A stretch of DNA of 31,848 bases from IMG/VR virus record IMGVR_UViG_3300043434_000352, positions 1 through 31,848 of that record; one strand, given 5' to 3'. A model generated the notes under the pieces. That model was given only the letters and a program-made list of their open reading frames with translations, did no database searches and was not told the origin of the DNA. Numbering within the stretch: position 1 is the first letter of the stretch; every line of letters begins with the position of its first letter. Both the position numbers and the translations under genes were made by a program. This stretch comes from a virus. Shown piece by piece: positions 1 to 31,848 of this stretch.

Positions 1-65
1 TTTAAAAGAACTTTAAAAAAGACGGTAATATAGTCAGATTCATTGAGTTCTAATAGACGTAATAT

Positions 66-899
66 TTAAAGAGGTTCTCCAGTACTTGCCCAACCGTCTT
101 TGACAACTGCGTCTGGAGTAAATCTTTTGATAAGAGCTTCTTGTTTAGGGCCTACGGTATTACCTCTCCACATGCTGGCAACTGTAGTAGGTTCTCTAGC
201 GATCCAATGTTGTATAGCTAACAAGGGATAACCTTTTTCTTCGGATTCATTTCGTATTCCGGAGCCATGTGATTTACCATCTTTTAGAGTTTCACTGAGG
301 AATGGGTATGTCTTTGCACCCAGTCTTACTTTAATTACTTCAACACCAGGATGCTCATGCACGGGGACTATGGGATTGGGGTGTATCAAATACAGTTCCA
401 CTTGGAATCGTCCCTTTCTGAATAAGCATACTGCGGTTGCGTCATCAGAAAGAAATACTTCGGCATCCTCGGGAAACATCAATGGCATACCATTTTGTAT
501 CCACCAATTACCAAATTCTTCAACATTCTTCCAAGTGTCGGGTATTACAAGATTGCGATAAGGTCGTGGTCCTTGAATACTCACAGTGTCGTTAACAGTA
601 TCTATTACTTTTAAAATTATACCGTGTTTTTCATTGTACTCGCTGGATGGATCTATTAAATTTTTAACAATAAATGGATCGTTGACAAATTCTAAAAAAT
701 CTTTTTCTGTGGACCATTGATTTTCTGTAGTTAACACTAGACCATCTTCTGACAGTGTTAAAACAGATTTTAGCAATTTTTTAGTATCAATATAATTGGT
801 TTTCATATAAAGTCCATGCTCTGGAGAGCCATGAACTCTTGAAGACCAGAACTCAATGTCTAAGCTGGGTCTGTAATGTTTGGAGGTAGTGTTATGCAT
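66..899 (-). CDS. Cupin-like hypothetical phage protein
   Basis: A 277-residue protein that I do not recognise at family level. The C-terminal half has a cupin-like signature: HEHPGVE near residues 181-187, in a beta-rich stretch, followed by a Gly/Ser turn and a hydrophobic strand about 40 residues later. In cupins the His/His/Glu of such a motif bind a metal. The second cupin motif (G..x..P..x..H) is not clear, so enzymatic function is not supported. The N-terminal half has no recognisable motif. The start is an ATG with an AAAGGA ribosome binding site at 908-913, and a T4-type late-promoter element lies just upstream (922-929), so late expression is likely. It is the last complete gene in the window and is separated from the upstream Bug-type gene by an inverted repeat. 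Confidence 0.6.
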   Translation of the reverse strand: MHNTTSKHYRPSLDIEFWSSRVHGSPEHGLYMKTNYIDTKKLLKSVLTLSEDGLVLTTENQWSTEKDFLEFVNDPFIVKNLIDPSSEYNEKHGIILKVIDTVNDTVSIQGPRPYRNLVIPDTWKNVEEFGNWWIQNGMPLMFPEDAEVFLSDDATAVCLFRKGRFQVELYLIHPNPIVPVHEHPGVEVIKVRLGAKTYPFLSETLKDGKSHGSGIRNESEEKGYPLLAIQHWIAREPTTVASMWRGNTVGPKQEALIKRFTPDAVVKDGWASTGEPL

Positions 900-921
900 C
901 AGGTCAATCCTTTGTATATAA

Positions 922-929
922 TATTTATC
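922..929 (-). promoter_or_regulatory. T4-type late promoter (GATAAATA)
   Basis: On the minus strand the sequence reads GATAAATATTATA, close to the T4 late consensus TATAAATACTATT. It lies 22 bases before the ATG at 899, leaving a short leader that holds the AAAGGA ribosome binding site. A nearly identical ATAAATATTATA core occurs before the dps gene at 23616-23623. Confidence 0.6.
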
Positions 930-935
930 TTGTCA

Positions 936-964
936 CGGGAAGAAACCAAGATGGCATCTTCCCG
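936..964 (-). terminator. Inverted repeat after Bug-type gene, possible terminator
   Basis: Perfect 8-base arms CGGGAAGA (936-943) and TCTTCCCG (957-964) surround a 13-base loop, 17 bases past the stop of the binding-protein gene. A second, mutually exclusive small inverted repeat (AAGATGGCATCTT, 948-960) lies within it. The minus strand has no U-tract after the stem, so it may be a 3' stabiliser or factor-dependent terminator rather than a classical intrinsic one. A late promoter follows at once, which fits an insulating element between two transcription units. Confidence 0.5.
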
Positions 965-981
965 GTATATCAAACACTGGA

Positions 982-1941
982 TTATTTTTTATCTTTGATG
1001 TTTAGCTTATCAACAAAAGTGGACCAACGTTGACGTTCTGCAACAACATAATTCTGAACATCATTTGGTTTAATGTTTAAGGGAGGAGTTCCTAGCGCAA
1101 TTAATTTTTCTTTAACACTGGGGTCATTGACTGCACTATCGCAAGCGTTGCGTAGTCGTGTTAACGCAGGCTCTGGTGTTGCCGCTGGCGCAAAGATACC
1201 AAACCAATCCGTATTATGCAAGGAAGCGTCAGGCGCGGCTGGGATATTGCCCAGTGGTTTACCACTGGTTACAAAAATTGGCTTTAGCTTACCAGTGACG
1301 AATAGTTCTTCCATGCGTGGTCCGTAAATATCAAACATCAGTGAAACACGACCGCTGATCACGTCAGTTAATGCTGGAGCCATACCTCTGTATAATACAT
1401 GCACCATGGAATTTACCGCATACTGTGATTTAAATTGTTCACCAAGTAAATGCGGAGCAGTACCAACACCCGGGCTTGCCCAACTTGCCTTGTCTGGATT
1501 TTCTTTAAAGTATTGAACTAATTCTTTTAGGTTATTGGCAGGGACCGTACCACTGGCTGTTAATACTAGTGGACCGCCACCCAATAAACACACTGGAGTT
1601 AATGTTTTCAGAGAGTGTCCTGTATAATCAGGATTTAAGATAGGAAACATATTAATAGTACCGTTATTGCCGATAACTAAAGTCTTGCCATCTGGTGTGG
1701 CCGCAGAAGCAGCCGATGTAGCGATAGAACCACTGGCACCGGGACGATTCTCTACAACCACTTGTTCATTTAGCTTTTTAGCAAGTTCTGTTCCTGCCAG
1801 CCTTGCTAAATTATCAACTAGACCTCCGGGCGGTACTGGTACCAATAGTTTAACGGGCTCTGCACTTACACTGAGCAAGGGAGCGATAAGACTTGCAGAA
1901 ATTAATAATTTCTTAATTGTATTTTTCATTTTTTCTTTCAT
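982..1941 (-). CDS. Bug/TctC-type periplasmic solute-binding protein
   Basis: A complete 319-residue member of the Bug family (tripartite tricarboxylate transporter receptor, TctC-like). These periplasmic proteins capture small carboxylates or similar solutes, some for a TctAB permease and many as orphans. It has a Sec signal peptide (charged MKNTIKK start, hydrophobic core, likely cleavage after Ala27 in SVSA-EP). It also has family hallmarks: PGG..D..AR near residue 38, VVVENRPGASG near 61-71, and a PDGKTL motif shortly after. Length matches normal family members (about 320-330), and no key region is missing. The start overlaps the PP-loop gene by ATGA. The family is greatly expanded in Burkholderiales, so this gene looks host-derived. 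It is a rare cargo for a phage; no permease genes are beside it, so it would have to work with host TctAB or act as a sensor or decoy. An alternative start lies four codons in. Confidence 0.9.
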   Translation of the reverse strand: MKEKMKNTIKKLLISASLIAPLLSVSAEPVKLLVPVPPGGLVDNLARLAGTELAKKLNEQVVVENRPGASGSIATSAASAATPDGKTLVIGNNGTINMFPILNPDYTGHSLKTLTPVCLLGGGPLVLTASGTVPANNLKELVQYFKENPDKASWASPGVGTAPHLLGEQFKSQYAVNSMVHVLYRGMAPALTDVISGRVSLMFDIYGPRMEELFVTGKLKPIFVTSGKPLGNIPAAPDASLHNTDWFGIFAPAATPEPALTRLRNACDSAVNDPSVKEKLIALGTPPLNIKPNDVQNYVVAERQRWSTFVDKLNIKDKK

Positions 1942-3176
1942 TGGTTAATAAAATTGCTTTTATATCCTAATAGATATTTTTTAAAGCAGGCGTTAAATCC
2001 AGTCTTAGTGGGATTTAAATATCGTGGGTCTATGGACGAATAAAATAACTTAAAATCGCTTTCTATCATCTGTGTGACCCTGGAATTGTTGTGCATAGCA
2101 GGTACCCAACTGGCATATGCAGGTAAAAACGTTTGTACGGCATCGAACTTATGTACCTGAAATAAGCTGTCATTATGTGTGCTGGGGTATATAAAAGGAG
2201 TTATACCTCGTTGATAAACCGTTGCAGGTGAATACCGATTTATTGCGTTCACGTCGTTAATTTTTAAATTAGCTATAATATCATCCGATGATCGTGCACT
2301 GGGTTGAGACTGTGCGATAGTTCTTTGATCCAGGCAGGCTTTGTATATGTGTGTATTTTCTGGTTTCAATAATTCTCTTGCGACTACATGACCCTGCTTG
2401 ACCAATAATTCTGGCATGTCCGCACTCCAGTAAAATAATACACGATCTACATTATCGTATACCGTCTTAAATGGATACTTTGGCAGATAAACGGGAACAT
2501 CAACAAGTAACAATCCAACTCTATTGTCATCTGCGAACGCAACTATTGGTTTATCAGTACCCCAGACTGCGGCAATCTTAACACCCTGTTCGGCCATGTC
2601 AACTAAACGCGGAACAGTGTCTAATTTTCCGTATCTATAGCTAGGCATGTCAACCATGCCGCCTTCGGACTCGAATATCCATTCGTCTGATTTTGTAGTA
2701 ATCATACTATCGAAAATGTCGATTACTGTTATCCTAGTTTCTGGTTTACGCACTGATACTTCGTGAAGGATAGGATATTGTGCATACTTTGTTTCTGACA
2801 TCAAGTTAAGTGGGCTAGGATTTTTTTCGTCCCAGTCCCAGTTATTAAGTCCAGATTCTGGGATCATAGCAACAACTTCGTCGACATGAATGTCATTGTT
2901 CATAAATGTTCTAATAACATTGTTGCTGTCAGCCCCGCCGCTACAAAATACTATGACATAATCATACTGCTCTCTAATTTGTTGTGCTCTTAGTTTGTAT
3001 AATTGATCCAGGCTAAGTGTTGGTTCTGTTTGCCAGTCAACGTTGTTGAATACGTTATCATGGAAATTCCAAGCTACTTCTGCTCCTGTTTTTTGTGCTT
3101 CCAATACTGCGGCTACTTTGTTGGTACCAAAGCTAATATTGTTAACTGTATAATAACCCAGTTCTGTTTTTGTCAT
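1938..3176 (-). CDS. PP-loop ATP pyrophosphatase-type protein
   Basis: A 412-residue protein with a clear PP-loop, SGGADS at residues 79-84, preceded by a hydrophobic strand (YVIVFC). This is the ATP-binding signature of adenylating enzymes such as asparagine synthetase, PAPS reductase, tRNA thiolases and QueC. The 75 residues before it and the ~320 after it match no member I can name, and there is no Cys-X2-Cys zinc motif as in QueC. It probably activates a substrate carboxyl or carbonyl by AMP transfer; the substrate is unknown. It overlaps the downstream Bug-type gene (ATGA). A second PP-loop protein with the same SGGADS loop is at 11839-12804. A minus-strand TTTAAATATACG element sits immediately before the ATG. 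Because QueC is missing from the 7-deazaguanine set in this window, a replacement role is conceivable but not shown. Confidence 0.75.
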   Translation of the reverse strand: MTKTELGYYTVNNISFGTNKVAAVLEAQKTGAEVAWNFHDNVFNNVDWQTEPTLSLDQLYKLRAQQIREQYDYVIVFCSGGADSNNVIRTFMNNDIHVDEVVAMIPESGLNNWDWDEKNPSPLNLMSETKYAQYPILHEVSVRKPETRITVIDIFDSMITTKSDEWIFESEGGMVDMPSYRYGKLDTVPRLVDMAEQGVKIAAVWGTDKPIVAFADDNRVGLLLVDVPVYLPKYPFKTVYDNVDRVLFYWSADMPELLVKQGHVVARELLKPENTHIYKACLDQRTIAQSQPSARSSDDIIANLKINDVNAINRYSPATVYQRGITPFIYPSTHNDSLFQVHKFDAVQTFLPAYASWVPAMHNNSRVTQMIESDFKLFYSSIDPRYLNPTKTGFNACFKKYLLGYKSNFINQ

Positions 3177-3215
3177 GCGTATATTTAAAGCAGGTATTCT
3201 TTATCTTGAAGTGGT

Positions 3216-3548
3216 TTACTTAACTGACCATAAGTTTATATCGCCGGAATATAAACTAAATTCAAAAGCATCCATTTCATTGAACAGTATGAGTTGGCGT
3301 TTGCTAAGATAATATGGCCATGTCATGCGATCGTCTAGCATCAACAATGTCCTGTTTAATATTATATATTTTTCAGGTAGCTTTATGGTATATGTTTTCC
3401 ATATAGTTCTAGCTACTTCTAAGCCAGCGCCGGTAAACCTAGTGCCCTTGGAATTTTTATATATTTGAAAGAACTCAACAGGTCGCTGTACATGAGCACG
3501 TATTGTTTCAAGTACTTGTTCGCTGATTTTATTTTTTAGTGAGTTCAT
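3216..3548 (-). CDS. Hypothetical phage protein, 110 aa
   Basis: Not recognised. A soluble, mixed alpha/beta protein, basic in its N-terminal part (KNKISEQ, RAHVQRP) and aromatic-rich in its C-terminal part. It has no signal peptide or membrane segment. Its start overlaps the end of the upstream 102-residue gene by 20 bases, which implies translational coupling. If so, it is controlled by the hairpin/late-promoter element at 3841-3882. Confidence 0.65.
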   Translation of the reverse strand: MNSLKNKISEQVLETIRAHVQRPVEFFQIYKNSKGTRFTGAGLEVARTIWKTYTIKLPEKYIILNRTLLMLDDRMTWPYYLSKRQLILFNEMDAFEFSLYSGDINLWSVK

Positions 3549-3837
3549 GCTCCTGAACTACTTTGCCCTGTGATAACTCTACAACTGTGAAATCTTGACA
3601 TTTAAATAGCTTGTTTAGTTTTTCCATTAAATTAAATGCATGACCGCTGTTGCTAAATGATACTTTTTTATACTTTGGACCAGGATAGTCCTGCAGACTA
3701 TTTAGAAACGTGCGAAGATTAAATGGCTTGCCCTTATAGAATACAGCATAAATTGCTTCTGCTTCTAATATTTCCTCGCTTCTATACGTACTTGGATCCG
3801 TATATGTTAGTAAAATTGTTGGTTTAGGTCTTGCCAT
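3529..3837 (-). CDS. Hypothetical phage protein, 102 aa, hairpin-controlled start
   Basis: Not recognised. A 102-residue basic protein (MARPKPT start) with two hydrophobic beta-strand-like segments and a charged C-terminus. Its interest is its regulation. The AGGAG ribosome binding site (3849-3853) lies 11 bases before the ATG. It sits in the paired arms of a strong hairpin that also contains a late-promoter sequence, so translation may be blocked on long early transcripts and allowed on late ones. The next gene overlaps its 3' end. Confidence 0.7.
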   Translation of the reverse strand: MARPKPTILLTYTDPSTYRSEEILEAEAIYAVFYKGKPFNLRTFLNSLQDYPGPKYKKVSFSNSGHAFNLMEKLNKLFKCQDFTVVELSQGKVVQEHELTKK

Positions 3838-3840
3838 CTA

Positions 3841-3882
3841 TGTTTAATCTCCTGATATATTTATCAGAATTCAGATTAAACA
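3841..3882 (-). promoter_or_regulatory. RBS-sequestering hairpin with embedded late promoter
   Basis: Perfect 10-base arms TGTTTAATCT (3841-3850) and AGATTAAACA (3873-3882) enclose a second perfect stem, CTGATA (3852-3857) with TATCAG (3862-3867) and a TATT loop. On the minus strand the inner part reads GATAAATA (3858-3865), a T4-type late-promoter element. The AGGAG ribosome binding site of the gene starting at 3837 falls on the paired 3' sides of both stems. A transcript starting from the late promoter, about six bases downstream, would lack the 5' arms and leave the site open. T4 genes e and soc are known to use this layout to silence translation from early read-through RNA. Confidence 0.7.
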
Positions 3883-3892
3883 TATATTTAAT

Positions 3893-4102
3893 TTAACTTT
3901 TGCCTGTAAAATAACCGCCGGTTAATGCTGTTATCGTGGGCTTTTCTCTGGGCTGATCTAGCTGTTCTACTCTATCTACAAGTATTTTTGTAATTTCACT
4001 GAGTAATTCAACTGCAACCGTGCGTTCCAGTTTGATTTCTCTAGTGCCTACTCTATTAGCTTGAGCGACTAATTCACCGAACTCTTTGATGCGTTTATAC
4101 AT
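3893..4102 (-). CDS. Small hypothetical protein, 69 aa
   Basis: Not recognised. A mostly helical small protein (residues about 1-50 are charged, amphipathic and coiled-coil-like) with a short Gly/Thr-rich tail ending TGGYFTGKS. It overlaps the end of the upstream 159-residue gene by 8 bases. The 55-base gap after it contains the hairpin/late promoter of the next gene. Confidence 0.6.
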   Translation of the reverse strand: MYKRIKEFGELVAQANRVGTREIKLERTVAVELLSEITKILVDRVEQLDQPREKPTITALTGGYFTGKS

Positions 4103-4574
4103 CGTCGGCGTCCATGATTACAACGCCTTCTTTTTGTTGTTGTAAAATAACTTTAAGATCCATTTTTGTCTTATATGGGCCAAGATGAGTGTTATTTTCC
4201 AGCGTACTCAAACGTGGACACAATACAGTTACCCAACCATTTTTAAATTTAAGTCCATACCAACCTGCGGCATGAATACTTTTACTGTGCGCTTTTTTAG
4301 TAAAGCAGGGGTAGCCCTTGATTTCTTGTACGTTAAAAACTTCTTCTTGATCAGTGGGATTACCCATAACTTCGAGATGCCCGCCCTGTGTGAAATCACG
4401 TAGTATGAACTCGATGCCCATTTTCTTAAGATCTGTTTCATTTTGAGCGACTAATTCTTTCTTTTTAAGATTGATTATATAGTTGTCATCTTTAAAGTTC
4501 ATCATACCAACACGTTTGGCATTTTCTTCTAAGATCCAAAATTTATTCTTAATAACGCTTTTTGCTAAAATCAT
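4095..4574 (-). CDS. Hypothetical phage protein, 159 aa
   Basis: Not recognised. A soluble alpha/beta protein with a basic N-terminus and a HAAGWYGLKFKNGW segment near residues 101-114 that reads like a beta-hairpin. It has no membrane segment or signal. The ATG overlaps the stop of the RNase H gene (ATGA), so it is translated as part of the RNase H operon. A replication-related accessory role is possible from context only. Confidence 0.65.
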   Translation of the reverse strand: MILAKSVIKNKFWILEENAKRVGMMNFKDDNYIINLKKKELVAQNETDLKKMGIEFILRDFTQGGHLEVMGNPTDQEEVFNVQEIKGYPCFTKKAHSKSIHAAGWYGLKFKNGWVTVLCPRLSTLENNTHLGPYKTKMDLKVILQQQKEGVVIMDADDV

Positions 4575-5563
4575 TTGTATGTTGCTCCTAAGTAGTCACT
4601 GTGTTCAGTCATTCTGTCTGCTACATTAACAAGGTCCCATTTGCCACAAAATTTAACAAAATGTAGCCCCACTTGTTTGACAGGATCTTTATTAACAGAA
4701 CTTTTTATGGTCTCATCTAATGCTAGTTTAATGTCTTCGGGTTGCTGTGTCAAATCAATGAGAGTCTTATTGAACTCATACTTGTCACGCACTCTATGCT
4801 CGACACCGTCGTGGTCAACCCAGCGCTGAAGCATCATATTGTTCCAATTATAGCCCTTGGTTTCTCGGTCAGCAAAGGCTTCACGGAGACCAACCTTATT
4901 CTTTGTGCCTTTTTCACGTACTCCCGGAAAAGCACTGAAGACGTTGTCTGTGGGATCTCCACGCATGCACTTTTCAAAAAGTATCCACCGTGGGTCTTCA
5001 ACTTTCTTTGGCTCTTTAGTTTTTTTGTCAACAATGGGGCGACCTTTTTCATCAAAGATGCCTTCCAGTGTGATAAGTTGTTTTGTGATACCATTAAATT
5101 GTTTGACATTTGGCGCAAGTAACTGATAAAAGTCACTGTCACTGCTGACGATAATATGATCGTCTTCGGGATGTGTTTGAATCCAACGCGCAATGAAGTC
5201 ATCTGCTTCACAGCGTTCGTGTTGTAGTGAGCTACAGTTAGACTTAGTCATAATAAAGTCTTTGATAGCATCAAAGCCTTCAAAAAATGCTTTGTCTTCT
5301 GCGGCTTCTTTGGGAGTTAACGCGGCGCGGGCGACTGCACGATTTGCCTTGTATCCAGTATAGAAGTCCTTGCGCCAGCTACGGCCTTCGAAGCAGGCTA
5401 CCACGTGAGTGCCCTTAAAGTCTCGCCATACTTTATTGATGCTGTTAAACATAATATGCATGGCCATGCCTACTTTTGTTTCAATGTCAGCACCCTGCAC
5501 TACATGTCTTGCTCGAAAGAACATGTTCAGTGTGTCTACTAAGATGTATGTATGTTTAGCCAT
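4571..5563 (-). CDS. rnh: T4-type RNase H / FEN-family 5'-3' exonuclease
   Basis: A 330-residue FEN/5'-nuclease family protein, close in length to T4 RNase H (305). These enzymes remove RNA primers and 5' flaps from lagging-strand fragments using two metal ions. Visible motifs: VDTLNMFFRARH at the N-terminus (metal Asp10); the basic helical-arch segment RSWRKDFYTGYKANR at 61-75; CEADD at 118-122; SSDSDF at 140-145 (Asp142, Asp144); and the helix-hairpin-helix region GDPTDN at 202-207. The acidic residues expected for both metal sites are present, so it should be active. It overlaps both neighbours and is preceded by a small gene with its own promoter (5761-5789). It should act with the polymerase (19706-22354) and clamp (18858-19595) encoded upstream. 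Confidence 0.9.
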   Translation of the reverse strand: MAKHTYILVDTLNMFFRARHVVQGADIETKVGMAMHIMFNSINKVWRDFKGTHVVACFEGRSWRKDFYTGYKANRAVARAALTPKEAAEDKAFFEGFDAIKDFIMTKSNCSSLQHERCEADDFIARWIQTHPEDDHIIVSSDSDFYQLLAPNVKQFNGITKQLITLEGIFDEKGRPIVDKKTKEPKKVEDPRWILFEKCMRGDPTDNVFSAFPGVREKGTKNKVGLREAFADRETKGYNWNNMMLQRWVDHDGVEHRVRDKYEFNKTLIDLTQQPEDIKLALDETIKSSVNKDPVKQVGLHFVKFCGKWDLVNVADRMTEHSDYLGATYK

Positions 5564-5753
5564 TTAGATAATGTTTTACAATTTGTTCGTTGATACGCTC
5601 GCTGAATTCTCTGTTAAAAGTATGTGCAAGCTCCATGAATTCGACGTATTCTGTTACTGGTACAGCGATTTCATGCTTCTTATCATCTTTGATCCAAGAT
5701 ATTAAGACATGCTTTTCATCTAACCACTTAATAGAAAAAGTCCAGTTACTCAT
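5556..5753 (-). CDS. Small hypothetical protein, possibly from leaderless mRNA
   Basis: Not recognised; 65 residues starting MSNWTFSIKWL, with alternating hydrophobic strands then a helical C-terminus. I chose the ATG at 5753. The longer frame starts with a TTG at 5789 that is itself the first base of a TTGACA -35 box, so it is unlikely to be translated. The chosen ATG has no ribosome binding site and lies only 7 bases after a TATACT -10 box, so the promoter at 5761-5789 would give an mRNA starting at or next to the ATG. Its 3' end overlaps the RNase H start by 8 bases. Confidence 0.65.
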   Translation of the reverse strand: MSNWTFSIKWLDEKHVLISWIKDDKKHEIAVPVTEYVEFMELAHTFNREFSERINEQIVKHYLNG

Positions 5754-5760
5754 ATTAGCT

Positions 5761-5789
5761 AGTATACTGGACTTGGGATTATTTGTCAA
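5761..5789 (-). promoter_or_regulatory. Sigma70-type promoter TTGACA-N17-TATACT
   Basis: On the minus strand, TTGACA (5784-5789) and TATACT (5761-5766) are separated by exactly 17 bases. The -35 is a perfect consensus and the -10 matches 5 of 6. It overlaps the last bases of the 112-residue gene upstream. It should drive the small gene at 5753, RNase H and the genes after it using host RNA polymerase, as expected for early genes. Confidence 0.8.
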
Positions 5790-6117
5790 CCTTTTTACGC
5801 CGTTTTGGTAATATATCGGCGTCGGCTACGAATTTAGCATCTTCGTCCATTTGAGCACCTATGTTTTTACACAAATCTGTGAACCATTTGTCTACAACTT
5901 CCTCGTCAGTTTTACCGGTGTATTCGTGATCTCTGAGAAATTTAATAAAAGCGGCGTTCCATTCCAGTTCCATGAAACCCTGGTTGGGATTACCTTCATC
6001 AAAGTTAGTATTAACAACGTTGACCCAGGGTTCTTTTCCTTCTTTGCCACTGGGTTCTTTTTTATTAAATAAATTTTTAATTATATCAAACATTTCAAAT
6101 ATTCCGTCTATGTACAT
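5779..6117 (-). CDS. Hypothetical acidic phage protein, 112 aa
   Basis: Not recognised. Residues 9-30 form a basic amphipathic start (MFDIIKNLFNKKE), followed by an acidic, Trp-containing middle and a basic tail (LPKRRKKVDK). The ATG overlaps the metK stop as TGATG. An alternative start at Met9 (6093) gives a cleaner N-terminus, so the exact start is uncertain. It is the last gene of the folE-queE-metK operon; the next promoter lies in its 3' end. Confidence 0.6.
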   Translation of the reverse strand: MYIDGIFEMFDIIKNLFNKKEPSGKEGKEPWVNVVNTNFDEGNPNQGFMELEWNAAFIKFLRDHEYTGKTDEEVVDKWFTDLCKNIGAQMDEDAKFVADADILPKRRKKVDK

Positions 6118-7214
6118 CAGAACAAATCAATCTTTTCCCAGGGAAGGTCTGGTTTACCAAAATGCCCGTAGTTTGTTGTGCCACTATAGATAGGACGGAA
6201 CAAGTCAAAGCGTTCGATAATACCCCCGGGTGTTAAATCAACGACCTTAGGTATAAGCAAGGTTAAGTCTCTAGCCAATGCCCGATCTTCACATTCAACA
6301 TAGAAGCTCATGGGATCTTTTAATCCAATGGCATAACTAATCTGACAAGTAGCCCAGTTTGCTCTACCACTGGCTACGATGTTTTTGGCGATGTAGCGCA
6401 TCATGTAGGCAGCACTTCTATCCACTTTAGTAGGATCCTTACCACTGAACGCGCCCCCACCATGTGGGCTATAACCGCCATAAGTATCAACAATAATTTT
6501 ACGACCAGTAAGACCGGTGTCACCATCAGGACCACCAATGACAAATCTACCAGTTGGGTTAATAAAGAATTCTGTTTTTTCATCTACGTATTTGACCGGT
6601 AATACTTCTCGAATAATTCTTTCAACAAATGTTCTAACAAATTCAATATCTGCACTTTCACTGTGTTGAGTGCTACAAACAACTTTAGCAATGCGAAGCG
6701 GAGTACCGTCATCATTGTATTCGAATGTTACTTGACTTTTTGCATCAGGACCTAATATTGTTGAACCGTGTTTACGTACTTTGGTTAATTCTTCTACAAT
6801 ACGATGGCTCCAGTAAATTGCACTGGGCATGTATGTATCAGTTTCATTGCAGGCATAGCCAAACATCAAACCTTGATCTCCGGCACCAAAGTTATCAGTA
6901 CCTAGTGCAATATCAGCACTTTGCGCATGTAATTCGTTGTAGATTTTAACTGTACGCCAATCAAAGCCAGGTTGCTCGTAGCCAATATCTTTGATTACTT
7001 TGCGAATAGTTGAATCAACTTCTTCTTTGTGTAAAACGCCTTTATACTCACCGGCAACAGTGACCATATTAGTTGTGACCAATGTTTCGCAGGCGCATCG
7101 CAAAGATTTATCTTCTTTGGCCATAACTAAATCTAAAACTGCATCACTGATTGCATCTGCGACTTTATCTGGATGCCCTTCACTAACTGACTCTGATGTA
7201 AATAAATAACTCAT
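6117..7214 (-). CDS. metK: S-adenosylmethionine synthetase
   Basis: A 365-residue MetK, slightly shorter than bacterial enzymes (about 384), making S-adenosylmethionine from methionine and ATP. The sequence starts with the canonical FTSESVSEGHPDK ATP-binding motif. It contains GAGDQGLMFGYA and the P-loop-like GGAFSGKDPTKVDRSAAY segment, with GPDGDTGLTGRK before it, so the active site looks intact. It overlaps the upstream gene by ATGA with a GAAGGA ribosome binding site. It lies one gene away from queE, whose radical-SAM chemistry needs SAM as cofactor; that, or a phage methyltransferase outside the window, is the probable reason for carrying it. It is an auxiliary metabolic gene, probably acquired from a bacterium. 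Confidence 0.97.
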   Translation of the reverse strand: MSYLFTSESVSEGHPDKVADAISDAVLDLVMAKEDKSLRCACETLVTTNMVTVAGEYKGVLHKEEVDSTIRKVIKDIGYEQPGFDWRTVKIYNELHAQSADIALGTDNFGAGDQGLMFGYACNETDTYMPSAIYWSHRIVEELTKVRKHGSTILGPDAKSQVTFEYNDDGTPLRIAKVVCSTQHSESADIEFVRTFVERIIREVLPVKYVDEKTEFFINPTGRFVIGGPDGDTGLTGRKIIVDTYGGYSPHGGGAFSGKDPTKVDRSAAYMMRYIAKNIVASGRANWATCQISYAIGLKDPMSFYVECEDRALARDLTLLIPKVVDLTPGGIIERFDLFRPIYSGTTNYGHFGKPDLPWEKIDLF

Positions 7215-7570
7215 TTTTTTCCTTCTAATTCTTTAATTGTATTTTTAATAGCTTCTGCAAAGTTTAATGCACTTTGCTTATTCAACAACATATGATGCTC
7301 TTGCTTGTGTACACCTTTAACCAAGATATCATACACTGCTCGGATACGTGCAGGCCAATCTTCCCAGAAGTTGCGAGTCCATGTCGTGACATAAAAGCTG
7401 ACTTCAACATCTGGAATATCTCGATCACGTTGAACTTCGATCCACATCTTAACAGCATGATCATCTGACGAGCAATCACATTCTACGTTGAAGGCTCGAG
7501 CATCGCCCCAGTCTTTTTCTATGCTAATACCTTGTGCAGGTGTTTGTGCTTTCATATTTACTTGCCCCAT
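7211..7570 (-). CDS. Hypothetical phage protein, 119 aa
   Basis: Not recognised. The protein has a central beta-rich region (VSFYVTTWTRNFWEDWPARIRAVYDIL is its most distinctive part, about residues 57-83) and a helical C-terminus ending in Lys. The start overlaps queE by 13 bases. The ATG at 7570 has a GGAG site 6 bases upstream, and an alternative ATG lies at 7555 just after the queE stop. Coupled to metK by ATGA. Confidence 0.65.
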   Translation of the reverse strand: MGQVNMKAQTPAQGISIEKDWGDARAFNVECDCSSDDHAVKMWIEVQRDRDIPDVEVSFYVTTWTRNFWEDWPARIRAVYDILVKGVHKQEHHMLLNKQSALNFAEAIKNTIKELEGKK

Positions 7571-8418
7571 CCATTACTCCAAATATCTACGTGTAAACGT
7601 GGACTATATCTATAGCCTCGTTCTAATGCGATATCTGCAATGTGTCTGCTGTTAGCAAAGTAAGCGGCGTCTGTGCCGCCTACTGGCATAACAAATACCG
7701 GACCTTTAAATCCTGCTTCTCTGTATTCTGCTGTGGCAGCATCCACTTCTTCGAAGTCTTTTAATTTATCAACAACAAACTTCAAGTAAGTAAAGCCACG
7801 AGTCTGATATTCTACAACTACTTCAGGACAAATTGCATCCTTCCAGGCTTCTCCGCTGGCACTTAGTTTAGGACTAACACTAAATGTAATTTGATCTTTG
7901 CGTAGATGATAGTCATTCATTAAGAAACGCTTAAAGTCATCATGCAAGTGCTGAGTGCCGTTTGTCTCAAAGGTTAAGTTTTCAAGATCGCGCATCTTAT
8001 TTTCACTAAGCAAATCTGGGTATAATTGTTGCCAGCCCAATAAAGGCTCACCACCTGTAATAACAAGATGTACGTCATTGCCGTTGTCTTGTTTCCAAGC
8101 ATGATTGGGAGTTAGCTTTAGCATTTCTTCAATGGCTTCATCGATGCTATAGTAAGGACTTAAATGTTTAAATGCAGGATGCCAGCTTGCATAACTATCA
8201 CAGCCTGTTTGTGCTAAGGGCAAGTCCATAAAGGATTTATATAAATGAACTTTTACACCTATGTCGTCAGGTTCCGTAGTCTTTTGTCCTTGGGGCAAGC
8301 CAAAGCCAGGACATCGGAAATTACAACCAAATGTGCGAAAGAACACGCTGGGCACACCAATAAAGCGACCCTCCCCCTGTGCGCTGTAAAAAATTTCACT
8401 TACTTTAATTTTGTCCAT
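7558..8418 (-). CDS. queE: QueE-like 7-carboxy-7-deazaguanine synthase (radical SAM)
   Basis: A 286-residue radical SAM enzyme. QueE converts 6-carboxy-tetrahydropterin to 7-carboxy-7-deazaguanine. Matching features are the IFYSAQGEGRFIGVPSVFFR start, the GCNFRC cluster motif, the ITGGEPLLGW SAM-binding motif near residue 120 and the later ETNGT segment. The FeS motif is unusual: Cys32 and Cys36 have the normal X3 spacing, but the third ligand, in TGCDSYASW (equivalent to the usual WCDS/T), is Cys73. The motif is therefore CX3CX36C rather than CX3CX2C, with an insertion of about 34 residues. Bacterial QueE from Burkholderia is known with an insertion between the first and second Cys, which is a different place. 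The gene overlaps both neighbours and shares an operon with folE and metK. Confidence 0.92.
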   Translation of the reverse strand: MDKIKVSEIFYSAQGEGRFIGVPSVFFRTFGCNFRCPGFGLPQGQKTTEPDDIGVKVHLYKSFMDLPLAQTGCDSYASWHPAFKHLSPYYSIDEAIEEMLKLTPNHAWKQDNGNDVHLVITGGEPLLGWQQLYPDLLSENKMRDLENLTFETNGTQHLHDDFKRFLMNDYHLRKDQITFSVSPKLSASGEAWKDAICPEVVVEYQTRGFTYLKFVVDKLKDFEEVDAATAEYREAGFKGPVFVMPVGGTDAAYFANSRHIADIALERGYRYSPRLHVDIWSNGWGK

Positions 8419-8656
8419 ATCTTATTCCTGCGTTAGAGCTTTTTAGTTTACTTCCGTATTTTAACTTCAATAGACACTCCATGTCAACTGTAATGTTGCC
8501 TTCTATGGCATACCATTCTGATTCTTCTGGTGCAGTCCAAGTGTCGTAAAGACGTCGAACGCGACAATCTGGAAAATTGTCTTCCAACCAATACTCTAAT
8601 TGCTTGTATTCCCAAAAGTTAAGAAATATTAACTGCTGGTTTTTAACTCCAGGCAT
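8405..8656 (-). CDS. Small hypothetical protein, 83 aa
   Basis: Not recognised. The protein is aromatic-rich (about one in eight residues is Trp, Tyr or Phe) with no signal or membrane segment. The ATG immediately follows the stop of the upstream gene (TAA-ATG) and the 3' end overlaps queE by 14 bases. It lies between folE and queE in one operon; no function can be given. Confidence 0.6.
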   Translation of the reverse strand: MPGVKNQQLIFLNFWEYKQLEYWLEDNFPDCRVRRLYDTWTAPEESEWYAIEGNITVDMECLLKLKYGSKLKSSNAGIRYGQN

Positions 8657-8947
8657 TTATTTTACTTTTTTAACTCGCTTTGGTTTAGTTTCCGCTATGG
8701 CAGGAATGTTGCTTTCTGCTCTTAGAATAGCAAGCCTAACGTCACGCAACAACGCTTCGTCGTCCCAGACCAATGTAGTGCGACCTTCTGCATCAGTAGT
8801 CACTGTTAGGTGACTGCCTTTAACCACACTGCTCTGATCTTGTGGTTTAGTTTTCTTCTTTTCTTTGGGTAGTACAACTTTTGCACCACCAATAGTGCCC
8901 GGCATCTCTGTTGTGATGCTGTTTGATTTAGGTTTTCTTGTTGCCAT
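8657..8947 (-). CDS. Small basic hypothetical protein, 96 aa
   Basis: Not recognised. Lys-rich at both ends (MATRKPKS start, KPKRVKKVK tail), with a short beta/helix core in between containing TLVWDDEALLRDVRLAI. The ATG at 8947 is preceded by AAAGGAAAAG, a good ribosome binding site, and overlaps the upstream gene by 20 bases. The longer frame to 8992 has no such site. The charge suggests nucleic-acid contact, which is inference only. Confidence 0.6.
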   Translation of the reverse strand: MATRKPKSNSITTEMPGTIGGAKVVLPKEKKKTKPQDQSSVVKGSHLTVTTDAEGRTTLVWDDEALLRDVRLAILRAESNIPAIAETKPKRVKKVK

Positions 8948-9284
8948 TATCTTTTCCTTTAAGTTCGTTGATAAGCCAATTATGCGCCGCATCTTGTATA
9001 TATGGATATTTAGATACTAGTTCCTGATCTTTACTCATATCCATGATTAACTGCTTCATTGTTTGAATAACAGTTATCCAATCTTCACTGGTGATAGTCC
9101 CAGCCTGAGTCGTAATATTTCCATCCATATGAAACGTAATGGCAGGTTCAGGATTACCAATTTGAATAGCATTGTGGGCCATCTGAGGAGCCATCCAACT
9201 GCTACCGTTAATGCCACTGGTAGTTAGTATCTGCCCGCTGTGGCCTGAAGGTACAGCACCATAACCTGGCTTAGAGGTAGCCAT
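8928..9284 (-). CDS. Hypothetical protein with fibre-like N-terminus, 118 aa
   Basis: The N-terminal third is Gly/Ser/Thr-rich (GYGAVPSGHSGQILTTSG then a Trp), like short beta-strand attachment motifs in tail-fibre and decoration proteins. The C-terminal half is helical with a KYPYIQDAAHNWLINEL segment. An equal-length protein at 11490-11846 has the same architecture and a comparable KYP-x5-A helix, so the two may be distant paralogues. Ribosome binding site AGAGGAA is present. A virion role is plausible, not shown. Confidence 0.6.
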   Translation of the reverse strand: MATSKPGYGAVPSGHSGQILTTSGINGSSWMAPQMAHNAIQIGNPEPAITFHMDGNITTQAGTITSEDWITVIQTMKQLIMDMSKDQELVSKYPYIQDAAHNWLINELKGKDNGNKKT

Positions 9285-9462
9285 TGTGTTCCTCTGCTCG
9301 CCAAAGACTAATACCCTGAGTTATGTCTTTTGCTTTGTTTCTTTCAACATACGAAATCCTAACATCAACGTTTAAGTCTTGTAGATCTTTCATAGCTGTG
9401 TTGACTTGTTCAACCAGTGATTTTAATTCATCTACTTTGGATACTATTACTGGATCTTTCAT
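9271..9462 (-). CDS. Small hypothetical protein, 63 aa
   Basis: Not recognised. Residues about 5-30 form an amphipathic, probably coiled-coil helix (VDELKSLVEQVNTAMKDLQDL). Its start overlaps the folE stop (ATGA) and its end overlaps the next gene by 14 bases, so it is translated with folE. Confidence 0.6.
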   Translation of the reverse strand: MKDPVIVSKVDELKSLVEQVNTAMKDLQDLNVDVRISYVERNKAKDITQGISLWRAEEHNGYL

Positions 9463-10178
9463 CGTGGTGCAAACTCTTGCTGTAATTTAATATTGTCAAA
9501 GAATTCTTTCTTTGCACCAGGATCGTTTTTAAAGAAACCTGTAAGCACCGTAGTCTGTGTGAGGCTACTATGTGCCATAATGCCACGATTCTCACAGCAT
9601 CCATGTACCGCTTGAATATAAACGGCTACATTTTCTGAGTTGGTGGCTTTTTGTATTTCCCTAGCAATGTCATTACAAAGTTCCTCCTGGAGAGTACCTC
9701 GTCTTGCACACCACTGGGCGATACGGGTGTACTTGCTGAGTCCGATAAGTTTCTCAGCGGCAATAATGCCAATATAAGCAACGCCACTAACGGGTTGGTG
9801 ATGATGGCTACACATACTGCGAAGCTCACTGCGAACAACCAACATACCTTCGTAGCGGTCCTGCGAGTCGTTGGGAAATGCTGTTGCGTCTGGTGCTGGT
9901 TCATAACGTCCTGCCATAATTTCATTGTAGTACATCTTAGCAAGTCGTCTTGCAGTACCTTTACTGTTAGGATCGTTTTCACGATCGATCAGCAATGCAT
10001 CTAATACGCTTTCAAACGCCGTTGTTGCTTCATTGATTAGTTGATCCTTTTCAACATCACTGATGTATTCGCTGATGTTGTCGCCTGCCCAAAATCGTTT
10101 ATTGTCTTGGCGCAGCCTGTTGCGGATTATCTGACTAAGAGGTCTACCGTCTTCTTCTCTATAATGTAATACTGTCAT
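9459..10178 (-). CDS. folE: GTP cyclohydrolase I
   Basis: A 239-residue FolE. It converts GTP to dihydroneopterin triphosphate, the first step of both folate and 7-deazaguanine synthesis. Zinc ligands of the family are visible as Cys123 and His126 in MCSHHHQPV and Cys194 in AVHGCCENRG. The IGLSKYTRIAQW segment and the RR.LQEEL-type helix also match. Length matches bacterial enzymes (about 220), with an N-terminal extension. It is the first gene of an operon with its own promoter (10221-10249) that also encodes queE and metK. With QueD and DpdA in the neighbouring operon this points to DNA base modification rather than folate supply. Confidence 0.93.
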   Translation of the reverse strand: MTVLHYREEDGRPLSQIIRNRLRQDNKRFWAGDNISEYISDVEKDQLINEATTAFESVLDALLIDRENDPNSKGTARRLAKMYYNEIMAGRYEPAPDATAFPNDSQDRYEGMLVVRSELRSMCSHHHQPVSGVAYIGIIAAEKLIGLSKYTRIAQWCARRGTLQEELCNDIAREIQKATNSENVAVYIQAVHGCCENRGIMAHSSLTQTTVLTGFFKNDPGAKKEFFDNIKLQQEFAPR

Positions 10179-10220
10179 TGTTTTCCTATGTTAAGGCAGA
10201 GGGTGTTGCCGTATGTATTA

Positions 10221-10249
10221 AGTATACACTATTATTTAGGTTCGGTCAA
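10221..10249 (-). promoter_or_regulatory. Sigma70-type promoter TTGACC-N17-TATACT
   Basis: Minus-strand TTGACC (10244-10249) and TATACT (10221-10226) are spaced by exactly 17 bases. The start site would be near 10214, giving a leader of about 36 bases before folE. The -35 lies in the last codons of the UDP-sugar dehydrogenase-like gene, so the folE-queE-metK set can be expressed separately from the clamp operon. Confidence 0.75.
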
Positions 10250-11035
10250 GCGAATTTCTGCGTTTTTGTTTACGGCAGTGGCCAAAACAGATAAATTTTC
10301 ACCTAAATGTTCAGCATATTTTAATAGTGCACTTGTATCTTTGGGAAAGCACATGCCCCCAAAACCATAAGCACCGTCTGGACCCGGTACTTGTAGATGA
10401 CTGTGGCCAATTCTGTTATCTTGTCTAATAGCACTGGCTACTTTTTGCCAGTTCATGCCACTGCTTTTTGCAATTCTTTCCATTTCATTCATAAAAATTA
10501 CTTTTGTTGCTAGAAATGAATTTATAGTATATTTCGCCAAGCTGGCTTCTCCGATACTACAATGAACAACACTGTGTATACCAGGCTGGCTTATTTTGAT
10601 GACTCGCTCTGCTTCATTACGATAAGCTGTGGTAGATCCACCTATTATAGAAAAAGTGCCATGCAGATAATCGTCAAAAGCATTAGCGGCTGTTAAGAAT
10701 TCTGGCGCATGAATTAAATTTGGATACATTTGTTGCAAATGTTGATACATGTTGGGTGGTGCAGTTACCTTGCTGATAATCACTCCCGTAAAAAGAACGG
10801 TACCAAGTACATACAAAACAGTTTCCAATATACCGGTATCAGCAGATCCGTCTTTGTTTTGTGGGCTGGGTACACAGACAAAGACGGCATCAAAATCCTT
10901 GATATCTTTATAACTGGCATTCCATCCTTTGGCTGGGTCTATGGCCAGCAATTCTACATCTTCATTATCAACCAGTGAATTATGAATGGCTCCGCCGACG
11001 AACCCCATGCCAATAACTGCTATTTTTGTTTTCAT
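10232..11035 (-). CDS. Short UDP-glucose/GDP-mannose dehydrogenase-like protein
   Basis: A 267-residue member of the UDP-sugar dehydrogenase family, which oxidises a sugar-nucleotide C6 alcohol to the acid with NAD. Present are the Rossmann GMGFVGGAI at 9-17, a PEFL motif at 111-114, the central-domain helix KYTINSFLATKVIFMNE, and the catalytic-cysteine motif GFGGMCFPKD with Cys229. The family is normally 390-450 residues; this one stops about 38 residues after the catalytic Cys, so the C-terminal UDP-binding domain is absent. It may therefore use a different substrate. It overlaps the cytidylyltransferase by ATGA and ends the coupled sugar cluster. Confidence 0.85.
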   Translation of the reverse strand: MKTKIAVIGMGFVGGAIHNSLVDNEDVELLAIDPAKGWNASYKDIKDFDAVFVCVPSPQNKDGSADTGILETVLYVLGTVLFTGVIISKVTAPPNMYQHLQQMYPNLIHAPEFLTAANAFDDYLHGTFSIIGGSTTAYRNEAERVIKISQPGIHSVVHCSIGEASLAKYTINSFLATKVIFMNEMERIAKSSGMNWQKVASAIRQDNRIGHSHLQVPGPDGAYGFGGMCFPKDTSALLKYAEHLGENLSVLATAVNKNAEIRLTEPK

Positions 11036-11493
11036 TTTTTTCTTTCCGATTCTGCTACACGTTTGCGTAGACTGCTACTACTAAAGGAATGATCTCTGCC
11101 ATTATATACTATTTCAATGCCTCGATCCTTGCAGATTTGTTTACCTGTAAATTCCTTGTCTGCATACTCTACTCCCAATATTCTAACATCAATGGGAAGA
11201 ATTAGCAATAGGTCTTCTAAGTCTTTTTCTGTTTGATATATAACAACTTCGTCAACGTTTCTATTAGTGCTTACCTGTATCTGCCTCTCTACTATGCTTT
11301 GTATGGGAGGATTTTTACTGTCTGGTCTATCTATAGTTGGGTCTGTTTGTATGGCGGCAATTAAGTAATCACAGTGATTCTTTGCTTCAGCCAACATAGC
11401 TACATGGCCAGCATGAAATAAATCAAAGGTACTAAAGGTTATACCAACCTTTAATCCGTCTTCTTTTAATTTTTTAATCTTATTAAATATCAT
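11032..11493 (-). CDS. Cytidylyltransferase-like nucleotidyltransferase
   Basis: A 153-residue HIGH-type nucleotidyltransferase, similar to glycerol-3-phosphate cytidylyltransferase (TagD) and the HldE C-terminal domain. It has TFDLFHAGH at residues 22-30 and the C-terminal SFSSSSLRKR segment (136-145), equivalent to the ISSTxxR signature. Such enzymes join a sugar or polyol phosphate to CMP or AMP. The length is normal. It is coupled by ATGA on both sides. The precise substrate cannot be told from sequence; the context is sugar-nucleotide synthesis. Confidence 0.85.
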   Translation of the reverse strand: MIFNKIKKLKEDGLKVGITFSTFDLFHAGHVAMLAEAKNHCDYLIAAIQTDPTIDRPDSKNPPIQSIVERQIQVSTNRNVDEVVIYQTEKDLEDLLLILPIDVRILGVEYADKEFTGKQICKDRGIEIVYNGRDHSFSSSSLRKRVAESERKK

Positions 11494-11846
11494 GGTCCTG
11501 CTTGTACTTGATCTTCTTCATGTTGCGGTCCAGATTCCACTAAAGCCTTGATCAATTCCATGTGCTTATATGCTTCATCTAGTGCTGGGTATTTACCGCG
11601 CAGTTCCTTGATCTTGACTTGCTCTCGTTTTTGGTCTTCTATCCAGGTATGCATGGCCCATATGTCGGGTCCACTAGTAGACATTTCAACAGTATTATCG
11701 ATTCGATGCCATGCAGTACCGGTGCTGACTTCTAGGCACTTAGTGTTACCATTCCATTGAACAGCTCCGGTGACACTGGGCTGATTGAAGCTACGGTCAA
11801 TTTGATACATGTGTGGTGAGCTGCCTGTAAATTGTATTTTAATCAT
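11490..11846 (-). CDS. Hypothetical protein with fibre-like N-terminus, 118 aa
   Basis: The N-terminal half is beta-rich with the pattern GAVQWNGNTKCLEVSTGTAW, typical of short fibre or decoration modules. The C-terminal half is helical (about residues 66-105, with KYPALDEAYKHME). It has the same size and layout as the protein at 8928-9284. Placed inside the sugar operon, coupled by ATGA on one side and an 8-base overlap on the other. Possibly virion-associated; not proven. Confidence 0.6.
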   Translation of the reverse strand: MIKIQFTGSSPHMYQIDRSFNQPSVTGAVQWNGNTKCLEVSTGTAWHRIDNTVEMSTSGPDIWAMHTWIEDQKREQVKIKELRGKYPALDEAYKHMELIKALVESGPQHEEDQVQAGP

Positions 11847-12804
11847 TGCTGTATATTTCCTTTGTTAATTCATCTAAACTTCGATTTATTTCGTTTCTAT
11901 AAGGTAGACCATTATATTTTTTACTAAAATGATCTTCTAGTTCGTTGACAATATGGTCAACAAATTCAAAGCCTGTGGCTTTTTTTCTTGCAATCATATC
12001 TGGATACACTTCTTTAAATCCCTGTAACTTTGTGGAATTAATACCCAGTTTACCATTATACCTATCTTTGATTAGATTTTGAAACCAGTTAAGTCTAGTA
12101 TATGATAGCACAAGACCCGGCGTCCATTTCCACCACTGATAAATTGCAGGTCTATTATGTAATAGATTGTATTTGTCACAGCCTATATCGTGTTCAAAGT
12201 CCTGCGCCAGCCAGATGCCCGGTTCTGAATAATCTTCGTTGGATCGATACCAGCGAACATCACTGTGCCCTACGATTATTAATCCATCTGCACAGTCTGT
12301 GAACTTGATATGCGGAAGCATTCTTGGTCTATCAACTTGTGCTTGCTCTGAAATTAGTTCTGCATCATTGCGGTAAAATCGTTCTAATTCAAAGTCAATT
12401 AGATTATATTTTACACCCAGTATATTACACACTGTAATAGCATAGCTTACGTCATATATATTGTAGTCTTTTTCATAGCGAACAATATAAACTTCAGGGT
12501 TAGCACCTATATCTAAATATGCTCTAAGTATAAGTTCACTGTCTGCTCCACCACTGAAAAACACACAGGGCTTTAATCCAGGATAATGATCCAGCGTACT
12601 CGCTGCCGCTTTTTCTAGTTCTTCCTTGAAGCCACTGATCTTACCTGTGAACCCACATGTATAGCTGGTGTTAAATGGTAATTTTCCTGTTTGTCTACCA
12701 AACACGGGATCTGAACCATAATTCCATTTGTACCAATTATTTTCGCTGGTCCACATGTTCGTAAGTTCCAAATAACCAGTCCCAGATAGAAAAGAATAGT
12801 CCAT
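11839..12804 (-). CDS. PP-loop protein, asparagine-synthetase/amidotransferase-like
   Basis: A 321-residue protein with PP-loop SGGADS at 84-89 after a hydrophobic strand (CVFF), followed by Rossmann-like alternation. The arrangement is similar to the synthetase domain of asparagine synthetase and to N-acetyl-sugar amidotransferases. No glutaminase domain and no QueC zinc motif are seen. In this sugar cluster it may adenylate and amidate a sugar or sugar acid, possibly the product of the neighbouring UDP-sugar dehydrogenase. It overlaps the hydroxylase gene by 68 bases if the ATG at 12804 is used; an internal ATG at 12756 would cut this to 20 bases. Neither start has a strong ribosome binding site. 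Confidence 0.7.
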   Translation of the reverse strand: MDYSFLSGTGYLELTNMWTSENNWYKWNYGSDPVFGRQTGKLPFNTSYTCGFTGKISGFKEELEKAAASTLDHYPGLKPCVFFSGGADSELILRAYLDIGANPEVYIVRYEKDYNIYDVSYAITVCNILGVKYNLIDFELERFYRNDAELISEQAQVDRPRMLPHIKFTDCADGLIIVGHSDVRWYRSNEDYSEPGIWLAQDFEHDIGCDKYNLLHNRPAIYQWWKWTPGLVLSYTRLNWFQNLIKDRYNGKLGINSTKLQGFKEVYPDMIARKKATGFEFVDHIVNELEDHFSKKYNGLPYRNEINRSLDELTKEIYSND

Positions 12805-13180
12805 AATTCTTACTGGCTTGTCTGTGATGTATTAGATGCCACTGTCCCGAAGTAAACACTGGTATATCTATATTTTTATTATGCTCTAAGGTTTCCTGAA
12901 AGCATGCCGCCCATATATAATATAACACACTGATCCACCATTGCCCTGTTATCCAACTAAAGATTAGAGTAGGGATTACTTCGGTAACATATAAGTCTAG
13001 TGTACTGGTCCAAGTATCGTTGAATAAAAATAGATTATTCCAGCGCCAGCCAGAATTTCCATGTTTAACTATAAACACATGATGATCCCAGTGCCATTCT
13101 CTGACGTAGGGCATATTATGTGCGATGCGATGTACCCAATATAGTACAAAAGTCCAGACAAAGAAATATACAATAAACAT
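12737..13180 (-). CDS. Fatty acid hydroxylase/sterol desaturase superfamily protein
   Basis: A 147-residue membrane protein with the superfamily's histidine boxes: HRIAH (17-21), HWDHH (30-34) and HLIHH (115-119), plus His100 between them. These bind the di-iron centre that hydroxylates or desaturates lipids. It is short compared with typical members (about 200-350) but retains all three boxes. Hydrophobic segments flank the boxes (about 1-15 and 66-95). It starts by TAATG overlap with the glycosyltransferase. A lipid-hydroxylating enzyme next to glycosyltransferase and sugar genes suggests remodelling of the host envelope, perhaps lipid A or membrane lipids; the substrate is unknown. Confidence 0.85.
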   Translation of the reverse strand: MFIVYFFVWTFVLYWVHRIAHNMPYVREWHWDHHVFIVKHGNSGWRWNNLFLFNDTWTSTLDLYVTEVIPTLIFSWITGQWWISVLYYIWAACFQETLEHNKNIDIPVFTSGQWHLIHHRQASKNYGLFFSIWDWLFGTYEHVDQRK

Positions 13181-14238
13181 TATATGTTATTTAACAAGTC
13201 ACCGGCACTGAAAAAATTCACAGTAAGGTTGGTGGCTTGGTCTTTAAGTTGTCGCAAACGAGTAGAATAATAATCCATGTGCGTTATAATGGCGCGACAT
13301 AAGTCTGGACGATAAACATTATAAGAGTCCCAAGACTCTGTCCATTTGCTTTCATATTTGAAAATGTCAAAATACATTTCACTGTAGCTTAGTCTATTCG
13401 GTACCATGGGTATAGCATCTACCAATGCGCCTTCATAACAACCTATACCCAGTGTTTCTTGCAAGCTACAGCTGAAAACCATTTTAGCCTGACCCAGTAG
13501 AGTATGGTACTGTTTCTTAGTAAGCTGTTCATCTTGACATACTACAAATTCGTATTGAGGTAAATGAGTTTTTAGATCACGAAAGATTTCAACTTGTTTT
13601 TCAGGAGCAATACGATGCGGGAACAGGATTAAATCTCTTTTATTTAGATTTTTAAACGGCTTCAAGGTATCCGCCATATATTCCATGGGCCAGCCCGTGC
13701 GTATAACTTTGTCGTCATCTAGCTCAACATTCTCGTCATGGAACAGATTGTTTGAGAACATGTTTATGTGAAAATCTGTGGCAAAGTAATTGTGATCAAA
13801 TGCGTGGAAGAAACTTTTTTCAGCATGACGTACCCATGGCTTATCGCCAACTAGGCGACCTAAGAAGTCCTGCGGATCATAGCTACCGGCATGCCACAAG
13901 CCATGCGTGGTCACAGGAATGCCCAGTAACTCGCTCATGTACTTTAAGTTTATGATACCAGGGTGCCAAGCATCAGTAAAGATAAAATGATCGCCGGGCT
14001 GAACGTTTCCGTTACAAAATAACTCGCCCATAGCTTCAACTTGATTTGCTTTGTAGATGTTTGTTCCGCCAAAGTTAAGAAATGCACCTGGAGTTGTTGC
14101 GCTAGGTATATCTTGGCGTCCAGATATGATTTGAACATCGTGTCCTGCCTTTCTAAGTAATTCGGGTACGTGGCTTTTCCACTGTCCAGTGTATCGTGTT
14201 TCAACTGATTCTAAATCTACTAAAAATATATTTGCCAT
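13180..14238 (-). CDS. GT-B fold glycosyltransferase (GT4-like)
   Basis: A 352-residue protein with a GT-B layout. The N-terminal half carries a Rossmann start (ANIFLVDLE) and Gly-rich turns. The C-terminal half has FPHRIAPEKQ at 206-215 and the donor-binding motif ETLGIGCYEG at 261-270, comparable to the EPFGLxxxEA motif of GT4 enzymes. It transfers a sugar from a nucleotide donor to an unknown acceptor; in T4-like phages the acceptor may be DNA or host surface glycans. No membrane segment. It starts 3 bases after the dehydrogenase stop and overlaps the hydroxylase. DNA glycosylation cannot be excluded. Confidence 0.8.
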   Translation of the reverse strand: MANIFLVDLESVETRYTGQWKSHVPELLRKAGHDVQIISGRQDIPSATTPGAFLNFGGTNIYKANQVEAMGELFCNGNVQPGDHFIFTDAWHPGIINLKYMSELLGIPVTTHGLWHAGSYDPQDFLGRLVGDKPWVRHAEKSFFHAFDHNYFATDFHINMFSNNLFHDENVELDDDKVIRTGWPMEYMADTLKPFKNLNKRDLILFPHRIAPEKQVEIFRDLKTHLPQYEFVVCQDEQLTKKQYHTLLGQAKMVFSCSLQETLGIGCYEGALVDAIPMVPNRLSYSEMYFDIFKYESKWTESWDSYNVYRPDLCRAIITHMDYYSTRLRQLKDQATNLTVNFFSAGDLLNNI

Positions 14239-14241
14239 TTA

Positions 14242-15132
14242 TTACCACTTTATATAACCCCTGCTATAACCAGCAGGTCTGTTCATTCCGTCAGCAAAGG
14301 CTTGTTGCCATTCTGTTTCTCTATTATACTCTTTTGACCAGAAACTGTCAACATTGATGTCACCGTTTTCAATCCACATCGCGGCATCTTTCATGCATTG
14401 ATGAAACCTATCTGTTCTTGGACTGGGGAATATCATTGTACAGGCTTTCCAAAGCAGTGTACCAAAATCAGTTGATACTTGCTTTTGTGATCCAAATATT
14501 ACTAATGCTTCGTTGTTTACGATTGGGCAGTCAAAAACATATGTATTACTACTTAGATCGATGACTACATCGTATGTACCAGAATAATCATCACTTAATT
14601 TATTCTGCCAGATGTCTTTATTTGATTTACCTACTACTGTGATCTCAAAATCTAAATGATTGAGTAGTATAGTATTGTAAGCAACCCAGGCTAAAAAACC
14701 ACTGCCTAATATCAGTAATCGTTTTCCGGGACCTGCTCTTTCCGCAATTTCTCGCAGTGGCTGGTAAACCACATTAATGCCACAGGCTACTGGTTCTAAA
14801 ATATACTTTGGCATTGGCGCTGGCACTTTAACATACTCTTTACTGCGAACATTATATAGGTCTGCATAGGCGGGCTCGCCTCTAGTTGCAACATAGTCGC
14901 CTAGTTTGACGTCTCGTACATTTTTACCCACTTTGATTACTTGGCCAAGTCCTTCATGTCCTTGCATATGCAGTGGCAGTGGACCAAAGTTTCCTTCCAT
15001 CATATCAATGTCACTGCGGCAAACTCCGGTCATTACGGCATTAACTTGAATGTCATCCACGCCACAGTCAGATATTTCTATGTTAGTTTCAAAGAAGCCG
15101 CCGTTACCAGTTGTTGCTAATACTCTTGTCAT
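14242..15132 (-). CDS. Zinc-dependent alcohol dehydrogenase-like protein
   Basis: A 296-residue medium-chain dehydrogenase. The chosen ATG at 15132 forms an ATGA overlap with the upstream oxidoreductase; a longer TTG frame to 15159 lacks support. Catalytic-zinc ligands are visible as Cys38 (GVCRSD), His59-Glu60 (GHEG) and Cys117 (EPVACG). The Rossmann stretch is LLILGSGFLAW. The four-Cys structural-zinc lobe normally found near residues 90-115 is absent, which makes the protein shorter than usual (about 350). It probably oxidises or reduces a sugar or polyol alcohol, working with the adjacent Gfo/Idh/MocA enzyme. Confidence 0.82.
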   Translation of the reverse strand: MTRVLATTGNGGFFETNIEISDCGVDDIQVNAVMTGVCRSDIDMMEGNFGPLPLHMQGHEGLGQVIKVGKNVRDVKLGDYVATRGEPAYADLYNVRSKEYVKVPAPMPKYILEPVACGINVVYQPLREIAERAGPGKRLLILGSGFLAWVAYNTILLNHLDFEITVVGKSNKDIWQNKLSDDYSGTYDVVIDLSSNTYVFDCPIVNNEALVIFGSQKQVSTDFGTLLWKACTMIFPSPRTDRFHQCMKDAAMWIENGDINVDSFWSKEYNRETEWQQAFADGMNRPAGYSRGYIKW

Positions 15133-16013
15133 AATTTTTCTATTTGCCTGTGAATCCAAACGTCCTGAGCAAGTTGATCAGCCCAAAAGTCATTGTTATT
15201 TAGGTTGTTAATTGCCGTTTCTATCATAGTCTTGTATGCATCTTCTGGACATAATCCTAGAACAAATTTAGCGGCACTGTTCTTCATGTCAAAACTGATA
15301 TAGACGTCATCGGCCTTATCGTCTTTCCAATTGGCGGTTAATACCCACGTAGTATTGCCATTCTTAAATTCAAATTCACAAAAATCGTCGACATCATAGA
15401 TACCGTCTTTGTTAACAATACCATAGTCTGTGTCGTTGACTGAGTCCAGTGAGTGACGTTGCACTGCTGTAGCATATAGCTTATTACCTTTTGTGTAATC
15501 AGTCAACGCCACATAATAACTTAACATATGTGGCATAAGATCACGACTGACACCACCAAAGGCTAATTCTTTAGTAGTGAACCAGCTACCTGGATTTGGA
15601 ATACGATTTTTATTATTCCAAACAAGTCTAACAGTTTGGCTTTGGTCCGCCAATGTTTTAAATTGATCAATAGTGTCTCTATATTGATTATTTTTAACCA
15701 TCATAAAACGAGTCTGCGGATAATCAATGCATAGTTGGCGCCATGCTTCACTGTTGGCCACACCGGGCTTTTCTACAAAAACTACTTTGCTAAGTGCGGC
15801 TACTTTCCGTGCCAATTTAATATGTGTAAAGTTTGGTGTACAAATATTTACAGTATCAAAATTACCATGAACACGAACAGCATCATCGATGTTTGAAAAA
15901 TCAGCACCTTTAGATGGGTCCATGTCCACAGTGACAACTTCATAACCAAGTTCAGTTAGCACAGGTTTGTATACAGCCTGTCCAAAACCTAATCCAATTA
16001 TCAGTGACTTCAA
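15129..16013 (-). CDS. Gfo/Idh/MocA-family NAD(P) oxidoreductase
   Basis: A 294-residue protein with the family's N-terminal Rossmann motif (IIGLGFGQA, residues 5-13), an ICTPNFTH strand-turn and the signature EKPG at 81-84, followed by a beta-rich C-terminal domain. Members oxidise or reduce sugars and their derivatives, often at C3 or C4 of nucleotide sugars. Length is slightly below the usual 330-350. ATGA overlaps on both sides tie it to dpdA and the alcohol dehydrogenase. Substrate unknown. Confidence 0.85.
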   Translation of the reverse strand: MKSLIIGLGFGQAVYKPVLTELGYEVVTVDMDPSKGADFSNIDDAVRVHGNFDTVNICTPNFTHIKLARKVAALSKVVFVEKPGVANSEAWRQLCIDYPQTRFMMVKNNQYRDTIDQFKTLADQSQTVRLVWNNKNRIPNPGSWFTTKELAFGGVSRDLMPHMLSYYVALTDYTKGNKLYATAVQRHSLDSVNDTDYGIVNKDGIYDVDDFCEFEFKNGNTTWVLTANWKDDKADDVYISFDMKNSAAKFVLGLCPEDAYKTMIETAINNLNNNDFWADQLAQDVWIHRQIEKL

Positions 16014-17533
16014 GCTATTTCCCTTAACAATACGTCGACGTCTTCTTCAGACCAGTCATCAATCTGTGCCGCATCATTGTCGCTGCCTAAATCTGCTTCA
16101 AACAAATTGTTAAATGCATCAGCACTACTCTTAATAGTCTTTTTGCTGTTAAACTCTGCAATTAAGTTTTCTGCACGAGCCAGTTCAGTCATAGGCGTCT
16201 CTGATTCAAATACTCTATTAACTAATTCAGTCATATAAACTAAATTCTTTGGAACCCAGTGGCTAAACTCTCCGCCTTTGCTCTTCGTCCAGGTACCTGG
16301 ATCGGGCTTATACATTTCGCAGGCCGCATCGGTAAGCATATTAGCACGTTGAACAGAATCCAAGTGTTGATAAACATTATGACCCATTTGTAAGAAGTAA
16401 CTAAAGCTATCCCAGCTAGTTTTACCTTCTTTACCGATCTTATTAAGCATGCCAGGTGCGTAGTAACATACATCGCCCATAGTCATACGCTCACCTACTG
16501 GACTGTTCCAGGGCCAGGGAGTTTTACTTCCTGCCAATCTCTTGTCGTCCAGCGCTTTATCCATGATATAACTAAAACGGTTATTACGATGTACGTGTTG
16601 CGTATATACCTGACCTTTGGCAGTTGCAATGAACGGACTAGCACAGTCATAGGTCAGTGTGATGTTAGGGTTGACATGTTTACGTAGATTGCGTTGCATG
16701 GCAGTTGCCAGTACTGCCCATTCCAGTTTACTTGTACCCAAGTAGTGAATAAGATCACGTCCTGGCTCTAGTAATTTCTCATCACGCATTATAATCAATC
16801 TTCGCAGTGCTAGATTTGCATCGCGCATGTTCAGACCACCCATAGCCCAGCCTTCAAAATCATAGTGCTTGACTTTGTCATACCAGATATCTGCATCTGC
16901 ACCATTCTGTCCTTGTAACACGTTCAAGAACTTGGTCTTACCTTTGCGATTTTTAACAAAGTAATCATTGTTGAACATTGTTGCATTGAGTGCATCACCG
17001 AAACTTTTCATTCCAGTCATTTCTCTGAACTTACCTTCAGTGGCACGAGTTGGAATATCCAAGATCATCGAATAATCAGCAGTTTCTTCCAGCCAGTTTA
17101 AGATACTGTCACGAACCTTATCGGCGTTACCTTTGTAACCAGTGTCTCCTCGCTGTTCATAAAAATGTTCCCAGTCAAACTTAATCTGTCCATTACCAAT
17201 TTGGAATCCGCCCGAGTCACCTAGAATCATGGTATCTTTACGATTTCTACGATGAATCATGCTTTCTTCTGTTCGGCTCTTATCCACATCAAGTTGTGCA
17301 TGACCTGCAGAATACAATGCCCAGGGATAGTAATAATATGCCTGCTCCTTGTTAAGGAAGTTCATACCCTCAATACCGTTCTCAAACTCAGCGGGAATAC
17401 GATCTTTACTTACATATTCTCCGTGATGTTGTTTGCTTACATAGGCATTATAAAAACTGCTGATACTGGGAAGAAACACAGCATAATCTTTGTTCCTTTC
17501 CCATAAGTCGACTCTTGTCTTTTTAGATAGCAT
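16010..17533 (-). CDS. dpdA: DpdA-type 7-deazaguanine DNA transglycosylase
   Basis: A 507-residue TGT-superfamily protein. Family signatures are DSGGFQ at 106-111, LDIPTRA near 159, LQGQ at 206-209, a GG pair at 232-233 (WAMGGL), and TYDCASP at 294-301. In the last, Asp296 lies at the position of the bacterial TGT nucleophile. The DpdA branch inserts 7-deazaguanine bases into DNA in place of guanine and protects phage DNA from host nucleases. It is longer than tRNA-specific TGT (about 375) and the CxCxxC zinc site is not obvious. It sits in the clamp operon, two genes downstream of queD; folE and queE are in the next operon. The DNA (not tRNA) substrate is inferred from phage context and length. 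Confidence 0.88.
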   Translation of the reverse strand: MLSKKTRVDLWERNKDYAVFLPSISSFYNAYVSKQHHGEYVSKDRIPAEFENGIEGMNFLNKEQAYYYYPWALYSAGHAQLDVDKSRTEESMIHRRNRKDTMILGDSGGFQIGNGQIKFDWEHFYEQRGDTGYKGNADKVRDSILNWLEETADYSMILDIPTRATEGKFREMTGMKSFGDALNATMFNNDYFVKNRKGKTKFLNVLQGQNGADADIWYDKVKHYDFEGWAMGGLNMRDANLALRRLIIMRDEKLLEPGRDLIHYLGTSKLEWAVLATAMQRNLRKHVNPNITLTYDCASPFIATAKGQVYTQHVHRNNRFSYIMDKALDDKRLAGSKTPWPWNSPVGERMTMGDVCYYAPGMLNKIGKEGKTSWDSFSYFLQMGHNVYQHLDSVQRANMLTDAACEMYKPDPGTWTKSKGGEFSHWVPKNLVYMTELVNRVFESETPMTELARAENLIAEFNSKKTIKSSADAFNNLFEADLGSDNDAAQIDDWSEEDVDVLLREIA

Positions 17534-17924
17534 GGTATCCAGTTTCTTTGTTGTAGTTGCAACGTGCAGCCGCTTCAGGCCAACGGCTATTGTAAAGACC
17601 CACGTGAATCTTTAATTTCTTAGGTGTGCGATCACCTGTGATTTGTACATTTACATCATAGGTAAAACTAAATTCCTTTAGCACCATTTCTGTGATCTCA
17701 AATCCATGTATCCAATTATCTTTTTTCAGATCATTGAGATATGCACTAAACATATCTGCGGCTAGGTGTCCTAGCCCGTCTTGTAAAAGTCCATCATACA
17801 TTTCTGCAATTTTCAGCAGATCGTATTTGACATCGTTGATGTTAATCAACGCACGACTCACGTTATGATAGGAATTGTTATTCCTAGTACGTGGTCGATT
17901 ATTCGAATTGTATGTAGCATCCAT
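17523..17924 (-). CDS. Hypothetical protein between queD and dpdA, 133 aa
   Basis: Not recognised. It has a disordered Asn/Arg-rich start (MDATYNSNNRPRTRNNN), then a helical middle and a beta-rich end. I chose ATG 17924, which has GAGGA about 8 bases upstream; the longer frame starts with a GTG at 17939. It overlaps queD by 26 bases and dpdA by 11 bases. This position between two pathway genes suggests a part in base modification or its targeting, which is inference. Confidence 0.62.
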   Translation of the reverse strand: MDATYNSNNRPRTRNNNSYHNVSRALININDVKYDLLKIAEMYDGLLQDGLGHLAADMFSAYLNDLKKDNWIHGFEITEMVLKEFSFTYDVNVQITGDRTPKKLKIHVGLYNSRWPEAAARCNYNKETGYHAI

Positions 17925-18276
17925 TTTCACCATCCTCACTAACTTCTAAGGTAACTGCCCTGCCAGGATAGCGGGCATTAATTTTTTCATACAGATCTTC
18001 TGCAATCATTTCACAGCTCTTGAAATCTAATTGTAGCACAGCCTCGGTGCCATTGTACAGTCCTTCGAGCCAACGCTTGAATTGAATAAACTCAATGTCA
18101 CGATCATTGTGGGTTACACTAATACTAACCTTAAAATGAAAAATATGACGATGAGGATACCCTAAAAAAGAGACGTCGTATTCGTCGCCGGTTGCCAGGT
18201 TCGGATCGGTTAATGCCGCAGGATATTTGTGTATGCCTTCTTTGCGGAACGTAACCCAGATCATTTTATTACTCAT
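17899..18276 (-). CDS. queD: Divergent QueD/PTPS-family protein
   Basis: A 125-residue 6-pyruvoyl-tetrahydropterin synthase family protein. QueD makes 6-carboxy-tetrahydropterin from dihydroneopterin triphosphate. The zinc histidines appear as His16 (EGIH) and His42/His44 (PHRH), with the following strand FHFKVSI as in the HGHxxxVxV motif. A C-terminal Glu in VSED matches the substrate-binding Glu. However, the catalytic Cys expected just before the His-x-His motif is absent, and the LDH segment carrying the catalytic His/Asp pair is not present. Cysteines occur only near residues 88 and 120. It therefore retains the metal site but lacks the canonical catalytic residues. It has TAATG coupling and a GAGGA ribosome binding site inside the upstream gene. 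Confidence 0.72.
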   Translation of the reverse strand: MSNKMIWVTFRKEGIHKYPAALTDPNLATGDEYDVSFLGYPHRHIFHFKVSISVTHNDRDIEFIQFKRWLEGLYNGTEAVLQLDFKSCEMIAEDLYEKINARYPGRAVTLEVSEDGENGCYIQFE

Positions 18277-18596
18277 TATAAATCCTCTATACTTGGATAT
18301 TTTGGAATCGCTGGGATAGCTGGTTCTACTTCTGCAACAGTTTCCATGTCAAATGACATACTTGTCTTTTTGACGCTTTCTGTGTTCTGTTGCACCGTTT
18401 CTTTGGTTAATTGAGCTTTGACCACTGACTGTGCAACTGCGGGTGTAAAAGCAGGTAGCGTATAGTCTTCGGCTTTTCTAGTTGGATCTGCATATTTTTC
18501 ATGCAGATTCCATAACTTCCAATCTATTTTTTCTAAATATGAGTTGATTTTTTTTAGTTCAATTAGCATCATATTAATTTGATCTTCAGTGGTCAT
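18276..18596 (-). CDS. DWKLW-motif small protein, 106 aa
   Basis: Unknown function. The N-terminus is a helix ending in EKIDWKLWNLHEKY, followed by a disordered Thr/Val/Pro-rich tail with an acidic end (YPSIEDL). The gene immediately upstream encodes a protein with the same helix, HQVDWKLWMIMN, so they are paralogues from a duplication. The ribosome binding site is the GAGGA at the end of that gene. The pair follows the sliding clamp directly, so a clamp- or replisome-binding helix is a possible role. Confidence 0.65.
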   Translation of the reverse strand: MTTEDQINMMLIELKKINSYLEKIDWKLWNLHEKYADPTRKAEDYTLPAFTPAVAQSVVKAQLTKETVQQNTESVKKTSMSFDMETVAEVEPAIPAIPKYPSIEDL

Positions 18597-18597
18597 A

Positions 18598-18855
18598 TTA
18601 TTCCTCGGTGGAATTAGACATTGAGTTATCTATTTCTTTGAAACTATAACCGTTTTCTTCACCAATTAAACGAACCATGTTCATGATCATCCATAGTTTC
18701 CAATCAACTTGATGCATGTATTGATTGAGAATGTTGATCTTTTCGTTTAACTTGATCAAGTTATCTGTTTCTAGATTTACAGCACCAGCAGGCACAGCAT
18801 CTGCTTCAACACTGTCTTCTTTGTTTTTTACTGGCATAAGTTTTTTAGTGGCCAT
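18598..18855 (-). CDS. DWKLW-motif small protein, 85 aa
   Basis: Unknown function. A Lys/acid-rich disordered N-terminus (MATKKLMPVKNKED) is followed by a coiled helix (LNEKINILNQYMHQVDWKLW in its central part) and an acidic tail. It shares the LxxIDWKLW-type core with the next gene, indicating tandem duplication. It starts 2 bases after the clamp stop, with AGG from the last clamp codons as ribosome binding site. Confidence 0.65.
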   Translation of the reverse strand: MATKKLMPVKNKEDSVEADAVPAGAVNLETDNLIKLNEKINILNQYMHQVDWKLWMIMNMVRLIGEENGYSFKEIDNSMSNSTEE

Positions 18856-18857
18856 GT

Positions 18858-19595
18858 TTACCTCGTATGTCCGGGAAGGATATAATTATAGACACCTATA
18901 CCACTGTCAATAGTAATCATACAAGCTACTTGACTAAAGTGTACGGTACAGTCACCACTCATACCCAATTTGAGAATACTCAAAAACTTGTCAATAGGCC
19001 AAGCATAGCCTTCTTTCATAGTTCCTGTGACACCTTCTGCAAATGTCATCTTACCAAAGTGACTACCACCTACATCGCTACCAAATACAAAAACTAAGTT
19101 TCCGTTTTCAGTTTTAACAGTAAAGGTTGGTTCAATACTGGCATAGATACCAGCTTTTTGGCTCATCTCACTGACTTTACTTTTCTTTGGCTCAAATTCA
19201 ATCTCCCACTTACTGCCTTTAAAGCGGCTAGTAGTCAACTGTGTGTCAATGATTTCTTTGCTCATTAAACGATAACGATCATTATTACCGTCTGTGTCCT
19301 TGAACACTAAGTAGTCCGGAATGGTTTCACCATTCTTTTCCACAGTGGATACTTCTACGTCGGAACCCTCTTTGTTATAGAGTCCTACGATACCATTTAA
19401 GAAACCAAGATTGCCTAATCCTAGTTCACCTTCTAATTCAGGTAATGGTGTTTTTAGTTTTGCTTCCAAAACTACATTGCGTTTATCATCACAGGTCCAA
19501 ACTTCTGTGGCACTTGCATCACCTGTGAGTTTTGCTAGTTCAAAGAAGCCAAGGCTGGCTGTATGTCGCACGATATCAAAAATTGCGTCTTTCAA
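18858..19595 (-). CDS. 45: Sliding clamp (T4 gp45-like), TTG start
   Basis: A 245-residue DNA sliding clamp of the T4 gp45 type (T4: 228). The trimeric ring tethers the polymerase and, in T4, activates late transcription. Similarity is modest but recognisable: GFLNGIVGLYN near residues 64-74 matches the T4 GFLGILSL region, and the C-terminal domain repeats the same strand/helix pattern. The position just downstream of the polymerase supports it. The start codon is TTG, preceded by AAAGGGGA at 7 bases; no ATG is nearby. It is the first gene of a long operon that includes queD and dpdA. The promoter is at 19615-19643. Confidence 0.85.
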   Translation of the reverse strand: MKDAIFDIVRHTASLGFFELAKLTGDASATEVWTCDDKRNVVLEAKLKTPLPELEGELGLGNLGFLNGIVGLYNKEGSDVEVSTVEKNGETIPDYLVFKDTDGNNDRYRLMSKEIIDTQLTTSRFKGSKWEIEFEPKKSKVSEMSQKAGIYASIEPTFTVKTENGNLVFVFGSDVGGSHFGKMTFAEGVTGTMKEGYAWPIDKFLSILKLGMSGDCTVHFSQVACMITIDSGIGVYNYILPGHTR

Positions 19596-19614
19596 GTTAA
19601 TTCCCCTTTAAGAG

Positions 19615-19643
19615 ATTATAGTATATTTAGACAGGATTGTCTA
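19615..19643 (-). promoter_or_regulatory. Sigma70-type promoter TAGACA-N17-TATAAT
   Basis: Minus-strand TAGACA (19638-19643) and a perfect TATAAT (19615-19620) are spaced by 17 bases. The -35 differs from consensus at one base. It precedes the clamp gene and its long operon, with a short leader that contains AAAGGGGA. The -35 box is one half-site of a palindrome, see the next feature. Confidence 0.8.
19628..19643. promoter_or_regulatory. Palindrome over the clamp promoter, candidate operator
   Basis: TAGACA-GGAT-TGTCTA is a perfect inverted repeat of 6-base arms that covers the -35 box and part of the spacer of the clamp promoter. A dimeric repressor or activator bound here would control the operon. 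I do not recognise the regulator. Confidence 0.5.
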
Positions 19644-19657
19644 GTGTCTGCGTAGTC

Positions 19658-19674
19658 AATGTTACCAAAACATT
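19658..19674. repeat. Inverted repeat upstream of clamp promoter
   Basis: Perfect arms AATGTT (19658-19663) and AACATT (19669-19674) with a 5-base loop lie between the polymerase stop and the clamp promoter. There is no T-run beside it, so a terminator is not supported; it may be a second protein-binding site or an RNA hairpin in polymerase read-through transcripts. Confidence 0.4.
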
Positions 19675-19705
19675 AACCGGACATTTTTTGTGTAAGGTAT
19701 TTAGT

Positions 19706-22354
19706 TTAGCCAAACAAACTTTCAAAGGTATTTTTCTGTTCGCTGGCTCTAATATCCCAGTCAAGAACACCGATTAAGTTATCTACCTTGTTATCGATAA
19801 TAGTCGATTCCATGGCAGCATCATCAAATGGCATTTCTTTAGTAAACCATTCTGGTAGTCTCATTTCATCAATGGGATATGCAATACTGGTTATACCCAT
19901 TGGGTTTGGTTTCAGCTTGCAGACAATGACTTTCATACCGTCTACAATATCCATACTGCGAAAATCACCATAGGCTTTCTTGAACCTATTCCAATTGATA
20001 GCAGCCATAGCATGACCAACTCCGCACTTACCAGTCTTTTCAAAGACTTCTGTGTGCTTGGTTAAGTTGTTAACTCGCTTGGGTGTGCCCTTTTCATAGC
20101 CAGGTCGTTCTTTGAACTTAGTTCTAAATTCATTGATAGACTGGTTTACTTCATTAACACCTTCACCCTGTAGTACCTGCAATAAGATCTTTTCCAGGAA
20201 ACGTTGCATGTACTCTGGGGTATCTGCTCGCTTAAGGTCAAGACCCATGGCTTTTACTTCACCAGGTTCACCATCTTTGTCTTTGCGTTTGCCTTCTTTA
20301 TCATAGATAAGAACAGCATAACGCTTTTTAGTAATGAACAAGCCTTTACTAGCAACAACTTCTCGCCCAGCTTTGATGATATCACCTAGATTCGCAGGAG
20401 CATTAAACGCTTGATTCATAAAGAGTGGAAAACTGTCGTTTACCTGTTCTGCCACTGCATCATATAATGCAATGACTTTGTCTCTGTTCCACTCAAACTC
20501 TCCGCTTTCGACCTGCTTCTTAAACACAGGGTACGCACTGAAATAACAACTGTCAGTGTCACCATAGATAATACTTTCGCCTAAGTGATTGTAATCTCCG
20601 GTAAACAATGTATTCACTTGACTGGCCATGTGTTTTGCCACACATCGCCCTGTCAGTGTTGTACTCTGACCCAAGCGTTGATCAAAGAATCTACTACCAG
20701 CATTAAGCAAAGCGCCATATAAACTATTCAAATTAATTTTTTTAACCAACTGTCGCTTGTCCCAATACTCAAACATATCAGTGCCATATGCTTCTTTGGC
20801 TTTGGCCTGTAACTCTTTACGTTCAGCATACCAACGAGTCAGTAATCCAGGAATAATACCTTGTTGTTCATAACTAAACACTGTACCGTTGGCACTGATA
20901 ATCCAGGGATTGCCGCTTAGAAATATTAGATTGTATGCTTCTGCCGCAGACATTTCTTGGCTGCGTCCATCTTCCCAGTCTATGATAACATCATAGCCAC
21001 GATCCTTGCGCATAATAGCTTCGTATTCATAGACAGCAAATTTGCCATCCCAGAAATCAGCGAAACCATTACCAGCCACTAACCAAGCGGTTAGTTCCTG
21101 TTTAGTCTGCACATGTCGAACTTGTCCGATAATGGATTCTGTACTCATGTTCAGTGCACGTAATAGACTGGGATACAGACTATTCAAGTCCATGCTACCA
21201 ATCCAGTCGTGCATGCCCTTCTTTGGATAAGCAACATACGCACCTGCGGCCTGTGTTTCACTGTCGGCACCACGTTTTTTATCAGGAACTATAAGTCCAC
21301 GAGCATGTGCCTCGTTTACAATAGCCTGATCAGTCATAGCTACTGCGCCCATTGTTGTACGTAATGTAACTGTGTTGGCATGAGCCAGTACGTTGACTAG
21401 GTCGATGTATTGAAGTTTGGCATCCATCTTATACAGCAACATAGTGTCTTGTCTGTTATAAGCAATGAACTTTTCAAAGTCATTGTTATACAGTTGATCC
21501 AGTGTGCCTTCATAGTGAACTTTGTTTTCACCTAGTTCAATCTCGCCTACATAATCCAAGCGATATGTATGAAGTTCGTGATAGGTATACTTACGATATA
21601 AGTCAAGATAGTCTAAGTGAACACGTCCAATAAAGTCATATGTTTCACTGAGTTTGCCATATTTTTCAAACTCTCTACGAACAGGCTTGGCATTCCACAA
21701 ACAAAATCTGCGGCAGTGATCCGCACCCATTAGCCTTGCTATACGATTAACAGTATAAGGTACGTCATAGCCTTCGCTGTTCCAACCACTGATAATGTCA
21801 GCATCATCAATGATAGTGAGAAACATGTCCAGCATTTCTTCTTCGCTGTCGCAAAGTATAGTGTTTTCAAAACGTCCGGCAATATCCACGGCCTGCTCTC
21901 TGGACATTTTTTCTGGCTTAATAACTAACGTGATCAGTTTATCTAACCAGCCACAGTGTGTAGAAATAGCAGTGATAGGATTAAAAGGATCGCTGGGATC
22001 AGCAAAGCCCTTCTTAGCGTCAAACGCTACTTCAATGTCGAAAAATGCTTTGTTTAAGCTGGGTGCATCTGCATTTAGATAGTTTGTTTCCAGACAACGA
22101 TTCAGCGGCTTAAGGTCACTTTCATATAGACGTTTGTGTCCATATACTCGTTTTTCTTTATCAAATGCTTTGTTAGTTGCAACCGCAACTTTGCTCAGTC
22201 GCTCGCCGCCAATAGATTTATATTGGCCCTTGTTATCTTGATAGTAAAAAATATAATGTGCCGGAAAAGTTTTAAATTTCCTAACACCATCTACTCGCTC
22301 TACAACATTGATAAGATCTTTTTCTTTTACGTAAACTGCGTCAACATAACTCAT
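19706..22354 (-). CDS. 43: Family B DNA polymerase (T4 gp43-like)
   Basis: An 882-residue replicative DNA polymerase, nearly the length of T4 gp43 (898). The 3'-5' exonuclease domain has ExoI FFDIEVAF (Asp106, Glu108), ExoII WNSEGYDVPY and ExoIII YNRQDTMLLY. The polymerase domain has motif A DLNSLYPSLLRALNMS, motif B KINLNSLYGALLNAGS and motif C YGDTDSCY. All metal-binding acidic residues are present, so both activities should be intact. No intein or intron is visible. It overlaps the membrane-protein gene by ATGA; its operon begins at the promoter 22870-22898. It replicates the phage genome together with the clamp and the RNase H encoded here. Confidence 0.98.
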   Translation of the reverse strand: MSYVDAVYVKEKDLINVVERVDGVRKFKTFPAHYIFYYQDNKGQYKSIGGERLSKVAVATNKAFDKEKRVYGHKRLYESDLKPLNRCLETNYLNADAPSLNKAFFDIEVAFDAKKGFADPSDPFNPITAISTHCGWLDKLITLVIKPEKMSREQAVDIAGRFENTILCDSEEEMLDMFLTIIDDADIISGWNSEGYDVPYTVNRIARLMGADHCRRFCLWNAKPVRREFEKYGKLSETYDFIGRVHLDYLDLYRKYTYHELHTYRLDYVGEIELGENKVHYEGTLDQLYNNDFEKFIAYNRQDTMLLYKMDAKLQYIDLVNVLAHANTVTLRTTMGAVAMTDQAIVNEAHARGLIVPDKKRGADSETQAAGAYVAYPKKGMHDWIGSMDLNSLYPSLLRALNMSTESIIGQVRHVQTKQELTAWLVAGNGFADFWDGKFAVYEYEAIMRKDRGYDVIIDWEDGRSQEMSAAEAYNLIFLSGNPWIISANGTVFSYEQQGIIPGLLTRWYAERKELQAKAKEAYGTDMFEYWDKRQLVKKINLNSLYGALLNAGSRFFDQRLGQSTTLTGRCVAKHMASQVNTLFTGDYNHLGESIIYGDTDSCYFSAYPVFKKQVESGEFEWNRDKVIALYDAVAEQVNDSFPLFMNQAFNAPANLGDIIKAGREVVASKGLFITKKRYAVLIYDKEGKRKDKDGEPGEVKAMGLDLKRADTPEYMQRFLEKILLQVLQGEGVNEVNQSINEFRTKFKERPGYEKGTPKRVNNLTKHTEVFEKTGKCGVGHAMAAINWNRFKKAYGDFRSMDIVDGMKVIVCKLKPNPMGITSIAYPIDEMRLPEWFTKEMPFDDAAMESTIIDNKVDNLIGVLDWDIRASEQKNTFESLFG

Positions 22355-22590
22355 AGTATATTATATATTCCTGCAATATAGATTATTGTGATGATAAGTT
22401 CCACAACGAACAAACTCCACTTGCGCCATATATAACCAAGTATCATCCAACCTAGATTTCCTAAGAAACTCAGCCAAATGTTCAAAGGATAAACATTATA
22501 ACTGGTAAGGGCTACACCAACAATCAGTACGACTGTGCATAGCCACTCAAACCAGAATTGCCAAGTTTGTTCTTTTAGGAATTTAATCAA
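22351..22590 (-). CDS. Small membrane protein, 79 aa
   Basis: A hydrophobic protein with about three transmembrane helices (roughly residues 15-30, 36-56 and 60-78) and an amphipathic, Trp-rich start (KEQTWQFWFEW). There is no signal peptide. I recall similar small membrane proteins beside phage polymerase genes, but no function is known to me. It is coupled by ATGA to both neighbours. It might anchor replication at the membrane or alter the host membrane; both are guesses. Confidence 0.7.
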   Translation of the reverse strand: MIKFLKEQTWQFWFEWLCTVVLIVGVALTSYNVYPLNIWLSFLGNLGWMILGYIWRKWSLFVVELIITIIYIAGIYNIL

Positions 22591-22844
22591 CGATGACCTG
22601 CTACTTCAAGTACTTCTTCTACTTCTGTGAACGCTTCTTGCTCTTTGGCAAATTCATTTTTAAATGCAATCTTCATAGCTTTTTTAAGTACACTGGGTTT
22701 GATATCGATTTCTTCGGCAATACTTTTAATAGTATCATTCAAACCTTCATTGAGTGCATTGACTTCACTCATTACTTGAATGCCTTCGGCAAACAGTTTT
22801 TTAATTTTGGCTTTTTCATCGCCACTGAACATACGCGGGTCCAT
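22587..22844 (-). CDS. DsbA-like dsDNA-binding protein
   Basis: An 85-residue, wholly helical protein resembling T4 DsbA (89), a double-strand DNA-binding protein linked to late transcription. The likeness lies in the order and spacing of a first helix, a short IAEEIDIKPSVLKKAMKIA segment (helix-turn-helix-like) and an acidic C-terminus (FTEVEEVLEV). Sequence identity is low, so the call is moderate. Strong ribosome binding site TAAGGAG. It is the first gene of the polymerase operon, with promoter 22870-22898. Confidence 0.55.
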   Translation of the reverse strand: MDPRMFSGDEKAKIKKLFAEGIQVMSEVNALNEGLNDTIKSIAEEIDIKPSVLKKAMKIAFKNEFAKEQEAFTEVEEVLEVAGHR

Positions 22845-22869
22845 AGTAACTCCTTAGTTAAGTTAGACT

Positions 22870-22898
22870 ATTATAGACTAACAGTACCAATAAGTCAA
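22870..22898 (-). promoter_or_regulatory. Sigma70-type promoter TTGACT-N17-TATAAT
   Basis: Minus-strand TTGACT (22893-22898) and perfect TATAAT (22870-22875) with a 17-base spacer. The -35 includes the TGA stop of the lysozyme-like gene. Two direct copies of TAGTCTA (22864-22870 and 22874-22880 on the minus strand) overlap the two ends of the -10 and may bind a regulator. It drives the DsbA-like, membrane-protein and polymerase genes. Confidence 0.82.
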
Positions 22899-23152
22899 GG
22901 TTTTTGAGTGAATAGTTCGATTTCTTTTTGGCGTTGCTTAGCCATTTCATCTGATCTACGTCCAGATGCCACAACCCATTTAGCCAATTCAGTGGGCACG
23001 GAAGACAGTTCATTTTTATTAATAACTTTGAGCAGTGTACTATTTTTAAATACATCTACTCCTAAGTTATCAATAAATTCTTCCAGTGCCTTAGTTTGAT
23101 TTTTGTTGAGCGTCGTTTTAACTAACTCTTTTATTATTTGTTTTGAAGTCAT
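22895..23152 (-). CDS. GH24 lysozyme-like fragment without the catalytic lobe
   Basis: An 85-residue protein that matches only the C-terminal part of T4/lambdoid-type GH24 lysozymes (about 150-165). It has NKNQTKALEEFIDNLGVDVF then STLLKVIN, followed by VPTELAKW near residue 54 and the tail RSDEMAKQRQKEIEL. These correspond to the family's LTxxQxDAL.SF..NvG...F..STLL..lN, W..AGG and GLxxRRxxExxL segments. The N-terminal lobe with the catalytic Glu-x8-Asp-x5-Thr is missing, and no such sequence precedes the frame. The ATG at 23152 overlaps the dps stop as TAATG, so this appears to be the complete modern gene. It may bind peptidoglycan or be an evolutionary remnant reused for another purpose. 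Confidence 0.62.
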   Translation of the reverse strand: MTSKQIIKELVKTTLNKNQTKALEEFIDNLGVDVFKNSTLLKVINKNELSSVPTELAKWVVASGRRSDEMAKQRQKEIELFTQKP

Positions 23153-23595
23153 TAACCGCGTTGTTTGAGTATAGATGTCAGCATCCAAGCATGCTTGGCA
23201 TGTGCATCTTGACGTTCTGCCATTAAATTAGACAGTGCATAATTCCCCGCCGCTTCTGCCAGTCTATAGCATTCAACTATGCTGGTTAGAACTACTGCGT
23301 TGTCCGCCAATAATTTTTCCATCATGGAACGTGCTGTGGGCATTTCTATCTGATCTTCCAGGTCCGTTAATTGACTGAATCTAGTAAAACTGCCTGGCGC
23401 ATATGCACCCAGTGTGCGTACACGCTCTGCTATAATGTCTATACTACCATAGACTTCTTCATACACACTGCCGAAAAAACTATGATATTGTGGGAAGTCT
23501 GGACCCTCTACGTTCCAATGAAAGTTTTGTGCCTTTAAGCTGAATGCATATTCATTTGCTAAGACACGTTTAAGGGCTTGTACTAATTCATCCAT
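23152..23595 (-). CDS. dps: Dps-like mini-ferritin
   Basis: A 147-residue Dps-family protein. Dps forms a 12-subunit shell that oxidises Fe(II) with peroxide and protects DNA. The inter-subunit ferroxidase residues are His26, His38, Asp53 and Glu57, with the same spacing as in known Dps proteins, in NFHWNVEG and YGSIDIIAERV. The ATG at 23595 is chosen because AGAGGA stands 7 bases before it and a late promoter (23616-23623) lies inside the longer frame. The N-terminus lacks the Lys-rich DNA-binding tail of E. coli Dps. It ends in a TAATG overlap with the lysozyme-like gene. As a late phage gene next to an AT-hook protein it could protect or compact DNA, or scavenge iron and peroxide. Confidence 0.95.
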   Translation of the reverse strand: MDELVQALKRVLANEYAFSLKAQNFHWNVEGPDFPQYHSFFGSVYEEVYGSIDIIAERVRTLGAYAPGSFTRFSQLTDLEDQIEMPTARSMMEKLLADNAVVLTSIVECYRLAEAAGNYALSNLMAERQDAHAKHAWMLTSILKQRG

Positions 23596-23615
23596 GTTGA
23601 TTTCCTCTGTTATAA

Positions 23616-23623
23616 TATTTATT
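23616..23623 (-). promoter_or_regulatory. T4-type late promoter (AATAAATA)
   Basis: Minus strand AATAAATATTATAAC, matching the T4 late consensus TATAAATACTATT in most positions and sharing ATAAATATTATA with the element at 922-929. A start about six bases downstream leaves a leader of about 15 bases containing the AGAGGA ribosome binding site of dps. Confidence 0.65.
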
Positions 23624-23668
23624 TCTGACATAGATTGATGTTTAATACTTTACATTGCTCTGTACTTT

Positions 23669-24649
23669 TTATTTACGGCTCTCTGCCACAAAACGTAATG
23701 TCTCAATCCACTCACGAACTTTCTTAGGACGTCCACGACCACGTTTAGGTGCATTTGGATCTGGTAACGGGTTTTTACGAGGACGACCACGACTTTTCTT
23801 AGGAGCGTTAGCATCTGGTACAGGACGAGTGCGAGGACGGCCGCGACCGCGTTTCGGTGCATCTTCACCGTCACCTGAGTTATCATCATCTTTGACATTC
23901 TCTGGGTCATCGCCGCCATAACGTTTGGTGCTTCTGTGTACTTGTCCGGTTTTTGTATATTCTACTTCGCCCTTACTTGTTCTTTTCTTGTCACCGGCTT
24001 TTGGTGCATCTTTTTTATAGGACAAGTCTAACCAGGGATTTCTTCCTTCAAAAACACCTTCCTGGTGAATTCTCTGTCCGCCCATGTAGTCCTGTGCGTC
24101 CTGTTCAAATTTTGACTGGACCCAGTCAAAAGGATCACTATCACGGCCTTTGGCCACACCATAGGGCATTTCACCGTGATCACTGTAATAGTCGTATAAA
24201 GCATGATATAAATCAGTGTCTAAATCATGCCCGTTTACAAAATTCTTAACTTCGTGCTTGAAACGATTGACAATGTGCTGTAGCGTTTCTGTATTTTCCA
24301 TCATGTGCATGCCGGCACTTTCGCCCATGCCAGGCTGTCCTATACGTTGTGCGGCAGCTTGTGCCATTTCAGGACCGCGATCTCTGGCTAACATATTAGC
24401 CATAGGCTGCATTAATTTATGGAATCCAACAGGATCTGCCAGTGCATGTAGGAATTGTTCTTGTTGTCCATTGGCAAGAGCACGTTTATAAAGACCATAG
24501 ATAAATCTTGCTTCAGGGTGTTCCAGAGTAATAGGTTCATTGCCCAGCATTATTTCAGCATCACTGCCAGATGTCGCCGCCTGCGCAATATTCTTTAGGT
24601 TGTTTGCACCGCCTAAAATAGGACTTTCAAAAAGTTCAAATAATTTCAT
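23669..24649 (-). CDS. Triple AT-hook protein with capsid-targeting-like leader
   Basis: A 326-residue protein. Residues 1-8 (MKLFELFE) look like a T4 capsid-targeting sequence ending in a [L/I]-x-E cleavage site. Residues 9-260 are mostly helical with no recognised domain. The C-terminus carries three AT-hooks, GRGRPR, SRGRPR and GRGRPK, with an 18-residue period (about 266-310). AT-hooks bind the minor groove of A/T-rich DNA. Ribosome binding site AAAGG is present. It ends just before dps. It could package with or compact phage DNA, or bind host DNA after injection. No other phage protein I know combines a capsid leader with AT-hooks, but that is memory, not a search. Confidence 0.75.
   Translation of the reverse strand: MKLFELFESPILGGANNLKNIAQAATSGSDAEIMLGNEPITLEHPEARFIYGLYKRALANGQQEQFLHALADPVGFHKLMQPMANMLARDRGPEMAQAAAQRIGQPGMGESAGMHMMENTETLQHIVNRFKHEVKNFVNGHDLDTDLYHALYDYYSDHGEMPYGVAKGRDSDPFDWVQSKFEQDAQDYMGGQRIHQEGVFEGRNPWLDLSYKKDAPKAGDKKRTSKGEVEYTKTGQVHRSTKRYGGDDPENVKDDDNSGDGEDAPKRGRGRPRTRPVPDANAPKKSRGRPRKNPLPDPNAPKRGRGRPKKVREWIETLRFVAESRK
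23720..23854 (-). repeat. Triplicated AT-hook coding repeat
   Basis: Three imperfect tandem copies of a 54-base unit encode APK[R/K]-x-RGRP[R/K] followed by a Pro/Asp/Asn linker (for example VPDANAP). The third copy loses the linker. Synonymous differences between copies show that the duplication is not recent. Confidence 0.75.
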
Positions 24650-24664
24650 GTTCTTTGCCTTTGT

Positions 24665-24874
24665 TTATTCTTTATTAGATCCGTGCTCTAATACATTCAA
24701 CTTATCCTTTTTGGCTTTAAGTTCTTCTGATTCTTTTTTTGCTCGCTTACGAGTCATCGCCATATTGCGTTTCATAGGTACTGCAAATATACTGCCTGCA
24801 GGAGCAGTAGCAAAACTGCCACTGCTTATGCCACCCACACTGCCGTCTTCGCTGATAAGTTCTTTAATTTTCAT
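24665..24874 (-). CDS. Small leader-bearing protein, 69 aa
   Basis: Residues 1-9 (MKIKELISE) form a capsid-targeting-like leader with an I-S-E site. After it comes a Gly/Ser/Ala stretch (GSVGGISSGSFATAP) and then a charged helix (about 35-62, Lys/Arg/Glu-rich). Cleavage would leave about 60 residues. The start has no ribosome binding site, and the late promoter element lies 5 bases before it. Function unknown; an internal head protein is the simplest reading. Confidence 0.65.
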   Translation of the reverse strand: MKIKELISEDGSVGGISSGSFATAPAGSIFAVPMKRNMAMTRKRAKKESEELKAKKDKLNVLEHGSNKE

Positions 24875-24879
24875 AGTTA

Positions 24880-24887
24880 TATTTATG
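24880..24887 (-). promoter_or_regulatory. T4-type late promoter (CATAAATA) abutting a start codon
   Basis: Minus strand CATAAATATAACT directly followed by ATG at 24874. In T4, transcription starts about six bases after this element, which here is the A of the ATG. The resulting mRNA would be leaderless. Confidence 0.55.
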
Positions 24888-24905
24888 CGAATTTATTCGA
24901 TTTAA

Positions 24906-26225
24906 TTATTTGGAACTGGCGGCTACTTCATCTAGTAGCGGACCTTTTTCAATGATGTTTCTTATATAACTAGATCCATCTTCTTTAAATTCATTTTTAG
25001 CTCTGACTGTTATTAATACTTTACCGCTGTTGGCATCCTTGATTTGAAGCTCAGGCATAGTTTTAGTTCCAACATATGCAGAAGTTAAATCAATCCCTCT
25101 TAATTTACTCTCCAGTGCATTAAATCGCAGTATTTTATACTTGCCTTTGGTACCTAGCTGAACGATACTTACACCGGGATCATTTAGTGTTGCAAAATAT
25201 GTTATAGCGTCTGCAACATTTTTAATTAAATCATATTCTTTGGCATCATCATCACCGTCGACCTGAGCCGCAATATAATCTGCAATTTTTGCATACATTG
25301 CACCCAGTGCTCCTGTGGGATTTTCTGCATACATTTCATTATAATGTGGTTCTAGAGCATCTATATTGATACCGAACATACCCCATAATTTCTTCATACT
25401 GGCAAATTCAATTCCACCAACTTGTCCGAATTGCTTCACTGGGCCTACTTTAAGACTGATAGACAGCTTACCACGTTTCATCTGTTTGGTCTTATGATCT
25501 AGTATCTCTAATTCAATATCTGTTTTACGTTCTGTTTCTCCACTGACACCATCGCTTATAACTCGTATAGTATCAGCTTTGCCATTTGTATAGAAATATC
25601 TACTATAACGAGTAGCGTGACTGCTGTTAATATAAGAAGTTGCACTGTCAACTAATTCTTGAAAGTCTGGGTGTTGTTTAGGGTCTGTTAATGCAGCATA
25701 GGGTGCAGATTTCAGTCTCAAAACGAATGTTATATGGTCTGCAATTTTGCTGCCCGAGTCTTTGACATCTATACTATATTCATCTGTATTTGATTGTTTA
25801 AGATTGTAGATAACATTCCAAACATCCTGTGTATTTACAGAACCAATACCAGTACCAGTTTCTCTAGCAGTAAATTTAGCAAACATTGCGGCGCCTAAAA
25901 TGCCTTCTGCGATCTCGCCTCTATTTGCTGTGGGATTTACAAAACTTTTCTCAATAGCACCTTTTGTGCCGACAAGAGTAAACATATTACCCTTACTGTC
26001 AATCATATTGATAATGTCTGTGCCCTTACCAACAGTAAGAGTTCTACCTTCAATTTTATTTTTGCCTGCGGCTACTTTGATTTCTCCGCTGAGGTCAATA
26101 TCAACTTCTGCGGCCACAGTCTTTAACTTTTGCCCAGGAGCCCCGTCACTGATCAATAGTGTATAACCAACAGGTTTATCAAACACACTGGCTTCGTTAA
26201 GTGGTATAAGTTCTAAAATTCGCAT
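24906..26225 (-). CDS. Hypothetical leader-bearing protein, 439 aa
   Basis: Residues 1-11 (MRILELIPLNE) form a capsid-targeting-like leader ending L-N-E. The rest is a globular alpha/beta protein that I do not recognise. It has an RGEIAEGILGAAMFAKF helix near residue 101 and a DIELEI / GKLSISLKVG pair of strands near 237-262. The latter faintly recalls the D...xxK arrangement of PD-(D/E)XK nucleases, which is suggestive only. No membrane segments. The start is 6 bases after the upstream stop with GAAGG as a distant ribosome binding site. If packaged and injected, a nuclease-like activity would be notable. Confidence 0.7.
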   Translation of the reverse strand: MRILELIPLNEASVFDKPVGYTLLISDGAPGQKLKTVAAEVDIDLSGEIKVAAGKNKIEGRTLTVGKGTDIINMIDSKGNMFTLVGTKGAIEKSFVNPTANRGEIAEGILGAAMFAKFTARETGTGIGSVNTQDVWNVIYNLKQSNTDEYSIDVKDSGSKIADHITFVLRLKSAPYAALTDPKQHPDFQELVDSATSYINSSHATRYSRYFYTNGKADTIRVISDGVSGETERKTDIELEILDHKTKQMKRGKLSISLKVGPVKQFGQVGGIEFASMKKLWGMFGINIDALEPHYNEMYAENPTGALGAMYAKIADYIAAQVDGDDDAKEYDLIKNVADAITYFATLNDPGVSIVQLGTKGKYKILRFNALESKLRGIDLTSAYVGTKTMPELQIKDANSGKVLITVRAKNEFKEDGSSYIRNIIEKGPLLDEVAASSK

Positions 26226-26231
26226 AATAAG

Positions 26232-26429
26232 TTATTTACCTTCAGTCTTACTTTTACAACCTTCCCAAAAGCTGGGATGTGTACTAGCACCAGGGCAATC
26301 ATATTCGTCGTCTATGTCTTTTTCACTGGCCCAGCGATAACCGGCAATGTGCCCACTACAGTCTTTGGTACAGCGATAGCCTTTATAGGTAAACCCCGCA
26401 GGAGCTTCTGTGATGTCTTTGATCTTCAT
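26232..26429 (-). CDS. Cys-rich leader-bearing small protein, 65 aa
   Basis: The ATG at 26429 overlaps the upstream stop as ATGA; the longer frame to 26453 lacks support. It starts MKIKDITE (leader with an I-T-E site), then a Cys-rich body: YRCTKDCSGHIAGYRWA around residues 18-34, then CPGASTHPSFWEGC. Four cysteines with paired spacing suggest a metal-binding or disulfide-bonded mini-domain. The DCSGHxAGYxWA phrase is one I recall from other phage proteins of unknown function. Confidence 0.7.
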   Translation of the reverse strand: MKIKDITEAPAGFTYKGYRCTKDCSGHIAGYRWASEKDIDDEYDCPGASTHPSFWEGCKSKTEGK

Positions 26430-26875
26430 AGCTGATCCGTCCAGACTTTCCAAGCTTCTTCTAGTTCTTCCAGTATTTCTGATTCATTTTTGGCACGGCC
26501 ACTTTTCATATTAGCGCACCAGTGATACATTTTAGCACGTTCGCCACTGGCGTTTTTAGCTTTTGATCTAAGATCTGTGACACTACCACTACAGCTCGCA
26601 CCTGAACGTTTTACTCTACCTGGTCTACTTTTACCTTTTATCTTGCCATCTGCAAAATTTTCTACAACTTGTCTAAGTGCACTATTGATAACAGGCTGAT
26701 CTAAACTGTGTCCACCTTCCATGACTGCTAGTTCCAGATCTGTAAACTTACTTTCTGTTTTTCTAGTCTGCTTGGGACCTTTGCGTTCTTTCCAACGCTT
26801 GTCTGTGCTACAGTAATACTTACCGTAGCCTTCTTTTAGATCGTCATCTTCTTCATGAAAATCGCTGACTCTCAT
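26426..26875 (-). CDS. Basic Cys/His-containing leader-bearing protein, 149 aa
   Basis: Starts MRVSDFHEE, the most divergent of the leaders (F-H-E instead of I/L-x-E). It has two recognisable blocks: YYCSTDKRWKERKGPKQ near residue 20, and a basic stretch (KGKSRPGRVKRSGAS) leading to CSGSVTDLRSKAK and MYHWCANMK. Similar blocks occur in T4-like marine phages as far as I recall, without known function. The high basic content suggests DNA or RNA contact. Coupled by ATGA on both sides. Confidence 0.7.
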   Translation of the reverse strand: MRVSDFHEEDDDLKEGYGKYYCSTDKRWKERKGPKQTRKTESKFTDLELAVMEGGHSLDQPVINSALRQVVENFADGKIKGKSRPGRVKRSGASCSGSVTDLRSKAKNASGERAKMYHWCANMKSGRAKNESEILEELEEAWKVWTDQL

Positions 26876-27264
26876 GCATTTTCCTGTCCGCTGATAGCAC
26901 TTCTGGTATTGACGTCACTGCGTTCATAACTACCACTGTCACTGATGTTTTTACCTGTTACACCCATTAGTTTATCTGCACGTTCAATGGTATTCACATC
27001 TGCGTCCGTATAGCCAACTAGACCAACGTTTTCACTCCATGCACTTTCTTGTTCAAAATCTTCCATGCTTTGATTTGCGGCGGCCGCGGCTAATGCAACG
27101 CTGTATCTATATTGCATATAAACGTCTGTATTTCTCAGTTGGTCTATGACTCTAGCATTAGGGATAGCCGCAGATACTTCGCCGGATAGTGCTTTCGATG
27201 TACCATAGTTTTTTTGTCCGCCATGGTGCCTATCTTCTTCATTTAATAATTCTAGTAATCTCAT
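26872..27264 (-). CDS. Leader-bearing protein, 130 aa
   Basis: Starts MRLLELLNE, a capsid-targeting-like leader with an L-N-E site. The body is acidic to neutral, with an Ala-rich helix (MQYRYSVALAAAAA) and no recognised domain. It starts 3 bases after the amidoligase-like stop and ends in ATGA with the next gene. Function unknown. Confidence 0.65.
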   Translation of the reverse strand: MRLLELLNEEDRHHGGQKNYGTSKALSGEVSAAIPNARVIDQLRNTDVYMQYRYSVALAAAAANQSMEDFEQESAWSENVGLVGYTDADVNTIERADKLMGVTGKNISDSGSYERSDVNTRSAISGQENA

Positions 27265-27267
27265 ATT

Positions 27268-29778
27268 TTAACCCATTATTGGCAGAACATCTAGTTCTCT
27301 GGCATCGATATTTCGCCCTTGTCTTCGTTGAGTATCGACCCACTGTTGTGCAACTCTGTTAGCATCTGATTGGCTGTTACCTACACCGCTGAATCTATAA
27401 AGCTCGCGACCGTTGTTATCAACTACTTGCCATGAACCAGTAAAGCCACCTTGTGCTCGTTGTTGCTGTAAGTCTTGTGTGCTACCTTGAACCGAAGTCT
27501 GTGCAGGTGCTTGTAATACACTACGAACATCAAATAATTGAGGAGCACCTAGATTAGCGGCCGCAATGACTTGTCTTGCTCGTTCTTCGGCATCATCGGG
27601 ATTTCGAGCATTTACGTATAATGGTTGTCCATTGTGCTCTACAGTGCGGCCATCACTGATACGATAGATTTCATATCTAGAGGTTGGTCCTGTAGATTGG
27701 TTAAGTGACCTATAACCATAATTTTCTGTGTCATGGGGGAATCCAAACACATCAAGAACTTGTGTATATTTTCTCTGCGCTTCTGAATCGGTGTTAGCAA
27801 TAAATTTGAATACACTTCGATTATTACTGCGATCTACTATTTCGTAGTTAGCATCTGCGGCTTGCCCGCCCCAGCCCAGTCTATTTTCTATGTCAGTTTG
27901 ACTTAATTGATTTCTAAAACCACTGTCTGATGTTGTATTAGATTTGCTGCCCAATCTTCTAATACCAAATGTATTCCTAGCTTCCTGACTGTTTAGTCTA
28001 TGGGGTCCCATTTGAATATAGTCATCTAAGAATATAGCGGCATCATCGTCATTGTCAATTTTAGCAGGTGCGGCTTCTAATGCATTGCCTGTTTGCTTGT
28101 TATAAATCTCGTAGCGATAAGTTTCAAAAGGACGCACAGGCTTAGCTTCCATGTCGTTGGCTCTGGACCAGTCCGGATATTCCACTTTGCCTTTTTCAAT
28201 AGCTTCTTCTCGGCTGGTGGCCACTACTTCTACACTGGCGCCGTAGCCAGGACGACTGACTCTCCACCAGTATTTTTTACCAGCAGTAGGATCTTCCTTG
28301 TTTACTTTGCGTTCCAATTGTGCTTGACGAATAAAACTCTTTAATGCCTGCTTGGGTAACTCTCCGGCGGCGTACTGTGCAAAATATGTCAGTGTACTCT
28401 TACCTTCTTTGGGATTTAATAACTTATAAAGTTTCTTAGCATATTCTTGTTTGTATTTTGTTTCATCGGCGGCTGCATCCATGGCAACTACAAAACGTAA
28501 TAATGTGGTTTCAATTTTGTCAAAGTTTTCGTTTAACCAATCGCCGCCAGGACTGCGGAACTCAATGTAGCCATTTTTTGTATTGATACTAGTATACTTT
28601 GTAGTGCTACCATTGTGAATTATCTTGGCTGCACTAGTATTCAAATGGTCCTTCATTTGATTTAACAGTTTTTCTGCATCATCGGGTTGTTGTGCAATAT
28701 GATCTTTGACAATCTTCAATGCACTTCTAGCATAGGTATTTCCAGTACGGCCAAACTCTTTTAATACATATTCGTCGCCGAGCAATACGGCAAGTTTAAC
28801 ATAGTCCAATTTGGATAAATCACCCTGCCAGCCCGGAACACTGACGTTAATATGCAAGCCCGTACTGTCATTGGTATAACAACCAGTTTTATCTGCCCAG
28901 GCTTTTACTTTTTTCAAGTCATCTAGTAATTCTGTTATAGGCAGCGCAGGGCTGACGAATTCCAAGCCGCCATCTCCGTCATCGTCGGGTTCATCTAAAC
29001 TACCATCAGGTTCTACAACATAATGTAAATCTTTGGCGCTGGGTCTAGCTACGCTACCGCTGTGATAACTTCCACTGGCTTCTACTCTTCGACCAATAGC
29101 ACGACTAAAACTGTCAGCGGCATCTTCTACACTGACTTCTCCACCACTGCCGGCGCTATAATAATGTGGCCAATTAATACTGTAGTTATCTTGTACGTCC
29201 CACATTGTACTGATACCTTGCTCGTCCAACCATTCGCTTTCTAAATCGGTGTCATTATAAAAGTCATCGGAGAAATCTTGGTAAGCATCGTCGTACCATG
29301 GATCAATTTGATCTTCTACTACTTTGTCAGCAGCATCTATATAATCTTGTTTTGAGATTTCATTTTCTTCGTTGAACTCTTTGCCAAGTATTTCTGCTAT
29401 GTCATCTTCATCGGCATTTTCACGAATCCATCTATAAACGACTTCAGTCATGTCAGAATCCCAGCGACTTTCAAGTTGTCCACCTAACCACTCTATATAG
29501 TCATTACGCATTGTATCAACTAATTCTTGTGCGTCTCTGCGGCTGTTGTGATCACCATCATAGTAAAAATGAAAAGCATCTTGAATACTGTTAATGCTTT
29601 CATCACTGTCCATGTCTGGCTCTGAATAACTGTCATCGTCTTCCTGTCTAGCACCGGGAACATACATTTCGAATTCCATGCCAGCACGAGCGTCAATATC
29701 GGCGGCCAGCGTTCTGAGACTGCTAGGGCTCATGTTTACTTCACTGATCAATGCTTCCTTGACTTCTATGTATTTCAT
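27268..29778 (-). CDS. Amidoligase-like protein with five C-terminal modules
   Basis: An 836-residue protein. It starts MKYIEVKEALISE (leader with an I-S-E site). The amidoligase (ATP-dependent COOH-NH2 ligase, glutamine-synthetase-like fold) signature follows: GMEFEMYVPG at 33-42, VVEPDGSL at 254-261, GLEFVSPALP at 271-280, TGLHINV at 306-312 and IEFRSPGGDW at 405-414. A long acidic insertion occupies about 43-240. The C-terminus holds five divergent repeats starting near residues 503, 555, 644, 701 and 782. Each begins [Y/W]-x-[V/I] with a turn, then a helix rich in Ala/Glu. Enzymes of this fold make amide bonds, such as peptide tags or peptidoglycan cross-links. The leader suggests packaging, so it might act in the host envelope after injection. 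Confidence 0.72.
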   Translation of the reverse strand: MKYIEVKEALISEVNMSPSSLRTLAADIDARAGMEFEMYVPGARQEDDDSYSEPDMDSDESINSIQDAFHFYYDGDHNSRRDAQELVDTMRNDYIEWLGGQLESRWDSDMTEVVYRWIRENADEDDIAEILGKEFNEENEISKQDYIDAADKVVEDQIDPWYDDAYQDFSDDFYNDTDLESEWLDEQGISTMWDVQDNYSINWPHYYSAGSGGEVSVEDAADSFSRAIGRRVEASGSYHSGSVARPSAKDLHYVVEPDGSLDEPDDDGDGGLEFVSPALPITELLDDLKKVKAWADKTGCYTNDSTGLHINVSVPGWQGDLSKLDYVKLAVLLGDEYVLKEFGRTGNTYARSALKIVKDHIAQQPDDAEKLLNQMKDHLNTSAAKIIHNGSTTKYTSINTKNGYIEFRSPGGDWLNENFDKIETTLLRFVVAMDAAADETKYKQEYAKKLYKLLNPKEGKSTLTYFAQYAAGELPKQALKSFIRQAQLERKVNKEDPTAGKKYWWRVSRPGYGASVEVVATSREEAIEKGKVEYPDWSRANDMEAKPVRPFETYRYEIYNKQTGNALEAAPAKIDNDDDAAIFLDDYIQMGPHRLNSQEARNTFGIRRLGSKSNTTSDSGFRNQLSQTDIENRLGWGGQAADANYEIVDRSNNRSVFKFIANTDSEAQRKYTQVLDVFGFPHDTENYGYRSLNQSTGPTSRYEIYRISDGRTVEHNGQPLYVNARNPDDAEERARQVIAAANLGAPQLFDVRSVLQAPAQTSVQGSTQDLQQQRAQGGFTGSWQVVDNNGRELYRFSGVGNSQSDANRVAQQWVDTQRRQGRNIDARELDVLPIMG
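27271..28272 (-). repeat. Five divergent protein modules in the amidoligase-like gene
   Basis: Modules of about 50-90 residues begin at YWWRVSRPG, YRYEIYNKQTG, ANYEIVDRSNN, SRYEIYRISDG and GSWQVVDNNG. Each shows a strand, a polar turn, a second strand and an A-x-[S/N]-x2-[E/D]-A helix start. The repeats are visible in the protein only, not as DNA repeats, so they are old. Confidence 0.55.
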
Positions 29779-29802
29779 TTACTATAACTTTCGTTGATAC
29801 TG

Positions 29803-29810
29803 TATTTATT
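29803..29810 (-). promoter_or_regulatory. T4-type late promoter (AATAAATA)
   Basis: Minus strand AATAAATACAGTATC, close to the T4 late consensus TATAAATACTATT, 25 bases before the ATG of the amidoligase-like gene. It lies in the 36-base gap after the partial upstream gene and would drive the packed gene block downstream. Confidence 0.65.
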
Positions 29811-29814
29811 GTTA

Positions 29815-31848
29815 TTATTTTGTTAGGTCTCTTAGGCCGTTTTGCTTTAACCATGCTTGATAAGACGCCATGCTGTTAAATTCCTTTTTCTGAATTTTAC
29901 TGCCAGTATCTTTATGTTTGTTAAAGAAATCGCGCATCTGCGACAATTTAGTAGGATCTTTAGCATCGTCATTGCCGGCAAAGTAATCACGCATAGTAGA
30001 TAAACTTGCTTCGTCTACTTCTTTTGCCGGCTGGTCTGGGTCATTTATGGGTACATTTTTGTATACACGTTTCTTCTCATCCCAGACAGTTTTTAGTGGA
30101 CCTTGTTTGGCACGTTGACCTACACGTTTAACTATCTCGTCCCAGTCTGGACCAAAGTCTATTTCTGCTTCTGTGACACCTTCTACTTTGGGATCAATGC
30201 CCTGTTCCTTTTGACTTTGCAAGTAATCCCAGATACTAACCAGCATCATTTCTGCCTTGGCTATTTTTTCCTGTCCCCACTCTGGTAGATTATCATTGTC
30301 CTGAATTGTTTTTAATAAGCCGGCAACGGCTCTTGCTGTAGTAAGTAAATTACTCTTAGCCATACCTGCTTCGTCATCGTATTCACCGTTGAACTCTCCG
30401 GCTTCGCCGACTAAACGACCTTTGTATGGATGTTGTTTTACTGGCTTAGCCAATACTTGACCTATCTTCTTGGCTTTTTCTTCGCCGGCAACTTGACCTA
30501 CTCTCTTTTGATCTACATCTAAACTTTCAGTTGCAGGCTTCACGGGAGGCTTAAAACCAGGTTTAGCTTCTTCTTTTTCTTTTTCAGCTTTTGCCTTTTC
30601 AACATCAATGACCTTTTGTTTCTCTGTGTCCAACCAATTCTTATTATGTTTCTCCAAATAGGCTTCTGCTTCCTTGGGACTCATCTTAGTTTTCCACTCT
30701 TCTGCTCTCCAACGGAACACGGGCTGTTTTAAGTATGCACTCTGAGCATGAAGATTTAAGAACTCTTGTATGTCACTTTCATCACCTACATGTTTTTCTA
30801 CCCAACGTTTAATGCCTGCTTGTATACTGTTTTCATCTGCGGCAAACAAGTCTTTGATAACTTGTATTACACTAGGTGCGGCATACGTACCAGCTACGCC
30901 AGCGGCCAGTGCAGTTTCTGCACCCAATGATGTTATTGTTGCGGCCGCACCACCTGCAGATGCCATGATTGGTGCTAATAATCCACTATATGCGAGTCCT
31001 GCGCCCACAGCACCTGTTGCTATCCATGGGAACGCCGTGGCAAACTTACGACCAAGATAACGTAATACGTTGGCACTCATTGTAGTTGGATCAAGAACTT
31101 CGTCAACCTTCTTTGGTAATTTTTTGTAGTCGGTATTTTTGTCTGCACTGTGGAATTCTTTACCCACTGCTGGACTTATACCAACCTTTTTAGCGAACTC
31201 TGGATTGTGTGCCACCGCAGCCATTGTACGGAATTGTGCTTTGCTAACTGATTTTTCGTCTAACACTGATTCTTTGACACAGTTGTTGACTCTAACGCCA
31301 CCCTTCATTTTAGTTCCTTGTTTTTTATAACCTGTCCAGCATTTAGGGTCGAGGCGAGTCTTTTCTTCATCTACGTTTGTCATTCTGTCCCAAGCACGAT
31401 CAGCAGTGTCTTTATTCTTCTTTGCGTATGCCGGATCAGTGTCTGCTTTTTTACTTGTTACTCTATCTACGGCACGTTTCTGTACCTTGGTCAACATCTT
31501 TTGACCTTGCGCTGTATCGCCGTATTCGTCTAGCGAGTCTTCTTTGACACAGTTATTAACTCGGGTGTCACCCTTCATTTTGGTACCCGACTTTTTATAA
31601 CCATCCCAGCACTTGGCATCTAAGCGTTGCTTTTCTTCCGCCACACCTTGCTTTGGTTCAAACACTGTGGGATAACCTGTTTTACGATTGTAAACTCCAA
31701 CTGTTTCGCCTTGACTGTTTCGAGCAATCACGCTGTCAACTGCACCGCCACCTTCTCGACGATTCCAAAACTTTACATCAGCACCGTGATCTTTGCGAAC
31801 TTGGTTGGCCCAGGATCTTACGCTGGCACCCCCGGAGCCTTCCGCCAC
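29815..31848 (-). CDS. Large repeat protein with hydrophobic hairpin, 5' partial
   Basis: Open at the window edge: 677 residues are visible and the first codon shown (GTG) is probably internal. Two copies of an EEK-x-RLD-x-KCW-x-GYKK module lie at about 71-108 and 161-198, each ending NNCVKE and then a S/V-LDE. Residues about 270-330 are an Ala/Gly-rich hydrophobic hairpin (two membrane-spanning segments, GAVGAGLAYSGLLAP and later). Around it are long charged helices (Lys/Glu-rich, 400-450). Short repeats TMRDYFAGND and QMRDFFN lie near the end. Several internal [L/V]-D-E triplets could be protease sites. It could be an internal head or injected membrane protein; no family is recognised. Confidence 0.7.
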   Translation of the reverse strand: MAEGSGGASVRSWANQVRKDHGADVKFWNRREGGGAVDSVIARNSQGETVGVYNRKTGYPTVFEPKQGVAEEKQRLDAKCWDGYKKSGTKMKGDTRVNNCVKEDSLDEYGDTAQGQKMLTKVQKRAVDRVTSKKADTDPAYAKKNKDTADRAWDRMTNVDEEKTRLDPKCWTGYKKQGTKMKGGVRVNNCVKESVLDEKSVSKAQFRTMAAVAHNPEFAKKVGISPAVGKEFHSADKNTDYKKLPKKVDEVLDPTTMSANVLRYLGRKFATAFPWIATGAVGAGLAYSGLLAPIMASAGGAAATITSLGAETALAAGVAGTYAAPSVIQVIKDLFAADENSIQAGIKRWVEKHVGDESDIQEFLNLHAQSAYLKQPVFRWRAEEWKTKMSPKEAEAYLEKHNKNWLDTEKQKVIDVEKAKAEKEKEEAKPGFKPPVKPATESLDVDQKRVGQVAGEEKAKKIGQVLAKPVKQHPYKGRLVGEAGEFNGEYDDEAGMAKSNLLTTARAVAGLLKTIQDNDNLPEWGQEKIAKAEMMLVSIWDYLQSQKEQGIDPKVEGVTEAEIDFGPDWDEIVKRVGQRAKQGPLKTVWDEKKRVYKNVPINDPDQPAKEVDEASLSTMRDYFAGNDDAKDPTKLSQMRDFFNKHKDTGSKIQKKEFNSMASYQAWLKQNGLRDLTK
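31255..31368 (-). repeat. KCW-GYKK module, second copy
   Basis: It encodes the second copy of the 38-residue module (visible residues about 161-198) in the partial gene. The core KCW-x-GYKK-x-GTKMKG-x2-RVNNCVKE is shared with the copy at 31525-31638, at about 90 residues' distance. Confidence 0.75.
31525..31638 (-). repeat. KCW-GYKK module, first copy
   Basis: It encodes the first copy of the module (visible residues about 71-108). The two conserved Cys (KCW and NNC) and the Lys-rich core suggest a small metal- or disulfide-stabilised unit. Confidence 0.75.

What the first reader, a model, noticed from the sequence alone, without database searches (positions are those of the whole stretch)
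23669..29778. Seven adjacent late genes share a capsid-targeting-like leader
Seven consecutive proteins start MKLFELFE, MKIKELISE, MRILELIPLNE, MKIKDITE, MRVSDFHE, MRLLELLNE and MKYIEVKEALISE. Six end in exactly [I/L/]-x-E (L-F-E, I-S-E, L-N-E, I-T-E, L-N-E, I-S-E) and the seventh in F-H-E. The bodies behind them are unrelated. T4 internal head proteins and Alt carry N-terminal leaders of about 10 residues (for example MKTYQEFIAE and MELITELFDE) cut by gp21 after [I/L]-x-E. The simplest reading is a modular set of proteins addressed to the capsid and injected with the DNA, including an AT-hook protein and an amidoligase.
Basis: partly seen in the sequence, partly recalled or inferred. Interest (0 to 1): 0.88.

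Follow-up and report, generated by a model that had tools for sequence, protein, structure and literature searches.

The report
Capsid-cargo address tags in jumbo phage
Seven neighbouring genes of this large bacterial virus begin with the same kind of short removable address tag that phage T4 uses to load proteins into its head, so they look like a cargo set packed with the DNA and probably injected into the host, and the tag may let us read such cargo from sequence alone.

Summary
Seven consecutive minus-strand genes (23669-29778) start with 8-13 residue leaders: K/R at residue 2, ending in a gp21-type site. Six fit T4's L/I-x-E exactly; the seventh is F-H-E. Chance is excluded (0 of 5000 shuffles; binomial 1.7e-6).

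Jumbo myoviruses encode syntenic arrays of such genes (up to 7 in a row) in front of dozens of unrelated bodies. In two cargo families with 59 readable leaders, the residue two before the Glu is always L or I. AlphaFold leaves exactly residues 1-11 of one window protein disordered. A 232-kb member of the window's clade has a T4-order head module with the S77 (gp21-type) protease, and its capsid protein has L-M-E near the expected cut.

In cyanophage S-CREM2, 6 of 7 leader genes were already detected in virions by published mass spectrometry (P=0.0017). They include its unexplained kinase, cytidylyltransferase and SAM hydrolase; S-SCSM1's virion NMNAT also has the leader.

Cargo predictions: a HinP1I/MspI-like nuclease, an AT-hook protein and an amidoligase here; a DarT/Tpt1-like ADP-ribosyltransferase, GNAT, chitinase and nucleotidyltransferases in relatives. 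Cleavage and injection are inferred, not shown.

The parts
23669..24649 (-). Cargo protein 1 (326 aa), leader MKLFELFE, C-terminal AT-hooks (three RGRP motifs)
   Evidence: orthologues with leader MKLFELYE; no Pfam or PHROG match
24626..24649 (-). Leader of cargo 1: MKLFELFE, predicted cut after E8
   Evidence: Direct reading; L-F-E
24665..24874 (-). Cargo protein 2 (69 aa), leader MKIKELISE
   Evidence: short proteins with GSGS-type bodies and leaders MKIKELIE, MKIRELTE, MKIQELTE, MKIRELIE at the same place in relatives
24848..24874 (-). Leader of cargo 2, predicted cut after E9
   Evidence: Direct reading
24906..26225 (-). Cargo protein 3 (439 aa), predicted PD-(D/E)XK nuclease of HinP1I/MspI fold
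   Evidence: 80 related loci; model pLDDT 86; HinP1I Z 8.4, MspI Z 7.7; invariant D236, S257, K259 in 31 sequences
26193..26225 (-). Leader of cargo 3: MRILELIPLNE, predicted cut after E11
   Evidence: Only segment of the model with pLDDT < 50 is residues 1-11; R2 and E11 at least 90% conserved
25449..25520 (-). Predicted active-site stretch of cargo 3 (D236 ... S257-L258-K259)
   Evidence: D236, S257, L258, K259 invariant in 31 homologues
26232..26429 (-). Cargo protein 4 (65 aa), leader MKIKDITE
   Evidence: sister contig MKIKDIAE
26406..26429 (-). Leader of cargo 4, predicted cut after E8
   Evidence: Direct reading
26426..26875 (-). Cargo protein 5 (149 aa), leader MRVSDFHE (weakest leader)
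   Evidence: F-H-E departs from L/I-x-E; sister contig has MKASEFI... on a 481-aa version
26852..26875 (-). Leader of cargo 5, predicted cut after E8
   Evidence: Direct reading
26872..27264 (-). Cargo protein 6 (130 aa), leader MRLLELLNE
   Evidence: a 45%-identical homologue in G018 lies elsewhere in the genome and still has a leader, MKIKEIIKE
27238..27264 (-). Leader of cargo 6, predicted cut after E9
   Evidence: Direct reading
27268..29778 (-). Cargo protein 7 (836 aa), Amidoligase_2 domain
   Evidence: PF12224 5e-8, residues 215-414; 28 related loci
29740..29778 (-). Leader of cargo 7: MKYIEVKEALISE, predicted cut after E13 (or E8)
   Evidence: relatives MKYTEILEQLINE and MKYKEIFEQIINE keep [IL]-x-E before [IV]NMSP
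28537..29136 (-). Amidoligase_2 domain of cargo 7
   Evidence: PF12224
29803..29809 (-). T4-late-promoter-like ATAAATA, 24 nt upstream of cargo 7
   Evidence: 6 in the window, 5 on the coding strand; weak on its own
24880..24886 (-). ATAAATA immediately upstream of cargo 2
26233..26238 (-). TAAATA 8-13 nt upstream of the cargo 3 start, a position shared by its homologues

Best explanation
The seven genes encode late proteins that each carry an N-terminal capsid-targeting propeptide of the T4 type. The propeptide (M-[K/R]-...-[L/I]-x-E) binds the prohead core so that its body, whatever that is, is enclosed when the shell forms. The phage's S77 (gp21-type) prohead protease then cuts after the Glu, freeing the mature protein inside the head, and the protein is packed with the DNA and probably enters the host at infection. 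The bodies are interchangeable early-acting effectors: here a predicted HinP1I/MspI-like nuclease, an AT-hook DNA-binding protein and an amidoligase. Shown by computation: the modular leader, its boundary, the protease and head module in a clade member, and (from published data) virion presence of leader proteins in related cyanophages. Inferred: targeting, cleavage and injection in this phage, and what each effector does.
For: Non-random array of leaders. The same arrays in the same polB-Dps neighbourhood in relatives; G011 has seven adjacent genes starting MRAAEFITE, MRAVEFIAE, MRAQDFITE, MRATEFIAE, MRAQEFIVE, MRIRDIVE, MRATEFIVE, with MRASEFINE nearby. T4's own CTS, MKTYQEFIAE, is found by the same rule in the T4 genome. 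Two cargo families: all 59 leaders found have L or I at P3 (26 L/5 I; 22 L/6 I) though the rule allowed V, M and F. Leader residues 1-11 and 1-7 are the only disordered segments of two models. S77 protease in G001, G002, G015, G016, G018, G020 and in T4, S-CREM2, S-SCSM1. G018 (PolB 76% identical) has portal, gp67/gp68-position proteins, protease, scaffold and MCP in T4 order plus the cargo cluster. MCP sites L-A-E, L-A-E, L-M-E before the conserved core; scaffolds hold 19-25 [IL]-x-E against 7-8 expected. S-CREM2: 6 of 7 leader ORFs are in the published virion proteome, Fisher P 0.0017. S-SCSM1 NMNAT, a virion protein by MS, starts MKSFLQFLKE|A. phiKZ control: 2 of 175, at background.
Against: No virion data for this phage or its jumbo clade, and no mature N-terminus measured anywhere here. 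The S77 protease is not on the 31.8-kb record itself, only in relatives. The S-CREM2 authors warn that non-structural virion proteins could be lysate contaminants. One of seven leaders departs from L/I-x-E. Leaders vary a lot; same-genome leaders of unrelated bodies are only moderately more alike (0.383 vs 0.338). CBB, another S77 phage, shows no comparable array.
Confidence: 0.85

Rival explanations
1. The leader targets proteins into the prohead, but they act inside the particle (DNA condensation, scaffolding, head structure) and are not host-acting injected effectors.
For: AT-hook protein and small basic bodies fit DNA packing; T4 IPIII affects head assembly (review); a Dps-like gene sits beside the array.
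Against: Many bodies are enzymes with no evident structural role: amidoligase, nuclease fold, ADP-ribosyltransferase fold, GNAT, chitinase, nucleotidyltransferases; the set changes between close relatives.
Confidence: 0.1
2. The leader is a docking peptide for something other than the capsid (for example a replication compartment or the membrane), and L/I-x-E is incidental.
For: No direct localisation data for this clade.
Against: Leader proteins are found in S-CREM2 and S-SCSM1 virions; P3 is always L/I and the boundary sits at the start of the fold; the same site occurs in the MCP and scaffold.
Confidence: 0.04
3. Chance or translation-start composition: short charged N-termini look alike without a shared function.
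For: Background rate of the loose rule is about 2%, and some genome-wide hits are clearly chance (sliding clamp, thymidylate synthase).
Against: Run of 7 in the window, 0 of 5000 shuffles; strict rule 5.2% vs 0.85%; synonymous codons differ between like leaders; leader kept in 43 of 52 and 45 of 49 homologues of two families.
Confidence: 0.01

Closest known systems
T4 capsid targeting sequence (CTS) of internal proteins IPI, IPII, IPIII and Alt, cut by gp21
   Same: Short N-terminal propeptide, K at residue 2 and F-I before x-E in IPII/IPIII (MKTYQEFIAE), cut after L/I-x-E by an S77 protease; unrelated bodies; host-acting cargo such as Alt and IPI
   Different: T4 has about four such proteins; here an uninterrupted array of seven, with other leader dialects (M[KR][IL]xEL.E; in relatives MRAxEF[IL]xE and MRDLINILNE) and other cargo (HinP1I/MspI-like nuclease, amidoligase; in relatives a DarT/Tpt1-like ART)
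Ejection proteins of phiKZ-like phages (SPN3US, phiKZ) matured by the prohead protease
   Same: Packaged proteins processed by a prohead protease with Glu at P1
   Different: phiKZ sites are S/A-x-E (review); no leader array of the present type in 160 kb of phiKZ and no PF03420 match at threshold
Virion-associated enzymes of T4-like cyanophages (NMNAT/cytidylyltransferase, APH/ChoK-like kinase, SAM hydrolase of S-CREM2; NMNAT of S-SCSM1)
   Same: They carry MKxFxxFL.E leaders and were found in virions
   Different: The passages read here do not connect them to a targeting leader; cyanophage leaders are closer to T4's
Phage P1 Dar proteins (DarA, Hdf)
   Same: Head-associated anti-restriction proteins (title and abstract only)
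   Different: No shared leader tested; not described there as an array of short L/I-x-E propeptides, as far as read

Membership tests
T4-type capsid targeting sequence | N-terminal propeptide of about 10-19 residues (7 in Alt) ahead of an unrelated body | tested here: met
   Leaders of 8-13 residues; the disordered segment ends exactly at E11 in cargo 3
T4-type capsid targeting sequence | gp21 cleavage motif L/I-x-E at the end of the propeptide | tested here: met
   6 of 7 in the window; 59 of 59 leaders in two families have L/I at P3; F-H-E of cargo 5 is the exception
T4-type capsid targeting sequence | Phage encodes a gp21-type (S77) prohead protease acting on core and shell | tested here: met
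   Met in relatives, including clade member G018; not on the window record, which is a fragment
T4-type capsid targeting sequence | Major capsid protein and scaffold carry the same cleavage motif | tested here: met
   In relatives: LAE, LAE, LME before the MCP core; 19-25 [IL]xE in scaffolds vs 7-8 expected. The gp23 alignment is gapped here, so the exact site is inferred
T4-type capsid targeting sequence | Protein present in the mature virion | tested here: inconclusive
   Published MS shows it for leader proteins of S-CREM2 and S-SCSM1; no data for the window's clade
T4-type capsid targeting sequence | Mature N-terminus begins after the Glu; leader alone sufficient to target a foreign protein | not testable with these tools
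   Needs semi-tryptic MS and a fusion assay
PD-(D/E)XK restriction-type nuclease, HinP1I/MspI group (cargo 3) | HinP1I/MspI-like fold | tested here: met
   HinP1I Z 8.4 over 218 residues, MspI 7.7, HhaI 5.3, next unrelated 4.3; Foldseek 3.5e-4. A predicted model, moderate Z
PD-(D/E)XK restriction-type nuclease, HinP1I/MspI group (cargo 3) | Conserved acidic residue and [N/Q/S]-x-K pair at the active site | tested here: inconclusive
   D236 ... S257-x-K259 invariant in 31 homologues, but residue-level superposition on HinP1I/MspI was not available
Amidoligase_2 (cargo 7) | Match to PF12224 over the curated cut-off | tested here: met
   33.6 bits vs 22, E 5e-8, residues 215-414
ADP-ribosyltransferase (leader cargo of relatives, not in the window) | ART fold and catalytic residues | tested here: met
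   Top rows are DarT and Tpt1/KptA, Z 8-11; H17, S57, R60, E110, E112 conserved

The most novel reading that the evidence does not exclude
The array is a first-strike effector set loaded into the head by an evolvable address code that is readable from sequence across far-T4 myoviruses. It includes a capsid-delivered restriction-type nuclease aimed at unmodified host DNA, while the phage's own DNA, with genes for 7-deazaguanine-type modification in the same window, is spared; relatives deliver DarT-like ADP-ribosyltransferases in the same way.
Probability: 0.25. Interest if true: 0.9.

Novelty: new variant of a known kind. Interest (0 to 1): 0.74.

Why it matters
Which proteins a large phage injects with its DNA is mostly unknown because the bodies have no recognisable relatives. 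A short leader that predicts head loading turns this into a sequence search: it already picks out the unexplained enzymes in two published cyanophage virion proteomes and nominates dozens of candidate effector families in jumbo phages (77 body families from one loose pass, some of them chance). It also gives a reason why cyanophage NMNAT-like and kinase proteins keep turning up in virions, a point their authors left open, and yields testable effectors (nuclease, ADP-ribosyltransferase, amidoligase) that may act before host defences.

Tried and rejected
Dps-like protein 23152-23631 as an eighth leader gene (MSEINIITEE): rejected. Orthologues, gene calling and an ATAAATA site put its start at 23595 (MDELVQ).

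CBB (Rak2-like) as a test set: 55 MS-detected proteins are listed, but its N-termini show no clear leader array and I did not map all its ORF numbers, so it is neither support nor refutation.

Atu_ph07 proteomics: the list is only in a supplement that cannot be read here. Its homologue of the amidoligase protein starts MRWQDISSKKLTELKMNSS, with no clean leader.

Leader dialect inherited with the genome rather than the body: supported only weakly (same-genome unrelated bodies 0.383, same body in other clades 0.383, neither 0.338; 0 of 1000 permutations). I do not claim leader swapping beyond examples such as MRLLELKE|AFDQPY versus MRAQEFIVE|AFDQPY.

TATAAATA, T4's full late-promoter octamer, is absent from the window; only the shorter ATAAATA is found, less often than chance overall (6 vs 11 expected) but biased to the coding strand and to gene starts.

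Pfam on bodies 1-6 of the window gave nothing; PHROGs gave only unknown-function families and one weak tail match. Sequence search against solved structures found no convincing relative of cargo 3 or of the ART family; folds came only from models.

An alignment call for cargo 7 was given a meaningless second row and was not used.
Full report
What the window is. The record is a 31,848-base viral fragment of a jumbo myovirus. Its DNA polymerase is 78-82% identical to polymerases on four IMG/VR contigs (G003, G005, G006, G008), 76% to G018 (231.8 kb), 58% to G001 (354 kb), 56% to G002 (335 kb) and about 50% to its nearest annotated phage, Sinorhizobium phage Phosso. Nearly all genes are on the minus strand.

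The loose rule gives a run of seven that no shuffle of 5000 reaches. The strict T4 rule gives 6 of 43 genes against a 0.85% background at internal methionines. Like leaders use different synonymous codons, so the conserved thing is the peptide. No two bodies match at E<=0.1. Not every genome-wide hit of the loose rule is real: sliding clamps and a thymidylate synthase also score.

Relatives repeat the pattern. The amidoligase protein has 28 related loci and the 24906-26225 protein 80. Around them lie arrays of leader genes: runs of 7 in G011, 6 in G003, 5 in G008 and G014, 4 in G005. The order polB, small genes, Dps-like gene, leader cluster is kept in the window, the sister contig L006, G005 and G008, and more loosely in G001. 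In all, 152 leader proteins (T4 included) fell into 77 body families; some are chance.

The leader is a module with a sharp end. In the family of cargo 3, 43 of 52 distinct homologues have a leader ending in [ILVMF]-x-E, although leader length (10-16 residues) and sequence vary: MRDLINIILNE|VTLSKY, MRLLELKQALNE|VTFSK, MRFTDFKLLPE|ASIQD, MKTFKRYLEE|AAPQK. In a second family from relatives, 45 of 49 do, as in MRATEFIAE|GATDILYHYTG. The residue two before the Glu is L or I in all 59 leaders of the two alignments although the search rule allowed V, M and F; that is the T4 gp21 motif L/I-x-E as given in the T4 review PMC9026906. In the model of cargo 3 (pLDDT 86) the only segment below 50 is residues 1-11, exactly the leader; in the second family it is residues 1-7 of a 9-residue leader.

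The machinery is present in the clade. Pfam S77 protease PF03420 is found in G001, G002, G015, G016, G018 and G020, and in T4, S-CREM2, S-SCSM1, CBB, Phosso, Atu_ph07, ACG-2014f and SCTP-2; phiKZ has no match at threshold. G001, G002 and G018 have portal, a small gp67-position protein, an acidic gp68-position protein, S77 protease, scaffold and gp23-type capsid protein in T4 order. The capsid proteins have L-A-E, L-A-E and L-M-E shortly before the conserved core; T4 gp23 has a longer propeptide, so the alignment is gapped there and the site is inferred. The scaffolds are packed with [IL]-x-E (19, 23, 25 against 7-8 in shuffles). The protease is not on the window record itself.

Independent virion data. 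In cyanophage S-CREM2 (S77-positive), Table 3 of PMC10665884 lists 52 virion proteins with coordinates. Of seven ORFs passing the loose leader rule, six are in the list (Fisher P 0.0017). Four have clear CTS-like leaders and are among the proteins without a structural role: SAM hydrolase MKDFDSFLEE, kinase MKRFDAFLTE, cytidylyltransferase MKNFSSFLTE, ORF13 MKDLHSFLTE; two others (MKQIIIHE, MKKLISE) may be chance. In S-SCSM1 the NMNAT reported in virions (PMC9602691) starts MKSFLQFLKE|A. The authors caution that lysate contamination is possible. The test is small and in cyanophages, not the jumbo clade.

Cargo. Cargo 3 has a HinP1I/MspI-type fold (Z 8.4, 7.7, 7.0 and HhaI 5.3; the next row is 4.3), with invariant D236 and S257-x-K259 in 31 homologues. 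From memory, MspI and HinP1I use a D ... [N/Q]-x-K site; the paper on this was not held, so the catalytic reading is inference. Cargo 7 has an Amidoligase_2 domain. Cargo 1 has three AT-hooks. Relatives' leader proteins include CTP_transf_like, DUF6267, DUF6321, GNAT, Pol-beta-type nucleotidyltransferase, GH19 chitinase, GP88, HAD-like and kinase-like domains, several of them weak matches, and an ADP-ribosyltransferase fold nearest DarT and Tpt1 (Z 8-11) with conserved H, S, R and E-x-E. T4 also packs an ADP-ribosyltransferase, Alt.

How it most likely works. Shown: the leader set, its boundary, the protease and head module in relatives, virion presence in cyanophages. Inferred from T4: the leader docks on the prohead core, the protease cuts after Glu, the mature protein stays with the DNA and enters the host. 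T4 CTS work found residues 4 and 7 important for targeting and 8 and 10 for processing (review). The different leader dialects in different lineages would then reflect different core proteins; the statistics for that are positive but modest.

Timing. Five of six ATAAATA sites lie on the coding strand, most near gene starts. TAAATA also peaks 10-13 nt before start codons in this clade (21 genes at exactly 11 nt in the window clade; 13 of 55 leader genes against 27 of 603 others at 11-16 nt) but not in T4, S-CREM2 or CBB. This supports late expression and hints at nearly leaderless late mRNAs.

Novelty. The CTS is known from T4, and the T4 review already suggests it as a way for relatives to load various proteins. 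The literature searches here (open-access library only) found no description of leader arrays in jumbo phages or of the leader on cyanophage virion enzymes. I therefore call it a new variant of a known kind.

Confidence. Capsid-targeting propeptide with gp21-type cutting: 0.85. Injection as host-acting effectors: about 0.7. Nuclease activity of cargo 3: about 0.6.

Noticed in passing
window clade; for example 26233-26238 and 24880-24886: A T4-late-promoter-like TAAATA sits 10-13 nt before the start codon of many genes in this clade (21 genes at exactly 11 nt) but not in T4, S-CREM2 or CBB, which hints at nearly leaderless late mRNAs.
   Followed up: partly
7558-8418, 9459-10178, 16010-17533: GTP cyclohydrolase I (PF01227), a QueE-like radical SAM protein and, by eye, a TGT-like 507-aa protein: probable 7-deazaguanine DNA or tRNA modification genes. 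The TGT-like reading had no Pfam match.
   Followed up: partly
6117-7214: Complete S-adenosylmethionine synthetase (all three Pfam domains) in a phage genome.
   Followed up: no
29815-31848: 677-aa protein running off the contig with two copies of a RLDxKCWxGYKKxGTKMKGxxRVNNCVKE repeat and many [ILV]xE sites; a G005 leader protein (MKIQELIE) has the same repeat.
   Followed up: partly
23152-23595: Dps-like ferritin gene (PF00210, 1.5e-26) conserved between polB and the leader array in relatives; no leader of its own.
   Followed up: partly
L292-L361 (viral contigs): A DarT/Tpt1-fold ADP-ribosyltransferase family with a leader in 45 of 49 homologues, in phage contigs up to 524 kb.
   Followed up: partly
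12737-13180: Fatty acid hydroxylase domain protein (PF04116, 2.6e-15) in a phage.
   Followed up: no
T4 18966-19130 (gene 61.1), NC_000866: T4 gp61.1 starts MKTFKEFIKE, almost the IPIII leader: a possible further T4 capsid-cargo protein.
   Followed up: no
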